The notes under the pieces: model-generated
What the model saw: only the letters and a program-made list of their open reading frames with translations
What the model was told of the DNA's origin: nothing
Databases searched by the model: none
Source of the DNA: a virus
IMG/VR virus record: IMGVR_UViG_3300030329_001671
Coordinates: 24,487-88,486 of that record
DNA: 64,000 bases
Direction: 5' to 3' (one strand)
Part shown: positions 1-64,000 of the stretch, one piece after another
Layout: each line of letters opens with the position of its first letter
Position numbering within the stretch: position 1 is the stretch's first letter
Position numbers and translations under genes: made by a program

Positions 1-1256
1 GTAAATCCATTCAAGCTATTAAAGCTTCTATGGATGTATCTGCCGATAAAGTATTAGTATTATGTCCTGCGTCGTTAAAGTGGAAATGGGCTGACGAGTT
101 TAAAAAACATTTCAATATTGATGCTTTTGTGGTCGCAGGAAAAAAGGAAGAACGTAGAGCAGTTTGGAAATCTAAAGCTAAGTATATTATAGCTAACTAT
201 GACCTACTCCACCCTAATAGGGATTGGGACGATATGCCCCACAAATGGGATGTTATTATTGCCGATGAAGCGGTGTACCTAAAAAATCCCAAGGCCATAA
301 GAACTAAACGAGCTCTAAAGTTAGAGGCAGAATATAAGTTCGCCTTATCGGGAATATACATAGAAAACAGCCTAACGGAGTTCTTTTCTATTATGAAATT
401 TATCCGCCCTGAGGTTGTCCCCGATAACGTTTACACATTTACTAAACGCTATTGTGAAGTCGATTGGAACGGTAAAGTTTTAGGAGCGAAAAAAGAAAAA
501 TTACCAGAGCTCCACGCCCTGACTTCTCCATTTGTGTTGCGTAGAACTAAGCTAGAAAAGCTGAAGGAGTTACCTCCAAAAATCTATACGCCTATTCCAC
601 TGGAGATGTCGGCGGAAGAAAAATCTGAATACTCAAAACTATCCTCAGAATTTAAAGCATGGGTTGAGGGTGGGAGTAAAGAAGAACATAAAACTGTGGG
701 ATCCGCTACGCTAGATGTCAGATATTTCGTTGAAGGTATGTATGGTAATTTAGCTACTAAAACTAAAAGACAATGGCTAGAAGAGTTATATAAAACTGTA
801 GATAAGTTAGTCGTATTCACATTCTTTGAAAAAAGTGCCAGAATGTTGAAAGAGTATTTTGATACTCCTTATTACATATCTGGAAAAGAAAAGAACAATA
901 GGTTTGAAGTAGTTAGGGATTTCAACAAAATTAAAAAGGGAATTCTCATATCTACCGATGCTGGAAAATTCGGCTTAGATATGGTGGGTGCGGATACATT
1001 AGTTCACTACGGATATGTCCATAACCCCGGTACGATGATTCAGCGTGAAGATAGATTATGGCGTATGGGTCAGGAAAAAACAGTTAACATTCTATTACCG
1101 TATTTAATCGGTACAATAGATGAAGGAATACAGAAAGTTTACAATACTAGGTTGGCAGAATCTAATAATTTTATGGAAGGCGCAGAGCAAATGCAAGAAG
1201 TAAAATTATCGGTACAAGATTATGCAAAATTAGTTGATGGAAATTATTATGAGTAG
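1..1256 (+). CDS. SNF2/SF2-type DNA helicase, 5' end outside window
   Basis: Partial gene. The reading frame is open from base 3 and its first residues (GK-S-IQAIKA) are the tail of a Walker A motif, so the true start lies left of the window and the ATG at 30 is internal. A DEAH-like box reads DEAV (near 264). The C-terminal helicase lobe ends in the SNF2-type motif VI, QREDRLWRMGQ (near 1040-1075). Proteins of this family are ATP-driven DNA translocases or remodellers; in phages they sit with replication and recombination genes, as here. The exact role (fork reversal, recombination, transcription) cannot be read from the sequence. Seen: motifs and truncation. Inferred: DNA translocase. Confidence 0.85.
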   Translation, partial: KSIQAIKASMDVSADKVLVLCPASLKWKWADEFKKHFNIDAFVVAGKKEERRAVWKSKAKYIIANYDLLHPNRDWDDMPHKWDVIIADEAVYLKNPKAIRTKRALKLEAEYKFALSGIYIENSLTEFFSIMKFIRPEVVPDNVYTFTKRYCEVDWNGKVLGAKKEKLPELHALTSPFVLRRTKLEKLKELPPKIYTPIPLEMSAEEKSEYSKLSSEFKAWVEGGSKEEHKTVGSATLDVRYFVEGMYGNLATKTKRQWLEELYKTVDKLVVFTFFEKSARMLKEYFDTPYYISGKEKNNRFEVVRDFNKIKKGILISTDAGKFGLDMVGADTLVHYGYVHNPGTMIQREDRLWRMGQEKTVNILLPYLIGTIDEGIQKVYNTRLAESNNFMEGAEQMQEVKLSVQDYAKLVDGNYYE

Positions 1257-1647
1257 AACACACATATCCGCTATCGAATTGAAAGGACCGTATAAGTGTT
1301 TAGCTAATTCATACCCAACCTCTGTTATTGTCGAGGGAATTACCTATCCGTCGGTAGAACATGCTTTCCAAGCTGCTAAAGTTTTAGACAGAACCGTGAA
1401 ATTTAAAATTTCTAAAATGTCTAATTTAGCTGAAGTTAAGAAGTTGTTACTAAATGAATGGACTCGACCCAACTGGAATGAGGTTAAGTATGCTACACTA
1501 CATCAATTGGTAAAATTAAAGTTTGAGTCTAATAAAGATTTAGCTAAAGTGCTAACTAATACTGGTACCAAGCGTATAGGCGGTAAAAAGGATTCCGAAT
1601 TAGGCTCTATTTTGATGAAAGTTAGAGGCGAAATACTTCGTGCCTAA
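1249..1647 (+). CDS. NADAR-domain protein (YbiA-like N-glycosidase fold)
   Basis: About 132 residues. The family signature YPSVEHAFQAAKV is followed by the conserved C-terminal GSILMKVRGEIL. NADAR proteins act on ADP-ribose or riboflavin-intermediate N-glycosidic bonds; some remove ADP-ribose from guanine in DNA and phage copies can counter DarT toxins (family knowledge). I place the start at ATG 1249, which overlaps the stop of the helicase; TTG 1234 and ATG 1237 are alternatives. It lies in a replication operon, which fits protection of phage DNA, but that is inference. Length is close to a single NADAR domain with nothing fused. Confidence 0.8.
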   Translation: MSRTHISAIELKGPYKCLANSYPTSVIVEGITYPSVEHAFQAAKVLDRTVKFKISKMSNLAEVKKLLLNEWTRPNWNEVKYATLHQLVKLKFESNKDLAKVLTNTGTKRIGGKKDSELGSILMKVRGEILRA

Positions 1648-2053
1648 AAAAGTTCATCCAGAAAAGTATACTAGTAAACATCTTCTAGATTATTGGAACT
1701 CGGAATTTATAGTTCACCAGTCTAAACCATATGTGTCTTTACGATGGGGAGGTTTGGACTTACAATCTTTTAAGGACTTGCTGAACTATTATGATGTGTA
1801 TACTATTTTATTGGCGATAGAGGTGGCCACTAAATCGGGTACGATAATTTCCGAATTCCGTAATAACTTTGAGGATTACGATTCTCACTCCGCCCACCCG
1901 AAGTTAGAATGGTTGGTAAAGGATAGAGGGAATAAGAGACAGAAAAATCTTTGGTATGAATATGAAGATATTTCTACTAGGTGGTTTCCGTCTGCATCTG
2001 ACCGTAAGCGATTATCAGAAATAGAAGAAGAGTTAAAGGAGTGGGCTAAGTGA
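1640..2053 (+). CDS. Conserved-looking hypothetical protein
   Basis: 137 residues, GTG start overlapping the NADAR stop by 8 bases, with the next gene's GTG overlapping its own stop. The sequence is charged and aromatic-rich with a C-terminal acidic helix (SEIEEELKEW). No motif recognised. Its place between NADAR and the replicative helicase suggests a replication accessory such as a helicase loader, but nothing in the sequence proves it. Confidence 0.7.
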   Translation: MPKKVHPEKYTSKHLLDYWNSEFIVHQSKPYVSLRWGGLDLQSFKDLLNYYDVYTILLAIEVATKSGTIISEFRNNFEDYDSHSAHPKLEWLVKDRGNKRQKNLWYEYEDISTRWFPSASDRKRLSEIEEELKEWAK

Positions 2054-3321
2054 GTAACCTTTCATACACCTACGTAGAAAGTGGAATAGTTCTAAATATC
2101 TCATCTTATGCCGATTTGAAGAAGATTAATGTAACTCCCCAACATTTTGCCGTTTTTGGGGAAGCCTTCCAGTTCATCTTGAATGAGTTAGATGATAGTA
2201 GGCAAGTTCCATCAAGATCTGTGCTTCTAGCAAAGTATCCAGAATTAGACCAAAGTGCCGCAGACGCAGCTGACGTAAGTTTCTTTTCGGGAGAACTGAA
2301 ACATCAACTAATGTATCGTACTGCCATCCAGTCTGCCAATGAGTGGGTTCCCCAAATACAGGGAAATAATCCACAACAAGCGATAGAGCGTTTGATTCAA
2401 GAATTAGAGGCTGTAACCGCTACCGTCGATGATGATATAGAAGTCTATGACTCAGGCAGTATAGATCGTCTAGCAGAGTACTCTGAGAGGGTTGCACAGC
2501 GTAAGGATAAGTCGTTGGGTATGTTGGGTATACCCACCCCGTTCAAGACGCTTAACAGGCTTGGTGTAGGGTGGATGCCGGGTGAACTATATTCACTCTT
2601 TGCTCGACCTACGGTAGGTAAGTCGTTCATGTCTGTAAAGGTAGCTGCTGTTGCCATGAAACAAGGGCATAAAACGCTACTGATATCTACAGAAATGCCC
2701 GTGAAAGCTATGTCCATGCGAATGGATGCTTTTTTGGGGAAACTATTGGGGTATGAGTTTTCTCTAACTAAACTTAGAAGAGGAGAAGAGGGGATAGATG
2801 AAGAACAGTATAGAGAATTTCTTACTTCTATGGACTCTAGAAATATTTTGTTTCCTCACCATTTGGGCTTTGATGCCTTAAGCATATCGACCATTAGAAA
2901 TTTGGTGCGAAAATATACCCCAGACTTAGTGGTAGTTGATGGGGTATACCTACTTAGCGATGATTCTAGTAGGGCTAAGTGGGAACAGAATGATAATCTA
3001 TTTAAAGGTTTGAAGAATATAGCGATGGCTCATGAAATTCCTGTGTTTTGTACCACTCAGGCAGGACGAGAAGCTGTAGACTTATTCAAGCCACCTAAGT
3101 TGAATCAGGTAGCTAATGGAGATGCGTTGGTTCGGGCTAGCGACATTGCGTTTGCGATGAGTAAAGTAGAAGATGATGATAATCAAAGATTTCTCTATTA
3201 TATGAAACAACGTGACGATGCAGAAATTACAGCTAAAAGTGTTCTGAGTTGGAATGTAGATGTTGGGGATGTTCAAGAACTAATGCAGGAAGATTTACAG
3301 CAAGAAGATGCCAAATTCTAA
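2050..3321 (+). CDS. DnaB-like replicative helicase
   Basis: 423 residues, GTG start overlapping the upstream stop. The RecA-like core has Walker A ARPTVGKS (about residues 185-192), the STEMP motif typical of DnaB/gp4 helicases, and a Walker B-like LVVVDGVYLL; the conserved CTTQAGRE follows. The family forms hexameric rings that unwind DNA at the fork, here presumably with the primase encoded two genes downstream. The ~130-residue N-terminal region is not obviously a DnaB N-domain. The protein is somewhat shorter than bacterial DnaB (~470). Confidence 0.85.
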   Translation: MSNLSYTYVESGIVLNISSYADLKKINVTPQHFAVFGEAFQFILNELDDSRQVPSRSVLLAKYPELDQSAADAADVSFFSGELKHQLMYRTAIQSANEWVPQIQGNNPQQAIERLIQELEAVTATVDDDIEVYDSGSIDRLAEYSERVAQRKDKSLGMLGIPTPFKTLNRLGVGWMPGELYSLFARPTVGKSFMSVKVAAVAMKQGHKTLLISTEMPVKAMSMRMDAFLGKLLGYEFSLTKLRRGEEGIDEEQYREFLTSMDSRNILFPHHLGFDALSISTIRNLVRKYTPDLVVVDGVYLLSDDSSRAKWEQNDNLFKGLKNIAMAHEIPVFCTTQAGREAVDLFKPPKLNQVANGDALVRASDIAFAMSKVEDDDNQRFLYYMKQRDDAEITAKSVLSWNVDVGDVQELMQEDLQQEDAKF

Positions 3322-3838
3322 ATTAAAAATATATACTGATGGTTCTTGTAGGACAAACCCCGGCGGAGTAGGTGGATGGGGGGTTGTGATAACTAATGAA
3401 GATGAAGATATTTTGTTTATTCTTTCGGGGGGCGAACCCAACACTACTAATAGTGAAATGGAGTTGACGGGAGTTGTGCGGGGGCTGGAAACTTTGTATT
3501 TAGACGATTTATCTGAATGTGTTACTATTTATTCCGACAGTAAATATGTTATAGATAATTGTACTAAGTTTAGTACCTCCCCTAGTGATTTATGGGGTAA
3601 GTATTTCGCCTTACACCAATCGTTCAAGGATATTAGCCATGTATGGGTTCCGGGGCATTCGGGACATACTCTACAGGAAATGGCAGATACCTTGGCTACG
3701 AATGCGTCTGGAGACTTGAAAGAATGGTTAGAGAAGAAAAGTCGAAACAGGAAACGGAAGTTCAATTTTACCCGTGGGAAGACATCCTCAACGAAGCAGG
3801 ATTTGAAACCACACTTGAAACAAATTCTGAGCGATTAG
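3308..3838 (+). CDS. Ribonuclease HI
   Basis: 176 residues. The catalytic acidic set is visible: IYTDGSCRTNPG (Asp), NSEMEL (Glu), IYSDSKYV (Asp) and EMADTLA (Asp), plus HSGH. RNase H cuts the RNA strand of RNA:DNA hybrids and would remove Okazaki primers or process origin R-loops. A basic, lysine/arginine-rich tail of ~40 residues after the core may add nucleic-acid binding. The start overlaps the helicase end by 14 bases, and its own 3' part overlaps the primase start by more than 100 bases. Confidence 0.9.
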   Translation: MPNSKLKIYTDGSCRTNPGGVGGWGVVITNEDEDILFILSGGEPNTTNSEMELTGVVRGLETLYLDDLSECVTIYSDSKYVIDNCTKFSTSPSDLWGKYFALHQSFKDISHVWVPGHSGHTLQEMADTLATNASGDLKEWLEKKSRNRKRKFNFTRGKTSSTKQDLKPHLKQILSD

Positions 3839-4680
3839 ATCAGAGGGTTTATCATTGTCCATTTCACGACGATAAAGCACCATCTCTTTCTATTAATTTA
3901 GATAGCGGTAAGTGGATTTGTTATGCTAATTGTGGGGCGGGAACCTTGGATTCGTTTATATCCAAGTACACAGGCTGGTCACGGTTACAAACCGATGTAT
4001 TTATTAGAAAATTTTCTGAAAACGTAGGGTTACAACTTCAAGATACTTGGAATACAGCGGAAGAAGTTGAAGCTCCGTTAGAAGAAGTAAATTTAGAGTA
4101 TACGAAAGGAGAAGTACCTAACTGGATTTTCGATAGAGAATTCACAGCAAAAACTCTGATTGACGCTGAGGCTGGAACAAACGGTCGTGGAGGATTAGTT
4201 CTTCCCATCAGAGATGATAGAGGTGTTATAGTAGGAAGTGTAACCCGACAACCATCGGGCTATAACCCTAAATATTTATACAGTTTTGGATTGAAAAAGA
4301 GCAAAATCGTTTATGGACTGTATAATATAGATGAGTCTAGTTTTATTTGTCTAACTGAAGGCATACTCGACACATTATGGCTTAAACAACATAACTTCGA
4401 ATCAATAGCAATACTTGGGGCTTCATTGTCTAAAAAACAAGAGTCCCTCATCAATACACTCCATACCTCTGAACTAGTCCTATGTTTGGACAATGATGAG
4501 ACAGGAATAACCGCTTCTAAGCGGATTGCGTCTAAATTATCGAAGCATAGGTTAGTCAGTTTTGCTAGACTCCCTGATGGCTATAAAGACATTCAGGAAA
4601 TTAGGGATGCAAGTCTTTTGCATTCTGTAATAACTAACCGAACCGTTTTAGGTTTGGAAGGGAGTTTTAAAAAATGGTAA
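3724..4680 (+). CDS. DNA primase (CHC2 zinc finger + Toprim)
   Basis: About 318 residues from ATG 3724; the frame is open further upstream inside the RNase H gene, but GGAG about 10 bases before 3724 supports this start. The N-terminal zinc finger reads CPFHDD...CYANCG. The Toprim region has TEGILDTLWL (catalytic Glu) and LCLDNDETG (DxD metal site). The protein makes RNA primers for lagging-strand synthesis. It has no fused helicase, since the helicase is the separate gene upstream. The large overlap with RNase H suggests translational coupling. Confidence 0.88.
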   Translation: MVREEKSKQETEVQFYPWEDILNEAGFETTLETNSERLDQRVYHCPFHDDKAPSLSINLDSGKWICYANCGAGTLDSFISKYTGWSRLQTDVFIRKFSENVGLQLQDTWNTAEEVEAPLEEVNLEYTKGEVPNWIFDREFTAKTLIDAEAGTNGRGGLVLPIRDDRGVIVGSVTRQPSGYNPKYLYSFGLKKSKIVYGLYNIDESSFICLTEGILDTLWLKQHNFESIAILGASLSKKQESLINTLHTSELVLCLDNDETGITASKRIASKLSKHRLVSFARLPDGYKDIQEIRDASLLHSVITNRTVLGLEGSFKKW

Positions 4681-5531
4681 GTGGTGGAATTGCTGGCATC
4701 AGCCAGCGAGCCGACAAAGAAGAACAGGAACGCTCTTCTCGTAGGGGTCCCGGTTCTGAATTATGGCTTTACGATGGCGATATTGCTACCGTTTCTATAG
4801 TGCCTTCAGGCGACCCCGAAGACTACCGAATTCAAGACTTTTCAACATATCGTGCTACTGGCATGGGACGTAATGGTGCCTATACCTATGACGCTATGGC
4901 TATTGGACAGTCTGCTGAGGGTGATTACAAAGCTGCGGAAGTAGATTCTGGAACTCAACTCAGGACTAAGTTTGGTGTTTGGTTGTACGTGGAAAATGTT
5001 ATGAGGAACCCCGCTAACTTCCCAACGTTGTCAAAGAACTTTGGGGACGATGCTGTAGCTTCTTGGGAGTCAATACAGAGTCCTAGTGGAAAAGCTTTTA
5101 TGCAACAGCCCGCAGGAAATTTCCAAATGTGGTCACAAGGTTTTGGTCGCAGTAAGTATCTATGGAATCAAATTGTAGATATTTATGATGAAGATGGGGC
5201 GTTGAATAAGCATAAGGTTAGAATCCGTCGAACTGGTAGTGGAAGAGATGACACATCGTACTCCATAAAAACCATTGCTGAGGATGCACAGGTTCCTTCT
5301 GAGGCGCAGGGTCAATCAGCAGATTCTTTAGTTCGACCTGTAGACTTTTTCCTACAAAAAGAACGTGCTATAGCCGCAGCTGTAGAGAAGCGTAATTCAG
5401 ATAACCAAACTACTTCCCTAAATGGAGTAGGTGGGTCGTCTAATCAGCCACCATGGAATGTGGATAGTTCGTCGGAAGTTCCGTCGTTCAACACATCCTC
5501 TGTGGATAACGATCAAGAGTCGTTATTCTAG
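4674..5531 (+). CDS. Probable single-stranded DNA-binding protein
   Basis: 285 residues. The assignment rests on position (between primase and polymerase) and architecture: a compact N-terminal region rich in aromatic and basic residues, then a low-complexity Ser/Asn/Gly linker and an acidic tip ending NDQESLF, like the protein-interaction tails of SSBs (gp32, T7 gp2.5, bacterial SSB end in acidic residues plus Phe). No OB-fold motif can be proven by eye. It starts 7 bases before the primase stop. Alternative: an unrelated replication accessory. Confidence 0.6.
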   Translation: MVSGGIAGISQRADKEEQERSSRRGPGSELWLYDGDIATVSIVPSGDPEDYRIQDFSTYRATGMGRNGAYTYDAMAIGQSAEGDYKAAEVDSGTQLRTKFGVWLYVENVMRNPANFPTLSKNFGDDAVASWESIQSPSGKAFMQQPAGNFQMWSQGFGRSKYLWNQIVDIYDEDGALNKHKVRIRRTGSGRDDTSYSIKTIAEDAQVPSEAQGQSADSLVRPVDFFLQKERAIAAAVEKRNSDNQTTSLNGVGGSSNQPPWNVDSSSEVPSFNTSSVDNDQESLF

Positions 5532-5547
5532 ATAAGGAGAGACCAGT

Positions 5548-5745
5548 ATGGGAATACTTGGGTTTGTAAAGGGGTTGTTCGGCGGAACTGCTATTGAGCC
5601 AGATTTCGCAAAGCCAACTCAGACATCTTCTAACCATAATGTAGCTAACCAGTTACACAGGCCAACTATGTCTGCTCCGACTACTAAACGTAGTCGAAAG
5701 CCCCGAAAACGAAATGCTAAGGGTCAATTTGTATCCGAGGCGTAG
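5548..5745 (+). CDS. Small basic protein
   Basis: 65 residues with a strong site (AAGGAGA) before ATG 5548. The N-terminus is hydrophobic/glycine-rich (GILGFVKGLFGG), followed by a Ser/Thr linker and a basic end (TKRSRKPRKRNAKGQF) suggesting nucleic-acid binding. Function unknown; it sits between the SSB-like and polymerase genes. Confidence 0.6.
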   Translation: MGILGFVKGLFGGTAIEPDFAKPTQTSSNHNVANQLHRPTMSAPTTKRSRKPRKRNAKGQFVSEA

Positions 5746-5749
5746 AATA

Positions 5750-5779
5750 GTAGGGGGGATGCTTAGGTGTCCCCCCTAC
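5750..5779 (+). promoter_or_regulatory. Hairpin enclosing the DNA polymerase start codon
   Basis: GTAGGGGGG (5750-5758) pairs perfectly over 9 bp with CCCCCCTAC (5771-5779). The 12-base loop holds the GTG start (5767-5769), and the only G-rich ribosome-site candidate lies inside the 5' arm. Folded mRNA would hide both. By analogy with the T4 gp43 operator hairpin this could be a translational control site; that role is inference. A short in-loop ATG (5759) opens a 9-codon frame that closes at a TAA just after the hairpin. Confidence 0.6.
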
Positions 5780-7920
5780 ACTCTATAACATTTATAAGAA
5801 TTGAGAATTTTTTGATAAATTACGGTATAGACACTTTATTCAGCAATGAATCTATAATTGTGACCCCTGAGGATTTTGATGACTGCCTTAGGAAATTAAA
5901 TGAGTCTGATACTATCTTTTTAGATATTGAAAGTAACGGGTTTGAATTTAATAAAAATGAGATATGTGGAGTAGGGTTGGCTACACCTGAGAGTGTGGTT
6001 ATGTATTTCCCTTTCCGACACGCTGACCACCCGGAAGTGTATGGTAATCTGTCAGAAGATCACATGTTTAAGATGCTGAAAGCCTTAGAGCATACTAAAA
6101 CGTTAGTTGGGTATAACTTAAAGTTCGACTTAAAGTTTCTAGAGTATGAGTGTGGACTGACCGACATAGAGGATAGTTTTACTTGGTTGAACACTCAGGA
6201 TAAAAATCTTGTTGATGTTCTAGTCATGACACGCTTGACTGAAAAAGCCAAACATGAAAGATTAGATTTAACTCATACGATAACCCGTGAATTTGGAGAG
6301 GAAGCTTCCAAATATGACGCTAATTGTAAAGAGCTCCTGAGAAAAAATAAGTGGAGCAAAAACTTCTCTTTAGCCCCCATAAGTTTATTAGGTCCATATT
6401 GCTGTAATGACGTATTTTGGACTAGGGAATTATATTTTTCTAGAAAGAAAGCTATAGAAGAAACTAAACAGGTTGACATTTGGCAACAAAGTATCAAATT
6501 AACTTCTGTTCTATATGATATGGAGTACAGAGGAGTTAAAATAGATACAGAGTATGCTTTAGATGGGGCTAAACGTGTAGGGGCTAGACAAGAAGCGGTT
6601 CTGAAACGAATTTATGAAATAGCGGGTGAAGAATTTAATGTTGCATCTAATATACAGTTAGGTAAGATATTTGAGTCGCTAGGTATTGAGTCCCCAGATA
6701 AAACTGACAAGGGTAACCCGTCATGGGGAGAAAAATCCTTAGTCAAAATTAACCATGAGTTAGCAGGCCGAGTAAGAGAGTACAGAACATTAGGTAAGAT
6801 GTTGAGTACCTACATTGAACCCTTCTCTCAAACGGATGTTCTTCACTGTACCTATGCTAATTGGGGAACAGTAACAGGTAGATTATCTTCCCGAAACCCT
6901 AACTTACAGAATATTCCTAGAGGGATTATAAATACTGTAGAACAAAATCTCAATGAAGAAGAGATGAAAGCATTACAAGGGCGATTAGAGGCAATTGTAA
7001 AGGCTAATAAGGGTCGTATATCTTTGGATAACCAAGATATTTCGGCGTGGGCTTTTGTGGGGGAAGAAACTTTCGTTGACGGTGACCCCACTAAGTTTGC
7101 AACTAGGAAGGCTTTTGTTCCTAGAGAGGGATACACCCTATATGGTTTAGATTATAAACAGATGGAAGTTTGGGTCTTTCTTTCATATTTTATGAACGAT
7201 AAAGAATTAGCAGCTTTGAAAGACAAAGGGGTTGACCTTCACGATAATTCCGCTAAGGCAGCATTCCATGTAGATGAAAATCATGCAGAGTGGAAATTCT
7301 ATCGACAAGCGGCTAAAAACCTATCCTTTGGTATTTTATATGGTTTAGGATTAGAGAATTTAGCCAATTCTTTGGATTGCACTATCCCAGAAGCCAAGAA
7401 GTATAAAGCTAACTTTTTGAATGGACTACCGGGTTCTAAAGATTTTATTAAAAATGTCATGAGTAAAATCACCAAAACTGGTATGGTTCAGAATAGGTAT
7501 GGTCGGAAATACTGGATTCCAGAAGATTTCGCATATGCGGGCATTAATTACTTAGTACAGGGTACATCGGCTGATATAATGTCTGAGCGTATGATTGCGG
7601 TGCATGAGTATCTCAGAGATAAAAAATCTGCCCTCATAATGCAGGTTCATGATGAATTATTAGTAGAGGTAGCTGATGGTGAAGAAAGCGTGGTGGAAAA
7701 CATCCGTCGATTGATGGAAGAAAATTCCATAGGCATTCCGTTGCTAGTAGATGTAGAAATTCATGACCCCTCATGGGCGCATGTAATGGACGCTGACAAG
7801 GCAATTAGGGAAGCACAATATCCTGCTGACAGGGAGAAGGAGCAATTGGAAGACCATTATTGTATATGGAGACAAAAGTACGAAGATTTAGTTAAGACTG
7901 AAGAGGTAGTAATACTATGA
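5767..7920 (+). CDS. polA: Family A DNA polymerase with 3'-5' exonuclease
   Basis: 717 residues, GTG start (a TTG near 5809 is an alternative). Exonuclease motifs: FLDIESNG (Asp53/Glu55), YNLKFDLKFL, and YCCND (~211). Polymerase motif A YGLDYKQMEVW (~459), motif B RQAAKNLSFGILYG (~513) with Phe at the position equivalent to E. coli F762, motif C QVHDELL (~626). The 5'-3' exonuclease domain is absent, as usual in phage replicases such as T7's. It is the replicative polymerase. Phe or Tyr at position 762 has been linked to virulent lifestyles (published correlation, not proof). About 20 residues at the N-terminus are uncertain. Confidence 0.95.
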   Translation: MSPLHSITFIRIENFLINYGIDTLFSNESIIVTPEDFDDCLRKLNESDTIFLDIESNGFEFNKNEICGVGLATPESVVMYFPFRHADHPEVYGNLSEDHMFKMLKALEHTKTLVGYNLKFDLKFLEYECGLTDIEDSFTWLNTQDKNLVDVLVMTRLTEKAKHERLDLTHTITREFGEEASKYDANCKELLRKNKWSKNFSLAPISLLGPYCCNDVFWTRELYFSRKKAIEETKQVDIWQQSIKLTSVLYDMEYRGVKIDTEYALDGAKRVGARQEAVLKRIYEIAGEEFNVASNIQLGKIFESLGIESPDKTDKGNPSWGEKSLVKINHELAGRVREYRTLGKMLSTYIEPFSQTDVLHCTYANWGTVTGRLSSRNPNLQNIPRGIINTVEQNLNEEEMKALQGRLEAIVKANKGRISLDNQDISAWAFVGEETFVDGDPTKFATRKAFVPREGYTLYGLDYKQMEVWVFLSYFMNDKELAALKDKGVDLHDNSAKAAFHVDENHAEWKFYRQAAKNLSFGILYGLGLENLANSLDCTIPEAKKYKANFLNGLPGSKDFIKNVMSKITKTGMVQNRYGRKYWIPEDFAYAGINYLVQGTSADIMSERMIAVHEYLRDKKSALIMQVHDELLVEVADGEESVVENIRRLMEENSIGIPLLVDVEIHDPSWAHVMDADKAIREAQYPADREKEQLEDHYCIWRQKYEDLVKTEEVVIL

Positions 7921-8126
7921 AGATAGATCAGGCTTTAGGATTTACCGTCAATTTAGGTGATTATAACAATGCTAAAATTGAAGTAACTATCCGAGATATA
8001 GACACAGAAGAAGATTTGGATGAACAAATGGCTAAAGCTAAAGTCGCTATAAATAAGGCATGGCCTTTGGTTTTGTCTGCGGCTGATGCCGAGGTAACAA
8101 AAATAAGGAGTCTAGCTAATGGCTAA
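7917..8126 (+). CDS. Small hypothetical protein
   Basis: 69 residues, ATGA overlap with the polymerase stop and 8-base overlap with recA. Acidic middle (DIDTEEDLDEQ) and a helical end. Its coupling between polymerase and recombinase suggests a DNA-metabolism role; no motif recognised. Confidence 0.65.
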   Translation: MKIDQALGFTVNLGDYNNAKIEVTIRDIDTEEDLDEQMAKAKVAINKAWPLVLSAADAEVTKIRSLANG

Positions 8127-9138
8127 AACTAAGACAGAAACCCCTTTGATGGATCAGCTTCTAAAGGGAGTGGATGGGCTTACGTTAGCGTCGGATAACG
8201 AGTTTAAATTTGAGCGTATACCTTTCGGTATCCCCCAGTTGGATAAATTGACAGGTGGGGGAATTCCTAAGAAGCGGTTTACACTACTAACGGGTCAGCC
8301 TAGTGGTGGTAAGTCGTATCTTGCTATGAAAGCGGTCGAATCTGTCCAAAAAGCAGGAGGAACGGCGGTTTGGATTGATACTGAGATGTCTTTAGATGAC
8401 TCATGGTTCCGTAAGTGTGGAGTCAACCCCGACTTACTTCTTGCGTCCCAACCAGAAAATGGGGAGGCGGCAATAGAAATTGCTAGAGCCGTTATGGAAG
8501 CAGGAGTGGACTTGGTGGTGATAGATAGTATTGCAGGTATGGTTCCCGCAGCAGAATTAGCGGATTTCGATAAAAGTCCTATGGGATGGTTGGCTAGGTT
8601 TGTAAACGATTCCCTTAGTAGGTTGATGAGTCGGCTAAAGCATGGGTCGTCCTTGATTTGTATAAACCAACAACGATCAGCTATTGGACCTGTGGCGATT
8701 AAAGACATGCCGGGTGGTAAGGGTCAGGTGTATTGGAACCACATGATGCTTGAAGTACGAAGATCCGGGTGGATAGAGAACAAGAAAACTAAAATTAAAG
8801 AAGGCTTCGATATGGAGGTCACTCTAAAGAAGAATAAAACTTCGGCTGACCATTGGCAAAAAGTGGTTGTACCCTTTAAAGTAGATGGTGGAATAGATAC
8901 TATGGAAAGCTATATGCGTGAAGGCATAGCTTATGGCTTCATCCAACAGTCTGGAGCATGGTACGAGTACAATGATAATAAGGTCATGGGATTAAATGGA
9001 CTTAAGACTTTATTGGTAACAGAACAACCAGAGTTAGGACAAAAATTAAAGGAAGATGTAGATAATGCCTCTCAACGTTCAATCGGCACCTCAAGCGATG
9101 ACTCCGCAGGAAGTAAAAATAGCCAACTACTTAAGTGA
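8119..9138 (+). CDS. RecA/UvsX-type recombinase
   Basis: 339 residues. Walker A GQPSGGKS (~residues 60-67), Walker B VDLVVIDSIAG, and the L2-side motif SLICINQQR, followed by a MAW-like basic stretch. The protein forms filaments on single-stranded DNA and drives strand exchange, recombination-dependent replication and repair. The C-terminus is Ser/Asp-rich, as in RecA. The next gene starts 74 bases before its stop. Shorter than bacterial RecA and typical of phage RecA-like proteins. Confidence 0.92.
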   Translation: MAKTKTETPLMDQLLKGVDGLTLASDNEFKFERIPFGIPQLDKLTGGGIPKKRFTLLTGQPSGGKSYLAMKAVESVQKAGGTAVWIDTEMSLDDSWFRKCGVNPDLLLASQPENGEAAIEIARAVMEAGVDLVVIDSIAGMVPAAELADFDKSPMGWLARFVNDSLSRLMSRLKHGSSLICINQQRSAIGPVAIKDMPGGKGQVYWNHMMLEVRRSGWIENKKTKIKEGFDMEVTLKKNKTSADHWQKVVVPFKVDGGIDTMESYMREGIAYGFIQQSGAWYEYNDNKVMGLNGLKTLLVTEQPELGQKLKEDVDNASQRSIGTSSDDSAGSKNSQLLK

Positions 9139-9412
9139 GTTGGGGTTGCGGTGGGAGTCTCAGAGGGAAATAGGTAAATATTTTGTAGACTTTTGGATAG
9201 CCGAAATTGGGACAGTTATTGAGGCGGATGGGGTTTACGGTCATTTTTCTAAAAAAGATAAAGAACGGAATGAATTCTTGCTAGAAAGTGGAGTAGATTA
9301 CGTTTTACATATTACGTCGGAAAATGCTTCGGAAATTCAACACGATATTGACGCATTTTTAGTTGATATTGCTATAGACATGAATCGTAAAAAAGGAAAT
9401 AAATGGGCGTAA
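9065..9412 (+). CDS. DUF559/VSR-like endonuclease (PD-(D/E)XK fold candidate)
   Basis: 115 residues. The run GKYFVDFWI (Asp) followed by VIEADGVYG (Glu) resembles the active-site strands of DUF559/very-short-patch-repair nucleases. The motif is D-x(n)-E-x-D without an obvious Lys. ATG 9065 has GGAAG about 10 bases upstream; ATG 9098 lacks a site, so I keep 9065 despite the 74-base overlap with recA. Likely a small nuclease in recombination or host-DNA attack. Family placement is from pattern memory, so moderate. Confidence 0.6.
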   Translation: MPLNVQSAPQAMTPQEVKIANYLSELGLRWESQREIGKYFVDFWIAEIGTVIEADGVYGHFSKKDKERNEFLLESGVDYVLHITSENASEIQHDIDAFLVDIAIDMNRKKGNKWA

Positions 9413-10101
9413 AAGAAATAACAGAAAATGTTACTAAATCTTGGGATACCAAAGATTTAGGTCAATTGCTAGTAAAACAGTTGGATAAACAGTTAGCCCA
9501 TCCTCAAAAAAGTACTAGTAAAGGTAAGTTCTTTGTATCTGCTATAGGGAACCCTTGTGACCGATACTTGTGGCTTCACTACAATGGACTAGTGCCTAAA
9601 AAATCAATTTCGTCTACGTTACAACGTATATTTGGTGTAGGTAGTTCCGCTGAGGATAGGTACGCTAAGTATTTTGGCGATATGATGCTATACAGGGAGC
9701 AATCCTGTAAGATAGAGAGCCCTGTTACTTTATCGGGTCGTGCTGACTTCATACTTCACCATGATGGTAGATTATTTGTGCTAGAACTCAAAACTATCAA
9801 TCAAAGAGGTTGGGACGAGGACATATCTAATGGTCCCAAGACTGAGCATTCTACCCAATTACAGTGTTACCTACATATGTTAGGACATTCCGAAGGAGTA
9901 ATTTTGTATGAAAACAAAAATACTCAACAGATTAAGACTTTTGTAGTAAAACGAAATGACGACTTATGGGATGGAATTTTGTCCAGAGCGCAAGCTATCG
10001 TTAATATGCCAGTTCCACCTAGATTAGCGGAAGTAGAGTCCACGCATTATCATTACTGTGATTGCAAATTAGTAAAAGATGAGGAATTAGGTCTTGGCTA
10101 A
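9403..10101 (+). CDS. Cas4/RecB-like PD-(D/E)XK exonuclease
   Basis: 232 residues. Nuclease core: GRADFILHHDGRLFVLELKT (Asp, then E-L-K), followed by the QLQCYLHMLG helix seen in Cas4/RecB-type nucleases. Cysteines occur at NPCDRYLW near the N-terminus and HYCDC near the C-terminus; this could be a Cas4-like iron-sulfur site, though one of the usual four cysteines is not obvious. Probable role: DNA end resection for RecA-mediated recombination, consistent with its place two genes after recA. Confidence 0.78.
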   Translation: MGVKEITENVTKSWDTKDLGQLLVKQLDKQLAHPQKSTSKGKFFVSAIGNPCDRYLWLHYNGLVPKKSISSTLQRIFGVGSSAEDRYAKYFGDMMLYREQSCKIESPVTLSGRADFILHHDGRLFVLELKTINQRGWDEDISNGPKTEHSTQLQCYLHMLGHSEGVILYENKNTQQIKTFVVKRNDDLWDGILSRAQAIVNMPVPPRLAEVESTHYHYCDCKLVKDEELGLG

Positions 10102-10684
10102 ACTAATTGGGCTACACGGTAAAATGCACACAGGCAAGTCTGCTGTAGCTAAACTAATTAAACAAAAAGATCCTAATAGAATTGAAATTATGTCCTTCGC
10201 TGGAAAACTCAGAGAAGTACTAAATGTTTTAGGCATTCAGGAAACTAGAGAGTCTATGCAACAAGTAGGGCAAAGTTTGAGGGATATATGGCCAGATGTT
10301 TGGGTGAAAGCCGTTCATAAAGATGTTCAGCGGAGGTTAAATTTAGGGCATTCTGTAATTTTCGATGATTTACGGTATCTTAATGAATTCGATTACGTCC
10401 GGGAAGAAAATGGTTTACTAGTTAAGTTGTATGCGGATGAGGAAGTGCGGTGGGACAGATATCAAAAGTCTAGTAAATGGGAACCGGGGGCAACTAGGGA
10501 AAAATGGAATTACGCTCAAACCCATTCATCCGAATTAGAATTAGATGATAAGGAATTAGATTGGAATCTAGCTATCGACACGAATAATTTATCTAAACGT
10601 GACATGAACGGTGTGGCCGACGCACTAGTGATAAGCCTTCAAGGTATGAGGAATATAAATGATAGAAGAAACTTGGACAGTTGA
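10094..10684 (+). CDS. Deoxynucleoside monophosphate kinase-like P-loop protein
   Basis: 196 residues from TTG 10094; the next ATG would destroy the Walker A (GLHGKMHTGKS), so TTG is required. The frame overlaps the upstream stop by 8 bases. After the P-loop, the layout (FAGKLREVL, then VIFDDLRYLNEFDYVRE with Asp-Asp-x-Arg) resembles T4 gp1-type dNMP kinases and dephospho-CoA kinases. In a phage replication operon with RNR and MazG, dNMP phosphorylation is the simplest reading. Substrate unproven. Confidence 0.72.
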   Translation: MAKLIGLHGKMHTGKSAVAKLIKQKDPNRIEIMSFAGKLREVLNVLGIQETRESMQQVGQSLRDIWPDVWVKAVHKDVQRRLNLGHSVIFDDLRYLNEFDYVREENGLLVKLYADEEVRWDRYQKSSKWEPGATREKWNYAQTHSSELELDDKELDWNLAIDTNNLSKRDMNGVADALVISLQGMRNINDRRNLDS

Positions 10685-11159
10685 AAAAGGCTACAATAAA
10701 GCTAATCAATATGTAGAGGATATGGAAATTCCTTTTATTAGAATTGAAGACAACACTCGTGAAGATATTACGTTTGGGAATTTGTCGGAAGCGACTAACG
10801 AACAACTACAGGAATACTTATCTGTGTCTGGAGCTTGGTTAGCTTTTGTTGAATTAAATTTAGCCGCTTTGGGCGCAAAAAAGGGCGCATATGAAACGGC
10901 GTTTGAAACAGGGATGAAGGTAGAAAAAGCCAAGCTAGCTGAAGAATATTTAGAAAAAGGAATCCGTAAACCTACTATTGATGAAATGGAAGGTATAATA
11001 CTAAGAGACAATAAACGTCTAAACACTAGTATGAAAACCCTAATAGAAATCAGAGCTGCCTACGATAAATTATTAGGGCGTAAAGAAGCCTTTAAGGGAT
11101 TGTTTAATACATCTAGTAGAGTATTATCCGCTAGAAGCCTAGAGGCAGGAAAAGGATAA
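10659..11159 (+). CDS. Hypothetical helical protein
   Basis: 166 residues, largely helical and charged, with segments predicted by eye to form coiled coils (KVEKAKLAEEYLEKGI). Overlaps its neighbours by 26 bases upstream and 1 base downstream. No motif recognised; position suggests a DNA-metabolism accessory. Confidence 0.7.
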   Translation: MIEETWTVEKGYNKANQYVEDMEIPFIRIEDNTREDITFGNLSEATNEQLQEYLSVSGAWLAFVELNLAALGAKKGAYETAFETGMKVEKAKLAEEYLEKGIRKPTIDEMEGIILRDNKRLNTSMKTLIEIRAAYDKLLGRKEAFKGLFNTSSRVLSARSLEAGKG

Positions 11160-11638
11160 TGGATATTATAGAAAAAGATCGGTTTATGGAAATAATGACG
11201 ATAATAGCCGAGGCGGTTTACGACTTCCACGATAGATGGGGATTTACTCACACCGGCTCTTATGAAGGTCAATCCGATCAGGCTTTGGCCAAAGAGCGAA
11301 TTCCTATTATAAAGGAAGAAGTGAAAGAATGGCAAGCCTCCATTAAAAATTTCCGAAAGGATCCTGCTAATTTTGATGAAGAAACTGGAGATTTGTTGTG
11401 GGTAGCTATGGGTAATTTGATGGCTGTAGCTACTTCGGACGCTAGGGATAGAATTGTTAAATTAGTAGTAGATAAAAATAATTCTAAAAATATTGAAAAT
11501 TATGCCATACGTAAAGATATTGGCAAACTCATTTCTATCCATAAACCCGAAAAGTGGAAAGGTGCTGAGGAGCAACTAAAAGAAGAATGGAGTCAGAGAG
11601 GCTTTGTTCTGGAGGAAGGGTCATCCACACAGGAATAG
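11159..11638 (+). CDS. MazG-like NTP pyrophosphohydrolase
   Basis: 159 residues. The all-alpha NTP-PPase signature EEVKEWQAS (ExxE) and DEETGDLLWVAMG (ExxD) gives the four metal ligands. MazG-type enzymes hydrolyse (d)NTPs to monophosphates and in phages may adjust nucleotide or (p)ppGpp pools. Single-domain size fits phage MazG proteins. Start overlaps the previous stop by one base (TAATG). Confidence 0.8.
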   Translation: MDIIEKDRFMEIMTIIAEAVYDFHDRWGFTHTGSYEGQSDQALAKERIPIIKEEVKEWQASIKNFRKDPANFDEETGDLLWVAMGNLMAVATSDARDRIVKLVVDKNNSKNIENYAIRKDIGKLISIHKPEKWKGAEEQLKEEWSQRGFVLEEGSSTQE

Positions 11639-12069
11639 ATTGTAGTTCTAAGGCGGTTCACGCCACAACTATAGATAATAACGGCAATATAGTTAGATGT
11701 CTAAAATTTGACGCTAAAGGTAAGACTTCAGCAGATAGGTTCCCTGATATAGCTAAAGGTTTAGGAGTTCTTCCTTCCATGGTTGAGGGTGGAACAGTGG
11801 CTATAGAGAAACCATTGTATTTTAAAAATCCCCATTCCACTATTTCTATATCTGAGGTAGTTGGAGCAGTAAAAGAAGTGTTAGAGTTGGCTAATATTTC
11901 ATATAAAACTGTGGATAATCGAGTGTGGAAAAAGGAAATTATAAGTATGGGTAATGCGTCTAAAGATGATATAATTAAATATGCGACTAAATATTTTGAC
12001 GCAGATTTTGAAGAGCAAGATTGGGCTGATGCAGCCTGTATAGCAGAATGGAGCAGAAGAAATGCCTAG
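11587..12069 (+). CDS. RuvC-like Holliday junction resolvase
   Basis: 160 residues. RNase H-fold resolvase pattern: TGIDCSSKAVHA (first Asp), VAIEKP (Glu), and DWADAACIAEW near the end (Asp pair). It overlaps the MazG frame by 52 bases; no closer start exists in frame, so ATG 11587 is used. The enzyme would trim branched replicative DNA before packaging, which fits its place just before the terminase genes. Confidence 0.78.
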   Translation: MESERLCSGGRVIHTGIDCSSKAVHATTIDNNGNIVRCLKFDAKGKTSADRFPDIAKGLGVLPSMVEGGTVAIEKPLYFKNPHSTISISEVVGAVKEVLELANISYKTVDNRVWKKEIISMGNASKDDIIKYATKYFDADFEEQDWADAACIAEWSRRNA

Positions 12070-12568
12070 AAAGCCGGGATCAATCCGTCGAAAGCCGAAG
12101 AAGCCTACTTTTGTAGTAACCAAGAAAGGAGATCCTAAGCACACTAGTGCTTTTGTACCTCCTGTTGAACATGTTCCAAATTCTGTCGAAGACTATAAGA
12201 AAGTTGTATACTGCAACGCCGCAGATTGTATGTTTAATAAGCAGGTAGAGGAACTTGTACATACTGAAACAGTAGTACGGCGGGGAAATAACAAACATTC
12301 TACTTGGAAGCCTCTCACCCCACAAATGGAGAAAATCTGGAAGTCTGTATGTACCCGAAGTGAAGTTGTAATCGACATTAAGACTCAGATGGGTCCAAGT
12401 GGGAGTAAAACTAGAGTACCGGGATGCCATACACCATGGGAACGTGGTCGATCAGGGCATGTTGATTTTAGCAAACGCATGGGAGAATCTTACACTATAG
12501 ATGATAGTCAAGACCCAATGGCTAGAGATGAAGGATGGGTAATGGAAAATTCCCCATTCCAAAACTAA
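12062..12568 (+). CDS. Hypothetical protein, possible metal binder
   Basis: 168 residues. Very basic N-terminus (PRKPGSIRRKPKKPTF), then YCNAADCMFN and later single Cys at SVCTRS and PGCHTPWE, which together could bind zinc. Overlaps the resolvase end by 8 bases and precedes TerS. Unknown function. Confidence 0.65.
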   Translation: MPRKPGSIRRKPKKPTFVVTKKGDPKHTSAFVPPVEHVPNSVEDYKKVVYCNAADCMFNKQVEELVHTETVVRRGNNKHSTWKPLTPQMEKIWKSVCTRSEVVIDIKTQMGPSGSKTRVPGCHTPWERGRSGHVDFSKRMGESYTIDDSQDPMARDEGWVMENSPFQN

Positions 12569-12577
12569 GGATTTTGA

Positions 12578-13087
12578 ATGAATCGAAAATACTCTCAAGA
12601 AGTTAAAGACTTTGCTGCAAAAACGTATATTCACGACGATGTAATAATTCCTAAAATTAAAGAAAATATTTTAGAAAAATTCGAGGTCGAAATTCCAGAA
12701 GATACGTTATACCAATGGTCTAAAGAGCAAGGTTGGAAAGAATTACGTACCAAAGCTATTGCTAAGGCAAGGGATAAGATGGTAGAGCTTGAAGCAGATC
12801 ATAGGCGACTAGAATCAGAAATTCATTTAGATCAATATAAGAAAATAACCTCTAAAGCAGCAGAAGCTCTAGGCATTCTTCAATTTGATAGGGCTTCAGA
12901 TGCCGCTAAAGCGGTGGATATGGGCATCAAGGGTGAGCGCACTATTCTAGAAGGTTTGATTTCTCGAAGATTTATTCAAGGAATTGTTACTATCATCATG
13001 GAAGAGGTAAATGACAAAGAATTGCGTCAAAGACTAGGAAATAGACTCCAAGACTTTTTGCTAGAATTTGAGGACACTAATGGTTAA
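12578..13087 (+). CDS. terS: Probable small terminase subunit
   Basis: 169 residues, directly upstream of TerL with an 8-base overlap. The N-terminal region is a helix-turn-helix-like segment (EIPEDTLYQWSKEQGW) as in TerS DNA-binding domains, followed by long helices suited to oligomerisation. TerS rings recognise pac/cos DNA. Assigned by position and architecture, not by a specific motif. Confidence 0.7.
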   Translation: MNRKYSQEVKDFAAKTYIHDDVIIPKIKENILEKFEVEIPEDTLYQWSKEQGWKELRTKAIAKARDKMVELEADHRRLESEIHLDQYKKITSKAAEALGILQFDRASDAAKAVDMGIKGERTILEGLISRRFIQGIVTIIMEEVNDKELRQRLGNRLQDFLLEFEDTNG

Positions 13088-14777
13088 CGCTTCAAAAAGC
13101 GAAAACGCTAAATTATCTTGGTCAGAAGCCGTTAATGAACTAGTTTCAGATTTAACTAATGATACTAGTATCGAGGTTCCGGAAACTTTTAAAGAATTTG
13201 TCTCAACAATTTGGAAATTTAGTTTCCCCCACCCCGAATTATTCGACATTTGGCATGTTGGTTTTATTTGCGATGAGTTAGATAGAGCCTTAGATGAGGG
13301 ACAAAACTTTATTTGTGTGCTTCCCCGTGGACACTGGAAATCTACGATTTTAGGTCATGGGTATACGATTTGGCAATTAATGAGGACTCCTTCTAATAGT
13401 AAGAGTCTGTTGTATGCTTCTTACAACCACGATATGGTAAGATACCATGTTAGAACTATGAAAGATGAGATACGAGCAAATCCTATTTTGTCTAATGAGT
13501 GGTTTACTAGAGATTTGGCTAGAGGAGCAGATAACTCCATACGATACCAAACCGCAGATGGGGGTATTGTACGAGTAGAAATGGCAGGAGTAACTCAGTT
13601 TAAACGAGGACTTCACACTAATGCTGGAATGGTAGTAGACGACATACTAAAAGATGCTAACTCTCCTACTGATCCCGGTGAATTGCCTAAAATTAAAGAT
13701 TTATTCTTTAGGGCGTTGATGCCTATTCCTAACCCCGGAACTCCTACAGTTGTAGTGGGAACGCCAATGGCACCCGGCGACTTGATGGCTACGCTTATAG
13801 ACGATGAAAAATTTAATAGTGTAGTACTACCTGCATTTGACCCTGTACCCGGTAGACATGTTTTAGCTCCAGAAATTCGGGATAAAGAGTGGCTAGAAGC
13901 GTACAAAAAGAGTAACCGTAGTTCTTTTGCCTCAGAATATATGCTACAACCCCATTTTGGAACGGATGGGTATTTCACAGAAGAAGAAATTGAAAAGTGC
14001 GAAGATGAATCGCTGAAAATTTACAGGAGAACTCTAGATCACGCCGACGACTTAACTGAGGATTATGAATGGGTAGTAGCTGGATATGATGTAGGAAAAC
14101 GTCGCCACCCTGCCCATTTAGCTATTTTTGGAAAGCGTAAAACGGACGGACACATTGTTCAATTGTACCACGAGTTTATACGGGGCATGTCGTATCAGGC
14201 GCAGGTTGACATATTAAATCAGGTAGCGACTAATTTTCAAATAGATAAAGGTTTTATTGATAACACAGACAGGGCGTTAGAAGAAAGGGGTTTGCAAACC
14301 GATCACGAGCAAGGATTAAGTGATAAAGAAAATACTGAACGAGTTAGACATTTAAGAGGGTTGAATAGAAAGTGGGATTTGATGCACTTTAGCCGTAGAG
14401 CCAAAAACAACATGGCTACAAAATTTGAACATTATGTTGTTAGCGAAAAACTTCATTTATTACCTGATGCTGTACAGAAAGAGCAAATTTTGGTGGTAAA
14501 TAGAGATTTATACGCAGCGGAGACACCTAACGGTCACGGAGACTCTTTTTGGAGCATAGGATTGGCCTGTTTAGCAGCCGATAAGTTAGAAGGGCCTGCG
14601 TCGTATACAGGGGTAGGTGACGCTCAAGTTTTCTCCGGAAATTCGGTCGAAAATAGCGAACCAGTAGCCGATCATCCAGCGTATAATAATGACATGCCTG
14701 AAGACGAAGAGCTGACTGCTGCGCTGGGCAATATTTACGCTAAAGCCGTTGAAATGTACGGCGAAGAATCCCTATAG
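13080..14777 (+). CDS. terL: Terminase large subunit
   Basis: About 565 residues from ATG 13080 (GAGG upstream); TTG 13068 is possible. ATPase domain: LPRGHWKST as Walker A (~82), followed by GMVVDDILKDA as Walker B region. The RNase H-type nuclease domain has Asp residues in AGYDVGKRRHPAH, FIDNTDRALEE and HGDSFWSIGLA. It is the packaging motor that cuts concatemers and pumps DNA through the portal. The atypical Trp-Lys-Ser-Thr Walker A is seen in several phage TerL groups. Confidence 0.92.
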   Translation: MVNASKSENAKLSWSEAVNELVSDLTNDTSIEVPETFKEFVSTIWKFSFPHPELFDIWHVGFICDELDRALDEGQNFICVLPRGHWKSTILGHGYTIWQLMRTPSNSKSLLYASYNHDMVRYHVRTMKDEIRANPILSNEWFTRDLARGADNSIRYQTADGGIVRVEMAGVTQFKRGLHTNAGMVVDDILKDANSPTDPGELPKIKDLFFRALMPIPNPGTPTVVVGTPMAPGDLMATLIDDEKFNSVVLPAFDPVPGRHVLAPEIRDKEWLEAYKKSNRSSFASEYMLQPHFGTDGYFTEEEIEKCEDESLKIYRRTLDHADDLTEDYEWVVAGYDVGKRRHPAHLAIFGKRKTDGHIVQLYHEFIRGMSYQAQVDILNQVATNFQIDKGFIDNTDRALEERGLQTDHEQGLSDKENTERVRHLRGLNRKWDLMHFSRRAKNNMATKFEHYVVSEKLHLLPDAVQKEQILVVNRDLYAAETPNGHGDSFWSIGLACLAADKLEGPASYTGVGDAQVFSGNSVENSEPVADHPAYNNDMPEDEELTAALGNIYAKAVEMYGEESL

Positions 14778-14787
14778 GAGAACCTCT

Positions 14788-17106
14788 GTGACGACACTTA
14801 TTGCCCATCCCCAAGTACAGACAGAATCACACACTAATTCAGAAGACCACATCCACGACCATTCAGCACATACCCCCATTCAACTCTCTCCAAGTTTCTT
14901 AGATAAATACGAATCGCAAGATTCTCCACTAAGTCCTATGGGATCTTTTGTATTTTATAGAACTTATTCTAGATTTTCTAATAAATTAGGTAGGCGAGAG
15001 ACTTGGTTAGAGGCATGTAAGCGAGCGATAGAGTATAACGTTGGATTGGCGTATACGCACCTTGAAAAAATCGGATACACTCCAGATGTAGATAAGTTGA
15101 ATAAGGAAGCGGAATCTTTATTCGATTCAATGTATAACACAAAACAGTTTGTTAGCGGGCGAACTCTTTGGATAGGCGGAGGAGAAAATCACGTTGCAGA
15201 TAAGTATCCTCTAGCCAATTATAATTGTTCTTTTACCGCTATAGAAAAATGGGGAGATTTAGCCGATCTATTTTACCTCCTATTAGTGGGGACAGGCGTA
15301 GGATTCAAATGCACCCCCGAAATGGCAGAAAATCTTCCTCCGATTAGAGCGAATATCGAAGTTTTGCATGATGATTATGTACCCGCTGCTCCCGAAAAAC
15401 GTTTAGAAAACACTAAATGGATAGACTTAGAGCAAGGGTATGCCAAGATTTACATTGGGGACTCTAAGGAGGGCTGGGTTGAAGCCTTACGATTGTTCCT
15501 AAAGATTCTGACTGAATATGAGTATGAACACATCAAAACAGTCAAATTTGATTATAACTCTGTTCGACCTAGAGGTGAAAAACTTAAGACTTTTGGAGGA
15601 ACCGCATCAGGACCCGAACCTTTGAGGGAAATGTTCGATGGATTCCATCAAGTACTCACAAATCAAATTGACCCTCACCTTGAACCACTACAAAGGGTTT
15701 ATCAGGGCTATTACAAAGTCCGCCCTATTCATATATTAGATATGGGTAACTTGATAGGCAATAACGTAGTAGTCGGGGGAGTCCGACGTACGGCAGAAAT
15801 TTTTCTGATGGGTGAAGGTGATTATGAGTCACTACTAGCTAAATACGCCATAAATGGTCTTTGGACAGATGAGCAATTTGAAGCCCACGACAAGTTAGGG
15901 AAACAATTAGAAAATATAGGTGAAAAACCTGCTTGGTGGGATTCTCTAAAGTTAGAGAATGGTCAAAATTCTAGAGAAGGATTAGATCATCGAAGGATGT
16001 CTAATAACTCTATAGTATTTTCCGACCAGCCAGATAAGCAATATCTTGACATGGTTTTTGATATGATGCGTTATGAGGGCGAACCCGGATTCTTTAATGA
16101 AGAAGAAGCATCTAGACGACGACCTAATGCTGTGGGAACCAATCCTTGTGGAGAAATTCTTTTAGATAGTCATGGTGTATGTAACCTCACTACAGTAAAC
16201 ATGTCAGCCTTTGTAGAAAATGGTGACTTGGATATAGATGGTCTAATCGAGGCTCAAAAAATGTCCGCTAGGGCAGGTTTACGTATGACGTTGGTGGATT
16301 TGGAGTTGCCCGCATGGAATCTAGTCCAACAGAGGGATAGATTACTAGGAACATCTCTAACTGGAGTCAAAGATGCGTTTTCTGCTGTATCATATAGTAA
16401 GAGTGAACAAAATTCTGTTTTGCAGCGTCTACGAGAAGCTGCCAATTCGGAGGCCATCAGATATTCTAAGGAGTTGAGAGTTAACTCGCCTTTGTTGGTA
16501 ACAACCGTAAAACCTGAGGGAACGTTAAGTTTGGTAGCCGGGGGAGTCTCGGCGGGAATTCACATGTCCCACAGCCCATACTACATTCGCCGTATGCGTA
16601 TTAGTTCGATTGACCCCATGGTACAGGTAATTCGGGAATTAGATTGGCCTATATCTCCAGAAGTTGGAACTCCGGGAGATAGTTTAGAAGAAAAAATGAA
16701 TAATGCTAGAACTCTAGTTATAGATTTTCCAGTTAAAGCTAGTAGCACAGATACTAAAAACAATGTGTCTCTAGCAGATCAAATGGATACGTATTTTCAG
16801 TTTCAGGACAATTATACCGACCACAATACTTCCATAACCATGACTGTAAAGAACGATGAATGGGATTTAGCTAAAGAATTAGCATGGAAAAATTGGGATA
16901 AATGGATGGGAGCATCCTTTTTAGCCCATGATGGAGGAACTTACGAGTTGGCTCCGTATGAGGAAATCACTGAAGAGGAGTATAATAATATTAGTGCGTC
17001 ATTTAGAGAATTCGATCCAACTTTGTTATATAAGTACGAATCGGTGGAAGTAGACACCGAACTCATAGACGAAGCGTGTGAGTCGGGAGTATGCCCGATT
17101 AGATAA
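14788..17106 (+). CDS. nrdJ: Adenosylcobalamin-dependent (class II) ribonucleotide reductase
   Basis: 772 residues from GTG 14788, chosen because AGGAGA lies 7 bases upstream; an in-frame ATG inside terL (14749) is less likely. Monomeric RTPR-type motifs: YNCSF and GVCNLTTVN (redox cysteines), NPCGEI (radical cysteine with Asn/Glu), PEGTLSLVAGG loop, and the C-terminal shuttle pair CESGVC. It reduces ribonucleotides using coenzyme B12, oxygen-independently, supplying dNTPs for replication. The first ~30 residues carry an unusual His-rich stretch (HTNSEDHIHDHSAH). Likely reductant: the phage thioredoxin at 35.6 kb (inference). Confidence 0.92.
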   Translation: MTTLIAHPQVQTESHTNSEDHIHDHSAHTPIQLSPSFLDKYESQDSPLSPMGSFVFYRTYSRFSNKLGRRETWLEACKRAIEYNVGLAYTHLEKIGYTPDVDKLNKEAESLFDSMYNTKQFVSGRTLWIGGGENHVADKYPLANYNCSFTAIEKWGDLADLFYLLLVGTGVGFKCTPEMAENLPPIRANIEVLHDDYVPAAPEKRLENTKWIDLEQGYAKIYIGDSKEGWVEALRLFLKILTEYEYEHIKTVKFDYNSVRPRGEKLKTFGGTASGPEPLREMFDGFHQVLTNQIDPHLEPLQRVYQGYYKVRPIHILDMGNLIGNNVVVGGVRRTAEIFLMGEGDYESLLAKYAINGLWTDEQFEAHDKLGKQLENIGEKPAWWDSLKLENGQNSREGLDHRRMSNNSIVFSDQPDKQYLDMVFDMMRYEGEPGFFNEEEASRRRPNAVGTNPCGEILLDSHGVCNLTTVNMSAFVENGDLDIDGLIEAQKMSARAGLRMTLVDLELPAWNLVQQRDRLLGTSLTGVKDAFSAVSYSKSEQNSVLQRLREAANSEAIRYSKELRVNSPLLVTTVKPEGTLSLVAGGVSAGIHMSHSPYYIRRMRISSIDPMVQVIRELDWPISPEVGTPGDSLEEKMNNARTLVIDFPVKASSTDTKNNVSLADQMDTYFQFQDNYTDHNTSITMTVKNDEWDLAKELAWKNWDKWMGASFLAHDGGTYELAPYEEITEEEYNNISASFREFDPTLLYKYESVEVDTELIDEACESGVCPIR

Positions 17107-17116
17107 GGAGGCTATT

Positions 17117-17596
17117 ATGCCGGCAGGAGAGCAGTTACGTCAAAGAACGCAGCAGTTTGCAGTAAAGTACGATGAAGCTAGCCATATATGGAGAATTCTC
17201 GATACATGGAATAAATCTTTAGAAGCTTTACAGGCAACCGATGAAATTCCAGACGATCATCCCGCTATGGTGCTATTACCCATGGCAGGTATGATTGAGG
17301 TTGTAAGGGTAGCGGAGGAGTTAAATTTACTCGAACATATGTTTGGGGGAGTTTCCGAGGATGAGTTGGCGGAGGTGGAGGAGCGATTAGCCGCTTCTGA
17401 AGCCACAGTAAAAACTTTGAAAGAGCAATTAGACTTAGCCAGAACGTCTAAGCCTGATTCTAGTGAACCAGAAATTGTAAAGGAAGCATTATCCGATCAA
17501 TCTCAGGTAGCTATGGCAGCTATACACGCTCTTACACAAATAACAGGCCAAAGTCAGATCGACAAGGTGGTAAATGGCAGGACGACTAACCCTTAA
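17117..17596 (+). CDS. Hypothetical coiled-coil protein before portal
   Basis: 159 residues from ATG 17117, preceded by a near-perfect AAGGAGG. The middle (ELAEVEERLAASEATVKTLKEQL) is a clear coiled coil. It overlaps the portal start by 23 bases, so it is likely a head-assembly or packaging accessory. No family recognised. Confidence 0.7.
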   Translation: MPAGEQLRQRTQQFAVKYDEASHIWRILDTWNKSLEALQATDEIPDDHPAMVLLPMAGMIEVVRVAEELNLLEHMFGGVSEDELAEVEERLAASEATVKTLKEQLDLARTSKPDSSEPEIVKEALSDQSQVAMAAIHALTQITGQSQIDKVVNGRTTNP

Positions 17597-19580
17597 TGAT
17601 TTTGCTCCAGAAGCTGGTCATTTAGCCCAAAAGGAATATGAGCTCAGTAGCCTTCTTAATACTATGGGGCAACAGGCTCTAATAAATAAAAGCGGAGAAA
17701 CTTACAGAAACCCAACTTTTGGGGTAGATCAAGTAGTAAACGTTTGGGTTCAACAACAAGCTGCCTTTAGGCAGCATATGATTCAGGATATCCAGCAGAT
17801 TGCACAATCTGTGGAAGAAGTTAGATCTCCTGTCAACCATATTATTTCAGAAATTTTCCGTCGTGGTGTAACGTGGCAACCAGCGTTTGCCGTTAAATGT
17901 AGTAGTTGTTCCACGGAATATAAAAACAAGCCTGAGGCGTGTACTAATAAGGGTTGTGATTACGAAGGAAGTTCAGAAACTCTCGTAGAACCTGATGCCG
18001 ATCAATACCAAAAACTCAAGTCTTTTATAACTGATTGTAACGTCTTCGACCAAACTCTAGAGGATGTTCTTAGGGAATTTTGGTGGGACGTAAACACTAT
18101 AGACGACGGATTTATTTATTTCGCCAAAGAATATAAAGATTATGGAGAGAAAGTCCGTTCTAAAGTTATTTCCGTGGAACGATTGAATCCGGCTCTTATC
18201 GAGTACGATTTAGATAAATCTACAGGTGTTCCTAAAGCATTACATTATGTTTGTTACATTCACAGGGATGCTGCAGCTTCTGAGGTACCCGAAAACTGTA
18301 ATGCGTGTGGAAAACCGTTAGTTCCTGCTATGTTTACTTACCGATATAGAGGTAAGGAAGTTTATCTCTTAGATTCGGAAGTTCTACACGTATCTAAATT
18401 TATGCCCACCCGAACTTACGGGTGGTCACCAGTTCTAACGCTATTTGATAAAGTCTTAACGATTATCGGTATGGATAAGACTCTTTACCGTTACTTCTTT
18501 GAGCGTAAGATGCCCGCATCCATGATTTTGATTTCTACGGATGATCCGGATAGTTTGAGGGCAGAACGGGAGCGGGTAGAACAAGAAATTCGACAAAACC
18601 CAGAATATATTCCTATGATTGCAGTTAGCAACGAATCTCAACGTGGAAAGGTTGACATGATTCGTTTGTTCCACAATTTGCAAGAAATGGACTATTTACC
18701 TGTTAGACAGGAAATTAGGGAAAGAATTGCAGCTATGTGGGGTGTAACTCCTGCATGGCAGGGTGCGCCTGAAGGATTCGGCGGACTATCGACCCAAACT
18801 CAGCAACTAGTTGTCATGAGCAGAGTGGTTGAGGGCGACCAACGTATTTTCCACGAAAAGGTATTCCCGATTATCTTGGATATGTTTGGAATTACTGACT
18901 GGAAGCTAGAGTTACTCACTCCAGAAGAAAAAGCCGAAGCTACCCAACTTCAGTTCGTACAACAAAAAGTTATGATTGCGAGCCAATTGCTACAAGAAGG
19001 ATATGACGTAAAATTGAAGTCTTTGGACTCTGGAATAATGAGTTTGGACTTTGAAATATCTGGAAAGGGTCTAGGACCTAAAGAGCAGATGGAGATGCAA
19101 CAGCAACAAATGATGGGTGGCGGTATGGAAGGCATGGGAATGAGTATGGAAGGCATGCCTGATGGTATGGGCGACGCTGAACAAGGTATGACTGAACCTC
19201 CAGTTGCTCAAGGGCAACCCGGAATAGGTGGAGCAGGTAGAGACCAGACAGGTCAAATGGATTCTGGTGTTCCCGAAATGCAACCGAACATCCAAAATGC
19301 CTTTAATAGTAATTACAATGGCACAAAAACGATGTTGAAACAAGTTATAGATAGGGGACATATCCCAGAAATACAAGATGTTACTACCGATATGGGTAAA
19401 ATGTGGTTCAAGTCTAGCGGAGATGATTACGTCGCTACGTTTAATAAAACTGGTGATTTGATGGATATCGAACCTGCCCATTTCCCTAAACCCCCAGAAG
19501 ATAGGGGTAAAAACAAGCAAATGAATGCTATATACCAACCAGATAAATTAGACTTGCCGGATGGACTAGATGACCTCTAA
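17574..19580 (+). CDS. Portal protein with embedded zinc-ribbon-like insert
   Basis: 668 residues. Position after TerL and before the proteases, overall length, and segments such as RTYGWSPVLTLFDKVL and RIAAMWGVTPAWQGAPEGF (portal wing/stem region) identify the dodecameric DNA channel. Unusual: a cysteine cluster CSSC...C....C around residues 109-129 and a CNAC pair near 242, which could close a zinc site. A Met/Gln/Gly-rich linker (~500-560) leads to a small C-terminal domain of ~60 residues. Overlaps the next gene by 11 bases. Confidence 0.85.
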   Translation: MAGRLTLNDFAPEAGHLAQKEYELSSLLNTMGQQALINKSGETYRNPTFGVDQVVNVWVQQQAAFRQHMIQDIQQIAQSVEEVRSPVNHIISEIFRRGVTWQPAFAVKCSSCSTEYKNKPEACTNKGCDYEGSSETLVEPDADQYQKLKSFITDCNVFDQTLEDVLREFWWDVNTIDDGFIYFAKEYKDYGEKVRSKVISVERLNPALIEYDLDKSTGVPKALHYVCYIHRDAAASEVPENCNACGKPLVPAMFTYRYRGKEVYLLDSEVLHVSKFMPTRTYGWSPVLTLFDKVLTIIGMDKTLYRYFFERKMPASMILISTDDPDSLRAERERVEQEIRQNPEYIPMIAVSNESQRGKVDMIRLFHNLQEMDYLPVRQEIRERIAAMWGVTPAWQGAPEGFGGLSTQTQQLVVMSRVVEGDQRIFHEKVFPIILDMFGITDWKLELLTPEEKAEATQLQFVQQKVMIASQLLQEGYDVKLKSLDSGIMSLDFEISGKGLGPKEQMEMQQQQMMGGGMEGMGMSMEGMPDGMGDAEQGMTEPPVAQGQPGIGGAGRDQTGQMDSGVPEMQPNIQNAFNSNYNGTKTMLKQVIDRGHIPEIQDVTTDMGKMWFKSSGDDYVATFNKTGDLMDIEPAHFPKPPEDRGKNKQMNAIYQPDKLDLPDGLDDL

Positions 19581-22197
19581 AAAATTAGAGAAATTTAAGG
19601 CTTTCTTGCAAAAAGAAGGTGGTGGTAACGGTGGAGGCGGCTCTGGCGGTGATGGTGGTGGCGGTCTTGCGGGAACAGTTTTTACGGTAGAATCTTCAGG
19701 ATTTGTTCCTACTTATGGTGGGGGTAAAAGAAAAAAGCCTAAGAAACGGGATATCAAGAAAAATACTCCCGAAGGGTTTGCTGAGGAATTGATGCAGTAC
19801 GCCTTAGATAAGTCTATGGAATTAAAGAAAAATATGGCTCTAGGTATAGGACAGAAAGATGTAAGGAACACTGACTTAGGACAGTCTTCTAGAAGTGGAG
19901 ATAATAGGAAATATACTCGCACCGCCGACGTAGGAGGAAAGAATCAGTACAAAGTTCTAAATCCTCCCGAAATTCCCTTTCAACATGACCCAGTTCTGTC
20001 TTGGGAAGATATTTTCCAAAAAGCTGAAGATGAAGATTTACAAATAACGGCTAAAGTTCTTATACGTGATGAGTCAGACAAAGTTTTAATTTTAAAGGAT
20101 AGTTTCTCCGATTGGTGGGATTTACCGGGTGGACATATACACACCGAAGAAACTCCCGAAGAGGGAGCGTTGAGGGAAGTTGAAGAAGAAACGGGAATAA
20201 AGCTAAATGATGTCGATTTGGTTATAGGTCAAGAAGTTGAAACTGATTTAGGGCGTAAACTAGGGCTATTTCTAGTTGCTTATGTACCTTTAGACTCACC
20301 TAAACCCCTCCTTAGCGACGAGCATACGGACTATGCTTGGATAAACATGGAATCTACCTATTACTATAAATTAGGTGTTTGGGGTCCGATTATACGATAT
20401 ATCCTAAGATTTTTATTTGAAGGCGCACATGAGGAAGATAATCCTTATGTGGAAACCCAATCGGCAGCTTTAGAGCGTTTAGATAAAGCTATGGTAATCC
20501 ATACAGACGAATCTGGTGATAAAACCGCTTTGGCATCAGATGGAGTGTATTTGGTCAAAAGTGATGGAAAAGTGTTCAAACAAGAACCGTGGCCAGCATC
20601 GGAAGAAACTGGAGACTTGTTGAATATAGAGGAGGATGATTTTCTCAACCATAGTTGGGTGTTGGAAAAGCGAAAAGATACTCCGATTCCTATGAAATTT
20701 TACCGGCCGATTTCAGAAGAGCATGACCAAATTGTAAATCGCCCATTTAAGCTATTGAGAGGCTCCCCTAAAGATTATGTTGTAGCCAAACCTCCCGCTC
20801 CCAACTCTGGAGAAGTTTTAGAAGATTTAGAACAAATTCAAGCGGATTTTAGAGCTTTATCTGAGAAAGGTCAGGAGCGGTTAAAAGAACAATTAGATAT
20901 GGCTGATGAAGAGATACTAAAACCTTTTTTGAGGTACGGCTTAGACCACGGGTTAGATTTAGGTGATTATGTGCCTATGTTGGAGGATTTTCTATCCGAC
21001 ATAAACACTATAGTTATGAGTAAAAAATATCAAATAAATTACCCTAGACCGTGGCAGTATGAAATGGATGAGCCTTACTTCATTTATGATGTTGTATCTG
21101 CCCTGCGACCGAGTATAGACACTCCTTCGTACCCATCAGGACACTCTACCCAATCTTTGGTGGTAGCTGAGATATTAGGAAACTTATTTCCGGGACACGA
21201 AGAAAACTTCCAAGATATTGCGGAAAGAATAGGTGTCAATAGAGTAAAAGCTGGTTGGCACTTTCCGATGGATCACACCGCCGGCCAGAAATTGGCATTA
21301 GAAATTATAGATTCTTTACCTAATGCTATTCAACTAGAAAAAGATAGAGTTTATCTGAAACCCGGTCAAGAGGCTCCTGAGGGAGTTAAAGTCGAAACGG
21401 GACCAGCGGGGGGTCGTTATTATGATGCCGAGGTTGATCCGGGACTAACGGAACTTGAAGGTCACGAAGAGCGTTCTGAGGCATCTTTCTACGGAGCAGT
21501 AGAGGGTAGAGAACCGGGGATGACAGATAACTTCAATAAAGACTTCAATGAAGCTTATTTAGATATATCTAATCGAATCGTAGGAGAAATAGGTTTAGAC
21601 TCAGAGGAATATAGGAATAAATTACAGGATGCTTTTTCAGAACCAGATGAAAATTTTGTGGATCACTCCGATATGCAATTTTTAGGAGATTGGTCAGGAA
21701 GTAGTGTAGAAAACAGTTCAATAAGTATGCAATACGCCGCCGCAGAACTGTTCGGAAGTTCTTCGGAAAAATTAGATAACGTTAACTTTTTTAAAGCTAC
21801 CTACCCAGAAGAAACTGTAGAAGACTATAAGTATCCACAAGCTATAAATAGCGCAGGAACGTATCTGAAAGATTTGTATTCCAATACTCAAAGGAGTTTT
21901 GAAGAACGGGGTATTAAGGAAATTACTTTGTACCGAGGTGTTAACACTAAACGACAAGTTCCCGTGAAATCGGGAGAAAGAGTAGCCATGAAGGATTTAC
22001 CACTATCTTCTTGGACTGCCCATCCGCACGAGTCCACGTATTTTGGAGATGTAGTGGTATCTAGAACATTTGATGTAAAGGATATTATAGCCTCTTGCGT
22101 GGACAAGCTTCCACTTGGGGAGTTTGAATTTATAGTCCACACCCCAGATGTGGGGGTAGAGTCTACAGTAGAATACGTGTCGCATACAGGCATGTAG
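19570..22197 (+). CDS. Nudix-PAP2-ADP-ribosyltransferase fusion, candidate injected virion enzyme
   Basis: 875 residues. Domain order: Gly-rich N-terminus (15-35); Nudix hydrolase (~155-275) with a complete box from GGHIHTEE to REVEEETGI; PAP2-type phosphatase (~400-580) with Kx6RP (KYQINYPRP, ~485), PSGH (~522) and Rx5Hx3D (RVKAGWHFPMD, ~557); a linker module RVYLKPG...GGRYYD (~588-620) shared with two nearby proteins; and a C-terminal ADP-ribosyltransferase (~625-875) with R-S-ExE pattern (LYRGV ~787, LSSWTA ~812, EFE ~852). The start overlaps the portal stop. Such portal-adjacent enzymes are often packaged and injected (T4 Alt-like precedent). Combining three enzymes in one chain is unusual. 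Domain calls are by motif; substrate unknown. Confidence 0.8.
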   Translation: MTSKKLEKFKAFLQKEGGGNGGGGSGGDGGGGLAGTVFTVESSGFVPTYGGGKRKKPKKRDIKKNTPEGFAEELMQYALDKSMELKKNMALGIGQKDVRNTDLGQSSRSGDNRKYTRTADVGGKNQYKVLNPPEIPFQHDPVLSWEDIFQKAEDEDLQITAKVLIRDESDKVLILKDSFSDWWDLPGGHIHTEETPEEGALREVEEETGIKLNDVDLVIGQEVETDLGRKLGLFLVAYVPLDSPKPLLSDEHTDYAWINMESTYYYKLGVWGPIIRYILRFLFEGAHEEDNPYVETQSAALERLDKAMVIHTDESGDKTALASDGVYLVKSDGKVFKQEPWPASEETGDLLNIEEDDFLNHSWVLEKRKDTPIPMKFYRPISEEHDQIVNRPFKLLRGSPKDYVVAKPPAPNSGEVLEDLEQIQADFRALSEKGQERLKEQLDMADEEILKPFLRYGLDHGLDLGDYVPMLEDFLSDINTIVMSKKYQINYPRPWQYEMDEPYFIYDVVSALRPSIDTPSYPSGHSTQSLVVAEILGNLFPGHEENFQDIAERIGVNRVKAGWHFPMDHTAGQKLALEIIDSLPNAIQLEKDRVYLKPGQEAPEGVKVETGPAGGRYYDAEVDPGLTELEGHEERSEASFYGAVEGREPGMTDNFNKDFNEAYLDISNRIVGEIGLDSEEYRNKLQDAFSEPDENFVDHSDMQFLGDWSGSSVENSSISMQYAAAELFGSSSEKLDNVNFFKATYPEETVEDYKYPQAINSAGTYLKDLYSNTQRSFEERGIKEITLYRGVNTKRQVPVKSGERVAMKDLPLSSWTAHPHESTYFGDVVVSRTFDVKDIIASCVDKLPLGEFEFIVHTPDVGVESTVEYVSHTGM

Positions 22198-22205
22198 GAT
22201 GTGTT

Positions 22206-22943
22206 ATGATGAAAACTATTGACATAACGGAACTTGACCCTAGTAATTTGAATTGGTTACGTGCGGGTAAGAAGTCAAAAGAAGCAGAATTGCAGAAAGG
22301 AAGGGTTTACTTGAAACCCGGACAACAAGCCCCTGAGAACGTACAAGTTCAAACTGGTCCTAGAGGCGGTCAGTTTTATGATGAGGCTCCTAGCCAATCA
22401 ACTGCTGATGAGACTGACCCCATCACTATACAACCGGAAGGTTCTATTTCTCCAGAGAATCAGGCGTTGATTGATGACCTAAAGGAAATTGGACAAATAA
22501 ATCCAATTGATCCCGATGAAATGATTATTGATAACGTTAAAGTTGGACCGATAAAGGTTTGGAATGATAGAGTTAACCTTACTGGACTTACCTCCCTTGA
22601 TCCAAGGTCGGGGGCAGGATCAAAAGCATTGAAACGTATAACCGATTTAGCCGATAAACATGGAGTCACGTTAGAAGATGCGGCTGTCCCGTTCAGAGGG
22701 GCTGATGGGGAAATGATTCCAAAAGATAAGTTACGGGCGTTTTATTTACGACATGGGTATCAATTTTCAGATCCCAATGATCCAGACAGAATGGTACGTT
22801 TTCCCCAACCAACGGGACCCATTAGAATAAATATAGGCGGTGATGATAGTTGGACATCAGTACCAAGAGATCAAGAATACGGAGAAGACGAAGAAGATGA
22901 AGGGTATAATCCTTTTGCAGGAACAAATGTTTCGATTAGATAA
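22206..22943 (+). CDS. GNAT-like acetyltransferase with shared linker module
   Basis: 245 residues. Residues ~27-62 repeat the RVYLKPGQQAPE...GPRGGQFYD module of the upstream fusion. The C-terminal ~110 residues (DPRSGAGSKALKRITDLADK, then LRAFYLRHGYQF) match the acetyl-CoA loop and final strand/helix of phage GNAT proteins. It probably acetylates a protein or small molecule, possibly after injection. The acidic tail (YGEDEEDEGY) is disordered. Eight bases follow the upstream stop, so same operon. Confidence 0.7.
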   Translation: MMKTIDITELDPSNLNWLRAGKKSKEAELQKGRVYLKPGQQAPENVQVQTGPRGGQFYDEAPSQSTADETDPITIQPEGSISPENQALIDDLKEIGQINPIDPDEMIIDNVKVGPIKVWNDRVNLTGLTSLDPRSGAGSKALKRITDLADKHGVTLEDAAVPFRGADGEMIPKDKLRAFYLRHGYQFSDPNDPDRMVRFPQPTGPIRINIGGDDSWTSVPRDQEYGEDEEDEGYNPFAGTNVSIR

Positions 22944-22958
22944 GTAAGCGAGGTTACT

Positions 22959-24215
22959 GTGCTTATTATAGAACAAGAAAAGCGGGACTGGTTACTAGAA
23001 CAAGTTAATTCTACACCACATCCCAATTGGACAGAAATAGCCCGTCAGTACGAAGAAGTATTTGGCGAAAGGCGACACCGATCCACCATACGTAGGTGGG
23101 TTTTGACTTTGATGCGGGACGAGCATATCCTTGAACATTATGGGGAAGACGGGTTGCTCAGAGATGAGGTTGGTACCCGCAGAGCTAAACTAGAAAGCGC
23201 ACATTTTAAGAAGCGTGTTAGCGACCTAGTAAATAAACAACTTTCCCACGAAAATATTGTAGATGTTATAAAAATGTCTGCTCAGGCGTTACCACCTAAT
23301 AAGATACGTCTGAGAGAAACGCAGAAAACTACTTCGGAAAGCCCCATCGTAGCAGTAGCTCCACTTACGGATTTACATATTGGGGAATTCGTAGACACCC
23401 AGCAAATGGGAGGTCTTAATGCTTACGATTTTGAAATTTTTACTAATAGACTCTTTGGTTGGACTAATCAAATTAGTGATCTTTGCTCTTTACGGCGTTC
23501 CTTTGTTTCGGTACCAATCCTTAAAGTGCCAATGCTCGGAGACATGGTGTCAGGAGAAATCCACGAAGAATTAGTTCGTACTAATTTAGATAATGTCATC
23601 ATGACCATGGCTCGTGGTGCTTACATGGTATCCCAATCTCTCATGACGCTTGCTAGCCAATTTGAAGAGGTTCATGTGGATTCTGTGGTGGGTAATCACC
23701 AACGTCTAAGGAAAGAAATTTACTACAAAGATAAATATGTGGGGTGGGATTATTTATTCTACCAATGGGTGGCTGCTTTCTGTAAGGATCAGCCCAACAT
23801 TAAATTTACTATTCCGAAAACTTTTTATCAGTTGATAGACGTAGCCGGATTTAATGTTCTCATACATCACGGGGATGCTATGAGAGGGTCATCCATGCAA
23901 CAAAAAGTACACTCTCTACGACAGGCTTTACAACCACAAGGGAAAGCTTTCCAATACATGTTTATGGGACACTACCACCATGTAGAGGAACATGATATAG
24001 GTACAGGTACAGCATTGATGTGTGGATGTATGAAGGGAACTGACGAGTATGCTATGCTGCAGGGATTAGCTTCTAGAGCAACACATGTTCTAACGTTCTT
24101 CCATCCCAAGTATGGATTGATTAGTAGGGATACTATTTACTTAGAAAACTTTGATGACGAGAGGCATGGTTTTAATGATTATGTCCCAGAGATTTGGGCG
24201 GAGCTTATTGAATAG
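22959..24215 (+). CDS. Calcineurin-like metallophosphoesterase with N-terminal HTH
   Basis: 418 residues, GTG start with GAGG upstream. N-terminal ~90 residues look like a helix-turn-helix (NWTEIARQY...RSTIRRWV). The phosphoesterase core has all metal motifs in order: DLHIGE (DxH), LGDMVSG (GDxxxG), VVGNHQR (GNH), HHGDA and GHYHH. It hydrolyses phosphodiesters or phosphomonoesters, either nuclease-like or protein phosphatase-like. Its location between portal-associated and head genes suggests a DNA-end or virion role; unproven. Confidence 0.85.
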   Translation: MLIIEQEKRDWLLEQVNSTPHPNWTEIARQYEEVFGERRHRSTIRRWVLTLMRDEHILEHYGEDGLLRDEVGTRRAKLESAHFKKRVSDLVNKQLSHENIVDVIKMSAQALPPNKIRLRETQKTTSESPIVAVAPLTDLHIGEFVDTQQMGGLNAYDFEIFTNRLFGWTNQISDLCSLRRSFVSVPILKVPMLGDMVSGEIHEELVRTNLDNVIMTMARGAYMVSQSLMTLASQFEEVHVDSVVGNHQRLRKEIYYKDKYVGWDYLFYQWVAAFCKDQPNIKFTIPKTFYQLIDVAGFNVLIHHGDAMRGSSMQQKVHSLRQALQPQGKAFQYMFMGHYHHVEEHDIGTGTALMCGCMKGTDEYAMLQGLASRATHVLTFFHPKYGLISRDTIYLENFDDERHGFNDYVPEIWAELIE

Positions 24216-24222
24216 AACCTAG

Positions 24223-24254
24223 TATAATATCATTAGGGAGGATTTTTCCTAATG
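24223..24254 (+). promoter_or_regulatory. Extended -10 promoter and start-codon hairpin
   Basis: GTATAATAT (TATAAT 24223-24228) shares the extended -10 seen before other structural genes; no good -35 is visible. Just downstream CATTAGG (24231-24237) pairs with CCTAATG (24248-24254), whose last bases are the ATG of the next gene, and the loop carries GGAGG. The hairpin could control translation of the 24252 gene. A transcript starting near 24235 would lack the 5' arm, so start choice would decide whether the hairpin forms. Confidence 0.45.
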
Positions 24255-24842
24255 CCAGTTGACCGAGCTACTCATAGACGAATTAAAGATAAGATATTAA
24301 AAGCTATCACTAAAGGCGTTCAGGTCAACGGTAAGCATGTGTTCCAAAGATCACAACAATATGTTCCTGTACAAACAGGACAACTAAAAAAGAGTGGAGG
24401 TTTTTCAGCTAAAAAAGATGGTTGGATTTTAAACTATAGAGCCCCTTATGCTGCTGATGTACACAGTAGACCTTATAGTTCTAATGAAGAGGAGCAACCT
24501 CAAACTGTGGGGGCGCATATAAGGCGAGCCTTTAGGCGTAAGGATGGAACTCAGGTAAAAGCTACTAAAGTAAAAGGATACTACCTAACTAAATCGGGAA
24601 AACGTTTACGTCGTGATCCTAGACAAGGAGGAAAGTATCTTACTAGGGCAGTAGACACGGAGATGCCAGATTTGACTACTAATGTATTCAACGCATTACA
24701 GAGACAATTTGGCAGAGTAAAGTTATCATCTTCAACGGCTGGAAAACCAGCATCTTCTGGTGGAAATCCTACATCAAAGTCTGGTGGAAAACCTCAGACA
24801 CAGGGATCGAAACATAAGAATAAGTTTGGAGGAAAGAGATAG
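24252..24842 (+). CDS. Possible head-tail connector / HK97 gp10-like protein
   Basis: 196 residues. The run VFQRSQQYVPVQTGQLKKS and YRAPYAADVHSRP resembles HK97 gp10/neck-type proteins (VPVdTGrLr...YA..vH). The C-terminal 40 residues are a Ser/Gly/Lys-rich tail. It sits after the portal module and before the proteases, as connectors do. Family assignment from pattern memory. Confidence 0.6.
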   Translation: MPVDRATHRRIKDKILKAITKGVQVNGKHVFQRSQQYVPVQTGQLKKSGGFSAKKDGWILNYRAPYAADVHSRPYSSNEEEQPQTVGAHIRRAFRRKDGTQVKATKVKGYYLTKSGKRLRRDPRQGGKYLTRAVDTEMPDLTTNVFNALQRQFGRVKLSSSTAGKPASSGGNPTSKSGGKPQTQGSKHKNKFGGKR

Positions 24843-25081
24843 TGCCGAGCAAACAGGAAATTCAAAAAATTATAGATAATATTACACCTTTTCAAGAATA
24901 CATCATGCGGGGGGCATCTCGGATGGTAGGACAGACTCTAGACCAACTAGAGTCTTCTATGCCAGAAGGGAAACAACTAGAAAAACTGAAGCAGTTGATA
25001 GAGGATATTTTGTACGAATACAGAGATAGTCTATTAAGGGCAACAGTTGAGTTAGATATACAGCAGAAGACAAAAAAGTAA
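24842..25081 (+). CDS. Small hypothetical helical protein
   Basis: 79 residues, GTG start overlapping the previous stop. Entirely helical by eye with a Lys-rich C-terminus. Operon position suggests head morphogenesis; no motif. Confidence 0.65.
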   Translation: MPSKQEIQKIIDNITPFQEYIMRGASRMVGQTLDQLESSMPEGKQLEKLKQLIEDILYEYRDSLLRATVELDIQQKTKK

Positions 25082-25094
25082 TTAGGGGAAGTTC

Positions 25095-25718
25095 ATGTAT
25101 CAGTCTGTAAGAAGGATAGACGGAGAAGTAGTTAAGCAAGATGAAATGCAAACCCTGTATGAAGGGTTGGCTACCAAACATCGAAATTTGTTTTTGTATG
25201 GAACTATAGTAGGACCAATCGACAGGATAGATAATTGGAATTCTGGATTTACAGCAGACTCAATTATTTCTCTAAGTTTAGAGGATTCTAAGGCACCTAT
25301 TATTTTACATATAGATTCACCGGGGGGTTCGGTTAGGGACGGATTGAGGTTGATAGATATAATGAAGACAGTAGATGCTCCAGTTTGGACTGTGGGTTCT
25401 AATTGTTATAGTATGGGGGCTATGATACTAGCGGCAGGTGAAGCGGGTCACAGGTACGTATACCCACATGCTCACACTATGTTGCATTTACCTTCGGGTA
25501 CAACTAGAGGAGATGCAAAGCAAGTAGAAATCCAAAGTAAAGAAATGCAAAAAGTCAAGAAAACTTTGGTCGGATTAATAAAGGAATGGGGAGTGTCTAA
25601 GGAAGAACGCACTATAATGAAAGATATAGACAGAGAATTTTACTTAGATGCGTCGGAAACAATCGAGTATGGTTTAGCAGATAAATTCATTACTCAGAAT
25701 ACTTTTATTGGGAAGTAA
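25095..25718 (+). CDS. ClpP-like serine protease (S14), likely capsid maturation
   Basis: 207 residues. ClpP fold motifs: HIDSPGGSVRDG oxyanion region, nucleophile Ser in CYSMGAMIL, His in HTMLHLPSG, and Asp near DREFYLDASE. Several phages use ClpP-like enzymes as prohead proteases, and this one lies upstream of scaffold and capsid genes. A second, XkdF-like protease follows at once, so the division of labour is unclear. GGGGAAG precedes the ATG. Confidence 0.85.
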   Translation: MYQSVRRIDGEVVKQDEMQTLYEGLATKHRNLFLYGTIVGPIDRIDNWNSGFTADSIISLSLEDSKAPIILHIDSPGGSVRDGLRLIDIMKTVDAPVWTVGSNCYSMGAMILAAGEAGHRYVYPHAHTMLHLPSGTTRGDAKQVEIQSKEMQKVKKTLVGLIKEWGVSKEERTIMKDIDREFYLDASETIEYGLADKFITQNTFIGK

Positions 25719-25730
25719 CCCAGAGGTTTA

Positions 25731-27362
25731 ATGAACGAATTCACCTTACTAAGGGTGTGTAAAGACATCAAGGGTCATAGAGTTACTAATGATGAAATTA
25801 AGCATCTAGTAAAGGATGTTTCTACTAGAACTTTATCTTTCCCTAAGTCTAACGATTTTAAATCTTCTACAGCCTTTTTGGTAGATACTGCTTCGCAGTT
25901 CTCGCTAGATAAGTCTTTTTTCACTAGAGCATACCCTAAAGGTGATTATTCGTATTTTTCTAAGGCTATGCAAAATTTCATTGAAGACGATGAAATTTTA
26001 GAAAAAGAGGATGTGGTAACCCAAAAATCTGAGTACTTAGACTTTTCCGATACAGAAACCGGAGAACTTCTGAACTTATCTAAAGCTGCTCCCTCAGGCG
26101 GAATGACTACTAAAGGTAGTATTAAAGACGCTATTGATGAGTATGAACGTTTATATAAAGCAGGGTTCTCAACCGCCGCAGAAATTTTAACGCTATCTCG
26201 TTATTACCCTAACAATAAAGCATATGCCCAACTTGCGGGTGATATTTTAGAGAAAAATGAACCTCTAGTGGTGGGTGGTCCCGCTTCAGTTGAAATGGTA
26301 GACCGAGAGGGACACCTTATTACCATGGATGCTATGGATAGAGCATTTAGAAAGTTTATGGGTAATATCAGAACCCGTAACGCCATGGTTCTACACTCGG
26401 ACGTACAAGTTGGGTGGGCGTTACCAGCGTACATAAATAAGTCGGGTCAAATATTTAAAAGTGGTGTGTATGAGAACCACCTGTTTTTCATTACAGAAAT
26501 GCGTAACGACACCAAAATTGCCGACAGAGTAAAAGAGCAGGTGAAAGAGGGGCGTATACGAAGTTACTCCATCGCAGGCTCCGCCCTTGAAACCGACTCA
26601 GAGTTGGTTCAGGAAAAAGGTAAGGACAGAATTATAACTAAGGTAACTGAGTTAGAGTTAGCCGAAGTTACGGTCTGTGAAAAAGGGGTAAACCAAGGAG
26701 CTCATTTTAACTTACTAAAAGCCCATGGTTCAGAAAATTCGGGAACTTGTATAGATGGCAGTTGCCTAATAAAGCTAGAAAAGGAACAAGCTGGACCGGG
26801 TTCAGGTGTTCCCCATGGGGCGGATACTGGTGGAAACTATAACAAGTTTTATGGCGGATTCGACCCCGACAAAGATTTACCAAACGGATGTTACCGGTAC
26901 GCAGGTAAAACGGTAGAAGAATATTCTCTATCTATGGATAATAATACTCAAGGGAGCATGTCCCCCGGATTAGAGTCGTACTCTGAGTATAATGAAGATA
27001 AGGTAGAAGAAATTACTGAATATGATGAAAAGTTAGAAAAACGCCGACAGGAGGTTTTTAAAATGGTTACGGGAAAGCGTTCCTCTTTGGAACAACTGAA
27101 AAGTTTCATAAAAGCTGAGGTTGGTCCAGAAGGGACTTTGACCGAAATTTTTGACACTCCAGAGGAAATTTTAGAGCGAACTGAAGAAATTCGAGAAAAA
27201 CATGGCTGGCCGAAAGAAAAGGAAGCCCTAAACGAATTACACGATATGAAAAACAATCCTGAATCTAGAGGAACCACTCAACGTGGTACTGCTGTCACTA
27301 CGGCAGGACAGGATTACCAAACTTTAGATATCACTAAATCTGAAGACTGCGGGTGTAGTTAA
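25731..27362 (+). CDS. XkdF-like putative prohead protease
   Basis: 543 residues. The central part (~180-340) matches the XkdF/S78-type pattern: GPASVEMVDREGHLI, VLHSDVQVGWALP with a candidate His, IRSYSIAGSA with a candidate Ser, and LAEVTVCEKGVN before the C-terminal part. The N-terminal 150 residues are unassigned. The C-terminal 200 residues are acidic, with a glycine-rich GPGSGVPHGADTGG stretch and helices. It probably processes scaffold/capsid proteins, or is a structural relative. AGAGG precedes ATG. Confidence 0.7.
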   Translation: MNEFTLLRVCKDIKGHRVTNDEIKHLVKDVSTRTLSFPKSNDFKSSTAFLVDTASQFSLDKSFFTRAYPKGDYSYFSKAMQNFIEDDEILEKEDVVTQKSEYLDFSDTETGELLNLSKAAPSGGMTTKGSIKDAIDEYERLYKAGFSTAAEILTLSRYYPNNKAYAQLAGDILEKNEPLVVGGPASVEMVDREGHLITMDAMDRAFRKFMGNIRTRNAMVLHSDVQVGWALPAYINKSGQIFKSGVYENHLFFITEMRNDTKIADRVKEQVKEGRIRSYSIAGSALETDSELVQEKGKDRIITKVTELELAEVTVCEKGVNQGAHFNLLKAHGSENSGTCIDGSCLIKLEKEQAGPGSGVPHGADTGGNYNKFYGGFDPDKDLPNGCYRYAGKTVEEYSLSMDNNTQGSMSPGLESYSEYNEDKVEEITEYDEKLEKRRQEVFKMVTGKRSSLEQLKSFIKAEVGPEGTLTEIFDTPEEILERTEEIREKHGWPKEKEALNELHDMKNNPESRGTTQRGTAVTTAGQDYQTLDITKSEDCGCS

Positions 27363-28090
27363 TGTCTAAGTATTTACTGTCCAAACTATTTCCTAATTTC
27401 GTAAAAAAGACTCAAACTCAACATTTGGCTAAAGGTCCCTTTGGTGAAGGTTTGGACGCTGCGGAATTGGATAAAGCTAGAGTTTACCTTAAGCCCGGTG
27501 AACAAGCTCCTGAGGGAGCGCAGGTACAAACGGGTCCTAAGGGTGGACAATACTACGACGACATGGGTGGTGGAGCCGTCCCTACAGATGAAGCTCAACC
27601 ATACCCGGCTGAAGCGTATGACCAAGCTATGGATGCTGAAGTAGATGCTTTAAGTGGAATTCCACAAGAAACGCTTTCGCCTCCCGACGTATCCGAAGCT
27701 ACATTTGATGGACAAGGTAATATACAGTTGCCGGGTAGTGACCCCTATCCTATTAGCGAACTTATTGGTTCAGACACGGAAGCTGTAAATGCCCTTGGGG
27801 AACGATATCAACAAGAAGGTGGAGCTAATCCGGCCGAATTACTTTCTGGTTATGACGGACCTCTGACTCAGGATGGTATACACGAGTACCTAAGCGATAT
27901 AGTTCAATATGATGACGCCTTCGTATCTGACAATGATTATCATAATGCTATAGATTTTGCTAGCTGGGTTGGTGAACAATCAGGATTATCCGAAACTCAA
28001 AAAATGGTTAAGATGATGCAGAAACACAATATAGATAACAAAAGGCGTGATCCAATAGTATTGTCCAACAAGGGCGGTACACATAGGTAA
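27362..28090 (+). CDS. Virion-associated protein with shared linker module
   Basis: 242 residues; ATG overlaps the XkdF-like stop. Residues ~37-67 carry RVYLKPGEQAPEG...GPKGGQYYD, nearly the same module as in the 19570 and 22206 proteins. The remainder is acidic, Gly/Pro/Gln-rich and not recognised; no enzyme motif is visible. The short hydrophobic/basic N-terminus (SKYLLSKLFPNFVKK) could be amphipathic. Probably a packaged protein. Confidence 0.65.
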   Translation: MSKYLLSKLFPNFVKKTQTQHLAKGPFGEGLDAAELDKARVYLKPGEQAPEGAQVQTGPKGGQYYDDMGGGAVPTDEAQPYPAEAYDQAMDAEVDALSGIPQETLSPPDVSEATFDGQGNIQLPGSDPYPISELIGSDTEAVNALGERYQQEGGANPAELLSGYDGPLTQDGIHEYLSDIVQYDDAFVSDNDYHNAIDFASWVGEQSGLSETQKMVKMMQKHNIDNKRRDPIVLSNKGGTHR

Positions 28091-28102
28091 TAGGAGGTAA
28101 CT

Positions 28103-28573
28103 ATGCTCTCATCTCTTTTTATGGGTACACTTCTGTTACAGAAGGAGAAACCCCATAAGTATATCAGTCGAACTATGGGACCTAATGGTAAGTGGCAATA
28201 TGACTATGGTAACGATGTAGTCTCACATGGCGCAGACGAGAATGCCTCTAGTAGAGATCAAGCTTGGCATCACCAAGATCAAGCAAAGATGCACCAAGAG
28301 AAGGTAGATTCTCACCAAAGGCATCTCGATAGATGGGAGCCAGAAGGTCAAGCACCTGACTACTTGACCCCAATTGAGGAGTCTCAGGCTAAACGAGATG
28401 CTCATCAGGCAGCAGTAGATCACCACACAGCGGAAGCACAGCCTCATGAAGAGGCGTGGCAGCAAGAGCGACAAGCTAATATTGACGCTCTCGCAGCTAG
28501 GAGGGCTGCCCGAAGTCAAATGACTCCACATGAGAGAAATATGGAACAGGGTCGCATCTACGGATGGGACTAA
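28103..28573 (+). CDS. His/Gln-rich helical protein with KYISR...GKWQY motif
   Basis: 156 residues, strong AGGAGG before ATG. Residues ~17-36 (HKYISRTMGPNGKWQYDYG) resemble the short motif found at the N-termini of phage head-associated proteins and are similar in style to the RVYLKPG module next door. The rest is a long, His- and Gln-rich charged helix. Function unknown; likely structural. Confidence 0.6.
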   Translation: MLSSLFMGTLLLQKEKPHKYISRTMGPNGKWQYDYGNDVVSHGADENASSRDQAWHHQDQAKMHQEKVDSHQRHLDRWEPEGQAPDYLTPIEESQAKRDAHQAAVDHHTAEAQPHEEAWQQERQANIDALAARRAARSQMTPHERNMEQGRIYGWD

Positions 28574-28585
28574 GAGGAGACAACT

Positions 28586-28804
28586 ATGCTCGCATTTTTA
28601 AGTAAACTACTTCCAAAGGAATATAAAGGGTTATTGGCTTTGGGTCAACAAATCTTTGCTAACTTGGACACCAAGGAGGAACGGGCTGACGCTCTAGCTT
28701 ACATTAAGGAAGCTTTGTCTGACGGTCAAGTAACCGTTCCAGAGTGGGGTCGGATTGGCGGTAAGTTAGGCATTCTAAAAACCCGTAAAAAGAAGAATGG
28801 CTAA
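28586..28804 (+). CDS. Small hypothetical protein
   Basis: 72 residues, preceded by GAGGAGA. Helical, with RADALAYIKEAL then VPEWGRIGGKLGILK and a basic tail. Such a short protein is often found near scaffold genes; no assigned role. Overlaps the next gene by 8 bases. Confidence 0.65.
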   Translation: MLAFLSKLLPKEYKGLLALGQQIFANLDTKEERADALAYIKEALSDGQVTVPEWGRIGGKLGILKTRKKKNG

Positions 28805-28985
28805 AATTAAAGAGTATTTCCCTATTCCCTTAATTTTATTCGGTGGGATAACTGCCGATATAGCTAATTCTATAGACACGGAAATAATAACGCTACAGGT
28901 AGTTGCGTGGTCTTCCGTAATTGTAGGTTCTATAGGTTTAGCCCGAATAGTGTGGAATAAAGTCCGGTGGTTCAGTAATTCGTAG
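28797..28985 (+). CDS. Small membrane protein (two TM segments)
   Basis: 62 residues with two hydrophobic segments (IPLILFGGITADIA; LQVVAWSSVIVGSIGLARIV) and basic ends. Could be holin-like, but the lysis context is missing. Overlaps the upstream stop. Confidence 0.6.
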   Translation: MAKIKEYFPIPLILFGGITADIANSIDTEIITLQVVAWSSVIVGSIGLARIVWNKVRWFSNS

Positions 28986-28996
28986 GAGGAAGTGGC

Positions 28997-29173
28997 GTGG
29001 CTAATCTAGAGGCGTGGGAGAATCGGGATCGGAAGATTACCAAACGTAGACGTTTAAAGAGTATGAATAAATTAGACCCCCCTACTCCCAACCCTAAAAA
29101 GAGTAAAAAACCTAGAATTTCGGAAACTAAACTTCTCGCAGACTTAGATTTGGATGAAATATTTAAAATCTAA
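28997..29173 (+). CDS. Short basic protein
   Basis: 58 residues from GTG 28997, with AGGAGGA upstream. N-terminus NLEAWENRDRKITKRRRLK is highly basic; the C-terminus (LLADLDLDEIFKI) is acidic and amphipathic. Good ribosome site and tight spacing support it as real. Function unknown. Confidence 0.6.
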   Translation: MANLEAWENRDRKITKRRRLKSMNKLDPPTPNPKKSKKPRISETKLLADLDLDEIFKI

Positions 29174-29189
29174 GTTCATTTCCTTCTAA

Positions 29190-29201
29190 TGTATGTATAA
29201 T
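29190..29201 (+). promoter_or_regulatory. Promoter for scaffold/capsid operon (extended -10)
   Basis: ATGTATAATAAC with TATAAT at 29196-29201; the stretch GTATAATAACAATAGA is shared with the promoter at 52097. No good -35 hexamer at normal spacing. It lies in the only sizeable gap in the head region, directly before the highly expressed scaffold and capsid genes. Confidence 0.6.
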
Positions 29202-29216
29202 AACAATAGACAAGAG

Positions 29217-29247
29217 AAAGCAGTTGCTTTGGCATCTGCTTTTTTAT
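29217..29247 (+). terminator. Hairpin with T-tract directly after promoter
   Basis: AAAGCAG (29217-29223) pairs with CTGCTTT (29236-29242), running into TTTTTT. It ends about 40 nt after the predicted transcription start, so it acts either as terminator of readthrough from upstream or as an attenuator that late transcription must pass. Confidence 0.6.
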
Positions 29248-29346
29248 TTGTTATTTCGCACAATTACGAGGGCATGCGGCGAGACCACCCTCCAAAGCGA
29301 TAGAAAGGTTATGGAAAAAGTTTTTATTCTCTTTGGAGGAATAATA

Positions 29347-30174
29347 ATGACGGATCAAAACGATTTGCTAAAGGGTAACACCCTTGCGCTTGAGGCTATT
29401 GCCGAGCAGCTTCAGAAGTCTAACGACTTGTCAGCTAAACTCGCAGCCCGATTCGCAAAAGAAGACGAAGAAGCAGAAGAGAAAGAGCATGCAGAGGCCG
29501 AAGAGCTTGCTAAGGCTGCATTTACTAAAGAAATTGTAAAGGCAGTTGGTAACGCTTTTGGTCTTGCTAAAGGTGACGAGGCTCCTTCAGGAGAATCTCC
29601 TCAAGGTATGCCAGTTGACGACTACAACCCAAAGCCAGTTTCTAGCCCTGCCACTCCGCCAGCTGCGGACACAGAGGAAGACGCTGACCCTGACACTGAC
29701 ACTGAGACTGTTCAGCAGCCTATTGCTGCTGCTGCAGAAATTAAGTTGGCAGATGAGGGCGCAGACGAGTATCCTCAGGTAGAGGATCCCGGCGTTGTAG
29801 AAGATGAAGAAGTTAACATGGCGTACATGAAGTCTCAATTGACTTCAATGGCTAAGGCTATCGCTGACCTTGCTAAGTCTCAGGCTTCTACCGACTCTGC
29901 GGTTGCTTCGGCAGTCGAGAACCAGATGCGGAAGATTGGCTGGAAAGAGGCTGAGGTTGGTGGACGACCACAGAGCCGGATTCTTCCAGATGTAGGCGAC
30001 CCACTTCAGAAAGCAGCAGAAATTGGTGAACAGGTTGCCGACGGTAACTTCGACCCTGAAGCTGTTGTAGACCAACTTACCAAAATGAGTTACGCTGACA
30101 TGGCAGAAATGCAGGTTAGCATGGCTGGACAGGGCGACTCTCTAACGGGTATCCTTTCTCAGCCCTCAAAGTAA
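29347..30174 (+). CDS. Probable capsid scaffolding protein
   Basis: 275 residues from ATG 29347 (GGAGG upstream); the open frame further upstream has no ribosome site. Highly acidic and helical, with a Pro/Ala/Asp/Thr-rich middle and a helical end, immediately before the major capsid gene: the classic scaffold layout. Codons here and in the capsid gene are visibly richer in C-ending forms than in neighbours, consistent with high expression. Confidence 0.75.
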   Translation: MTDQNDLLKGNTLALEAIAEQLQKSNDLSAKLAARFAKEDEEAEEKEHAEAEELAKAAFTKEIVKAVGNAFGLAKGDEAPSGESPQGMPVDDYNPKPVSSPATPPAADTEEDADPDTDTETVQQPIAAAAEIKLADEGADEYPQVEDPGVVEDEEVNMAYMKSQLTSMAKAIADLAKSQASTDSAVASAVENQMRKIGWKEAEVGGRPQSRILPDVGDPLQKAAEIGEQVADGNFDPEAVVDQLTKMSYADMAEMQVSMAGQGDSLTGILSQPSK

Positions 30175-30194
30175 TTACGGAGATAAGATAGATA

Positions 30195-31559
30195 ATGGCT
30201 ACTAATCCATCACTATTTCAGTACTTCAGTCAGGCGCAACGTGGCCGTGGCTTGCTTGAGAACGTCTTCGGACCGGATTTCATGCAGAAGCAGTCTTACT
30301 TTACGGTTGACTCCGCTACTGGAATTTTCAATGCTACATACGGACGCAAAGTGTGGCATGCTCTAAACAACCAGACTCGATTCTGGAATGCCCTTCCCCG
30401 TGTGGTTTGGGGCAATAGCGTTGGTTGGCGTGTACGAACCGACCGTGGTTCTGGGCGATCTCGTCCGATCACGGAAACGGGAACTCTCCCGACCGTTGAC
30501 ATCTCGAATATCGAGAATGTCCAGTCTCTACCGAGAATCGTGGGTACAACCTTCGGTGCAGCTGTGAAGGCAATCTTCACCGCCAACCTTGAGGGTGGTG
30601 CTGGCGACATTCTTGCGATGGAGCATGAGAACGCAGAAATTGACCACGTAAAGGAAATCAACGAAGAACTCCTTGCTGGTTCTGCTTACTTGACTAGCGC
30701 AGGTGCAACTACCACTTTCACGGTTCCAGCTTCCGTAGCTAAGAACTTTAAAGTTGGTGACGCAGTTTCGCAGTACGACAACTCAGCAACCGACTGGGAT
30801 CGCACAAGTGGTTCCGCAGTTTCCGCTGTCAACACCTCAACTGGTGTTGTAACGGTTGCTACTGGCACAACTTTCGCAGACAGCGACGTTGCTGCGATTT
30901 ACAGTCGTGCAGGTATGACCTCAATTGATGATATCGTCTGGGAAGACGGTGCAGCAGTTGGTGGTGCATCCCACGCTAACTACACCGCTAACGGTGGTGT
31001 ACGAGCATACAACCTAACGTATGCTGACCGTACCGCTGGTACGTGGAATGCTGGTGCTTCGGTCCAGTATAACTCTGGTACAGGCCGTGACCTGTCGTTG
31101 AACCTTTTGGACAACGCAATCATGAACATTCGTAAGAATGGTGGTGAGCCTAACCTCATCCTCATGGGTCATGACCAGTACTTCAAACTTGAGCGACTCT
31201 TGAACTCTCAACAGAGGTACTTGGGTCAGGAAGAGTTTGAAGTTGGTGTCGGTGACGAGCGAACATTCCCCGGTACTCGAACAGGACTTGTCCTCTCGAC
31301 CTACCTTGGTATTCCGATTCTTACTGACAACGACGTTCCTGTTTCAGTTTCATCTGCTGATGCAGTTCTTGGTCAGAACGTTTACGTTCTTGACACGGAC
31401 TCCATCGAGATTGCTGTAGCACAGCCTACTCAGTATGTTGAAAACCGTGACTACTTCGCAGCTAACGCTCTTGTAGTTCGTGGTCTTCTCTACACGATGG
31501 CTGAACTTCGAGCTCGCAACATTTGGCACACCGCCAAGATTGCTGACTTGAACACATAG
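30195..31559 (+). CDS. Major capsid protein (HK97-fold candidate)
   Basis: 454 residues, after scaffold and proteases, followed by a strong terminator. Features in keeping with HK97-like capsid proteins: long N-terminal arm, AEIDHVKEINEELL helix, a beta-rich insertion (~175-240, KVGDAVSQYD...GVVTVATG), the NLILMGHDQYFKLERLL helix, and a YFAANALVVRGLLYTMAELRARN end. Codon use suggests very high expression. No sequence database check was possible. Confidence 0.85.
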   Translation: MATNPSLFQYFSQAQRGRGLLENVFGPDFMQKQSYFTVDSATGIFNATYGRKVWHALNNQTRFWNALPRVVWGNSVGWRVRTDRGSGRSRPITETGTLPTVDISNIENVQSLPRIVGTTFGAAVKAIFTANLEGGAGDILAMEHENAEIDHVKEINEELLAGSAYLTSAGATTTFTVPASVAKNFKVGDAVSQYDNSATDWDRTSGSAVSAVNTSTGVVTVATGTTFADSDVAAIYSRAGMTSIDDIVWEDGAAVGGASHANYTANGGVRAYNLTYADRTAGTWNAGASVQYNSGTGRDLSLNLLDNAIMNIRKNGGEPNLILMGHDQYFKLERLLNSQQRYLGQEEFEVGVGDERTFPGTRTGLVLSTYLGIPILTDNDVPVSVSSADAVLGQNVYVLDTDSIEIAVAQPTQYVENRDYFAANALVVRGLLYTMAELRARNIWHTAKIADLNT

Positions 31560-31575
31560 TCTAAAAGACTTGTTT

Positions 31576-31608
31576 AGGCGACCCCTTCAAATGGAGGGGT
31601 CGCCTTTC
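31576..31608 (+). terminator. Terminator after major capsid gene
   Basis: AGGCGACCCCT (31576-31586) pairs perfectly over 11 bp with AGGGGTCGCCT (31595-31605), then TTTCT. Strong intrinsic terminator. Confidence 0.9.
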
Positions 31609-31639
31609 TATTGAATGTAATGTAATGTAATGGTGAATA

Positions 31640-31858
31640 ATGAGAAGTGTGTATGCTGATGGCGTGTTGAAAAGTTTGAATATTCAAACTAATAGAATGG
31701 TTGGGGAAGTGATGAATCTTCTTGAAGCTTCATTACCTGACTCTGGTGCAACGACAGCTTTAAAGAAATCTATAAAGCAAGCCATGTGGCGCACGAATCG
31801 AAATATTCAAGATGATGTGAACGGTCTGTCTTTCACAAATGAGGACAATATAGAATGA
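31640..31858 (+). CDS. Small hypothetical head-region protein
   Basis: 72 residues, helical (NRMVGEVMNLLEASL...ALKKSIKQAMWR). Overlaps the next gene's ATG. Weak ribosome site (GGTGAATA). Possibly structural; unassigned. Confidence 0.6.
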   Translation: MRSVYADGVLKSLNIQTNRMVGEVMNLLEASLPDSGATTALKKSIKQAMWRTNRNIQDDVNGLSFTNEDNIE

Positions 31859-32493
31859 CTAAACATACGTTTAAACAATCGGATGTAACAGGGGATACCC
31901 GTGGACTAGCACGATCAGCCCTAGGTTACGACTGGAACTACTTGGCTGACGCTGAGACTCTTCTTTTCGGTAGCACCGATGAGACTGCATTCCGAATGCA
32001 GAATATGTCTCCCGGTACTGGTATTTCTACTGCTACAGGTGGTGTTTATAAGGCTAACGTTACATATGCAGGAGATTTAATCAAGACTGAGATTCTTATA
32101 GATTTGACTGGATTATCTTCCGCTGCTGCCGCTGACATTATTGGTGTCAATGACGCTGCTAACTGTCACATAGGGCAAATTACTGCTGCTCTAAATGGTA
32201 CAATTGTTGCGGGTCACATTGAATGTTTTGAGACTCCTACAACTGGTGAGCCTGACATTGATGTATACTCAGCTACAGAAGCTACTGGTACAGAAAATGC
32301 TGCAATCGGTGATCTAACTGAGACAGCTTTGTTGAACACTGGAGCGGATTGGACGCTGACTAAGCAAAAGATGGCTCTTACAGCGGTTCCTGCTGCTGAC
32401 CAATACTTGTATCTGGTTGCATCTGGTGGTGGTGATGCTGGTGTTTATGACGCTGGTATTTTCCTACTCACGTTGTACGGTTACGCATCCTAA
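31855..32493 (+). CDS. Probable capsid decoration or virion surface protein
   Basis: 212 residues, Ala/Thr/Gly-rich and beta-type throughout, ending LYLVASGGGDAGVYDAGIFLLTLYGYAS. It directly follows the capsid terminator unit and ends at its own hairpin, so it is likely an abundant head protein. No family recognised. Confidence 0.6.
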   Translation: MTKHTFKQSDVTGDTRGLARSALGYDWNYLADAETLLFGSTDETAFRMQNMSPGTGISTATGGVYKANVTYAGDLIKTEILIDLTGLSSAAAADIIGVNDAANCHIGQITAALNGTIVAGHIECFETPTTGEPDIDVYSATEATGTENAAIGDLTETALLNTGADWTLTKQKMALTAVPAADQYLYLVASGGGDAGVYDAGIFLLTLYGYAS

Positions 32494-32501
32494 TAAAAAC
32501 G

Positions 32502-32530
32502 GTAGCCACCTCCTTGTTGGAGGTGGCTAC
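32502..32530 (+). terminator. Strong hairpin after decoration-like gene
   Basis: GTAGCCACCTCC (32502-32513) pairs perfectly over 12 bp with GGAGGTGGCTAC (32519-32530). No T-tract follows, so it may stabilise the 3' end rather than terminate by itself. Confidence 0.6.
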
Positions 32531-32581
32531 TACAGATAATGAGTTTACAGTTACAGATGAAGAATATGAAATAAATAAAGT

Positions 32582-32609
32582 AACGCCATAGTTTGATATG
32601 GCGTTTTTT
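32582..32609 (+). terminator. Intrinsic terminator
   Basis: AACGCCATA (32582-32590) pairs with TATGGCGTT (32597-32605), followed by TTTT. Together with the preceding hairpin it ends the capsid transcription unit. Confidence 0.85.
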
Positions 32610-32624
32610 GTTGGGAGAATATAG

Positions 32625-32939
32625 GTGGCAATAGACGCTTTAATATCTTCCGTGTTTTCTACTTATGGTGTATCGGGAGTGTTAACTTTAGTATCAGTTT
32701 ATCTGGTGACTAAATTATATTATTTGGAACGAAGGTACACTAAATTGGAGATGGACTTGAACGACATACAAAAATCAGTCGAACTTCATATGAATGACAC
32801 TAGAGCTCATATGATGGCAAGAGCCAAAGAGGTAGATTCTAACATGAAAGCGTTAGATAATAAATTAGATTCTTTGGTGAATTGGGCAATATCCACACGG
32901 CAAGGGGATGTTGGGTGGCTTCAAAAGAGGGGTAAATAA
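32625..32939 (+). CDS. Membrane-anchored coiled-coil protein
   Basis: 104 residues, GTG start. One N-terminal membrane segment (VSGVLTLVSVYLVTKLYYL) is followed by a long coiled coil (LEMDLNDIQKSVELHMND...NMKALDNKLDSLV). Layout resembles holin or spanin-type or phage membrane anchors, but no lysin is nearby. It begins 16 bases after a terminator, so its promoter is unclear. Confidence 0.65.
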   Translation: MAIDALISSVFSTYGVSGVLTLVSVYLVTKLYYLERRYTKLEMDLNDIQKSVELHMNDTRAHMMARAKEVDSNMKALDNKLDSLVNWAISTRQGDVGWLQKRGK

Positions 32940-33130
32940 TGATTGCCCTAAGAGTTTTAGGACCAAAACGAGCTTGTAAATATTCCTTTGCTGCTACGGT
33001 GTCCTTACTCTTTTTATTATTGGTTAGTTTATCGTCATCAGCAAAAGGCGCAGTTGAGGTCTATTCTGAGGCAATTGATGATATAATAGAAGTAGAGGCA
33101 AAAATGTCTCCCACAAATAGCGAGGATTAG
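32939..33130 (+). CDS. Small secreted or membrane protein
   Basis: 63 residues, TAATG overlap with upstream gene. N-terminal basic region and hydrophobic stretch (SFAATVSLLFLLLVSLSSSAKGA) look like a signal peptide or anchor with a possible cleavage at SAKGA; acidic remainder. With its upstream partner it could form a two-component membrane pair (spanin-like), which is speculation. Confidence 0.6.
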   Translation: MIALRVLGPKRACKYSFAATVSLLFLLLVSLSSSAKGAVEVYSEAIDDIIEVEAKMSPTNSED

Positions 33131-33138
33131 ATAGGAAA

Positions 33139-34116
33139 ATGGGAAATTTTACCACTGAGACACAAATTTTAGATACTTTAGTAAGGTCGCAATCAGATAA
33201 CCTAGTAGATTTCTCTGTAAAGGAAAGTGTTCATGCTTGGAATCGCATAATTCCAGTCAGTGGAACCTTGTCTACTGCCGAAACTCCTCAAGATTTATAT
33301 AACATCGGAGATGAGAACGCAAATCGTCCGGCTGCCGTAAACCTATTTACAAATCCTAGCTTTGAAAACTCCACCACAGGTGTAACCAATGATGGAGCCG
33401 CAGCCACTAGAGTTACTACAACTCCCCGACTAGGGACTTATTCCCTTCAAGTAAATCCGGCTAACTCAGCAGCCCTTGAAGGCTGTTATGCCACCGTAAA
33501 TAATATAGGTGGGTTAGATACTTATTTGATTGCCTCTATATATGTTCGTGATGCCTCCGATGCAGATGCCACAGTAATTTTAAAAATTAAAGACAGCGAT
33601 GGTACTGACTTAGCTACCTCTGGGGCAGTCAACGTAACAGATTCTTATCAACGTCTAGAGGTTAGGTATGCCCTACCTGCTGCCTCTGCGTCGTATCGAA
33701 TTTGGTTTGGAACCTCCTTACAACACAATACAGACACATTTTGGGATAGTTTACAGATAGAGCATCGTCAGGACGGTATGGCTACAGAGTTTATTGACGC
33801 AGTAAACCAAGCAAACTGTTCTTGGCAAGGAACTGCTGACGCATCATACAGTCAGAGAATATCCCCACTTACGGTCATTAAAGGATTCAGACTCAATTTC
33901 TCTCATGATACCTTGATAGCATTTGATACCACAGCCGATGTAAAGGCTGTAGCAGCAGCTAGCAGGGAACGAAGCCATCTAATTGATGTCTCTGTTTCGG
34001 CAATATGGGAACCTAGTTGGCCTTTAGATATAAGACAAAATATTTCATTCACTAATGGAGCAGGTTCCGAAACTCCCACGGTATCCGGGACGCTGTTCGG
34101 AAGAAGTTCCGTCTAG
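33139..34116 (+). CDS. Virion protein with CBM4/9-like jelly roll
   Basis: 325 residues. Residues ~65-215 read as a carbohydrate-binding jelly roll of CBM4/9 type (NLFTNPSFENSTTGV start, RLGTYSLQV, WDSLQIEH end). Flanking parts are beta-rich and unassigned. In phages such domains sit on capsid or tail surface proteins and bind glycans. Location near head genes suggests surface decoration. Confidence 0.65.
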   Translation: MGNFTTETQILDTLVRSQSDNLVDFSVKESVHAWNRIIPVSGTLSTAETPQDLYNIGDENANRPAAVNLFTNPSFENSTTGVTNDGAAATRVTTTPRLGTYSLQVNPANSAALEGCYATVNNIGGLDTYLIASIYVRDASDADATVILKIKDSDGTDLATSGAVNVTDSYQRLEVRYALPAASASYRIWFGTSLQHNTDTFWDSLQIEHRQDGMATEFIDAVNQANCSWQGTADASYSQRISPLTVIKGFRLNFSHDTLIAFDTTADVKAVAAASRERSHLIDVSVSAIWEPSWPLDIRQNISFTNGAGSETPTVSGTLFGRSSV

Positions 34117-34118
34117 CC

Positions 34119-34286
34119 GTGAAGTTGTTTAAAAAATTATTAAGTTTTAGACATAAACATACACCTGTTATGCAGTTATCTAACTTTAAGGGAAGAAACC
34201 CTAGAGTACAGGTTATTTGTGATTCTTGTGAACAACCAACAAGTCTTAAAACAACCAAGGAACGGTTTTTTCCTCCAAGCATTTAA
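34119..34286 (+). CDS. Small zinc-knuckle-like protein
   Basis: 55 residues from GTG 34119, three bases after the upstream stop. Basic, with one CDSC pair near residues 35-38. One of about ten tiny Cys-pair proteins in this window. Function unknown. Confidence 0.5.
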   Translation: MKLFKKLLSFRHKHTPVMQLSNFKGRNPRVQVICDSCEQPTSLKTTKERFFPPSI

Positions 34287-34297
34287 AGGATAAGAAT

Positions 34298-34825
34298 ATG
34301 AAATTATTCCAATCCTACAGAGTTGTTCCGTGGGAACCTGAAATAATAGCAGTAGATGATTTAGATGATGCTGTCCAATTGATTCACGCTAACCAAGAAG
34401 TTGATGATGAGTTGTTCTATAATACTAAAGATGCTATTGAGTTAGGTGTGGAGGAGCTATACGATTCCGAAGTTGACCTAGAAATGTCGGAACATATAGT
34501 AGTAACTCAGGATAGTTTACAAGCTGTACACCGATATATCTATCCCCAAACTCGTATCCCGAACCAATTTAGAGGAATTCCGATTATAATAAATAATCAT
34601 CTTACTCCAGAACCAACTATTTTATCTAAACTTCTAACTAGGTTTGAGTCTGAGGCTAGAATAGCGTCTATTAGAGATTTAGAAGATTGGTATTGGGATT
34701 TCGGAACTATCAGTCCTTTCGCAGTCGGCAATAACGTAATCGGTGGTATAATACTATCAGCGGTGTCTTGTTTTTTGCAGGGTAATTATTTAGTTGAAGT
34801 CACAGAAGGAGTTCATTATGACTAG
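34298..34825 (+). CDS. Hypothetical protein
   Basis: 175 residues, acidic N-terminal half (DDLDDAVQLIHANQEVDDELFYN), then a mixed region ending in a hydrophobic stretch (VIGGIILSAVSCFL). AGGATAAG precedes ATG. No motif recognised. Confidence 0.65.
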   Translation: MKLFQSYRVVPWEPEIIAVDDLDDAVQLIHANQEVDDELFYNTKDAIELGVEELYDSEVDLEMSEHIVVTQDSLQAVHRYIYPQTRIPNQFRGIPIIINNHLTPEPTILSKLLTRFESEARIASIRDLEDWYWDFGTISPFAVGNNVIGGIILSAVSCFLQGNYLVEVTEGVHYD

Positions 34826-35024
34826 TTTAGCTATGGAAGAAGAACAGAGTTGTTCAACGTGTGGAACGGAGTTAGGTAAATATGAGTTAAATATATGCGA
34901 TGTGTGTAAAACTTGTCCATTCTGTAGTAGTTCTTTTACGGTTACCCACTTGAATGGAATTGTAGTTGAGCGTAGGTGTCATAAATGTAATGCTTATACA
35001 GAAACTTATTTGGATCCAATCTAA
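34818..35024 (+). CDS. Small zinc-ribbon protein
   Basis: 68 residues from ATG 34818 (AGAAGGAG upstream). Four cysteine pairs CSTC, CDVC, CPFC and CHKC give two potential zinc sites (double zinc ribbon). Could bind nucleic acid or host transcription machinery; unproven. Confidence 0.65.
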   Translation: MTSLAMEEEQSCSTCGTELGKYELNICDVCKTCPFCSSSFTVTHLNGIVVERRCHKCNAYTETYLDPI

Positions 35025-35027
35025 CAA

Positions 35028-35237
35028 ATGCAAAAAATAGAAAACGCTGTTAACGTGTCCGTTTTGGAGGCACGAGAAATCATTAGTCGATTAGAGGAAT
35101 GTGTGGCTGATGTGAAAATGGGAGTTCCGATTACAGAATGCGATCTGGATTTACATTTAGACAGGTTGATGAAGGTAGTAGATAGGGTTTTCAGTAAGGA
35201 TCAACCTCATATTCCAACCCCGGAAGTCCCTTTTTAG
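35028..35237 (+). CDS. Small hypothetical protein
   Basis: 69 residues, helical and acidic with a Pro-rich end. Three bases after the previous stop, one before the next start. No motif. Confidence 0.6.
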   Translation: MQKIENAVNVSVLEAREIISRLEECVADVKMGVPITECDLDLHLDRLMKVVDRVFSKDQPHIPTPEVPF

Positions 35238-35238
35238 A

Positions 35239-35631
35239 ATGGTTATGGAGATAACAGGACTTATGGAGAGTATAAGTAAGCTTTATGTCGATGTAGATGA
35301 AACGTTGATATTTTGGCCTAATCCGGATAAACCATACGTTGGAGAATACACTGTCAACAAGGATTTGGTGGATGTTTTACATAAAGTATTAGAAAAGAAT
35401 TTATACGATGTGTACATTTGGTCGGGTGGTGGTAAAGTTCATGCAGAGTCGATTAGTAGAAAACTTTTTGGGAACTACGACTTGCCATCTTATGGTAAAT
35501 TTCAAATTTGGTGGACACATATCACGGAAGAAGATTTTGCCATAGATAACAGAAGGCAGGAAGAAAGACGTTACTTAGAAAAATTTAAAAAGGTGTTCTC
35601 GCCTAGCGAATTTATACAGGAGTACAAATGA
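35239..35631 (+). CDS. HAD-like phosphatase
   Basis: 130 residues. Motif I LYVDVDETLIFWP (DxDxT/L type) and the small-domain layout (VYIWSGGGKVHAESISRKL with Ser as motif II; EEDFAIDNRR as motif IV) fit a minimal HAD hydrolase, e.g. a nucleotidase or polynucleotide 3'-phosphatase. ATG 35239 and internal ATGs at 35245 and 35263 are possible starts. Overlaps the thioredoxin start. Confidence 0.7.
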   Translation: MVMEITGLMESISKLYVDVDETLIFWPNPDKPYVGEYTVNKDLVDVLHKVLEKNLYDVYIWSGGGKVHAESISRKLFGNYDLPSYGKFQIWWTHITEEDFAIDNRRQEERRYLEKFKKVFSPSEFIQEYK

Positions 35632-35963
35632 TTTCGGTATCAAATGAAACATTCGACAAACTTGTTTTGGAAGCCAGTGAAAAACGACCAATTGTGTTAG
35701 ATATGTGGGCAGAATGGTGCGGCCCGTGTAAAGTATTTTCCCCAACGTATGAAAAAGTCTCTGAAGACTATTCCGATTCTATGGATTTTTATAAGTTGAA
35801 TATAGATGAAAATCCAGAGTTAGCAGATAAATACGGTATAAAGAGCATACCCACAGTACTGGTGTTTAATAACTCCGAACCAATAGATCAAGTTGTGGGG
35901 ATTATTCCAGAAGATAAATTGCGCTATGAATTAGAGTATGTTTTGTCTATTACGCAAAATTAA
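35628..35963 (+). CDS. Thioredoxin
   Basis: 111 residues, ATGA overlap with HAD gene. Active site WAEWCGPCK at ~27-35 and cis-Pro motif SIPTVLVF are intact. A phage thioredoxin could re-reduce the class II RNR or act as polymerase processivity factor (T7 precedent with host thioredoxin). Typical single-domain length. Confidence 0.93.
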   Translation: MISVSNETFDKLVLEASEKRPIVLDMWAEWCGPCKVFSPTYEKVSEDYSDSMDFYKLNIDENPELADKYGIKSIPTVLVFNNSEPIDQVVGIIPEDKLRYELEYVLSITQN

Positions 35964-35997
35964 CCGTATAATAAAGTAGGGAGTTTTATAACTTCCT
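35960..35997 (+). promoter_or_regulatory. Extended -10 promoter followed by hairpin
   Basis: CCGTATAATAAA (TATAAT 35967-35972) with TTGTCT 18 bases upstream as weak -35. AGGGAGTT (35978-35985) pairs with AACTTCCT (35990-35997) with loop TTAT, then TTTATAT. Same arrangement (promoter, then hairpin within ~25 bases) as at 29.2 and 52.1 kb. Drives the 36.0-39.0 kb genes. Confidence 0.6.
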
Positions 35998-36021
35998 TTA
36001 TATAGTAAACAAGGGGTATTA

Positions 36022-37146
36022 ATGAAACTACGTAACTTTTTAGGGGCTGTGAAAGACTTGATTCTGATGCCCTTTAAGAAAACTCCTGTTAGAAAATTAG
36101 GAACACTTCTACTTTGGACACCAAAAAAGATTGGATGGGTTCTTAGGAAAATACTCCATGGTATTGTAATAGGTCCTAGTTACGTATTTAGAGCGATTAT
36201 AAAATCCCCTAAGAAAGCGTTTAGAAAAGCTATGATTATTAGAGATTGGATGTTGGAAAAGATAGATTACCTAGAAGCGGAGTCGGCCAAGTGGAAGCGT
36301 ACATTCCAGATTATAAAGTCTCCATACAGTTTACTACTAAAGATGGGATTCTCACCCCAGTATGCGATTGGTTTAATAGCTGTAGGTACGACTGCTACTA
36401 CTGGTGTTGTGGCAAACGAAGCTATGAAGCCACCGTCTTTCGCAGCAGGAGACCCCGGCATTTATAATGCACCGACAGACTCACCTATATTTAGTGCTAA
36501 AGAATTTAATACGTTGCGCCTAGATTTGGGTACAACTCCTATTGGGTTAGTTGAAATCTCAGATATTACTGTAGGTACGGCATATAGTAACTCTGCTTTG
36601 CCTCAAGGTGAAACAAAGCCTGTAATCGTTGGTGGTTTGCCGGCGGTTTCCGATCCTGCCTTTGCGGAAACGTTCCTTGAGGTTGGACACATGACTGTGG
36701 AGAAGTGGAGGTGTGACCAACTGTTGCTAACTAATATTGAGGCTCATGATCTCATAGTCAGGGATAATGCTTCAGATGGGCAATCAATCTCTGCAACTGC
36801 GGGTACTCCAAGAGACCGGGGTATTTCTGGTGGTAACAGAGCAGCGGATATGTACACAAGCGGTGGCTACTATGACCAAGTGAAAATCACAGCAGCAACC
36901 ACAAACGTAAACGGAAAGATCGACAGACTAGTTCTAAACAACCTCTACACGAAAGGTGGGGCTTGTGTTCTCGACAGAATCAAGGCGGGTACACTGGAAA
37001 TAATTTTGAATGAGGTTGGACTTGGTAATGGTTTTGCGACTAAGGAATTCCAAATAGCTACTAGCGTTGTATACAAAAACTTCACAAACGAAGACAACGT
37101 AGAAGTTTCTATTGCATCCGCTCCTGCCGCAGCGGGACCAAGCTAG
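36022..37146 (+). CDS. Hypothetical protein, amphipathic N-terminus and beta-rich C-terminus
   Basis: 374 residues, AAGGGG before ATG. The first ~130 residues are strongly basic and hydrophobic (several KTPVRKLG, SPKKAFRKAM stretches, then IGLIAVGTTATTGVVA, a possible membrane segment); the C-terminal ~220 residues are beta-rich (VKITAATTNVNGKIDRLVLNN) like a beta-helix. Could be a membrane-contacting virion or host-envelope protein. No family recognised. Confidence 0.65.
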   Translation: MKLRNFLGAVKDLILMPFKKTPVRKLGTLLLWTPKKIGWVLRKILHGIVIGPSYVFRAIIKSPKKAFRKAMIIRDWMLEKIDYLEAESAKWKRTFQIIKSPYSLLLKMGFSPQYAIGLIAVGTTATTGVVANEAMKPPSFAAGDPGIYNAPTDSPIFSAKEFNTLRLDLGTTPIGLVEISDITVGTAYSNSALPQGETKPVIVGGLPAVSDPAFAETFLEVGHMTVEKWRCDQLLLTNIEAHDLIVRDNASDGQSISATAGTPRDRGISGGNRAADMYTSGGYYDQVKITAATTNVNGKIDRLVLNNLYTKGGACVLDRIKAGTLEIILNEVGLGNGFATKEFQIATSVVYKNFTNEDNVEVSIASAPAAAGPS

Positions 37147-37367
37147 TGGGCGATTTCCGTATAATATCTGAAGACGTAATTGTTGCCTCAAACAAAGCTT
37201 CGTATGACTTTTTAAAGTCTAACTATCCTAGTCTAAGCACGACTGAATCTGTAGTTAAATCCCAAGTTAATGAACTTCTAGAGGGGTATGTTATCCCGCC
37301 CGAAGATAAAGAAAGTATGGTATCATCTATACAACGTAATGGAATGAGTATCCGATATACAGCGTAA
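37146..37367 (+). CDS. Small hypothetical protein
   Basis: 73 residues, GTG start overlapping the upstream stop. Mixed alpha/beta; no motif. Confidence 0.55.
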   Translation: MGDFRIISEDVIVASNKASYDFLKSNYPSLSTTESVVKSQVNELLEGYVIPPEDKESMVSSIQRNGMSIRYTA

Positions 37368-37377
37368 GGAGATAGGT

Positions 37378-37668
37378 ATGGATTGTTATATGTGGGTGGA
37401 AGCATCAACTGGAGATAGTCTGATGATTCCCTACAATGATGCGTCTGAGACATTTTTAAATGCTCAGTTTTCAAGTTTGGTGGAGAAACCAAATAACTCT
37501 TTTGTCAAAACTCATAAGGCGTATGTACTTCCGTCATCAGGTTCGGATTTAACTAAATTTAATAGCCTTTTAGATGCTAATTGTAGCCACACTGTTATTA
37601 CTCACGACACTTGTGACGAAGATCCCGACTGTGATTCCAAGATACGACTTATACCTCAGGCATCTTAA
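37378..37668 (+). CDS. Small hypothetical protein
   Basis: 96 residues, AAGGAGAT before ATG. Contains CDEDPDCD near the C-terminus, a possible metal site. Not recognised. Confidence 0.6.
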   Translation: MDCYMWVEASTGDSLMIPYNDASETFLNAQFSSLVEKPNNSFVKTHKAYVLPSSGSDLTKFNSLLDANCSHTVITHDTCDEDPDCDSKIRLIPQAS

Positions 37669-37670
37669 GT

Positions 37671-37802
37671 ATGAAATTATCTCAAGACGTATTTGTAGTA
37701 GGTAGTAACTCAAAGTTCCCTCAGTGTTCAGTAAAGAAGTGTTTTTATACTGTTGCGAAAGACGGGTTATGTAAGAAGCATTTAGAAAGGATAGATAGGT
37801 GA
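37671..37802 (+). CDS. Tiny Cys-containing protein
   Basis: 43 residues (ATG 37671). CSVKKCFY ... LCKKHLE gives a Cx4C...CxxH pattern, a possible zinc knuckle. Overlaps the next GTG (GTGA). Confidence 0.5.
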   Translation: MKLSQDVFVVGSNSKFPQCSVKKCFYTVAKDGLCKKHLERIDR

Positions 37803-37942
37803 CATCAGACTCCTATTGGAACGACCATTTTGATGAGTGTCCCGCCGGGGCAGAAGAAAAAGATTGGGTAGAGAATCCAGTCTGTAGATGTGATTCTATA
37901 ATGAAGACTCTAGAAGCTTTAGATACAGTAGAGGAGTATTAA
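37799..37942 (+). CDS. Tiny acidic protein
   Basis: 47 residues, GTG 37799 in a GTGA overlap, ending TAATG with the next gene. Acidic with CPAG...CRCD cysteines. AAAGGATAG upstream. Function unknown. Confidence 0.45.
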   Translation: MTSDSYWNDHFDECPAGAEEKDWVENPVCRCDSIMKTLEALDTVEEY

Positions 37943-38271
37943 TGACTAGGAATACACATACAATAATTCGTAATATCGGCGGGAAGTATGTAAGAAAGAT
38001 AGTACCGGCTGACCCGGAATCTATCCCAATATCCCATCACATTAACCTAGCTAAAGAGATGCTTGCTGAAAACATAGCTACAGTACCACCCCACGGTTGC
38101 AAGAGAGAAAGAGTATTAGATGTACTCAATAAAGTAGACTTATCGAATGTAGGTAGATTAGACCCATTTGTAGAAGCCTTACAGGCCATAGTGGTACTTA
38201 GTAATGATGATGAAGTAGTAATATTAGCAGACAGAGCTCTAGAGGTGTATTATGACCAGTATAAGTCTTAA
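37942..38271 (+). CDS. Hypothetical protein
   Basis: 109 residues, TAATG start with GAGGAG upstream. Mainly helical, with a KYVRKIVPADPE N-terminal strand. No motif; tightly coupled to neighbours. Confidence 0.6.
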   Translation: MTRNTHTIIRNIGGKYVRKIVPADPESIPISHHINLAKEMLAENIATVPPHGCKRERVLDVLNKVDLSNVGRLDPFVEALQAIVVLSNDDEVVILADRALEVYYDQYKS

Positions 38272-38536
38272 AGACGTAGTAGATGACATTATAGAAGGAA
38301 ACGGCAGGAGTAAAGAAGGGGGAGAGACTATAACTCATATAATTGAGTACCATAACATCTTCGACCGCTCCCCTACGTGGAAACTATGCCGGGATGAAAA
38401 AGAATATAAGCATGCTATGGAAACTGGAGCATTCATCAACCCTAGACTAATCTGGCAGAGAGAAGAAACAAGTGACGAGGACGACTCCTCCCCCACTATC
38501 CCAGATGATGATGTGCTTGAGTTTCATTTAAGGTAA
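38252..38536 (+). CDS. Hypothetical acidic protein
   Basis: 94 residues; overlaps upstream gene by 20 bases. Acidic C-terminus (TSDEDDSSPTIPDDDVLEF). Not recognised. Confidence 0.55.
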   Translation: MTSISLKDVVDDIIEGNGRSKEGGETITHIIEYHNIFDRSPTWKLCRDEKEYKHAMETGAFINPRLIWQREETSDEDDSSPTIPDDDVLEFHLR

Positions 38537-38559
38537 GTAATGTATCAAAAGGAAGACTA

Positions 38560-38796
38560 ATGCAATCAGAACACAGAAGATGGATGACAGAACGAAGTTA
38601 CACAGACAAAGTAGACGATGCTTTAATTGAGTTAGAATTCTTAGCGAAACGTATAAATAGGATAGAGCGCAAGATAAGTAAGATGAATAAAGATTTCTTC
38701 AGAGTAACCAAAGCCCGCTCGAAGAAAAAGAAGGGACAACAGAACAAGTACGTAAGAAAACAATTAGTAGGTGTACTAGACGAAAAGGAAACATAA
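38560..38796 (+). CDS. Small basic coiled-coil protein
   Basis: 78 residues. Heptad-like segment (DALIELEFLAKRINRIERKI) then basic KARSKKKKGQQNKYVRKQ, suggesting a nucleic-acid-binding dimer. AAAAGGAAG upstream. Confidence 0.6.
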   Translation: MQSEHRRWMTERSYTDKVDDALIELEFLAKRINRIERKISKMNKDFFRVTKARSKKKKGQQNKYVRKQLVGVLDEKET

Positions 38797-38981
38797 TGTC
38801 CTTATACAACATAGACCAAACAAATAACCCATGTGTAGTATGCGGAAAACCCTCAACAATAATACAGACTGAAACTCACTACTGCTCCCCCTGCTACTAC
38901 CAAAGATACATAAAAACAATACATAATTATACCGACCAAGGACTCAATACTGACCTATGTCAAGACTTCGGAACTAAGTAA
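38796..38981 (+). CDS. Small zinc-ribbon protein
   Basis: 61 residues, ATG overlapping the upstream TAA by one base. CVVC and CSPC pairs 18 residues apart form a likely zinc site. Last gene of the 36-39 kb operon. Confidence 0.6.
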   Translation: MSLYNIDQTNNPCVVCGKPSTIIQTETHYCSPCYYQRYIKTIHNYTDQGLNTDLCQDFGTK

Positions 38982-39017
38982 AATTAGTAAATCTCTAAAA
39001 TAATAAGAAATAACCTC

Positions 39018-39029
39018 ATATAGTATAAT
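39018..39029 (+). promoter_or_regulatory. Possible extended -10 promoter
   Basis: ATATAGTATAAT, TATAAT at 39024-39029; weak -35. Shares the GTATAATA core with the structural-operon promoters, but no gene follows for 600 bases. Confidence 0.4.
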
Positions 39030-39235
39030 AGAAAGTACAGTCACCGTGTAATAATAAGCCTGTTTTACGATGGAACATAAGTATTTTACGATAAATATAT
39101 TTCAAAATATTTCAAATCAGTTCAAATTAGTGTTTTCATGGCCATATTTTCGGCTGAATGTCAAATCCAAAACTATCTTATATAATTATATGGTGAGTTC
39201 AAATCATAAGGTTTTGCCCCTAGGGAAACATAAAA

Positions 39236-39527
39236 AGGGAATTGGGAATCCGGGGAATCGGGAATTCGGGGAAACACTGGGGAATCGGCAATTACGGGGA
39301 ATCGGGAATGCAGGGAATCGGGAATGTGTGGGCAATGCGGGAATACGCAGGGGAATAGGGGAATACGGGAATGTACAGGCAATGTAGGGAATACGGGAAT
39401 ATATAGGGAATCTGGGAATTGGGGGAATTAGAACATACGTTCTAAAGGAATTCGTAAATTAGGGAATTAGGGAATGTAGGAATTCGTAAATTAAATTAAG
39501 GAATTCGACGACTTATAGGGAATTGCC
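39236..39527 (+). repeat. GGGAAT short-repeat cluster
   Basis: I count 21 exact GGGAAT hexamers in about 290 bases on the + strand, with variants GGCAAT and GGAATT between them. Spacing is irregular (7-20 bases), so it is not a simple tandem array. G-runs every ~10-14 bases. Three reverse copies (ATTCCC) lie at 42285-42310. Candidate iteron-like origin or protein-loading site; no function proven. Confidence 0.8.
39429..39444. promoter_or_regulatory. Operator-like palindrome TAGAACAtacgTTCTA
   Basis: TAGAACATACGTTCTA, copy 1 of 5 of the TAGAACA-NN-TGTTCTA palindrome (GAAC-N4-GTTC core, like Gram-positive LexA boxes). Lies inside the GGGAAT cluster. Confidence 0.6.
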
Positions 39528-39638
39528 CCTAGAAAAACACAAGCGAATTCGTAATTCTTCCCCGGCGGAATGACCGGGATCGGGGAATCTAAATAAAAAT
39601 TCTAAATTTTTCCAGTAGCAGCTGGAGGGGGAATAAGA

Positions 39639-39833
39639 ATGGCACGAAGAGGAGTAAAGTCATTGCAAGAGGAATTAGAGGAATACCAAGAGTATCCGGC
39701 AAAAGATTTGCATGACCGGACCCAGCACGAAATTTTAGAAAAACTTTACTGGCAACTGGTTTATACCCGGCAAGTACTTACTGGAATGGGAATGGTCGTC
39801 ATCGTCGTCTTGATCCTGCTGATGCTAAAATAG
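39639..39833 (+). CDS. Small membrane protein
   Basis: 64 residues with a helical charged N-terminus and a C-terminal membrane segment (MGMVVIVVLILLMLK). GGAGGGGGA upstream of ATG. It contains one in-frame copy of the AAAATTTAGAAAAA motif (EILEK). Tail-anchored topology; function unknown. Confidence 0.6.
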   Translation: MARRGVKSLQEELEEYQEYPAKDLHDRTQHEILEKLYWQLVYTRQVLTGMGMVVIVVLILLMLK

Positions 39834-39927
39834 AACAGGTGTTCTAAATTTCACGAATAAATTGGGCAGGGTCGGCGTCTTCCTTTTTGGCCCTTACTTC
39901 GTGAACTTAGTTCTCTCTTTTTATGTT
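39829..39927 (-). ncRNA. Candidate reverse-strand small RNA
   Basis: Predicted from the reverse consensus promoter at 39934-39962. No ATG-started frame follows on the - strand. The stretch holds an 8-bp inverted repeat TTCACGAA (39850-39857) / TTCGTGAA (39898-39905) and ends at the palindrome plus T-run. Could be a regulatory RNA or simply a promoter opposing the early genes. Inference only. Confidence 0.4.
39831..39846. promoter_or_regulatory. Operator-like palindrome TAGAACAGGTGTTCTA
   Basis: Perfect 16-bp palindrome, copy 2 of 5. It overlaps the stop of the 39639 gene and lies downstream of a reverse promoter; on the - strand it is followed by TTTTAG, so it could also end a reverse transcript. 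Confidence 0.65.
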
Positions 39928-39933
39928 ACTTAT

Positions 39934-39962
39934 ATTATAACATACACTTCTACCCTTGTCAA
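39934..39962 (-). promoter_or_regulatory. Perfect sigma70 promoter, reverse strand
   Basis: Read on the - strand: TTGACA (39962-39957), 17-base spacer, TATAAT (39939-39934). It is the only full consensus reverse promoter I found in a window whose genes are all on the + strand. Confidence 0.75.
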
Positions 39963-39981
39963 GTCTTTTTGGAGGCAATTT

Positions 39982-40113
39982 ATGAAACAGGCCGAACTTA
40001 CCCGGTTGATGGCTGAGGCCGAGCGGGCGGAGGAAGAAGATTATCAGCTGGCTATCATGAAATATCTCTCTGTTATAGCTCATTCCCTACTTATAGCTGA
40101 CGAAGACGACTGA
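39982..40113 (+). CDS. Tiny helical protein
   Basis: 43 residues from ATG 39982 with GGAGG upstream. Helical with acidic stretch AEAERAEEEDY. The longer open frame (from 39862) has no site. Unknown function. Confidence 0.55.
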   Translation: MKQAELTRLMAEAERAEEEDYQLAIMKYLSVIAHSLLIADEDD

Positions 40114-40265
40114 CTGGAGGAATAGAGCTCCAGTTCAGGCAGCTGAAAAATTTAGAAAAACTTCCCAGTAGCCAGATCCCAGCTACCCAGTGTTTCAGGT
40201 CTCCCGGTGTTCCCGGCCAGATCCGGGGCAAAAATTTAGAAAAGTTGTAATTTCTTATAAAGGTG

Positions 40266-40294
40266 TTGACATGTCCTGAGCTGTCTGTTATTAT
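40266..40294 (+). promoter_or_regulatory. Sigma70 promoter
   Basis: TTGACA-17-TATTAT, 30 bases before the 40324 gene. A copy of the A-rich motif (40230) lies upstream. Confidence 0.85.
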
Positions 40295-40323
40295 ATAAGC
40301 ACACAAACAGGAAGGAAAGAAAA

Positions 40324-40602
40324 ATGTATAAGTTCTTCAGCACACCGTCACACGGATACCTAGCTGTTCCGACAGCAGACTACGAAGCTAGCGGATATAA
40401 GGCTTCCCGCTTCTCCTACAAGCTAGGAGAGCAGTTAGTCTACCTAGAGGAAGATTGCGACGCTAGAGGCTTCATGGACGCTTTCAACGTGTCACTTGAC
40501 GACGTAAAGGAAGTTGTGATAGACTACGACCTAACGCAACGAAAGTCTCTCGAACCGATGAGTGGCGAAGGTTTTGAACTAAGAATAGGAACGGGATACT
40601 AA
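40324..40602 (+). CDS. Small hypothetical protein
   Basis: 92 residues, GGAAGGAAAG before ATG, own promoter. Mixed alpha/beta, acidic. First of a four-gene unit (40324-41114). Not recognised. Confidence 0.65.
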   Translation: MYKFFSTPSHGYLAVPTADYEASGYKASRFSYKLGEQLVYLEEDCDARGFMDAFNVSLDDVKEVVIDYDLTQRKSLEPMSGEGFELRIGTGY

Positions 40603-40603
40603 A

Positions 40604-40696
40604 ATGATTAGATGTAACGAGTGTGGACGAGCATTCGACCTGAACGATACTCGTGATGCCGATGAGTGGTATCACGGTCATGACTGTGAGGTATAA
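40604..40696 (+). CDS. Zinc-knuckle micropeptide
   Basis: 30 residues: CNEC near the start and HGHDC at the end make a complete CxxC...HxxxC-like zinc site. One base after the previous stop, so likely translationally coupled. Its compact metal motif makes it more than a chance frame. Confidence 0.5.
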   Translation: MIRCNECGRAFDLNDTRDADEWYHGHDCEV

Positions 40697-40697
40697 A

Positions 40698-40823
40698 ATG
40701 ACTTATGTAGTATGGGTTGGTGGTGTAGACGACCACTACCAAACAAAAGAAGAAGCAGAGCAAGCAACCAAAGAATGGAAAGAGAAAGGCTACGACGATG
40801 TTATCCTTGAACTACGACCATGA
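40698..40823 (+). CDS. Small hypothetical protein
   Basis: 41 residues: MTYVVWVGGVDDHYQTKEEA then EWKEKGYDDVILE, a beta-alpha-beta-like small domain. Begins one base after the previous stop. Confidence 0.5.
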   Translation: MTYVVWVGGVDDHYQTKEEAEQATKEWKEKGYDDVILELRP

Positions 40824-40850
40824 ATGTGCGGAAAGGAAAATTTAGAAAAA

Positions 40851-41114
40851 ATGACGACTAAACAACGATATGAAAAAATGTTTGTGACGGTTCCTGAGTC
40901 TGCATTAGACGACCCTAACCATGAATCCGCAATAGAGGACATGAATGGGTACATCGAGCGTATGGGGGGAACCGCACACGCTCCTGATGGTATGGACTAC
41001 TCTTGGACTGTTCCCGCTCACTGGACCTTTAGGTTCTACGAGCGATTCAAGTCCTTTGGTCTCAATGCTAGAGTACTTCCCGGTTCGCATTGGTTTGGAA
41101 TGTTAGAAAATTAG
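40851..41114 (+). CDS. Hypothetical protein
   Basis: 87 residues from ATG 40851, with AAAGGA upstream separated from ATG by one copy of the A-rich motif, the same layout as the 42042 gene. The frame extends in-phase to ATG 40824, which would add nine residues encoded by the motif. Contains FYERFKSFGLNARVLPGSHWF. Not recognised. Confidence 0.6.
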   Translation: MTTKQRYEKMFVTVPESALDDPNHESAIEDMNGYIERMGGTAHAPDGMDYSWTVPAHWTFRFYERFKSFGLNARVLPGSHWFGMLEN

Positions 41115-41117
41115 GGG

Positions 41118-41146
41118 TTGACAAGCATAAAAGTTTATGCTATAAT
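41118..41146 (+). promoter_or_regulatory. Perfect sigma70 promoter
   Basis: TTGACA-17-TATAAT, exact consensus. No gene follows; it appears to drive the small structured RNA at 41153. Confidence 0.9.
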
Positions 41147-41152
41147 ATAGTC

Positions 41153-41230
41153 AAGCTAGTGAGGCGGGCATGGTCAGACATTCCCTTATGAAGATAAGAT
41201 GACACGCTGAAACCGCCCGCCCCTAGCAGA
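41153..41230 (+). ncRNA. Candidate small structured RNA
   Basis: Starts about 7 bases after a perfect promoter. GCTAG (41155) pairs with CTAGC (41223-41227) and GGCGGGC (41163-41169) with GCCCGCC (41215-41221), a closing stem of 12 bp; inside are GTCA/TGAC and CTTAT/ATAAG with a GAAG loop. No open frame of note. Lacks a T-tract, so its 3' end is uncertain. Family unknown. Confidence 0.6.
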
Positions 41231-41254
41231 AAAAATATTAGAAAAAGATAGGTG

Positions 41255-41283
41255 TTGACATGTAGTAAAAAGTATGCTACAAT
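41255..41283 (+). promoter_or_regulatory. Sigma70 promoter for large ncRNA
   Basis: TTGACA-17-TACAAT, just after a motif copy at 41231. Confidence 0.85.
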
Positions 41284-41289
41284 ATATGT

Positions 41290-41710
41290 ATGAGGTAAGG
41301 AACTGAGAATTCCTAATGAACAGACTAACTGCGGGTTAGCGCAAGCCTTAAAAAAGCATACCTGTTCAGACTTATCAGTACCTCTAGGAGCGGGAGTGAG
41401 GATACACGCAACAGTCTTAGTTACTTAGTAAAGTATTCAACTCCAATGCTCCGACACTCGGAGTGGAGACTGAAGGGGTCATTACCCGCCACCTGTTTCA
41501 AACGCAGAGTCCAGTCTCAACTGAGGGGAGCGAAAATAGAATATTGAACCATGCAAATGTCCCTCATTCATATGGCAGCATCACAAGTAGTGAGCAATGA
41601 AGAATCCTAGGATAACTTCTCAGCCGATGTCTTGTAATATGCAGACCATCCCTGAACTGCACACATCCCTCTGTTGAATCATATTCTAATATCGCTCCCC
41701 TCTTTTATTT
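41290..41710 (+). ncRNA. Large structured noncoding RNA candidate (~415 nt)
   Basis: No coding frame with a ribosome site; own promoter; ends at a strong terminator-like helix. Helices visible: GAGGTA/TACCTC and GAACAG/CTGTTC closing a 5' domain (~41292-41388) that holds AGGAA/TTCCT and CTAAC/GTTAG hairpins; GAGACTG/CAGTCTC around GGGG/CCCC in the middle; and a 3' domain closed by GAGGGGAGCGA (41523-41533) with TCGCTCCCCTC (41692-41702), extended by TAGAATAT/ATATTCTA, then TTTTATTT. This density of long-range pairing argues for a folded functional RNA. I recognise no tmRNA, RNase P, 6S or group I intron signature. Confidence 0.7.
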
Positions 41711-41716
41711 AAAGAC

Positions 41717-41745
41717 TTGACAGCCTCTTTGTACTATGCTAAAAT
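41717..41745 (+). promoter_or_regulatory. Sigma70 promoter
   Basis: TTGACA-17-TAAAAT, 23 bases before the 41768 gene. Confidence 0.85.
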
Positions 41746-41767
41746 ATATGTACAAGGAGCAAATGAC

Positions 41768-42025
41768 ATGAACTTAACAAAAGATGGATACCTAGTCGGA
41801 CAGAGCGGTGTGCTTGTTACATGCCCTATCTGTCTCGGTGACATGTGCGGTTGCTACGATGACCTTGAGGTCAAGGGATACCGCATCTGTAAGGGTTGCG
41901 CTAGTGAGTACGAAGCGCATTGGGGTCGCCCACCGTCTAAGGGAACGATTAGCAAAGCTATCAAAGCATTAGTCGCTCAGGGGTTGTGGGACAGAAAAAC
42001 CCACAGCGTCCCTAAAGCGGCGTAA
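41768..42025 (+). CDS. Small zinc-finger protein
   Basis: 85 residues from ATG 41768 (AAGGAG upstream). CPIC...CGC...CKGC cysteines form a likely zinc site, followed by a helical region (GTISKAIKALVAQGLW) that could be a winged-helix-like DNA binder. Possible transcription-related early protein. Confidence 0.65.
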   Translation: MNLTKDGYLVGQSGVLVTCPICLGDMCGCYDDLEVKGYRICKGCASEYEAHWGRPPSKGTISKAIKALVAQGLWDRKTHSVPKAA

Positions 42026-42041
42026 AGGAAAATTTAGAAAA

Positions 42042-42251
42042 ATGACACAGCAAGACACATTCTTGGCCTCCCTACGGGGACAATACATCATGGCGCAAGC
42101 CTTAGAGGTTGCCATTGATACGCTAGAAAAAGTAGAACCACCATACATGAGGGAAGAATCCAACATAGCGGACATGAAGTTCCTAAGAGAAAAATTCAAC
42201 TTCCCGATCTTCATGGAGCGGGCATTCCTAGCACAGAAATTTGGAGAATGA
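42042..42251 (+). CDS. Small helical protein
   Basis: 69 residues. Start as in the 40851 gene: AAAGGA, then a motif copy, then ATG. All-helical by eye. Unknown function. Confidence 0.6.
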   Translation: MTQQDTFLASLRGQYIMAQALEVAIDTLEKVEPPYMREESNIADMKFLREKFNFPIFMERAFLAQKFGE

Positions 42252-42333
42252 TATGAGAAGGGAAACCATTTGCCTATTCCCTCCCTCATTCCCTCCTATT
42301 CCCTCTAGGCAATAAGCCAATATAGAGGGGAAT

Positions 42334-42371
42334 CCCCTAGCAGTTCAGTCATTTCTGCTAGGGGATTTTTT
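42334..42371 (+). terminator. Strong intrinsic terminator
   Basis: CCCCTAGCAG (42334-42343) pairs perfectly with CTGCTAGGGG (42355-42364), then ATTTTTT. Confidence 0.92.
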
Positions 42372-42639
42372 ATTTCCCCGGCCTTTCTCCAGTAGTTGGA
42401 GGGAAAAATTTAGAAAAAATCTTCAGGAATCACTGGACGAGGCCTACTGGATCTACCAATTTCCGTTTATCAATATACATTCCGCCCAGTCTTCAGCTGG
42501 AATTCTGGTCTGGTGCAGCTGGATCTGGGAAAAATTTAGAAAAATCCCCCCGGCGGATGTAGTCGGGATGCTTCCGGCTCTGATCCCAGCATCCTAGCTC
42601 CCAGCCGGGAATTGCCGGGTCTGGCTAAAATTTAGAAAT

Positions 42640-42668
42640 TTGACGACTCCCCGGTTTTCTGCTATACT
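42640..42668 (+). promoter_or_regulatory. Sigma70 promoter
   Basis: TTGACG-17-TATACT, directly after a motif copy (42627-42638). Confidence 0.75.
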
Positions 42669-42686
42669 TTCCGGCCGGAGGAAAAA

Positions 42687-42941
42687 ATGGAAAAAGAAAC
42701 ATACTCGCCCCTATCCAATAAAAAGACTAGGGAGCCATTTTTAGAAAAAATCCAAATATTACATGAGGCTATGGAAAATGTAATTGAGGCACATGAAACT
42801 TGGTTACAGGACGCAACCGATTGGACGAAAAAAGATGAGAGCGGAATGGTTCGCATGTCTCGTTCATGGCTAGACGAATCTCTTGAGGAGGGCAAAGACG
42901 CTCTCAAAAATTTGAAAAAATATAAAATCTTTCAAAATTGA
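42687..42941 (+). CDS. Small helical protein
   Basis: 84 residues, GGAGG before ATG. Helical and acidic with Trp; two in-frame copies of the A-rich motif encode FLEKI and NLKKY. Unknown function. Confidence 0.62.
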   Translation: MEKETYSPLSNKKTREPFLEKIQILHEAMENVIEAHETWLQDATDWTKKDESGMVRMSRSWLDESLEEGKDALKNLKKYKIFQN

Positions 42942-42953
42942 TAGAAAAACCTC

Positions 42954-42980
42954 TTGACAAACGGTTTTCGTTCCTATAAT
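42954..42980 (+). promoter_or_regulatory. Sigma70 promoter (short spacer)
   Basis: TTGACA-15-TATAAT before the 43019 gene. Confidence 0.75.
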
Positions 42981-43018
42981 ATAGGTAGTACATCAAAACA
43001 AGTGATTTGGAGAAAACA

Positions 43019-43363
43019 ATGATTATCACCCCACAACAGTACCCTACCTTATCAAAAGAGGTCAAAGGCGACCCTCACAATTTCCTAGCGGGAGATGAGA
43101 TAGAAATTTCGGGGACACGTTTCCCTGTGGTACGTCGCATATTCAACGTAGAAGGCGAAATCGAAAAGGTGCTAGTTGCCAAGACGCATGTTCGTATGAG
43201 TGTGCAGAACGATTACCTTGACGCATTTGAAGATGCGATGGAAACCAAAAATTCAGAAAAACTTGAAGATATCGCTCACAAGATATTCGATCAAGTTGGT
43301 ACAACTCTAGTTTCATTGTACGGATTTGAGGATAGTCGTCCTAGCGACGATGAATCTAAGTAG
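43019..43363 (+). CDS. Hypothetical protein
   Basis: 114 residues from ATG 43019 (GGAG upstream; the TTG at 43007 is part of the leader). N-terminal half beta-rich (FLAGDEIEISGTRFPVVRRIF), C-terminal helical. Carries a KNSEKL motif copy. Followed by a strong terminator, so monocistronic. Confidence 0.65.
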   Translation: MIITPQQYPTLSKEVKGDPHNFLAGDEIEISGTRFPVVRRIFNVEGEIEKVLVAKTHVRMSVQNDYLDAFEDAMETKNSEKLEDIAHKIFDQVGTTLVSLYGFEDSRPSDDESK

Positions 43364-43383
43364 GTTTCTCCTACCTCTTGTTT

Positions 43384-43417
43384 CTCCCCTACCCACCTAA
43401 TGGGTAGGGGAGTTTTT
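43384..43417 (+). terminator. Strong intrinsic terminator
   Basis: CTCCCCTACCC (43384-43394) pairs with GGGTAGGGGAG (43402-43412), then TTTTT. Confidence 0.93.
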
Positions 43418-43427
43418 ATTTTAGCAC

Positions 43428-43456
43428 TTGACAAATTATAAATTTTAGGATATCCT
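43428..43456 (+). promoter_or_regulatory. Sigma70 promoter
   Basis: TTGACA-17-TATCCT, 20 bases before the 43477 gene; placed directly after a terminator. Confidence 0.75.
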
Positions 43457-43476
43457 TACGTGTAAGGAGAAAAGAA

Positions 43477-43752
43477 ATGTCTACATACGATTACCTAAAA
43501 ACTGAATCTACTGAGGAGCGAGTGCCAAAAGACGCTGACATCTCGGTAGCCGAAAACTTGAGGTTGTTGCAAGTTGGCGACAGAATCGACGTTTACTCCC
43601 CTATTACTGAGGATTGGACATACGCTTCAGTTCTAAAAGCGAGTGACGATTGGATTGAGACTATATTCACTGATGGTGAGGTTGTAGTTTTTAGTCTAGA
43701 TGAAATGCCGATTTGGAAAAATGAAGGATTCGATATAAGGAGTGCAGTATAA
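43477..43752 (+). CDS. Small SH3-like or beta protein
   Basis: 91 residues, AAGGAG before ATG. The C-terminal half (LQVGDRIDVYSPITEDWTYASVL...FTDGEVVVFSLDEM) reads like a small beta-barrel (Tudor/SH3-like). Function unknown. Confidence 0.6.
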   Translation: MSTYDYLKTESTEERVPKDADISVAENLRLLQVGDRIDVYSPITEDWTYASVLKASDDWIETIFTDGEVVVFSLDEMPIWKNEGFDIRSAV

Positions 43753-44198
43753 TGCCTAATTGGTGCAGTAACGAAGTGCAGGTATATAGCACAAAAGAAA
43801 ATTTAGAAAAATTTATCGACGAGTGTTTCACAGATTTCAAAGGAACGCCTGTTTTAGATTTCAATAAGGTTCTGCCCGAACCTGACTATAAGAAACCACA
43901 GAAAGACGGTACGCATAACAATGGAGTGCAGACTCAGTTATCTACTGTAATGCCTGATTGGTGGACTTGGCGCAATGATACGTGGGGTACGAAATGGAAT
44001 CTAGTACCTAGCGATGACAGTACCTTAGATGGTTACGAGATATTCCAAACCGATGACTGTCTAGAGTTGAGGTTTGATACGGCGTGGTCACCACCTAACG
44101 GTGTCTACGATGAAATTGTTGACAAATACCCTGACCTTGATGTAACGTGGTTCTATCGAGAAGATGGCATGCAGTTTGCAGGTTGGTTGCCTGACTAA
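43752..44198 (+). CDS. Api92-like ferredoxin-fold protein
   Basis: 148 residues, ATG overlapping the upstream stop. The start MPNWCSNEVQVY and the later WRNDTWGTKWNLVP plus FDTAWSPP match the Api92/YubB-like (DUF1281) family common on phages and plasmids; biochemical role not established. One motif copy encodes ENLEK near the N-terminus. Confidence 0.75.
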   Translation: MPNWCSNEVQVYSTKENLEKFIDECFTDFKGTPVLDFNKVLPEPDYKKPQKDGTHNNGVQTQLSTVMPDWWTWRNDTWGTKWNLVPSDDSTLDGYEIFQTDDCLELRFDTAWSPPNGVYDEIVDKYPDLDVTWFYREDGMQFAGWLPD

Positions 44199-44207
44199 GG
44201 AGTAGTT

Positions 44208-44336
44208 ATGAATTGGAAAAATTTGAAAAAAGCTTGGCAGGAGTCAGGCGACGAGCGTTGGATACAGCACCCGAAGGGTCATCGAGCGCAGAAGAAAGCC
44301 GAGAGGCGCAACCGCAAAGAGGGTAGGCTAAGGTAG
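44208..44336 (+). CDS. Small basic protein overlapping tRNA
   Basis: 42 residues, AAGGAG before ATG 44208. Trp- and Lys/Arg-rich (MNWKNLKKAW...AQKKAERRNRKEGRLR). Its last six codons and stop lie inside the tRNA gene. Could be real or a leader frame. Confidence 0.45.
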   Translation: MNWKNLKKAWQESGDERWIQHPKGHRAQKKAERRNRKEGRLR

Positions 44337-44389
44337 CCAACAGGTCTCCAAAACCTGAGGAGTGAGTTCGATTCTTACACCCTCTGCCA
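44318..44389 (+). tRNA. tRNA-Trp (anticodon CCA)
   Basis: Acceptor arms AGAGGGT (44318) and ACCCTCT pair over 7 bp; anticodon stem CAGGT/ACCTG with loop CTCCAAA gives anticodon CCA; T arm GTGAG-TTCGATT-CTTAC; discriminator G and encoded CCA end at 44389. The D arm is reduced (GGCT-AAGGT-AGCC), giving 72 nt in all. The only tRNA I found. Confidence 0.88.
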
Positions 44390-44391
44390 CT

Positions 44392-44421
44392 CCCCTAGCA
44401 TTTGCTAGGGGATTACTTTTT
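44392..44421 (+). terminator. Intrinsic terminator after tRNA
   Basis: CCCCTAGC (44392-44399) pairs with GCTAGGGG (44404-44411), followed by a T-rich run. Confidence 0.85.
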
Positions 44422-44439
44422 ACACCTAAAGGAACGATT

Positions 44440-44928
44440 ATGAGATATTTTACTGGAGCTCCCAGTAGCGACACGGAGAAAATTTTAGAAAAAGTGGCCG
44501 GAAAGTATCAAGCCCGGCATCTATCAAAGAACTCGAAGAAAAGGAAGGCCAGAAAGATTTTTACCGAGAAATCTCTTGAGCAGGCCAAGAAAAATTGGAA
44601 AGATGGAAAGAGAAGTAATTGGTCTTACGATAAAGAGGCTTGGCTAGAAGCAACAGTTCGTACTGAAGAACTGGACATGGGGCGTTATTACTGGATCTCC
44701 CGGAACTGGGAGAAGACCGGGGCCTTTGTAAAAATTTTAGAAAAAAGTACCGAGCTCAATCCAGCTGGTCTGCCGAGCAGCGTAACTGTCGAAGTAGTAA
44801 AACCAGTAGGGGCTTACCAGTTAGGTCAGATAAAACTTATGAACGCCACCCAGATCTTTGACCACCGGGCGCATGCCAGCAAAGAAAATTTTAGAAAATA
44901 TCTAGCCGGGGAGCCTTACATTGTTTAG
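44440..44928 (+). CDS. Hypothetical basic protein
   Basis: 162 residues from ATG 44440 (AAAGGA upstream; the longer open frame crosses the tRNA). Basic N-terminal half (KNSKKRKARKIF), later TVEVVKPVGAYQLG. Three motif copies are encoded in frame (KILEK twice, ENFRK). Unknown function. Confidence 0.65.
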   Translation: MRYFTGAPSSDTEKILEKVAGKYQARHLSKNSKKRKARKIFTEKSLEQAKKNWKDGKRSNWSYDKEAWLEATVRTEELDMGRYYWISRNWEKTGAFVKILEKSTELNPAGLPSSVTVEVVKPVGAYQLGQIKLMNATQIFDHRAHASKENFRKYLAGEPYIV

Positions 44929-45011
44929 AAAATTTTCCCAGAAGGTGCGGCGGTACTGGACTGCACAGCGTTGCGGTTGGGACGGAATATGTGCCGAGTC
45001 ACATAAATAAT

Positions 45012-45040
45012 TTGACACTCTGGAGTTTTTATGTTATTAT
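45012..45040 (+). promoter_or_regulatory. Sigma70 promoter
   Basis: TTGACA-17-TATTAT before the 45063 gene. Confidence 0.85.
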
Positions 45041-45062
45041 ATAGAGAACAGGAGTAAATGAA

Positions 45063-45203
45063 ATGAAACAGACATGGGTACTAAGAGAATGGGTCAAGTG
45101 GGTTATATTCTTCACGATTCTATATTTCTTACTAGTATGGGTAGGCTTTCCAATGCCTGAGGTCACCCTACCCTCTGTAAGTTGGGACGGAGTTTGTAAC
45201 TAA
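45063..45203 (+). CDS. Single-pass membrane peptide
   Basis: 46 residues from ATG 45063, CAGGAG upstream. One membrane segment (VIFFTILYFLLVWVGF) flanked by basic N-terminus. An overlapping 15-codon frame follows at 45203. Confidence 0.6.
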   Translation: MKQTWVLREWVKWVIFFTILYFLLVWVGFPMPEVTLPSVSWDGVCN

Positions 45204-45242
45204 TGGAAAAGAAAAATTCTAAAAATCCGTGGTGGGCATACA

Positions 45243-45392
45243 ATGACTAAAGTTATACATAGAACACTAAGAGGATACTCACACGAATGCGAAATCGTGG
45301 GGGAAGGTGAAGAAGTAGGTCGTAAGGTTTACGACTTAGCGTGTGGCAAGTGGGCGTGGGAAGAACAAGTAAAAATTCAGAAAAAGGATTGA
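45243..45392 (+). CDS. Small hypothetical protein
   Basis: 49 residues from ATG 45243. Contains CEIVGEGEEVG and ACGKWAWEE. The motif copy at 45371 encodes VKIQKK at its end. No clear ribosome site, likely coupled to the upstream mini-frame. Confidence 0.45.
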   Translation: MTKVIHRTLRGYSHECEIVGEGEEVGRKVYDLACGKWAWEEQVKIQKKD

Positions 45393-45393
45393 G

Positions 45394-45639
45394 ATGACAA
45401 CAATAGCAAGAAATAGAAATGAAGCAGAAGTGTATATCATGGACGTTATCGACAAGCTAGGGGGAGGCACAATCACGCAACCCCTACTTGACGACTCCGA
45501 CCCTGATTTTCCATTCGTAGGCTTTAGAGTCGTCAAAGACGAGCAGACGCTAAACGTATGGGTACTACGTGACCCTGAAGGTAATGGAAGCGGTCACCTG
45601 TCGATAGAAGAACCAAATCAATTTGGAAATTTTGATTGA
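45394..45639 (+). CDS. Small hypothetical protein
   Basis: 81 residues, starting one base after the previous stop with GGATTGAG upstream. Alpha/beta with acidic residues. The next promoter's -35 overlaps its stop codon. Confidence 0.62.
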   Translation: MTTIARNRNEAEVYIMDVIDKLGGGTITQPLLDDSDPDFPFVGFRVVKDEQTLNVWVLRDPEGNGSGHLSIEEPNQFGNFD

Positions 45640-45663
45640 CAATTCACTCCTCCCTGTTATAAT
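45636..45663 (+). promoter_or_regulatory. Sigma70 promoter
   Basis: TTGACA-16-TATAAT, overlapping the stop of the preceding gene. Confidence 0.88.
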
Positions 45664-45682
45664 AAATAGCAGGAGGAAGGAG

Positions 45683-45820
45683 ATGAATATAAAAACTGAA
45701 CACAACGGGGCGAAAAACGGCGGGGGATATTGGGGTACTAGGAAGGAAGCAAAGAAATTCAGTTCACGTATACGGCGCATAAATGCCAAAAGTGAAATCA
45801 AACAACAGCTTACCGACTAA
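45683..45820 (+). CDS. Small basic protein
   Basis: 45 residues from ATG 45683 (GGAGGAAGGAG upstream, very strong). GGGYWGTRKEAKKFSSRIRR suggests nucleic-acid binding. Own promoter and terminator. Confidence 0.65.
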   Translation: MNIKTEHNGAKNGGGYWGTRKEAKKFSSRIRRINAKSEIKQQLTD

Positions 45821-45842
45821 CCCACCCGCCTACATAAAGAAG

Positions 45843-45867
45843 AACCCACCAACTCGGTGGGTTTTTT
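45843..45867 (+). terminator. Intrinsic terminator
   Basis: AACCCACC (45843-45850) pairs with GGTGGGTT (45856-45863), then TTTT. Confidence 0.92.
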
Positions 45868-45891
45868 GTTGACCAAAATTTAGAAAAATAC

Positions 45892-45920
45892 TTGACGGTC
45901 GTTCTGCCCTATGCTATAAT
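45892..45920 (+). promoter_or_regulatory. Sigma70 promoter
   Basis: TTGACG-17-TATAAT, two bases after a motif copy (45874-45889). Confidence 0.88.
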
Positions 45921-45948
45921 ATATGTATAACAAGACAGGAGAGAAGAA

Positions 45949-46209
45949 ATGACCCTAAAAATCAACAACCTAAATCGTGATGCAGAAGATTATCTGATTG
46001 AGTTCGTACATGGCGAGCAGGAAGCCGACAGAAATTGGTACTCCCCTATCGTAGATGTTCAATCCATCGAAGATGCCGTACAGTGGCTTACCGACAATGA
46101 GTACGATTGGAAGGAGATGGTTCTAAAGTTTGCGCCGAACCAGAAGTGGGACGACATGGATTGGCAAGAAAAGGAGTGGTGGATACAAAAGGAACAAGGC
46201 ATACGATGA
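45949..46209 (+). CDS. Small acidic protein
   Basis: 86 residues, AGGAG upstream. Acidic and Trp-rich (EADRNWYS, DNEYDWKEMVL, WDDMDWQEKEWW). Monocistronic with own promoter and terminator. Such acidic proteins can mimic DNA; speculative. Confidence 0.65.
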   Translation: MTLKINNLNRDAEDYLIEFVHGEQEADRNWYSPIVDVQSIEDAVQWLTDNEYDWKEMVLKFAPNQKWDDMDWQEKEWWIQKEQGIR

Positions 46210-46228
46210 CCCCTACCACTAAACTAAT

Positions 46229-46253
46229 AACCCACCCTAGCAGGTGGGTTTTT
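46229..46253 (+). terminator. Intrinsic terminator
   Basis: AACCCACC (46229-46236) with GGTGGGTT (46243-46250), then TTTA. Confidence 0.9.
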
Positions 46254-46277
46254 ATTGTCCAAAATTTAGAAAAATAC

Positions 46278-46306
46278 TTGACGCCTAAAGCAGAAGGTGA
46301 TATAAT
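46278..46306 (+). promoter_or_regulatory. Sigma70 promoter
   Basis: TTGACG-17-TATAAT, two bases after a motif copy (46260-46275); the same terminator-motif-promoter order as at 45.85-45.92 kb. Confidence 0.88.
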
Positions 46307-46326
46307 TTAGAACAAGGAGGATAGTT

Positions 46327-46542
46327 ATGAAACTACCATTTGATGTACCGATTATCGACACCGAACCACAAGTAGTGAAGAACCGATTCGGTGGAGGGTC
46401 AGCCACCCTAACACCCGAAGCGGTAGCGGTATACGACACAATCATCGGAGCAGAGCAGTTCCACGACTACGAGACAGTTCAGAAGGGTTTAGCTTGGTTC
46501 GTGAAGCACTACCCCGAAGAATATATGGTACTACTAGACTAG
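46327..46542 (+). CDS. Small hypothetical protein
   Basis: 71 residues, AAGGAGG before ATG. Contains VPIIDTEPQVVKNRFGGG then a helical acidic half. Monocistronic. Confidence 0.65.
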   Translation: MKLPFDVPIIDTEPQVVKNRFGGGSATLTPEAVAVYDTIIGAEQFHDYETVQKGLAWFVKHYPEEYMVLLD

Positions 46543-46560
46543 TAGTCGAACTCACCAGAA

Positions 46561-46584
46561 AGCCCGCCATTCGGCGGGTTTTTT
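46561..46584 (+). terminator. Intrinsic terminator
   Basis: CCCGCC (46563-46568) with GGCGGG (46573-46578), then TTTTTT. Confidence 0.9.
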
Positions 46585-46648
46585 GCTTTTTAGGACAAAA
46601 TTTGAAAAATTCTAAAAATTTACGACCAGATGCCAATTCCTACGTAGT

Positions 46649-46654
46649 TATAAT
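46649..46654 (+). promoter_or_regulatory. Promoter -10 box
   Basis: TATAAT in AGTTATAATATAA; no good -35 at 16-18 bases. A GTACC/GGTAC hairpin (46661-46675) follows in the leader. Confidence 0.55.
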
Positions 46655-46699
46655 ATAAATGTACCAACTGGGTACACGGCACGAATCAGGAGAAACTGA

Positions 46700-46879
46700 A
46701 TGGCGAAGAACGTCAAACTGCTCGATATTGTAAACGATAGCCCAAATTACGTGATAGATGTAGTTGAGAAACTATGGAGCATCGTTACAGACATACCAAA
46801 ACCAGTTCAAATTGTTCTGGGAGCTGCAATTGTGGGGCTGGTGCTGGAAAACTCCGGCTATATAACCCTCCCCTTTTAG
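46700..46879 (+). CDS. Small membrane-associated protein
   Basis: 59 residues from ATG 46700 (CAGGAG upstream). C-terminal hydrophobic segment (VQIVLGAAIVGLVLENSGYI). Followed by a motif copy and a terminator. Confidence 0.6.
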   Translation: MAKNVKLLDIVNDSPNYVIDVVEKLWSIVTDIPKPVQIVLGAAIVGLVLENSGYITLPF

Positions 46880-46907
46880 TAAAAATTTAGAAAATTAGTA
46901 AAGACAG

Positions 46908-46944
46908 CCCGGCTTCCGCCCTACACTGGGGGAGCCGGGTTTTT
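46908..46944 (+). terminator. Intrinsic terminator
   Basis: CCCGGCT (46908-46914) with AGCCGGG (46933-46939), then TTTTT. Confidence 0.85.
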
Positions 46945-47035
46945 ATTTTTACCCGGTACAGCTGCAGGATCATTGGGTACAGCTGCAGGCTCGCCCAGTA
47001 TAGCTCAGGCCAGAAAAGAAAAATTTTAGAAAAAC

Positions 47036-47064
47036 TTGACAGAGCAGATTCTACCCCTTATAAT
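47036..47064 (+). promoter_or_regulatory. Perfect sigma70 promoter
   Basis: TTGACA-17-TATAAT, directly after a motif copy (47018-47034). Confidence 0.92.
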
Positions 47065-47095
47065 AAGGAGACAACATTTAGAGCAAGGAGAGAAA

Positions 47096-47476
47096 ATGGG
47101 TTTTGAATCATTAGGAAGAAAAGAAGCCAAATTTTTGGCATCAGTTAGTCAAGAGAAACTAGCCGAAACGTTCAAAGAAATGGGTTTGACCGTCGATATG
47201 GGACGTTCTACCTATTACGCCGAAGGTCACAAGTTAGACTTCAAGTTCTCGGTGGAACTACCTGAGAAAGCGGACGTTATGAAAAATTCAGAACTTTCGT
47301 TATATGGGTTAGATGCTAAGGTCGGAGATGAGTTCTCGGATTGGAGTGGAACTAAGTTCCGAATACTCGGAGTCAACAAAAAAGCTAGGAAGTACCCTAT
47401 CAAGATACTACGTCTAAGCGATAACTCACAACGAAAAGCACCTGTTGACTTTGTTCGGCGAGCATTGAAAGGATAA
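47096..47476 (+). CDS. Hypothetical protein
   Basis: 126 residues from ATG 47096 (AAGGAG upstream). N-terminal helices, C-terminal beta part (VGDEFSDWSGTKFRILGVNKKARKYPIKIL) that may be a small barrel. Monocistronic. Unknown function. Confidence 0.65.
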   Translation: MGFESLGRKEAKFLASVSQEKLAETFKEMGLTVDMGRSTYYAEGHKLDFKFSVELPEKADVMKNSELSLYGLDAKVGDEFSDWSGTKFRILGVNKKARKYPIKILRLSDNSQRKAPVDFVRRALKG

Positions 47477-47495
47477 AAATTTAGAAAATTTAGAA

Positions 47496-47522
47496 AACCC
47501 GTCAGTGATGGCGGGTTTTTTA
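47496..47522 (+). terminator. Intrinsic terminator
   Basis: AACCCGTCA (47496-47504) with TGGCGGGTT (47509-47517), then TTTT; preceded by two tandem motif copies. Confidence 0.88.
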
Positions 47523-47523
47523 T

Positions 47524-47552
47524 TTGACATATATCGAATATGGGTGTAAAGT
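47524..47552 (+). promoter_or_regulatory. Sigma70 promoter
   Basis: TTGACA-17-TAAAGT, immediately after the terminator. Confidence 0.75.
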
Positions 47553-47580
47553 ACATATAACGAAAACAAGGAGCGAGAAA

Positions 47581-47793
47581 ATGAAAACACTAACAAAACA
47601 ACACCTAGATGAGTTTCTAGTATTAGCTAATGGGTTATCTCCCGAAAACCTACACATGGACGGTGAAGCTACTAAAAAGCAGGTTACGCAACGTCGCAAG
47701 ATTCTAATGGGTCAATGGCGACAGTTAGAAAAAGCCGTTGGAAGAAAAGTCACCGAAGAAGATGTTTGGCAAGAGTTTTTCGCTAGGAGATAA
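47581..47793 (+). CDS. Small helical protein
   Basis: 70 residues from ATG 47581 (AAGGAG upstream). Helical and basic (KKQVTQRRKILMGQWRQLEK). Not recognised; co-transcribed with the next gene. Confidence 0.62.
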   Translation: MKTLTKQHLDEFLVLANGLSPENLHMDGEATKKQVTQRRKILMGQWRQLEKAVGRKVTEEDVWQEFFARR

Positions 47794-47795
47794 GA

Positions 47796-47978
47796 ATGAT
47801 TATTGATACATGCCCAACATGCCACCAAATAATTGATGAGGGAGATATGCCGTTGACCATAGAACAAGCACACATCGATTCTGACGAACACGCCCGACGA
47901 TGTGATGATGAGAATTGCAACGAGTGCGACTACGATTCTAGCGACGTCGATTATGGTGACTATGACCCGTCCGTATAG
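47796..47978 (+). CDS. Small zinc-finger protein with acidic tail
   Basis: 60 residues. CPTC near the start and H..H..C....C..C downstream (EHARRCDDENCNEC) form a zinc site; the tail (DYDSSDVDYGDYD) is strongly acidic. GGAG upstream. Function unknown. Confidence 0.6.
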   Translation: MIIDTCPTCHQIIDEGDMPLTIEQAHIDSDEHARRCDDENCNECDYDSSDVDYGDYDPSV

Positions 47979-47983
47979 TCAAA

Positions 47984-48017
47984 AAATGACCCCTTAACCT
48001 AGTTTTGGGGTCATTTT
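47984..48017 (+). terminator. Terminator-like hairpin
   Basis: AAATGACCCC (47984-47993) pairs with GGGGTCATTT (48007-48016); T-rich sequence follows. Confidence 0.75.
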
Positions 48018-48059
48018 GGTTATTTTGGTCATATATACCAAAATTGACCCTATATATGC

Positions 48060-48087
48060 TTGACACCATATGTCCATATGCTAAAAT
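48060..48087 (+). promoter_or_regulatory. Sigma70 promoter
   Basis: TTGACA-16-TAAAAT before the 48123 gene. Confidence 0.85.
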
Positions 48088-48122
48088 ATAGATACAACAA
48101 AACAAGGAACGGAGAAAATAAC

Positions 48123-48470
48123 ATGAAACTCATCAACGACGAACAAGCCTTTAGCATCTTAGAGGGTACACGGGCGCAAGGTACAATCTTCAACGTAACG
48201 TTCATCAAGCGCACTACGGGTGAGGTACGCAACATGAGAGCAAGACTCGGCGTGAAGCGTGGAGTTACAGGCGTAGGCATGGCATACAAGCCTAGCGAGA
48301 AGAATCTCCTTGCTTGCTACGACGTAGAAAAAGCCAAAGAGATGAAGGCGCAAGGTATGGACGATGTAACCGCATCGAAAAAGTCATACCGCATGATTGA
48401 CCTAAACAGTATCCTCAACATGACGGTAGGCGGTCAAGCATACCAAGTCTACACAACTGAGAAGTTGTAA
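48123..48470 (+). CDS. SH3-like barrel phage protein
   Basis: 115 residues from ATG 48123. The run FNVTFIKRTTGEVRNMRARLGVKRGVTG and the later YRMIDLNSILNM match a small family of phage and bacterial SH3-like proteins that I recall only by pattern. AAGGAACGGAG upstream. Role unknown. Confidence 0.7.
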   Translation: MKLINDEQAFSILEGTRAQGTIFNVTFIKRTTGEVRNMRARLGVKRGVTGVGMAYKPSEKNLLACYDVEKAKEMKAQGMDDVTASKKSYRMIDLNSILNMTVGGQAYQVYTTEKL

Positions 48471-48533
48471 GACACCGCACACAAGCCTCTGCGCTCCCTA
48501 CGGGGAGCGTAGGGCGCATAGAAAAGAAATGAC

Positions 48534-48671
48534 ATGAACATCATCAGTAAGCTATTACACAAGCACACATACAAGAGAACATACTACTTCGGGCATGTAC
48601 CGATGACAGTATGTACCGCATGTGGACACATAGCCGACTATGGGCGCATGTACTCTAACGGTAGCCACTAA
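48534..48671 (+). CDS. Small zinc-knuckle protein
   Basis: 45 residues from ATG 48534. CTACGH and His-rich N-terminus (KLLHKHTYKR). Weak ribosome site (AAAAGAAA). A GC hairpin (CGCTCCC/GGGAGCG, 48492-48509) lies before it. Confidence 0.5.
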   Translation: MNIISKLLHKHTYKRTYYFGHVPMTVCTACGHIADYGRMYSNGSH

Positions 48672-48693
48672 CACCCTACCCTATACACCCCAC

Positions 48694-48725
48694 AATATCC
48701 CACTGTAACAAGTGGGATATTTTTT
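48694..48725 (+). terminator. Strong intrinsic terminator
   Basis: AATATCCCACT (48694-48704) with AGTGGGATATT (48711-48721), then TTTT. Confidence 0.92.
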
Positions 48726-48754
48726 ATCTGTCAAAAACTGGTGCATGGCCGGGT

Positions 48755-48770
48755 TAGCACATATGTTCTA
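48755..48770. promoter_or_regulatory. Operator-like palindrome (variant)
   Basis: TAGCACATATGTTCTA, copy 3 of 5; one arm differs by one base (GCAC for GAAC). Confidence 0.5.
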
Positions 48771-48848
48771 CTCAAAGAAAAAATCTCACCCCACAATCGG
48801 CGTCGTCATCGGTGGCGATATTGTCGGCGTCGTCATCATCATTAGCAT

Positions 48849-48864
48849 TAGCACATATGTTCTA
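48849..48864. promoter_or_regulatory. Operator-like palindrome (variant)
   Basis: TAGCACATATGTTCTA, copy 4 of 5, identical to copy 3 and 94 bases from it. Confidence 0.5.
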
Positions 48865-48908
48865 TCGGTCAGACATTGCCCCGACGTAATAAAGGGCAAG
48901 TTACGTAA

Positions 48909-48924
48909 TAGAACAAATGTTCTA
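48909..48924. promoter_or_regulatory. Operator-like palindrome
   Basis: TAGAACAAATGTTCTA, copy 5 of 5, 60 bases after copy 4. Confidence 0.6.
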
Positions 48925-49070
48925 GGGAACCCATAAAGGGAGCCTAGCCATTCCCACGGCGGACGGGAAATCCGAAAAAAGGGGTTATTATAATAAGTAG
49001 TAGACAGCACATAAAACGGTGAAAGTATGATATAATAAAAATAACGCTAGCTATATCGCCGGGGGTTATA

Positions 49071-49346
49071 ATGAAATATGCAGTCCGCACAATAGAGTAT
49101 TTTGCTCATATGGGGGCAGAAGCTAGAACGACCCCTTACCTTGACGATAGAGAGAAGTTGAATCTGATGTCCGAGTACTTCGAGATTATTTTGGATGTAG
49201 TAGACGGTGATATGACTAGAGTAAAAGATTGGCATCTAAAAAGCATCAGAGGAGAAGATAATGAAGACTACGACGAAGAAGAGACTTGGCTTACTGGGAG
49301 CGGCTGTGGCTGCGGTGGGAGTTGTCTATGCGGTCAAGAATCGTAA
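49071..49346 (+). CDS. Small hypothetical protein, Cys-rich end
   Basis: 91 residues. Helical N-terminal part, then acidic (EDNEDYDEEE) and CGCGGSCLC. GGGGG precedes ATG at ~5 bases. It overlaps the next gene by 86 bases, so the C-terminal part is read in two frames. Confidence 0.55.
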   Translation: MKYAVRTIEYFAHMGAEARTTPYLDDREKLNLMSEYFEIILDVVDGDMTRVKDWHLKSIRGEDNEDYDEEETWLTGSGCGCGGSCLCGQES

Positions 49347-49461
49347 GGTTATCTCTGAGAAAACCGAAAACGTAAAGGAAAAGGCTGCTTTGCGTGTGCA
49401 TACAAAGCTAGGAATGCCCGCATACAGATACCTGAAAGAAAGGAACTACATACCGTTCTAA
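49261..49461 (+). CDS. Small membrane protein
   Basis: 66 residues, AGAGGAGA before ATG. One membrane segment (LGLLGAAVAAVGVVYAV) between basic regions, then a helical tail. Membrane-anchored; function unknown. Confidence 0.6.
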   Translation: MKTTTKKRLGLLGAAVAAVGVVYAVKNRKVISEKTENVKEKAALRVHTKLGMPAYRYLKERNYIPF

Positions 49462-49541
49462 TGAAAACCCTACTTGAAAGAATTGTTGACATGTTGAGGC
49501 GGATACCGAAGACTCCTCCGCCGGCCAAGAACACTAGCTAA
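49461..49541 (+). CDS. Possible micropeptide
   Basis: 26 residues, TAATG overlap with the previous stop: MKTLLERIVDMLRRIPKT then Pro-rich. Amphipathic helix. No own ribosome site; coupling is its only support. Confidence 0.3.
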   Translation: MKTLLERIVDMLRRIPKTPPPAKNTS

Positions 49542-49548
49542 CATCTAT

Positions 49549-49577
49549 TTGACAAATATTCCCGAAAAATATATCAT
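49549..49577 (+). promoter_or_regulatory. Sigma70 promoter
   Basis: TTGACA-17-TATCAT before the 49611 gene; the last consensus promoter of the small-gene region. Confidence 0.8.
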
Positions 49578-49610
49578 GAACCCCCGTTTAAGTGGAGAGT
49601 AAGACAAGTA

Positions 49611-49787
49611 ATGCAAAAAGGTGATAGAGTAGAAATTCGTCCGCATCACGACGTTTGGATGATGGGCGACCGATATGGTACAATAGAAAAGGTCGGGCGC
49701 AAATACGTACACGTACATATGGATAAGTCCGATAAAGTACTAAAGTTTGTCGAAAGCGACTTTCTGCTACTGTGGAAGGATAGATAG
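49611..49787 (+). CDS. KOW/SH3-like small protein
   Basis: 58 residues from ATG 49611. MQKGDRVEIRPHHDVWMMGD then YGTIEKVGRKYVHVHMD is typical of KOW/SH3 barrels that bind nucleic acid or ribosomal partners. GTGGAGAG upstream. Confidence 0.6.
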   Translation: MQKGDRVEIRPHHDVWMMGDRYGTIEKVGRKYVHVHMDKSDKVLKFVESDFLLLWKDR

Positions 49788-49788
49788 T

Positions 49789-49884
49789 ATGCAGACAGGT
49801 CTAAATGTATGCAATCATGGCATAAACATGAAAGATAAGTGTGAGAAGTGCGGAAGAGAAGCATCTTTTCCGACAAGTAGATAG
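49789..49884 (+). CDS. Zinc-knuckle micropeptide
   Basis: 31 residues: CNHG...KCEKCG gives C-x-H and CxxC ligands. AAGGATAG upstream. Confidence 0.45.
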   Translation: MQTGLNVCNHGINMKDKCEKCGREASFPTSR

Positions 49885-49893
49885 GACAGAGTA

Positions 49894-50127
49894 ATGGCAA
49901 CTCAACGAGAATGGGAAGCAGTAGTATGGCATTTCTTGGCAGATAAGCTAAGAGATACACACCCCAACGAGATAAAACGTTGGATATACGGCTTTGAACC
50001 CGACACTGAAGCGCAGGAAAAGCGGTGGAAGAACGCCATCGCTAAAGTCAAAGGTCAGGTTCAACGATTCGCAGACGAAGAAACCTGCGAAGAGGAGTGT
50101 ATTACTAGAGGACATGACCGTGTATAA
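49894..50127 (+). CDS. Small helical protein
   Basis: 77 residues, helical, Trp-rich, ending CEEECITRGHDRV. Overlaps the next gene by 14 bases. Confidence 0.6.
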   Translation: MATQREWEAVVWHFLADKLRDTHPNEIKRWIYGFEPDTEAQEKRWKNAIAKVKGQVQRFADEETCEEECITRGHDRV

Positions 50128-50407
50128 AAGTATAACTCGATTAGAGTTCGGTAACCGAAGCAAGAGAGGTAAGGCTAGTGGCACAGGGGCAGAGATATCG
50201 CCCGAATGCCAAGCAGTATTTCTCCAACTGAAACCGGGTAAAGGGATAAGAATCCCTCATCTGCACGAAGAATCGGAAAAGGGAGTGTGTAAACTCCTTA
50301 ACCGACTGAACGTGTACCGAACAACACACAACAGGTTTGACATAGCTATGAAGCATGACAGGTCAACCCAAGATTTATTAGTATTCAATTTTGAAGGAGA
50401 AAACTAA
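50114..50407 (+). CDS. Hypothetical protein
   Basis: 97 residues from ATG 50114. LEFGNRSKRGKASGTGAEISP then a VFLQLKPGKGIRIPH strand and helical end. Possibly nucleic-acid binding by its basic loops. Not recognised. Confidence 0.6.
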   Translation: MTVYKSITRLEFGNRSKRGKASGTGAEISPECQAVFLQLKPGKGIRIPHLHEESEKGVCKLLNRLNVYRTTHNRFDIAMKHDRSTQDLLVFNFEGEN

Positions 50408-50408
50408 T

Positions 50409-50891
50409 ATGAGTGAAGCTAGTGATTGGCTACAGGAAGTTAAGGCAGTTGTAGAGAAAGGGAGCGTTATCGCCCCCGAAATCTCCAGTAATTTGTCTAC
50501 GCACCTAAATAGTTACGAAACGGTTCTAGAAATTCTTTCACGACCGCCCGAAGAGGTTTCAAAAGTAGTAAGCCTCCTCACAAGCGTTACAGGAAACCAA
50601 CCTGTACCAACACCCCAACCTGAGGCTGTAACGCCTCCTCCTGCGCCTGAACCGCAGGAAATGGATCCTCTAGTCGCACAGGCGATAGGTTCAACTCCCG
50701 CAGGACTAGGCGGTGGTGGAAATGATGCTCCTCCCGCTGCTTTACAGAATTGGATGCAAACCTCAGGAGTTTCGCAAGGAACTTACGATGATGCAGATAT
50801 GAAGTCTAGTGGAATGCGAAAAAGCGCAAACTTGGGAGACAAATCTCCGGGTGGCGGAAGTCCACAGAAGTTGACTAGAGTAGTAGAATAG
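50409..50891 (+). CDS. Hypothetical protein with Pro-rich linker
   Basis: 160 residues from ATG 50409 (GAAGGAG upstream). Helical N-terminal ~70 residues, Pro/Thr linker (TPQPEAVTPPPAPEPQ), glycine-rich C-terminus. Looks like a virion or structural accessory protein. Confidence 0.62.
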   Translation: MSEASDWLQEVKAVVEKGSVIAPEISSNLSTHLNSYETVLEILSRPPEEVSKVVSLLTSVTGNQPVPTPQPEAVTPPPAPEPQEMDPLVAQAIGSTPAGLGGGGNDAPPAALQNWMQTSGVSQGTYDDADMKSSGMRKSANLGDKSPGGGSPQKLTRVVE

Positions 50892-51085
50892 TGGAAATTA
50901 AAAAAGTTTTAAGTATAGCTTCAGTTATATCGGCTCTACACTTTGTAGAAGACCTAATTCTATTTACTATAGGTCGATATACTGAGGTTACTTTACCTGT
51001 TGTCATAATTGGGGTTGTAGGATTGTCTCTTATTTTAGCCCTGTTGTCTAGAAATCAAAAAATTAAAAAATTTATAGGAAGTTAA
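50891..51085 (+). CDS. Small membrane protein
   Basis: 64 residues, GTG start overlapping the upstream stop. Two hydrophobic segments (VISALHFVEDLILFTI; LPVVIIGVVGLSLILALL). Holin-like size but no lysis context. Confidence 0.58.
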   Translation: MEIKKVLSIASVISALHFVEDLILFTIGRYTEVTLPVVIIGVVGLSLILALLSRNQKIKKFIGS

Positions 51086-51086
51086 A

Positions 51087-51224
51087 ATGGCTAGGAGATC
51101 TTGGGTAAAATGTGCATGTGGGCATAAATTACATGCTAAGTCGGGAAATACTACTTGTATTCCCTGTATGAAGAAGGCGCAAAAGAATCCTGCCTCTAAA
51201 ACCCTTGTACGGAGAGTAAGATAG
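51087..51224 (+). CDS. Small zinc-ribbon protein
   Basis: 45 residues from ATG 51087: CACGHK and CIPC pairs, basic tail. GGAAG upstream. Confidence 0.55.
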   Translation: MARRSWVKCACGHKLHAKSGNTTCIPCMKKAQKNPASKTLVRRVR

Positions 51225-51227
51225 CTA

Positions 51228-51641
51228 ATGTACGAATACTACTGTACTGTTCTAAAAATCGTAGATGGAGACACCCTTGACGTTGATATAGACTTGGGGT
51301 TCTCTACTACCCTTAGGAAACAACGTATTCGTATGCACGGCATCGACACTCCTGAGTCTAGAACTAGAGATTTGGAAGAAAAGGCTAGAGGGCTTCTCTC
51401 TAAAGAGTTTTTACAATCCCAATGTCCAGTTGGTTCCAAAGTTCGCCTCTACAGTCACGGAAAAGGTAAGTTTGGAAGAATTCTGGGTGAAATTTATACA
51501 GGATATGGAGACAGTATAAATAAAATAATGTGCGACGAAGGGTTTGCAGTCGAGTACACAGGTGGCAGTAAGGATGAGTTGACTGCGAAACACTTAGCCA
51601 ATAAAGATAAATTAATTGAGAAAGGACTTTTATCCGTATAA
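51228..51641 (+). CDS. Staphylococcal-type thermonuclease (SNase)
   Basis: 137 residues. KIVDGDTLDVDIDLGF (metal Asp), RIRMHGIDTPESR (catalytic Arg, Glu region) and GKFGRILGEI (second Arg) are all intact. A calcium-dependent nuclease; no signal peptide, so intracellular, perhaps degrading host DNA. Single-domain length. Confidence 0.9.
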   Translation: MYEYYCTVLKIVDGDTLDVDIDLGFSTTLRKQRIRMHGIDTPESRTRDLEEKARGLLSKEFLQSQCPVGSKVRLYSHGKGKFGRILGEIYTGYGDSINKIMCDEGFAVEYTGGSKDELTAKHLANKDKLIEKGLLSV

Positions 51642-51642
51642 T
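51632..51642 (+). promoter_or_regulatory. Extended -10 promoter
   Basis: ATCCGTATAAT (TATAAT 51637-51642), TTGAGA 15 bases upstream. Only ~10 nt of leader before the 51657 gene. Confidence 0.5.
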
Positions 51643-51656
51643 ATAATGAGGATTAA

Positions 51657-51830
51657 ATGGCAAACAGTAAAGAAGTGCATATACCTAATCATTTTCGACC
51701 TATAGAAGATAGGTGGGAATGGGTCGTTGAGCATAAAACACCTAATAGGTCGGAACGTAGAAAGATGTTGAGGGATGCTCGTAGAGCGGCTAAGAAAGCT
51801 AACCGTGAGGAAAAACGTCTTGGACAATAA
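51657..51830 (+). CDS. Small basic protein
   Basis: 57 residues from ATG 51657 (GAGGATT upstream). WEWVVEH then RRKMLRDARRAAKKANREEKR, likely nucleic-acid binding. Confidence 0.58.
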   Translation: MANSKEVHIPNHFRPIEDRWEWVVEHKTPNRSERRKMLRDARRAAKKANREEKRLGQ

Positions 51831-52080
51831 ATATCTAATAGATTTGTGTAACGCTGCCAAAAATGGTAAAGTTATCCTTCATATAGAGGGTAAATCAAAA
51901 GATTCTTCGCAAATTTTTAAGGGCGGAGGAGCTACAGGAGACTATCATCACACAGGTGAAGGTGGTGAGAACTACTACGAGTTCGATGCGGAAGAAGTTC
52001 GTAAATCTGTCGAACTAAGAGATAATATTTTAGGAGATTTGATTCAGACAGGACCCCAAGTTTCTGTAACTGACCTCTAA
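51820..52080 (+). CDS. Hypothetical protein
   Basis: 86 residues from TTG 51820, chosen because GAGG lies 9 bases upstream; GTG 51805 or ATG 51775 (inside the previous gene) are alternatives. Glycine- and His-rich middle (FKGGGATGDYHHTGEGGENYY). Not recognised. Confidence 0.55.
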   Translation: MDNKYLIDLCNAAKNGKVILHIEGKSKDSSQIFKGGGATGDYHHTGEGGENYYEFDAEEVRKSVELRDNILGDLIQTGPQVSVTDL

Positions 52081-52089
52081 ACCTATCTT

Positions 52090-52102
52090 TTTTGCGTATA
52101 AT
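52090..52102 (+). promoter_or_regulatory. Promoter for fibre operon (extended -10)
   Basis: TTTTGCGTATAAT (TATAAT 52097-52102); GTATAATAACAATAGA is identical to the sequence at 29.2 kb. No clear -35. Confidence 0.6.
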
Positions 52103-52121
52103 AACAATAGAACAGCACAGA

Positions 52122-52147
52122 AGAGACAACTTAGGTTGTCTCTTTTT
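52122..52147 (+). terminator. Terminator directly after promoter
   Basis: AGAGACAAC (52122-52130) pairs with GTTGTCTCT (52135-52143), then TTTT. Ends ~40 nt after the predicted start, as at 29.2 kb. Confidence 0.75.
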
Positions 52148-52208
52148 ATTTAGACAGAGACCGTGGTAGAAAAGTCTATGGAAATAACCAATCTTAATGG
52201 AGGCCTCA

Positions 52209-53057
52209 ATGCCCAAAGAAGTTGATAATATTGTGTCTGCTCTAATGCAGGACCCTGATTTTCGCCCTGAACAAGGTCGTACTAAAGAAGAATCGGCTTA
52301 TGCTGTCGCTAATTCTAGAATTAGCCAGATGGAAAAAGCCCGAAAAGCTTTATCTTTAGCAAAAATGTTCCCTAAGTGGACAGAAGACCTACTAGATTTA
52401 AAGAAACAACCCCCCGGTGCCGTAGGTCGGCCTACTGGAACTGACCCGTATAAGCGTCCTCACCGAAAAGGAACAGGTACAGGAGCTCATAACTACCCTG
52501 CAACTAGACGCTCCCCCGCTAAACCTGCTGGATCTACTCCTAAAGGACCTCCTCCGTTTCCGGGAGCGCAATGGAATCCTATTACTCACCAATGGCACAA
52601 GCCCGGTCAGGTAGATTTATCTCGACAAGGACCGTCCCCTACGGCTCAAGCAGGTACTCCTAATCCTCAAGTCGCAGGATATAACCCCTACGGACAAAAT
52701 CCTACCCAATATCCGCCTCAAATTCGTAATGATGAGCCTGTAACAGGTTCTAACATAGATGGAATGGTTGGCGCACCTAGTCGTGCTACAGGTGGAGGAT
52801 TTGGTGGAGATGATAACTTCATGGCACTTAATGACATGAACGACGATCAATTAGAGGAAATCATCAACGGAATTAATGACCAAGTTAAATATTGGGACAA
52901 ACAAGGTTATAAAGACATTTCAAATATGTACAAAGCTAAATTATTTGAAGTTGAAGAAGAAATAGACCGCCGAGCTTCAATGGAACGTGGCAAGTTAGAT
53001 AAGAATTTCTCTTGGAGAGATTTGCTGAGGATAAAAGACGAAGAAGGAGATAAATAA
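52209..53057 (+). CDS. Probable virion protein with disordered middle
   Basis: 282 residues from ATG 52209 (GGAGG upstream; ATG 52197 is part of the leader). N-terminal ~60 residues helical (RTKEESAYAVANSRISQMEK), then a long Pro/Gly/Gln-rich disordered part, then an acidic helical C-terminus. First gene of the fibre operon. Not recognised. Confidence 0.65.
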   Translation: MPKEVDNIVSALMQDPDFRPEQGRTKEESAYAVANSRISQMEKARKALSLAKMFPKWTEDLLDLKKQPPGAVGRPTGTDPYKRPHRKGTGTGAHNYPATRRSPAKPAGSTPKGPPPFPGAQWNPITHQWHKPGQVDLSRQGPSPTAQAGTPNPQVAGYNPYGQNPTQYPPQIRNDEPVTGSNIDGMVGAPSRATGGGFGGDDNFMALNDMNDDQLEEIINGINDQVKYWDKQGYKDISNMYKAKLFEVEEEIDRRASMERGKLDKNFSWRDLLRIKDEEGDK

Positions 53058-53593
53058 TGGTAGAACAGGACATGAGTTTCATGAACGAAGCGTTACAAGT
53101 CCAAAAACAGGAAAATAAGGAGAGGGAAACTAAAGAAGCTAATGAAGCTAAAGTTGAAAAACCAAAAGCAGAAACTCCTAAAAAGACAACTAGTAAGCGA
53201 GCGGGAAGAAAAAAGACCGTTGCGAAGAAAGGGGCATCCATCAAAAAGTCTGAGGTAGTTGCTCCTAGTGCAGAAAGAAAGCCTTACTACATAGAAGCGG
53301 AATTGCTAGCGGGTGGAAAGCCAGTAGGTTTTATAGCCGCTCACAAAACTCCTGTAAATAGAGGCTTTTATACCTCTCCAGCAGGATTGGAACTAACATG
53401 GTCAGATCCCGCATATATGGCTAGGATTGAGGGTTTAATGGATAGTGGGGCAAATATTATAGAAGACGGAAAAGTGGTTGAGTCACTTGACCCTAATGTG
53501 GATAGTTGGAAATTTATTGAGAATTTTCCAAGGCTTTTCTTAGGTGAGCCATTTTCAGGTGGAGTAGTTAGGGAGATAGATGAGGATGAATAA
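53057..53593 (+). CDS. Hypothetical structural protein
   Basis: 178 residues; TAATG start. Charged N-terminal half with Lys-rich region (KKTTSKRAGRKKTVAKKG), and a folded C-terminal half (KPYYIEAELLAGGKPVGFIAA). Likely virion-associated. Confidence 0.62.
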   Translation: MVEQDMSFMNEALQVQKQENKERETKEANEAKVEKPKAETPKKTTSKRAGRKKTVAKKGASIKKSEVVAPSAERKPYYIEAELLAGGKPVGFIAAHKTPVNRGFYTSPAGLELTWSDPAYMARIEGLMDSGANIIEDGKVVESLDPNVDSWKFIENFPRLFLGEPFSGGVVREIDEDE

Positions 53594-53876
53594 ATTTAGG
53601 CGGGAAGAGGTTTCTACACCGACTAGAACACGAAGAATAGACGTTCATGGTGTTCGTAAAGAAAATTTAGAGTTGAAGGAGCAGTTGAAAAAGGCTCAGG
53701 AAATGATAAAGGATAATAAAAATCGTCCTATTGATTATTCTAGAGCGTTTACCCATGCTAAACCAACTACAGATAACGCAGCTATGAGACTAGAAGGCTA
53801 TCAACCTTTACCAAAGGTGGGTAGAACGCAACGAATAATGATGGGTGATGGAACAAACCCATTCGTGAGGTATTAA
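53580..53876 (+). CDS. Small basic coiled-coil protein
   Basis: 98 residues from ATG 53580 or 53586. A coiled-coil segment (NLELKEQLKKAQEMIKD) follows a basic N-terminus. Overlaps the upstream gene. Confidence 0.58.
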   Translation: MRMNKFRREEVSTPTRTRRIDVHGVRKENLELKEQLKKAQEMIKDNKNRPIDYSRAFTHAKPTTDNAAMRLEGYQPLPKVGRTQRIMMGDGTNPFVRY

Positions 53877-54215
53877 ATGGCAACTCCACAATGGCATGAA
53901 GAAGCTAGAACTTGGCAACCTTATTCAAAACATAAGGCTTTTACCCATACTACAACGGGTAATACAGCCGAAACTGTGTTTGAGGTAGCCGGAAATGCCG
54001 AATATTTTCAAAAAATTTCACTTATATGTGAAACTAACGATCTTTACATAGAATTTGACGGTGATGCGGTGCAGAGTACTACTGCTGGAAGTTTGTTGGT
54101 TCCGGCAGGAGAAGGTTATTCTGATACCAATATTTATATCGGAACTAAACTTAGTGTAATAGTAGCCACAAACGGTTCTAACGGGCGTATTCGTGGCATT
54201 GCATGGGGTAGATAA
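53877..54215 (+). CDS. Beta-rich virion protein
   Basis: 112 residues directly abutting the previous stop. All-beta pattern (AETVFEVAGNAEYFQKISLIC...IYIGTKLSVIVATNGSNGRI) like small virion decoration or collar proteins. Confidence 0.6.
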   Translation: MATPQWHEEARTWQPYSKHKAFTHTTTGNTAETVFEVAGNAEYFQKISLICETNDLYIEFDGDAVQSTTAGSLLVPAGEGYSDTNIYIGTKLSVIVATNGSNGRIRGIAWGR

Positions 54216-54220
54216 CGTGA

Positions 54221-57200
54221 ATGGCTAAAAATGTTGCTAGAGAACATGCAGGTGGGTTATCCAGAGAGGCATTATTCACTCAGGGGTTACCTAGAAATAT
54301 AACTGCTACTTCTAATCCGGGTACAGGCGATGACATAGATAGTGGATATAACGTAGGCTCTATTTGGGTCAACGTATCTTCTGACGCTATATATTTCTGT
54401 GCTGACGCATCTTCGGGAGCGGCTGTTTGGGGTTTATCGGGTAGTGCGGCGGTTACTCAAATAGATGGTTTATCAAAATCCGATGGCAACTTTATAGTAG
54501 GTAATGGTTCCGCATGGGTAGCGGAGTCTGGTGCAACTGCTCGTACATCTCTTGGACTTGGAACGGCTGCGGTTGCTGCAACAGGAATATCTAATACCAA
54601 CGTTCCAGTATTTACTTCGGGTGTGGCGGATAACGATTTCCTTAGGATTGATGGTACGTCTGTAGAAGGACTGAGCGCAGCCGAAGTCGCAGCAGCTATA
54701 GAAAGCAGTATCGACGCAGTAGGCACGATTGCAAGTGGTACATGGGAAGCGACAGACATTGCTGTAGCCCACGGGGGAACTGGAGCATCTAGCTTAACTG
54801 ATGGAGGTGTTCTATTAGGGTCAGGAACAGGCGCAATAACCGCTATGGCAGTCCTCTCCGATGGGGAAATGATAGTTGGAGATGGTTCCACTGATCCTGT
54901 AGCAGAAAGTGGGGCAACTCTTCGTACATCAATTGGTGTAGGAACAACTGATTCTCCGCAATTTGCAGGTGCTACTCTAGCTTCTTCTAGTGCTAGTGAA
55001 CCTATACTTCATATTACAAACACTCATGCAGGAGCTACTTCAGGAATCCTGAGGTTTAATAAAGACACCGCATCCGGCGATGATAACGATGTCATGGGAA
55101 CCATTGAGTTCTATGGTACTGATGCAGCAGAAAATACCCACGAAAGACTAGCTTACATTGATTCTTATCTCGTAGACTCCGCTCATGGATCAGAGGCAGC
55201 GGGACTCAGGTTTTATGTAGCAGAGAATGATGCGACACTAACTCAAGGACTTGCCCTAACAGGACAAGCCGACGATGACGGTGAAATTGATGTCACTCTT
55301 GGTGCGGGAACAGCCTCCACTACAACCATAGCCGGAACTTTAACTATGGGAAGTACTGCTGCACTAACTAATGCGGGACTAGTAGCGGTCGCTAACCAAT
55401 CAGGTATAACTGGATTGGGTACTATAAGCTCTGGTACATGGGAGGCTACGGATGTTGCTATAGCCCATGGAGGTACAGGAGCATCATCGGCTGGGGACGC
55501 TAGAACCAATCTAGGTTTGGGAACTGCTGCTACCGCTTCCACAGGCATATCTAACACGAATGTTCCAGTATTTACGACTGGCGTTGCTGATGATGATTTC
55601 TTGCGGGTAGCTGGTACGTCAATCGAAGGTCGTAGTGCTTCAGAAGTTCTTTCTGATATTGGTGCTAGTGCTGCTGCGGGAAGTAGCAGCATTGCAACGG
55701 TCGGGACGGTTACGTCAGGAACATGGGAAGGCTCTGCTATAGGGGTAGCCTATGGAGGTACAGGTGCGACAAGCCTTACCTCAAATGCCCTTTTGACGGG
55801 TAATGGAACATCTGCGGTTCAAGCTGAGAGTACTCTGACTTTTACAGGTGATGTACTAACAGCAACTTCAACTTCTGCCGACTTACCAATGATAGAACTT
55901 ACCAACACTCATGCTGGAGCAACGGCTGGTAAGATAAGATTCAATAAAGATAGTGCTTCAGGTGCAGACAATGATGTTATGGGTACTATTGAGTGGTACG
56001 GTACAGACGATGATGACAATACCCATGAAAAACTAGCCTACATTGATTCATATATTATAGATTCAGCGCATGGTTCGGAAGCTGCCGGATTGAGATTCTA
56101 TGTTGCCGAAAATGATGCAACTAATACTCTTGGTTTACAAATCTTAGGACAGGCAGATGACGATGGAGAGGTTGATATAGTATTAGGTGCAGGGGCAGCT
56201 TCTACCACGACTATAGCGGGTACTCTTACTATGGGCAGTACCGCTGCCATGACTAATGCGGGATTAGTATCTGTTGCAAACCAATCCAATATTACTGGTC
56301 TAGGCACTATTTCCTCAGGAACATGGGAAGCTACAGATGTGGCTGTAGCGCATGGAGGAACTGGAGCCTCCACTCTTACAGCAAATGGTGTTCTAATAGG
56401 TAACGGGACATCCGCAGTTACCGCCGTAGATATGTCTACAAAAGGAAAATTATTAGTTGGTGACGGAAGTGGTAACCCTCAAGCCTTATCTGTAGGTGGT
56501 TCAGATGACCACGTACTTACAGTAGACTCTAGTGAAGCCACTGGAATGAAATGGGCAGCCGTTAGTGCGGGTGCTGCTACATCCCTAGCTGCTACTTCAG
56601 CTAGCGCAAATCAACCAATAGTAACTATTGAAAACACTCATGCAGATGCAACTGCGGGATTCTTAAAATTTATAAAAGACCCCGGCTCTGGTCAGGGTGC
56701 TGATAATGACATACTAGGTACTATTACTTTCTATGGTACTGATGCCTCCAATAATGCGCCTGAAGAACTAGCTCGTATAGAAAGTTATATTGTAGAAGCG
56801 GATCATGGTTCAGAAGCGGGTGGAATGAAATTCTACGTTGCGGAGAATGACGCAACCATGACCGCTGGATTACAAATCTTGGGTCAAGCATCAGATGATG
56901 GAGAAATAGATGTAACCATCGGTGCAGGAGCGGCTTCAACTACTACGATAGCAGGTACACTTACAATGGGTAGTACGGCTGCTATGACCAACGCAGGACT
57001 ATTATCGGTTGCTAATCAGTCCAATATTACAGGGTTAGGAACAATATCGTCAGGTGTTTGGGAAGGTACTGATGTAGCCGTAGCGCATGGCGGTACAGGG
57101 GCTTCATCTTTAACAGATAATGCTGTTCTTACAGGTACAGGTACTAGTGCAATTACAGCCGAAAGCACGTTATCCTTTACCGGAGATGTTCTCACAGCTT

Positions 57201-58555
57201 CTTCTACTTCGGCTGATTTGCCGATGATAGAGCTTACGAATACCCATGCAGGTGCAACCGCAGGTAAAATTAGGTTCAATAAGGATAGTGCCTCTGGTGA
57301 CGATAATGATGTCATGGGAAGTATCGAGTTTTATGGAACTGACGCAGGTGAAAATACCCATGAACGATTAGCGTACATGGACTCTTACATTATAGACTCT
57401 GCTCACGGGTCGGAGGCAGCCGGATTACGTTTCTACGTAGCGGAAAATGATGCTACTCTAACTCAAGGGTTAGCTATATTGGGGCAAGCAGATGATGACG
57501 GTGAGGTGGATGTAACAATAGGTGCTGGTGCAGCATCTACTACCACAATAGCTGGAACCCTCACCATGGGCAGTACTGCCGCTTTGACGAATGCAGGGTT
57601 AGTTGCTGTTGCGAACCAATCTAATATTACAGGGGTTGGAACTATATCGTCGGGTACGTGGGAAGGAACAACTATCGCAGTTGCTCAAGGTGGTACAGGG
57701 GCAACATCGCTAACATCAAATGCACTTCTGACGGGTAACAGCACATCAGCTATACAAGCTGAGAGTAACCTAACTTACACAGGAGATACTTTATCTACTA
57801 CGTCTAGTTCCGCTAACTTACCTATTATAGAACTTACGAATACGCATGCGGATGCAACATCGGGAATAATAAAATTCATAAAAGATCCCGGTTCAGGACA
57901 AGGCGCAGATAATGATACGATAGGAACCCTTACGTTCTATGGTACTGATGCTAGCAATAATAGTCCTGAAGAATTAGCAAGGATGGAAGCATACGTAATT
58001 GAGGCAGATCATGGCTCTGAGGCCGGTGGAATTAAATTCTCTGTCGCAGAAAATGACGCTACTATGACTGCTGGACTACAAATATTAGGGGTTAAGGATG
58101 CGGACGGTGAAATTGACGTAACTATCGGAGCGGGTGCTGCGTCTACGACCACCATAGCAGGTACGTTGACTATGGGTAGTACAGCAGCCATGACGAATGC
58201 AGGATTGGTTTCTGTAGCAAACCAGTCAAATATTACAGGATTGGGTACAATATCATCAGGTACATGGGAAGCAACAGATGTTGCGGTTGCTCACGGTGGA
58301 ACGGGAGCATCTACTCTGACAGCAAACGGTGTATTGATAGGTAATGGAACGTCAGCGGTCACAGCAGTAGACTTATCAACTAAGGGTCATATCTTAGTTG
58401 GTGATGGTAGCGGTAACCCGCAAGGACTTGCTGTGGGTGGCACAGATGGTCACGTACTAACGGTAGACTCAAGTGAAGCTACAGGATTGAAATATGCTGC
58501 TGCATCTGGTGGCGCATCGACAGGTTTTGCGATAGCAATGGCTATGGTATTTTAG
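54221..58555 (+). CDS. Giant repetitive tail fibre/virion fibre protein
   Basis: 1444 residues. A short N-terminal region is followed by repeats built of three blocks: TNTHAGAT...FYGTD...GSEAAGLRFYVAENDAT, then TTTIAGTLTMGSTAA..., then GTISSGTWEATDVAVAHGGT. Five copies of the NTHA block begin near 55018, 55904, 56631, 57238 and 57838. Gly/Ala/Ser/Thr-rich beta repeats are typical of trimeric fibres. The C-terminus is short (GFAIAMAMVF), so receptor tips may be the paralogs encoded next. Repeats are near identical in protein but differ in most synonymous sites. Confidence 0.85.
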   Translation: MAKNVAREHAGGLSREALFTQGLPRNITATSNPGTGDDIDSGYNVGSIWVNVSSDAIYFCADASSGAAVWGLSGSAAVTQIDGLSKSDGNFIVGNGSAWVAESGATARTSLGLGTAAVAATGISNTNVPVFTSGVADNDFLRIDGTSVEGLSAAEVAAAIESSIDAVGTIASGTWEATDIAVAHGGTGASSLTDGGVLLGSGTGAITAMAVLSDGEMIVGDGSTDPVAESGATLRTSIGVGTTDSPQFAGATLASSSASEPILHITNTHAGATSGILRFNKDTASGDDNDVMGTIEFYGTDAAENTHERLAYIDSYLVDSAHGSEAAGLRFYVAENDATLTQGLALTGQADDDGEIDVTLGAGTASTTTIAGTLTMGSTAALTNAGLVAVANQSGITGLGTISSGTWEATDVAIAHGGTGASSAGDARTNLGLGTAATASTGISNTNVPVFTTGVADDDFLRVAGTSIEGRSASEVLSDIGASAAAGSSSIATVGTVTSGTWEGSAIGVAYGGTGATSLTSNALLTGNGTSAVQAESTLTFTGDVLTATSTSADLPMIELTNTHAGATAGKIRFNKDSASGADNDVMGTIEWYGTDDDDNTHEKLAYIDSYIIDSAHGSEAAGLRFYVAENDATNTLGLQILGQADDDGEVDIVLGAGAASTTTIAGTLTMGSTAAMTNAGLVSVANQSNITGLGTISSGTWEATDVAVAHGGTGASTLTANGVLIGNGTSAVTAVDMSTKGKLLVGDGSGNPQALSVGGSDDHVLTVDSSEATGMKWAAVSAGAATSLAATSASANQPIVTIENTHADATAGFLKFIKDPGSGQGADNDILGTITFYGTDASNNAPEELARIESYIVEADHGSEAGGMKFYVAENDATMTAGLQILGQASDDGEIDVTIGAGAASTTTIAGTLTMGSTAAMTNAGLLSVANQSNITGLGTISSGVWEGTDVAVAHGGTGASSLTDNAVLTGTGTSAITAESTLSFTGDVLTASSTSADLPMIELTNTHAGATAGKIRFNKDSASGDDNDVMGSIEFYGTDAGENTHERLAYMDSYIIDSAHGSEAAGLRFYVAENDATLTQGLAILGQADDDGEVDVTIGAGAASTTTIAGTLTMGSTAALTNAGLVAVANQSNITGVGTISSGTWEGTTIAVAQGGTGATSLTSNALLTGNSTSAIQAESNLTYTGDTLSTTSSSANLPIIELTNTHADATSGIIKFIKDPGSGQGADNDTIGTLTFYGTDASNNSPEELARMEAYVIEADHGSEAGGIKFSVAENDATMTAGLQILGVKDADGEIDVTIGAGAASTTTIAGTLTMGSTAAMTNAGLVSVANQSNITGLGTISSGTWEATDVAVAHGGTGASTLTANGVLIGNGTSAVTAVDLSTKGHILVGDGSGNPQGLAVGGTDGHVLTVDSSEATGLKYAAASGGASTGFAIAMAMVF
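54990..58500 (+). repeat. Codon-scrambled internal protein repeats
   Basis: Direct comparison of 56207-56416 with 58148-58357: 70 codons, no amino-acid difference, 42 codons differ synonymously. Other copy pairs look the same. Nucleotide identity is therefore well below what protein identity would suggest. Confidence 0.85.
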
Positions 58556-58569
58556 ATAGGAGAGATTAA

Positions 58570-58977
58570 ATGGGTGCATCATCATCCCCCGATATTACAA
58601 GTGTAAGTAGTCTATATGGCACTACTATAGGTTTTGCGTTAGGCACAACAGTTACGACTGACTTGATGACAGTTTCGGCTAACAAGTTAGTAAGGATAAC
58701 AAATTTGTTAGTTTCTAACATTGATGGAACTAACTCGGCAGATGTAACTCTTGCGTTAGTTCTTGCAGATGCCGACCCTAATGGGATTACAGACTTTGAT
58801 GTTACTTCAGGACAGCCGTGGTACATATGTAAAACGGTTCCTGTTCCAGCGGATTCTACATTATCTATTCTAGATGCTCCGCTCTACTTGAGAGCAGGAG
58901 ATGTTCTAGAGGGTGGAGCAAGTGCGGCTAGCGACCTTCAATTGATAGTTAGCTACGACGTATTTGATGACGCATAA
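58570..58977 (+). CDS. Beta-rich virion protein
   Basis: 135 residues, AGGAGAG before ATG. All-beta (TVSANKLVRITNLLVSNIDGTNSADVTLALVL), ending in YDVFDDA. Likely fibre-associated or a collar component. Confidence 0.6.
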   Translation: MGASSSPDITSVSSLYGTTIGFALGTTVTTDLMTVSANKLVRITNLLVSNIDGTNSADVTLALVLADADPNGITDFDVTSGQPWYICKTVPVPADSTLSILDAPLYLRAGDVLEGGASAASDLQLIVSYDVFDDA

Positions 58978-59579
58978 TGCCGGGATATACAGGTGCAAAT
59001 GTCCCAACAAACTCTTCACAAACAGATTGGGTTCCAATCAGTTATCAAGACGTTCACAGTAAAAGTTTAGTAGAGTTTAAACATAACGAGGGCGGGGTGG
59101 TATTAGATAATACTTATAGAGTATATAAGTTTGAATTTATTAATGTCCACCCTGCTACTAATAATGTTAGTTTTCAATTCCAAGCAAACGCTGAAGGGGA
59201 AACTGGATATAACGAAACTATACAATCTGGTGTCCTTGCTGCCTACAGTAAAGAAGATAACGCTGCCGCTGTTAATTTCAATGAGGAAACAGGCACAGAT
59301 CAAGCAAACGGAACAAGTTACCAAGTTCTTGTTGAGGTACAAGGAAACGGATTAGATGAATCTGCAAATGGGGAATTGTATATTTACGATCCGTCTAACA
59401 CTACTCACGTTAAATTCTTTACGAGCCATATTAATAATTATACTCACGATGATTACGCTAGAAGTAATAGGGTCTCAGGATATTTTAATACAACTGCGGC
59501 ATTGAATAATTTTGCCTTTAAGTTCAGTAGTGGGAATATAGAACACGCAAAAATTAAACTATTTGGGTTGGCAACATAA
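58977..59579 (+). CDS. Fibre/receptor-binding paralog 1
   Basis: 200 residues, overlapping the previous stop by one base. Family pattern shared with the next genes: YKFEFINVHPATNNVSFQFQ, GNGLDESANGELYIYDPS, and GYFNTTAALNNFAFKFSSGN. Probably a jelly-roll virion module. Confidence 0.7.
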   Translation: MPGYTGANVPTNSSQTDWVPISYQDVHSKSLVEFKHNEGGVVLDNTYRVYKFEFINVHPATNNVSFQFQANAEGETGYNETIQSGVLAAYSKEDNAAAVNFNEETGTDQANGTSYQVLVEVQGNGLDESANGELYIYDPSNTTHVKFFTSHINNYTHDDYARSNRVSGYFNTTAALNNFAFKFSSGNIEHAKIKLFGLAT

Positions 59580-61045
59580 TGAGTTACGTAGGAACACCTC
59601 CAAGAAAACAAACAGGTGGAAAAATTCTGCTGCAAGAGCAAGTAGCAGTTACGGGTACTACTAATATAAGTTTTACTGAAAATTTCGATTCTACGTATGA
59701 TATGTATGAATTTCACTTTATAAATGTCCACCCTGAAACCAACGGTGTAAACTTAACGTGGCAAGTAAATGCTGTTGGGGAAAGCGGTTTCAATGAAACA
59801 ATGACAACTACGGCTGTTCGTGCGTATAACAACGAAGCTGCTGATGATAACGGACTAGGTTACAGAAGCGGGGAAGATCAAACGCAAGGTACAAGTTATG
59901 AACGAGTTGTGGATAACGTTGGGAACGCCAACGATCAGAGCGTAAGTGGCATCCTGAAGATATACGAACCTCAGCCTAGTTTTCTTTACGCTAAACATTT
60001 TATGTCGGAGGTTGTTTCAGTTTATAACGCCCCCGGAACTAAACATGATTTCCACACAGGCTATGTCAATACTCAAACAGCACTAGATGAAATAGATTTT
60101 AAATTTTCATCTGGAGATATTGATGCTGGTATAATTAGAATGTATGGTATTAAATTTGACCCTGATGTAAATACAGAGAGTAAAAACATTGTTTGGTCGG
60201 TAGCCACAGATGCACCATCAACGACTAATGGTATTAAGTTCGGAACAAAATCTGCGGGAGCATCACTTAGGGGAGGCGGTACTACTACCGACGAATGGAA
60301 TGGCTCCTCATGGTCAACAGGTGGAAGTTCAGCGGTAGATCGTGGTTCTGGTGGAGGAGGAGGAACACAAACTGCTGGTGTGGTATATGCGGGTTATCAC
60401 GATAGTGATGAATCAGTTACTACTGAAGAATATAACGGTACTAGTTGGAGTAGTGGAAACAACATGGCGGTAGGTGCTAGCGGAGTATCTGGTTCTGGTC
60501 CGACGCAAACATGGCAGATATGCACAGGGGGTTCTCAGTATTCTCCAACCGTAAGAGATATAAGTTCAACCCAAACTTACAATGGAACCAATTGGACTAA
60601 TGAAAGTGTTTCTTCCGATGGGCGTAGTACAGGAGGCATGACTGGAGTAGAGGATGATGTGTTGTTCCATCACGGGTCGTTAGATAGTCCCGGCGCACAA
60701 AACACAGTAACATATTGGAATGGTTCTAGTTGGGCTACTAAAGCGACCGCTCCAGTTATCGGTAGGTATATAGGACATTTTGGGTCATCTACTAGAGCCT
60801 ACCGTTGTGGTGGATACACTCAAGATAACATGGGCGCACCTAGTTACTATTATAGAACAGGATACGCTACTGAAAGTTGGACTGATGATGTTTGGACAAA
60901 TGAAAATGTATTACCCTTTACTATAAATATTCTTAATGCGCTGACTGCTACTAATGGTGAGGGGTGGACAGCATCAGGGGATGACAAACAAGCAACTCAT
61001 TCTTCTACTGCATATGCGTATCACTGGGAAGCGTCGGAGTTTTAG
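59579..61045 (+). CDS. Fibre paralog 2 fused to kelch-like beta-propeller
   Basis: 488 residues. Residues 1-195 are the paralog domain (MSYVGTPPRKQ start, YEFHFINVHPETN, KFSSGDIDAGIIRMYGIK). The C-terminal ~290 residues carry repeated blades (EEYNGTSWSSGN, TQTYNGTNWTNES, VTYWNGSSWAT), resembling kelch-like propellers of aquatic phage virions. Likely a receptor-binding or glycan-binding tip. TAATG start. Confidence 0.72.
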   Translation: MSYVGTPPRKQTGGKILLQEQVAVTGTTNISFTENFDSTYDMYEFHFINVHPETNGVNLTWQVNAVGESGFNETMTTTAVRAYNNEAADDNGLGYRSGEDQTQGTSYERVVDNVGNANDQSVSGILKIYEPQPSFLYAKHFMSEVVSVYNAPGTKHDFHTGYVNTQTALDEIDFKFSSGDIDAGIIRMYGIKFDPDVNTESKNIVWSVATDAPSTTNGIKFGTKSAGASLRGGGTTTDEWNGSSWSTGGSSAVDRGSGGGGGTQTAGVVYAGYHDSDESVTTEEYNGTSWSSGNNMAVGASGVSGSGPTQTWQICTGGSQYSPTVRDISSTQTYNGTNWTNESVSSDGRSTGGMTGVEDDVLFHHGSLDSPGAQNTVTYWNGSSWATKATAPVIGRYIGHFGSSTRAYRCGGYTQDNMGAPSYYYRTGYATESWTDDVWTNENVLPFTINILNALTATNGEGWTASGDDKQATHSSTAYAYHWEASEF

Positions 61046-61047
61046 TT

Positions 61048-61323
61048 ATGCTTTATACTGAAGGTAAAATTACAGGAAAAGGATTTCTAACACACGCAGA
61101 TCGAGAAGCGGGTGTAAATTTACAAGTGTTTGGACCTATACTAGTGGTTCCAGATGGATGTGAATCGTGGTTATCCCGTAACGAATTAACCGCTATATCC
61201 AAATCAGATGCACAAACAAAGTATAATACATTTATAGATGCACAAATAGCATCGTATGAAGATGAGACTAAGCCGTGGTATTACCCGGAGAGAACGGAAC
61301 CAGTTAGGAAAACACTACCATGA
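61048..61323 (+). CDS. Small hypothetical protein
   Basis: 91 residues, three bases after the propeller gene. Alpha/beta; Trp/Pro-rich end (KPWYYPERTEPVRK). Could be a fibre assembly factor, by position only. Confidence 0.58.
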   Translation: MLYTEGKITGKGFLTHADREAGVNLQVFGPILVVPDGCESWLSRNELTAISKSDAQTKYNTFIDAQIASYEDETKPWYYPERTEPVRKTLP

Positions 61324-61994
61324 GTAATATAGAACTATTCGACAGAGTAAACGGGATGCTTTCCCCGGAACAAAGTAATAAGCTAAATGAGTTGTCATCT
61401 GAGTTAGATGAAACTTACGTAAAGAAGCAATTTTTCCGTACTCAGACAGAAATGTTGTTTTCTGTTTTGGAAGACGGTAAGCATCCTACAATAGCCTCAA
61501 AATACTGGCAAGCTGTTCGAGAGCAGTCTGTATTTTACGAACAACTAATTTCGCTTTCGTTTAAATACCGAACAAATGAAATTAATATTATGGAAAATCA
61601 AGAAAAGCTAGAGAATGAACACCTTGATAAGTACGAGCGTATGCGCCTTGAGGTCGATCTAGACGCACAACTATTCAGTAAAAAGGGAATGCAGATTGAA
61701 GCAAAAGACCGTATGCGAGAATTAGAATTATGGTCGCAGATAAAAACGGCGTTAGTAGAAGCTGACCCTGATTTCGACACAGATGATGTGGACGTTCATC
61801 AGGCAGACTCTTATCTAAAGAGACTAGAGCATCGTAAAAATGCGCTGACACCGCAGTCCGGTCATGCGGACATAGCTAATGTATATGGACAACTAAATAC
61901 TTTGAAACGACTACTAGAACAACGGGAAACCCCGCTAGCAAATATGCTTAAAGACACCATTTCCAATAAACAATTATCGGGAGCCGCAGATTAA
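61320..61994 (+). CDS. Helical coiled-coil protein
   Basis: 224 residues, ATGA overlap. Long helices (ENQEKLENEHLDKYERMRLEVDL; SYLKRLEHRK). Interrupts the paralog array; possible fibre chaperone or tail component. Not recognised. Confidence 0.62.
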   Translation: MSNIELFDRVNGMLSPEQSNKLNELSSELDETYVKKQFFRTQTEMLFSVLEDGKHPTIASKYWQAVREQSVFYEQLISLSFKYRTNEINIMENQEKLENEHLDKYERMRLEVDLDAQLFSKKGMQIEAKDRMRELELWSQIKTALVEADPDFDTDDVDVHQADSYLKRLEHRKNALTPQSGHADIANVYGQLNTLKRLLEQRETPLANMLKDTISNKQLSGAAD

Positions 61995-62599
61995 TGGGAT
62001 ACATTGGGGATAACCCACAATCGTATTTAGATTTCCAAGGTGCGGGTAGTCAACCCACACATGGATTAGAGTTAACAGCTTCTAGTGTTAACTTTACTAG
62101 TCAATCGGAAATAGACTTTACTATACCTGACAGGTATGAGTTATACGAGTTTTACTTTATAAATATTCATCCAGCATCTGCTTCAAGGTTTGCATTTCAG
62201 GTAAACACGGCTGATAACACTGGTTGGGATCGACCCATATCTTCTACTTTTTGGTATACATGGCATAAAGAAGATGCTTCTTCAGCGGGTGAAGGTTATG
62301 AAGGGAATAACGATCAAGGAGTTAGTGATGGAGCGTTTCAAAACTTCACTGGTGAAGATATGAACACAGATAACGACTCGTCTCTATCAGGTGTTTTTCG
62401 GTTGTTTAACCCTAGTAACGACACATATTCTAAACATTTCTTAGGACTCACTCATTATTTTCAGGGAGACCCAACATCTCAGGCTGCCTATCTAGCTGGT
62501 TACGTCGATACTACGACACCTCTTACAGCAATTAGATTTAAGATGCTTAGTGGCAATATGGATTCTGGGTCAATTTATATGTATGGGGTAAAGGCATAA
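61994..62599 (+). CDS. Fibre/receptor-binding paralog 3
   Basis: 201 residues, TAATG start. MGYIGDNPQSYLD start, YELYEFYFINIHPASASRFAFQV and GYVDTTTPLTAIRFKMLSGN place it in the same family. Confidence 0.7.
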   Translation: MGYIGDNPQSYLDFQGAGSQPTHGLELTASSVNFTSQSEIDFTIPDRYELYEFYFINIHPASASRFAFQVNTADNTGWDRPISSTFWYTWHKEDASSAGEGYEGNNDQGVSDGAFQNFTGEDMNTDNDSSLSGVFRLFNPSNDTYSKHFLGLTHYFQGDPTSQAAYLAGYVDTTTPLTAIRFKMLSGNMDSGSIYMYGVKA

Positions 62600-63213
62600 T
62601 GTCTGGTTTTATAGGGACAGGACTCCCTACCACTACAGAAGATAAAAATGTCGGATGGGTTTTTATAAAGTCACAAAAAGTAACAAGTGGTGTTTCTACT
62701 GTCCAATTCCAAGACGGTACAAATGGCGTGGTAATGGATTCAACTTATGATGAATATATGTTTATTTTCACTAGTATGCACCCCGCTACCAACAATGTAC
62801 AGTTCGCTTTCCAAGTAAATGGTTCAGGGGAAAGTGGGTATAATGAAGCAGTCAACTCTGTTCACTGGAATCATTATTCGGGGGCTTCAAAAACCGCTAC
62901 GTTAAATTATGAAGATGGTAACGATTCAGGAGGGGGAGCAACTGCGTACCAAAATATTTTGTCACGGCGTACTGGAAACGCTGCTAAAGAATCGGTTTCA
63001 GGGGACTTACATTTATTTGAACCAGCAAATGCAGGGAAGGTAACTCATTTTATATCAAAAGGGCATGGATATCACAATGAGGATTACGCTCTGTCATCTA
63101 GAGTAACTGGTTATTTCAATACAACCGCAGCTATTGACGAGATTAGTTTTGCATTTGATAGCGGAAACATTGACGCAGGAACTATTAGTATGTTCGGATT
63201 GGCGAAATCATAA
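62599..63213 (+). CDS. Fibre/receptor-binding paralog 4
   Basis: 204 residues, TAATG start. YDEYMFIFTSMHPATNNVQF and GYFNTTAAIDEISFAFDSGN; closest in style to paralog 1. Confidence 0.7.
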   Translation: MSGFIGTGLPTTTEDKNVGWVFIKSQKVTSGVSTVQFQDGTNGVVMDSTYDEYMFIFTSMHPATNNVQFAFQVNGSGESGYNEAVNSVHWNHYSGASKTATLNYEDGNDSGGGATAYQNILSRRTGNAAKESVSGDLHLFEPANAGKVTHFISKGHGYHNEDYALSSRVTGYFNTTAAIDEISFAFDSGNIDAGTISMFGLAKS

Positions 63214-63809
63214 TGTCATACATAGGAAAACAACCAAGAGAAAATATAACGGGAATAATTGCACTTGACTCCCAAACCACTACCGGAACTGCGTCTATGA
63301 CTTTTGATGGCATGGATGACACTTACGTTGCGTATGAATTTCACTTTATTAATTTACATCCAGTAACCGATACAGCGCACCTCACCTTTCAGGTAAATGC
63401 TGTTGGCAATACCGCATTCGCTGAAAATATGACTACAAGTTTTGCTAGAGCTAAAAATCATGAAAACGGTTCAGATCAAGAGTTTGTCATCATGTCGGGT
63501 AATGACCAAGGGGATGGTGACGACGCAGAACAAATGTTAAGTAATGAAAATGGTAATGGTAACGATGAAAGTTTAAATGGAGTGTTTACTATATATGATC
63601 CCGGTAACGGGACTTACGTAAAACATTGGATATCTAGAATTGTCGAATATCACGCATCAGATATAGTCATGGATAGTTTTGTCGCCGGGTACATAGATTC
63701 AACAACTGCTATTGATGAGATAAGATTCAAGTTTCACAGTGGAAATATAGATTCTGGGACAATTAAAATGTATGGCATTAAAACAGGTACACCAACGGAG
63801 GTTAGCTAA
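63213..63809 (+). CDS. Fibre/receptor-binding paralog 5
   Basis: 198 residues, TAATG start. MSYIGKQPRENI start, YVAYEFHFINLHPVTDTAHL, GYIDSTTAIDEIRFKFHSGN and KMYGIK end; closest to the N-terminal domain of paralog 2. Confidence 0.7.
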   Translation: MSYIGKQPRENITGIIALDSQTTTGTASMTFDGMDDTYVAYEFHFINLHPVTDTAHLTFQVNAVGNTAFAENMTTSFARAKNHENGSDQEFVIMSGNDQGDGDDAEQMLSNENGNGNDESLNGVFTIYDPGNGTYVKHWISRIVEYHASDIVMDSFVAGYIDSTTAIDEIRFKFHSGNIDSGTIKMYGIKTGTPTEVS

Positions 63810-64000
63810 ATGCCAAAAACAATAGGTTACAATGACCATTTCCATGGCGGATACGACACTTTTACTGTTGGGGAAACAGGGGGACCTGTTTTATTAAATC
63901 GTGTAACACTTGCAGATATTTCTACTGTTACCTTTGATATTCCAAAGACCTATAACGCCTATACATGGAGATTTTACAATATATCTACTGCATCTAACGG
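63810..64000 (+). CDS. Possible sixth paralog, 3' end outside window
   Basis: Partial, 63 residues visible, cut by the window end. MPKTIGYNDHFHGGYDTF, then YNAYTWRFYNIS at the position of YEFHFIN in the family; more diverged. Confidence 0.6.
   Translation, partial: MPKTIGYNDHFHGGYDTFTVGETGGPVLLNRVTLADISTVTFDIPKTYNAYTWRFYNISTASN

Follow-up and report, generated by a model that had tools for sequence, protein, structure and literature searches.

An oriented array of a 14-bp word in the early region of a phage genome, a candidate landing site of a regulator

Why does one short word recur, in and between genes, along 8 kb of a phage genome? The question was raised by the window analysed here, a stretch of 64,000 nucleotides (C1:24487-88486) of an 88,486-bp virus record, G000. 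This genome contains DNA polymerase, ribonucleotide reductase, terminase, RecA and DnaB-type genes, its capsid has relatives in many other IMG/VR contigs, and it is probably that of a marine tailed phage with a lytic lifestyle. The block at 39.6-47.5 kb consists of small, mostly unknown genes (mechanical ORF calls) on the plus strand, with strong TTGACA-17-TATAAT promoters. Genome-contig scans gave no host or prophage match, apart from one weak match covering 47 residues.

The word AAAATTTAGAAAAA, whose consensus can be written AAA[A/T]TTTAGAAAAA, was found in this block in 8 exact copies, 18 copies with at most one mismatch and 26 with at most two, where region-matched dinucleotide shuffles predicted 0, 0.07 and 0.27, respectively. 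The original observation of about 28 copies confined to 8 kb was confirmed. Over the whole window, 34 matches with at most two mismatches were detected for 2.5 expected, and 26 of them were located within 39,730-47,498. As the word had been chosen after being seen, a max-word null was added: the top 12-mer occurred 13 times in the region and at most 3 times in 300 shuffles. The top 9-mer per 7.9-kb block reached 15 in the block from 38.7 kb and 3-5 in the other blocks of the 88.5-kb record. All 26 copies are on the plus strand, and none is on the minus strand at any of these mismatch levels. Site by site, and including weaker copies, the array reads as follows.

39597-39610, minus: weak copy AAAATTTAGAATTT, 3 mismatches, left edge of the array
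39730-39743, plus: copy AAATTTTAGAAAAA inside ORF 39639-39833, reads ILEK
40147-40160, plus: exact copy, noncoding; -35 at 40266 lies 119 bp further
40231-40244, plus: copy with 1 mismatch, noncoding; -35 at 40266 lies 35 bp further
40837-40850, plus: exact copy, flanked by SD-like AAAGG and the ATG at 40851
41233-41246, plus: copy with 2 mismatches; -35 at 41255 lies 8 bp further
42029-42042, plus: exact copy, flanked by an SD and the ATG at 42042
42405-42418, plus: exact copy in a noncoding GC-rich island
42531-42544, plus: exact copy in a noncoding GC-rich island; -35 at 42640 lies 109 bp further
42627-42640, plus: copy with 2 mismatches, abuts the -35 at 42640
42738-42751, plus: variant TTTTTAGAAAAA within ORF 42687-42941, reads FLEK
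42906-42919, plus: variant AAAAATTTGAAAAA within ORF 42687-42941
43248-43261, plus: copy with 1 mismatch in ORF 43007-43363; the orthologue in G045 (see below) has neither word nor gap there
43798-43811, plus: exact copy in ORF 43752-44198 as KENLEKF; closest homologues have KEDIAKF or KEDMAKF
44217-44230, plus: variant within ORF 44208-44336
44480-44493, plus: copy within ORF 44362-44928, reads KILEK
44732-44745, plus: copy within ORF 44362-44928, reads KILEK
44886-44899, plus: copy within ORF 44362-44928 in a different frame, reads ENFRK
45212-45225, plus: weak variant AAAAATTCTAAAAA, noncoding
45372-45385, plus: copy at the 3' end of ORF 45243-45392
45875-45888, plus: exact copy, preceded by a terminator and followed by the -35 at 45892; the syntenic place in G045 has TTTTTTAAAAATTTTAG
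46261-46274, plus: exact copy, preceded by a terminator and followed by the -35 at 46278
46596-46618, plus: two weak overlapping variants, noncoding
46882-46895, plus: copy with 1 mismatch, preceded by a stop codon and followed by a terminator
47021-47034, plus: copy with 1 mismatch; -35 at 47036 lies 1 bp further
47476-47498, plus: two overlapping copies, offset by 9 bp, preceded by a stop codon and followed by a terminator

The limits of the word are sharp. Information amounts to 0.7-1.7 bits at each of the first 13 positions, 0.5 at the last and no more than about 0.3 in the flanks; it is confined to 14 bp, and a G is invariant in 24/24 copies. As the flanks are uninformative, duplication of a larger cassette was rejected. 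The copies at 45875 and 46261 have a few flanking bases in common. No enriched dyad, as in a palindromic operator, was found in G000 at spacers of 0-13 bp. The copies are spaced more regularly than random (CV 0.55 vs 0.94, P about 0.0007 in a post hoc test), and a conserved GGGAAT repeat tract adjoins the array at 39.2-39.5 kb. In an exact-word scan of IMG/VR, every stretch among the matches listed was single-copy, with no other array among them.

The placements originally described were also recovered. The word directly adjoins the -35 boxes at 42640, 47036, 45892 and 46278 or precedes them by 1-3 bp, and it precedes that at 41255 by 8 bp; overall, word and -35 are 0-21 bp apart, or further. 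At the starts 40851 and 42042 it separates SD and ATG. Cluster K mycobacteriophages reportedly carry start-associated sequences, a short repeated word near translation starts, which these two copies resemble, whereas most copies in G000 are away from starts.

Finally, 10/26 curated copies are wholly inside ORFs and, as had been noted, most of them read L-E-K; others read N-S-E-K, N-L-K-K, N-F-R-K or K-I-Q-K, in several reading frames. Synonymous shuffles with amino acids and codon usage fixed (n = 300) gave 1.6 coding copies and at most 5, against the 10 observed (0/300). These data show that inside genes the word is selected above the protein level. The original inference that it functions as nucleic acid is supported by the several frames, by the synonymous null and by the copies in promoters and spacers. 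In gene 43752-44198 the word-encoded KENLEKF takes the place of the homologous peptides without a gap, and in gene 43007-43363, compared with its orthologue (75% amino-acid identity), only point changes are seen at AAAATTCAGAAAAA. Because no gap separates them from their homologues, at least the copies in these two genes were made by substitution.

The word also occurs far outside the array, on the minus strand at G000:C1:2254, in one exact and one degenerate copy, whereas 0.007 exact copies are expected outside the cluster. These two copies are antisense, upstream of a start site, at a GTATAAT promoter that has no normal -35; other late-type promoters carry GTATAAT without the word. The orthologous promoter, far from the cluster in both genomes, has a word just before GTATAAT in G000 as in a relative, G045 (TTTTTCTAAATTTTTTCTAAAAATTTTTGTATAAT vs TTATTTTTTTTAAAAAAAATTTGTATAAT).

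G045 (IMGVR_UViG_3300025131_000024, 71 kb, ~74% nucleotide identity to G000 where alignable) is the only relative found that covers the early region, and scans with two genes near or in this region gave G045 alone. The nearest other relatives (G040, G043 and G048) are 80-96% identical, and their contigs stop short of it. The comparison of words is thus that of one genome pair. The array of G000 is absent from G045, in which the top word of the syntenic early region is instead TTTTTAAAAA, and the 9-mer TTTTAAAAA is present 14 times versus at most 7 in shuffles. Copies of TTTTTAAAAA are concentrated in the syntenic 1.1-11 kb, those outside being a promoter copy at 24.2 kb and another at 34.9 kb. 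The two early regions differ accordingly: TTTAGAAAA occurs 19 times in G000 and 3 times in G045, TTTAAAAA 0 and 15 times. The G045 word is near-palindromic, hence uninformative on polarity, and most of its promoter-linked copies are located 85-104 bp before the -35 rather than adjoining it. As both variants occupy one orthologous late-type promoter, the two words look like variants of one ancestral site, TTTARAAAA. Two further places are common to both genomes, depending on how gaps are placed: one follows the gene 45683 terminator (45875 in G000, 8995 in G045), and the other, weaker, is where gene 47096 ends.

From the orientation of the copies, their position both against -35 boxes and inside transcription units, the sharp 14-bp limits and the variant consensus of the relative, we propose, with a probability of roughly 0.45, that the word is the site of a phage regulator acting on early transcription. 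Among the functions originally offered, a regulator binding site is the best reading, whereas an UP-like element explains at most the 4-5 copies next to -35 boxes and a micro-element is not supported for the copies in the two alignable genes. The word is probably the landing site of a regulator controlling the early genes. A sequence-specific protein, most likely phage-encoded, would bind the asymmetric site of ~14 bp and would lower early transcription at promoters, through the copies 0-8 bp before -35 boxes, and also along the units, through the spacer and in-gene copies that face with transcription. Late expression could then be timed by this protein as well, through the double copy at one late-type promoter. 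In outline, such sites would work like the polar stoperators described below, here in the service of an early-to-late switch.

That the phage encodes regulators is shown by a sigma-like protein (G000:C1:23048-23635, Sigma70_r2 match in a family scan) and by an HTH/zinc-finger protein of 102 aa (G000:C1:17315-17623, conserved at 83%). Either could take part, and neither is tied to the word. The sigma-like protein is unlikely to be the binder, since late-type promoters elsewhere carry GTATAAT without the word. Family scans of G000 gave no match to HTH_3, tyrosine integrase (PF00589) or serine recombinase families, and PHROGs and Pfam scans of selected proteins, which a small divergent protein could escape, gave no repressor. 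As no integrase or HTH_3 repressor was found, lysogeny is not implied.

The closest likeness is with the stoperators of Cluster A mycobacteriophages (L5, Bxb1), asymmetric sites of 13-14 bp in 20-30 copies, oriented with transcription, of which some lie in promoters and most do not, and whose consensus varies among related phages (PMC6550527, PMC9283540). Likewise, the G000 site is asymmetric, 14 bp long and present in about 26 copies, all 26 array copies running with transcription and the two distant ones antisense; the relative has a variant consensus (TTTAGAAAA vs TTTTAAAAA in this one genome pair) and shares an orthologous site. We therefore favour the reading that the array works like these one-way sites, probably in an early-to-late switch. 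What we propose is a likeness and not membership in that family, as no repressor or integrase was found and many copies are in genes. Stoperators belong to temperate phages with an integrase or parABS, and their cognate repressor, which has HTH and stoperator domains, halts elongation where it binds. Also, the G000 array occupies about 8 kb plus one late-type promoter, whereas stoperators are genome-wide; its word is AT-rich, about 40% of the copies are inside genes, no repressor homologue, HTH_3 or integrase was found, and the phage looks lytic.

Two other systems offer partial parallels. The SPBRE of SPbeta, a 15-bp motif repeated across the phage genome and bound by the master regulator MrpR, had been spotted in silico well before MrpR was identified as its binder (PMC10516654). 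The G000 word is similarly a short motif repeated in one phage genome, but SPBRE has about 10 copies, all in promoter regions, while many G000 copies are outside promoters; MrpR has an integrase fold, and G000 is negative for PF00589, although MrpR is divergent (PMC10516654). The p4 protein of phi29 acts as a repressor at early promoters and as an activator at a late one via A-tract sites with a critical G (PMC3100819), which recalls an A-tract word with an invariant G at early and late-type promoters. Nevertheless, p4 uses four inverted-repeat sites (CTTTTT-N15-AAAATG; PMC3100819), and G000 has about 26 single asymmetric ones. Phage operators with many sites have been described chiefly in temperate mycobacteriophages and SPbeta. 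If our reading is true, an oriented array of similar size, which extends into coding sequence and differs between relatives, would broaden this type of control to a marine phage lineage that looks lytic, and it constitutes a ready set of sites for fishing out the regulator.

Among the alternatives, the word may act in RNA, AAAAUUUAGAAAAA in early transcripts being the site of an RNA-binding protein or RNase involved in translational control, processing or mRNA turnover. Such an element would account for early copies that all face with transcription (26/26 on the sense strand), and the two copies between SD and ATG, like others beside stop codons and terminators, are consistent with it. However, the copies at 45875 and 46261 follow a terminator and precede the next promoter, a place at which mRNA should be scarce, and the distant copies read antisense ahead of a start site. 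Folding of the word-bearing GC-rich islands was not better than that of shuffles (z -0.06 to -1.73), which leaves hairpins around the word unsupported. We regard an RNA-level role as unlikely.

A host nucleoid-associated or xenogeneic-silencing protein with an AT-rich preference, for which the array would be a silenced target or a decoy, appears slightly less plausible still. Pure A/T tracts with one G amid GC-richer surroundings, the restriction to a block of small early genes and the other AT-rich word of G045, perhaps in another host, would agree with it. Yet a phage should lose such sites rather than gain them, and a precise 14-mer with an invariant G is narrower than the preferences of usual silencers.

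The originally suggested UP-like A-tract element, contacted by the alpha subunits of host RNA polymerase while the remaining copies drift, is improbable. It agrees with the word preceding the -35 by 0-8 bp at 4-5 of 16 promoter-like sites and with the analogous AAATTG..GAAAAAC stretch before the -35 of several G045 early promoters, but it accounts for five copies at most: about 20 are not beside promoters, most have no -35 downstream of them, the coding copies exceed the synonymous null, and spacing to the -35 is not fixed, the word having no constant position directly upstream of it. A polar Chi- or pac-like signal for replication, recombination or packaging is very improbable; one-strand polarity, regular spacing and the adjacent conserved GGGAAT tract would suit it, but the array is restricted to 8 kb, copies stand at promoters, including a distant one, and packaging at a pac site would not require 26 copies along 8 kb. 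The spreading micro-element originally suggested, or a duplicated cassette, is the least probable of these readings, as the few flanking bases common to 45875 and 46261 contrast with sharp edges and no flanks shared overall, and the two alignable genes, far from showing insertion or deletion of a unit, were substituted in place without an indel.

The array coincides with a second compositional feature.

39497-47993, no strand: domain nearly free of TTAA, coextensive with the array, with copies at 41348, 41709 and 41774 only

In the 7.9-kb array domain, 3 TTAA were observed versus 28.7 expected, with 0 between 41.8 and 48.0 kb; like the array, the depletion sets in at 39.5 kb and tails off at 48-49.6 kb. 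The early region of G045 has no such depletion (39 observed vs 34 expected). TTAA is the core of the G045 word, by coincidence or not. It is a doubtful conjecture that the relatives carry a diverging AT-rich silencing site, even in early coding sequence, and that G000 purged TTAA, the core of the relative's site, throughout its early domain, as a record of conflict; if true, the array would keep self-regulation while escaping the regulator of a rival. Alternatively, TTAA may be lost through avoidance of a restriction site in the DNA that enters first, for which T5 is a precedent. Among 2051 block tests, TTAA was the most depleted tetramer.

The tetramer TTAA was strongly depleted between 39497 and 47993, where 3 copies were observed against 28.7 expected, and the borders of this TTAA-poor domain approximate those of the word array; elsewhere in the G000 genome, the depletion of TTAA was only mild. 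The tetramer CGCG did not occur at all in the whole record (the window together with the remaining record DNA, L123 and L124), for about 100 copies expected, and it was likewise lacking in the relative G045. This absence from both genomes suggests a genome-wide avoidance of restriction sites.

Immediately upstream of the early region lies a GGGAAT repeat tract (39200-39520), conserved in G045 (reversed 1-290), which is possibly an origin or end region. A tRNA-Trp gene was found within the array at 44318-44389, and islands situated between word copies (39515-40300, 42260-42640, 44430-44930 and 46930-47040) were enriched in CAGCTG, CCAG and CCGG, with 8 of the 12 genome copies of CAGCTG falling in them.

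TGTGA-N6-TCACA dyads, which are CRP/FNR-like, numbered 10 in G045 (L297, reversed 14-10807), 7 of them placed 28-47 bp upstream of early -35 boxes, and none in the G000 early region. Palindromes of the TAGAACAnnnGTTCTA type, resembling Gram-positive LexA boxes, were located at 39431, 39833 and 48911 of the window and at reversed 711 of G045, one being upstream of the same orthologous gene in G000 and G045. Finally, late-type promoters GTATAATAACAATAG, devoid of a -35 box, were detected at L123:8402 and at window positions 29195 and 52096; they are perhaps recognised by the phage sigma-like protein (G000:C1:23048-23635).

Follow-up and report, generated by a model that had tools for sequence, protein, structure and literature searches.

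A candidate large structured RNA with a conserved three-way junction in an uncultured tailed phage

Genes, promoters and other features of the locus

The window analysed here is a stretch of 64,000 nucleotides from the 88,486-bp IMG/VR virus record IMGVR_UViG_3300030329_001671, the genome of a tailed phage that encodes a DNA polymerase, a primase, a DnaB-like helicase, a terminase, a portal and an SU10-type capsid protein. No near relative was found among 50,697 sequenced phage records, either by DNA (first 25 kb) or by capsid protein; there are 481 capsid relatives in viral contigs, and it is from the metagenome contigs where relatives occur that we infer the phage to be marine. No credible gene occupies the roughly 650 bp that separate the stop of one ORF at 41114 from the start of the next at 41768; the following features were located there, listed together with the gene that follows:

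41118-41146, plus strand: P1, upstream tandem promoter, TTGACA-17-TATAAT, 12/12 consensus match
41155-41227, plus strand: compact GC-rich hairpin element behind P1, GCUAG..GGCGGGC / GCCCGCC..CUAGC, fold z = -4.7
41255-41283, plus strand: P2, TTGACA-17-TACAAT, 11/12 consensus match, extended -10 TG
41292-41384, plus strand: predicted domain 1 of the large RNA, GAGGUA/UACCUC closing helix, inner 7-bp helix 41317-41323/41362-41368, z only -1.5
41387-41452, plus strand: predicted domain 2, nested hairpin GGAGC..GCUCC, z = -2.2
41466-41518, plus strand: conserved three-way junction, 53 nt, homologue at L035:6545-6606 / L087:10151-10212
41523-41702, plus strand: predicted domain 3, closed by an 11-bp plus 8-bp long-range stem (0/400 shuffles reach 19 bp)
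41701-41710, plus strand: T-tract TCTTTTATTT after the long-range stem, possible termination site
41717-41745, plus strand: P3, promoter of the next gene, 11/12 consensus match
41768-42025, plus strand: next gene, an 85-aa ORF

The promoters were scored by sigma-70 consensus only. By that measure P1, P2 and P3 are all strong sigma-70-type promoters with an extended -10, and beyond the consensus they have TATGCTANAATATA in common with one another and with promoters at 45892 and 48060; the five (41118, 41255, 41717, 45892 and 48060) cluster in the 40-50 kb accessory region. The predicted reading order is from P1 into the hairpin element, from P2 (expected start of transcription about 41290) into the large RNA, and from P3, which begins 15 nt past the long-range stem, into the 85-aa ORF.

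The hairpin element folds lower than any of 200 shuffles. A homologue was looked for and none was found, and since no terminator of its own was seen, the P1 transcript probably runs on into the large RNA; the element may be either a separate small RNA or the 5' domain of a longer transcript.

Several other observations concern the surroundings. ARAGORN places a tRNA-Trp at 44318-44389. A 374-aa gene (36022-37146) is about 70-90% identical across phages with capsids only about 52-73% identical, and because its identity exceeds that of the capsids across the same phages, the comparison suggests that it moves between them. Short GGGAAT-type repeats at 39204-39387, by appearance a tandem repeat tract, produce a low-complexity G-N-R-rich ORF. 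A motif near AAAATTTAGAAAAA recurs at about 40840, 42030, 42408, 42531 and 42627, at gene starts and in gaps, and is possibly a translation or regulatory element of this phage. A 435-nt non-coding gap at 42252-42686 (z = -4.9 against shuffles) holds several hairpins, one of them followed by a T-tract.

Folding of the large RNA and its conserved junction

The initial annotation described a stretch of about 415 nt without a coding frame, driven by what is called P2 here and closed at its 3' end by the two-part long-range stem, and in all of this it was borne out. The sole plus-strand ORF of 40 aa or more lying wholly inside 41290-41710 is a 45-aa frame with a GTG start (41463-41600), which is not a credible gene, and about 415 nt separate P2 from P3. 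The stem was found base for base: 41523-41533 forms 11 perfect Watson-Crick pairs with 41692-41702 and, across a 3x3 internal loop from these, 41537-41544 forms 8 more with 41681-41688, a total of 19 bp against a best of 15 bp in 400 dinucleotide shuffles. The terminator that had also been claimed stands in part. There is a T-tract after the stem, and termination at 41701-41710 is plausible from the sequence; a terminator scan, which requires a short loop, called no canonical intrinsic terminator there.

As a whole the large RNA has a minimum free energy of -119.3 kcal/mol (z = -3.0; 1 of 100 shuffles is equally low), the 5' part folding more weakly (41290-41386, z = -1.5; 41383-41460, z = -2.2). 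Taken in 140-nt tiles across a 12-kb fold scan, the region is unexceptional for this phage. Domains 1, 2 and 3 are proposed from folding, the IMG/VR search having returned no homologue for any of them.

The 53-nt junction between domains 2 and 3 is conserved. It consists of a closing helix (41466-41472/41512-41518), a GGGG hairpin from 41475 and the hairpin CUGU[UUCAAAC]GCAG (41493-41507). Homologues were hunted in IMG/VR loci around neighbouring proteins, and one other lineage matched (L033-L035, the same as L085-L087, which are longer stretches of the same contigs). It belongs to the same phage group, with a capsid 73% and an api92-like gene 68% identical, and it too has a tRNA-Trp (L087:5093-5164). 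The match spans 36 nt at 86% identity (E 3e-4 in 657 kb), with a shared core of GGGGUC..CCCGCMAMCUGUUUCAAACGCAGAG, outside of which the sequence diverges. Both inner hairpins are retained in sequence between the two lineages, and the closing helix is GAGACUG/CAGUCUC in the window versus GUAAGGUUC/GAACCUUAC in L087; with the two helices set in register, both bases differ in three of five pairs and pairing is retained. The 9-bp helix of L087 is reached in none of 20,000 flank shuffles, the 7-bp helix of the window in 291 of 20,000.

Fixed sequence enclosed by a re-paired helix is what one sees in a structural RNA domain, and we read these two sequences as evidence for one. The covariation analysis that had been suggested for the RNA covered this central domain in the two lineages, and its outcome is mixed: the helix is re-paired, and the counts are weak, 55 of 500 shuffles doing as well in the two-sequence covariation count. 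Covariation is thin because there are only two independent lineages in about 150 phage records and loci. Among these, a covariance model of the junction (R1, with 54 positions; 71.9 bits for the window and 77.5 for the other lineage, both built into the model) found no third lineage, and scanning all viral contigs for exact patterns yielded only the lineage already known. Four contig matches to the junction pattern (L206-L209) were rejected, only the inner part of R1 being matched, as was a weak R1 match at window 27718-27755 on the minus strand with its counterpart in G007, probably chance in coding sequence.

The second lineage also bears on how the RNA may work. L085 and L086 are nearly identical to L087 in the RNA up to the 3' hairpin, which is the breakpoint, and then continue into different ORFs, so that the RNA looks like a self-contained unit, separate from the downstream gene. 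In L087 it is squeezed between two genes and no promoter is obvious for it, and in L087/L035 it is directly upstream of an ORF, a CCCC/GGGG hairpin adjoining the start codon; in L087 it may be cut from a longer transcript or serve as a leader.

Known RNA families and alternative readings

The large RNA had been described as having no recognisable signature, and Rfam 15 is in agreement: its covariance models gave no credible match on the large RNA at the gathering threshold (whole window), and none to GOLLD, ROOL, a tmRNA, an intron, a ribozyme or a riboswitch across 41100-41760 at E <= 1. The lone match at E <= 1 in the window, to a trypanosomatid snoRNA, was set aside, as it lies on the wrong strand and scores 19.7 bits where the cut-off is 45. 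ARAGORN and Rfam call no tRNA or tmRNA on the large RNA, the tRNA-Trp being the sole call, and DNA similarity to phages and plasmids is limited to a 37-nt promoter match in three staphylococcal phage records and to chance matches. With its own promoter (by consensus only) and no ORF, the RNA falls in the broad class of structured phage non-coding RNAs; our verdict is that it is a new orphan, outside the known giant-RNA families.

A first alternative is that the RNA acts in cis, as a riboswitch-like leader or attenuator that controls the next gene by way of its ribosome-binding site or the T-tract. Riboswitches commonly contain multi-domain junctions with U-turn loops, and the T-tract after the stem and the start-codon hairpin of L087/L035 are what such a leader might show. 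The short strings CCCGCCAC(C)UGU and CCCCGCAA(A)CUGU resemble what we take to be the conserved CCCGCCACUGU of the cobalamin riboswitch core, a lead only; the bases concerned are predicted to pair otherwise in the large RNA, and a search of L035 at E <= 2 gave no Rfam riboswitch match, cobalamin included. Against a cis role stand the exchange of downstream genes between L085/L086 and L087, the lack of any Rfam riboswitch family at E <= 1 and the 11/12 promoter of the next ORF, which can do without the large RNA as a leader. We regard this alternative as unlikely.

It is distinctly unlikely that the region is a well-folding non-coding spacer of decayed genes and regulatory DNA in which the junction is a conserved island, for instance a remnant of a tRNA anticodon arm. 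The 5' domains are only slightly better folded than shuffles and homologues are few; moreover, the 15-mer CTGTTTCAAACGCAG is also the anticodon arm of tRNA-Leu(CAA)-like genes (read as tRNA by eye) in two unrelated phages, L135 and L179. Against a spacer stand a long-range stem above all shuffles, a junction helix kept with different bases and a strong promoter exactly at the 5' edge.

The same hairpin is a lead toward tRNA mimicry. It has 4 bp and a 7-nt U-turn-type loop, UUCAAAC, that fits the T-loop consensus UUCRANY and, just as well, an anticodon loop in which U33 precedes the anticodon CAA. An RNA imitating the anticodon arm (CAA, Leu) or the T-arm might sequester a host tRNA-binding enzyme or a defence anticodon nuclease, and the identical arms in the tRNA-like genes of other phages, the short stem and loop set within a junction and the nearby tRNA-Trp are all in keeping with this. 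On the other hand, the large RNA is without a tRNA fold, acceptor stem or CCA end, none of it is called as tRNA or tmRNA, and its loop is closed by a U-G pair rather than the G53-C61 of T-arms. The scan for CTGTTTCAAACGCAG returned at least about 100 distinct contexts; among the matches listed the junction occurs only in the known lineage, alongside two tRNA anticodon arms. The matches are mostly chance, and the identical arms may be coincidental. Such mimicry is highly doubtful as the explanation. Two further ideas formed by eye, mimicry of a CRISPR repeat and kissing of the UUCAAAC loop with UUGAA in domain 3, were dropped when the second lineage gave no support.

The initial annotation had compared the large RNA in style to GOLLD and ROOL, the latter of which assembles into homo-oligomeric nanocages. 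GOLLD is a large, structured RNA of unknown function encoded by phages and prophages, found in marine samples and often near tRNA genes, and ROOL is a multi-domain phage and prophage RNA near tRNA islands (PMC12286853). The resemblance goes as far as phage origin, structure in several domains, a marine setting and a tRNA gene about 2.6 kb downstream, whereas many GOLLD RNAs are longer than 800 nt and their 3' region is universally conserved, and no common helix plan with ROOL was seen. That a divergent giant RNA of this kind was missed by the covariance models is scarcely credible, given no match at gathering or permissive thresholds, a length of about 415 nt, no shared conserved region or recognisable domain plan, and a conserved core that is the 53-nt junction.

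Proposed role and the RNAs of related phages

The large RNA is probably real and previously undescribed, with one domain that has evolutionary support. Whether it is a stand-alone, modular, promoter-driven phage RNA that acts in trans, the reading we prefer, is in our estimate evenly balanced. We infer its expression and timing, as well as its trans action and its role as decoy or scaffold. The locus would be in an accessory, probably early, region of a marine tailed phage, where host sigma-70 RNA polymerase would transcribe the large RNA from its strong promoter alongside the small hairpin RNA. The 53-nt junction, with its U-turn-type and GGGG hairpins, would be the conserved core; acting as a decoy or scaffold, it would expose its loop and the conserved linker CCCGCMAM to some protein or RNA of the host. 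The domains on either side, among them the 3' long-range stem, would be lineage-specific and exchangeable and would stabilise the transcript. Trans action by mimicry has a precedent in phage PhiTE, whose escape mutants make a decoy RNA against ToxIN that mimics ToxI repeats (PMC3475682), although no repeat array was noticed in the large RNA.

Relatives of the phage carry other structured RNAs. L291 and L294 (capsid 76% identical) have an accessory region with two non-coding units that have strong promoters and terminator-like hairpins, and a third RNA is related to one of these:

L291, 2499-2752 of the reverse complement, minus strand: RNA-A, about 250 nt, TTGACA..TATAAT promoter, long terminator-like hairpin
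L291, 4029-4248 of the reverse complement, minus strand: RNA-B, 12/12 promoter, strong terminator, the same in L294
L037:3551-3644: RNA sharing the modules of RNA-B

The sigma-70-driven non-coding RNA with a strong terminator in L291/L294, a more distant relative, was counted in favour of the stand-alone reading. One module shared by RNA-B and L037 is UUCCUGU with a hairpin GGGUG[GGUUUAUAAG]CAUCC (GAAUG/CAUUC in L037), the other CACUAAGCGA..UAGUACAGGAAG enclosed by a stem, with an ACAGGAA able to pair with UUCCUGU. These modules are in opposite order in RNA-B and L037, and each arrangement is closed by an outer helix of its own, as if one pseudoknotted core had been circularly permuted. RNA-B and the L037 RNA have no Rfam match and no sequence homology to the large RNA of the window. 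A weak HOLDH match in L037, scoring 11.4 bits where the cut-off is 319, is not meaningful, and a family search of 41 records found none; strings in the relatives' RNAs resemble ACUAAGCAUGUAGUACC, which we take to be a string of E. coli tmRNA, and a tmRNA identity was rejected, there being no tmRNA score; and a weak match between RNA-B and intergenic DNA of T4-like phages (E 0.2) was taken as chance.

Taken together with the large RNA, they suggest that the accessory regions of these phages keep a changing set of structured RNAs. A bolder version, quite improbable as a whole, is that widespread uncultured marine phages have a dedicated early locus for modular, fast-evolving trans RNAs (the 53-nt junction and permuted pseudoknot families), for example tRNA-mimicking decoys against translation-linked defences. 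If the large RNA is real, it would represent an RNA family not described before, from a phage group whose capsid has hundreds of relatives in viral contigs and none among the sequenced phage records. It would join the few large phage RNAs with open functions, and its conserved 53-nt core is compact enough to be handy in pull-downs or structural studies.
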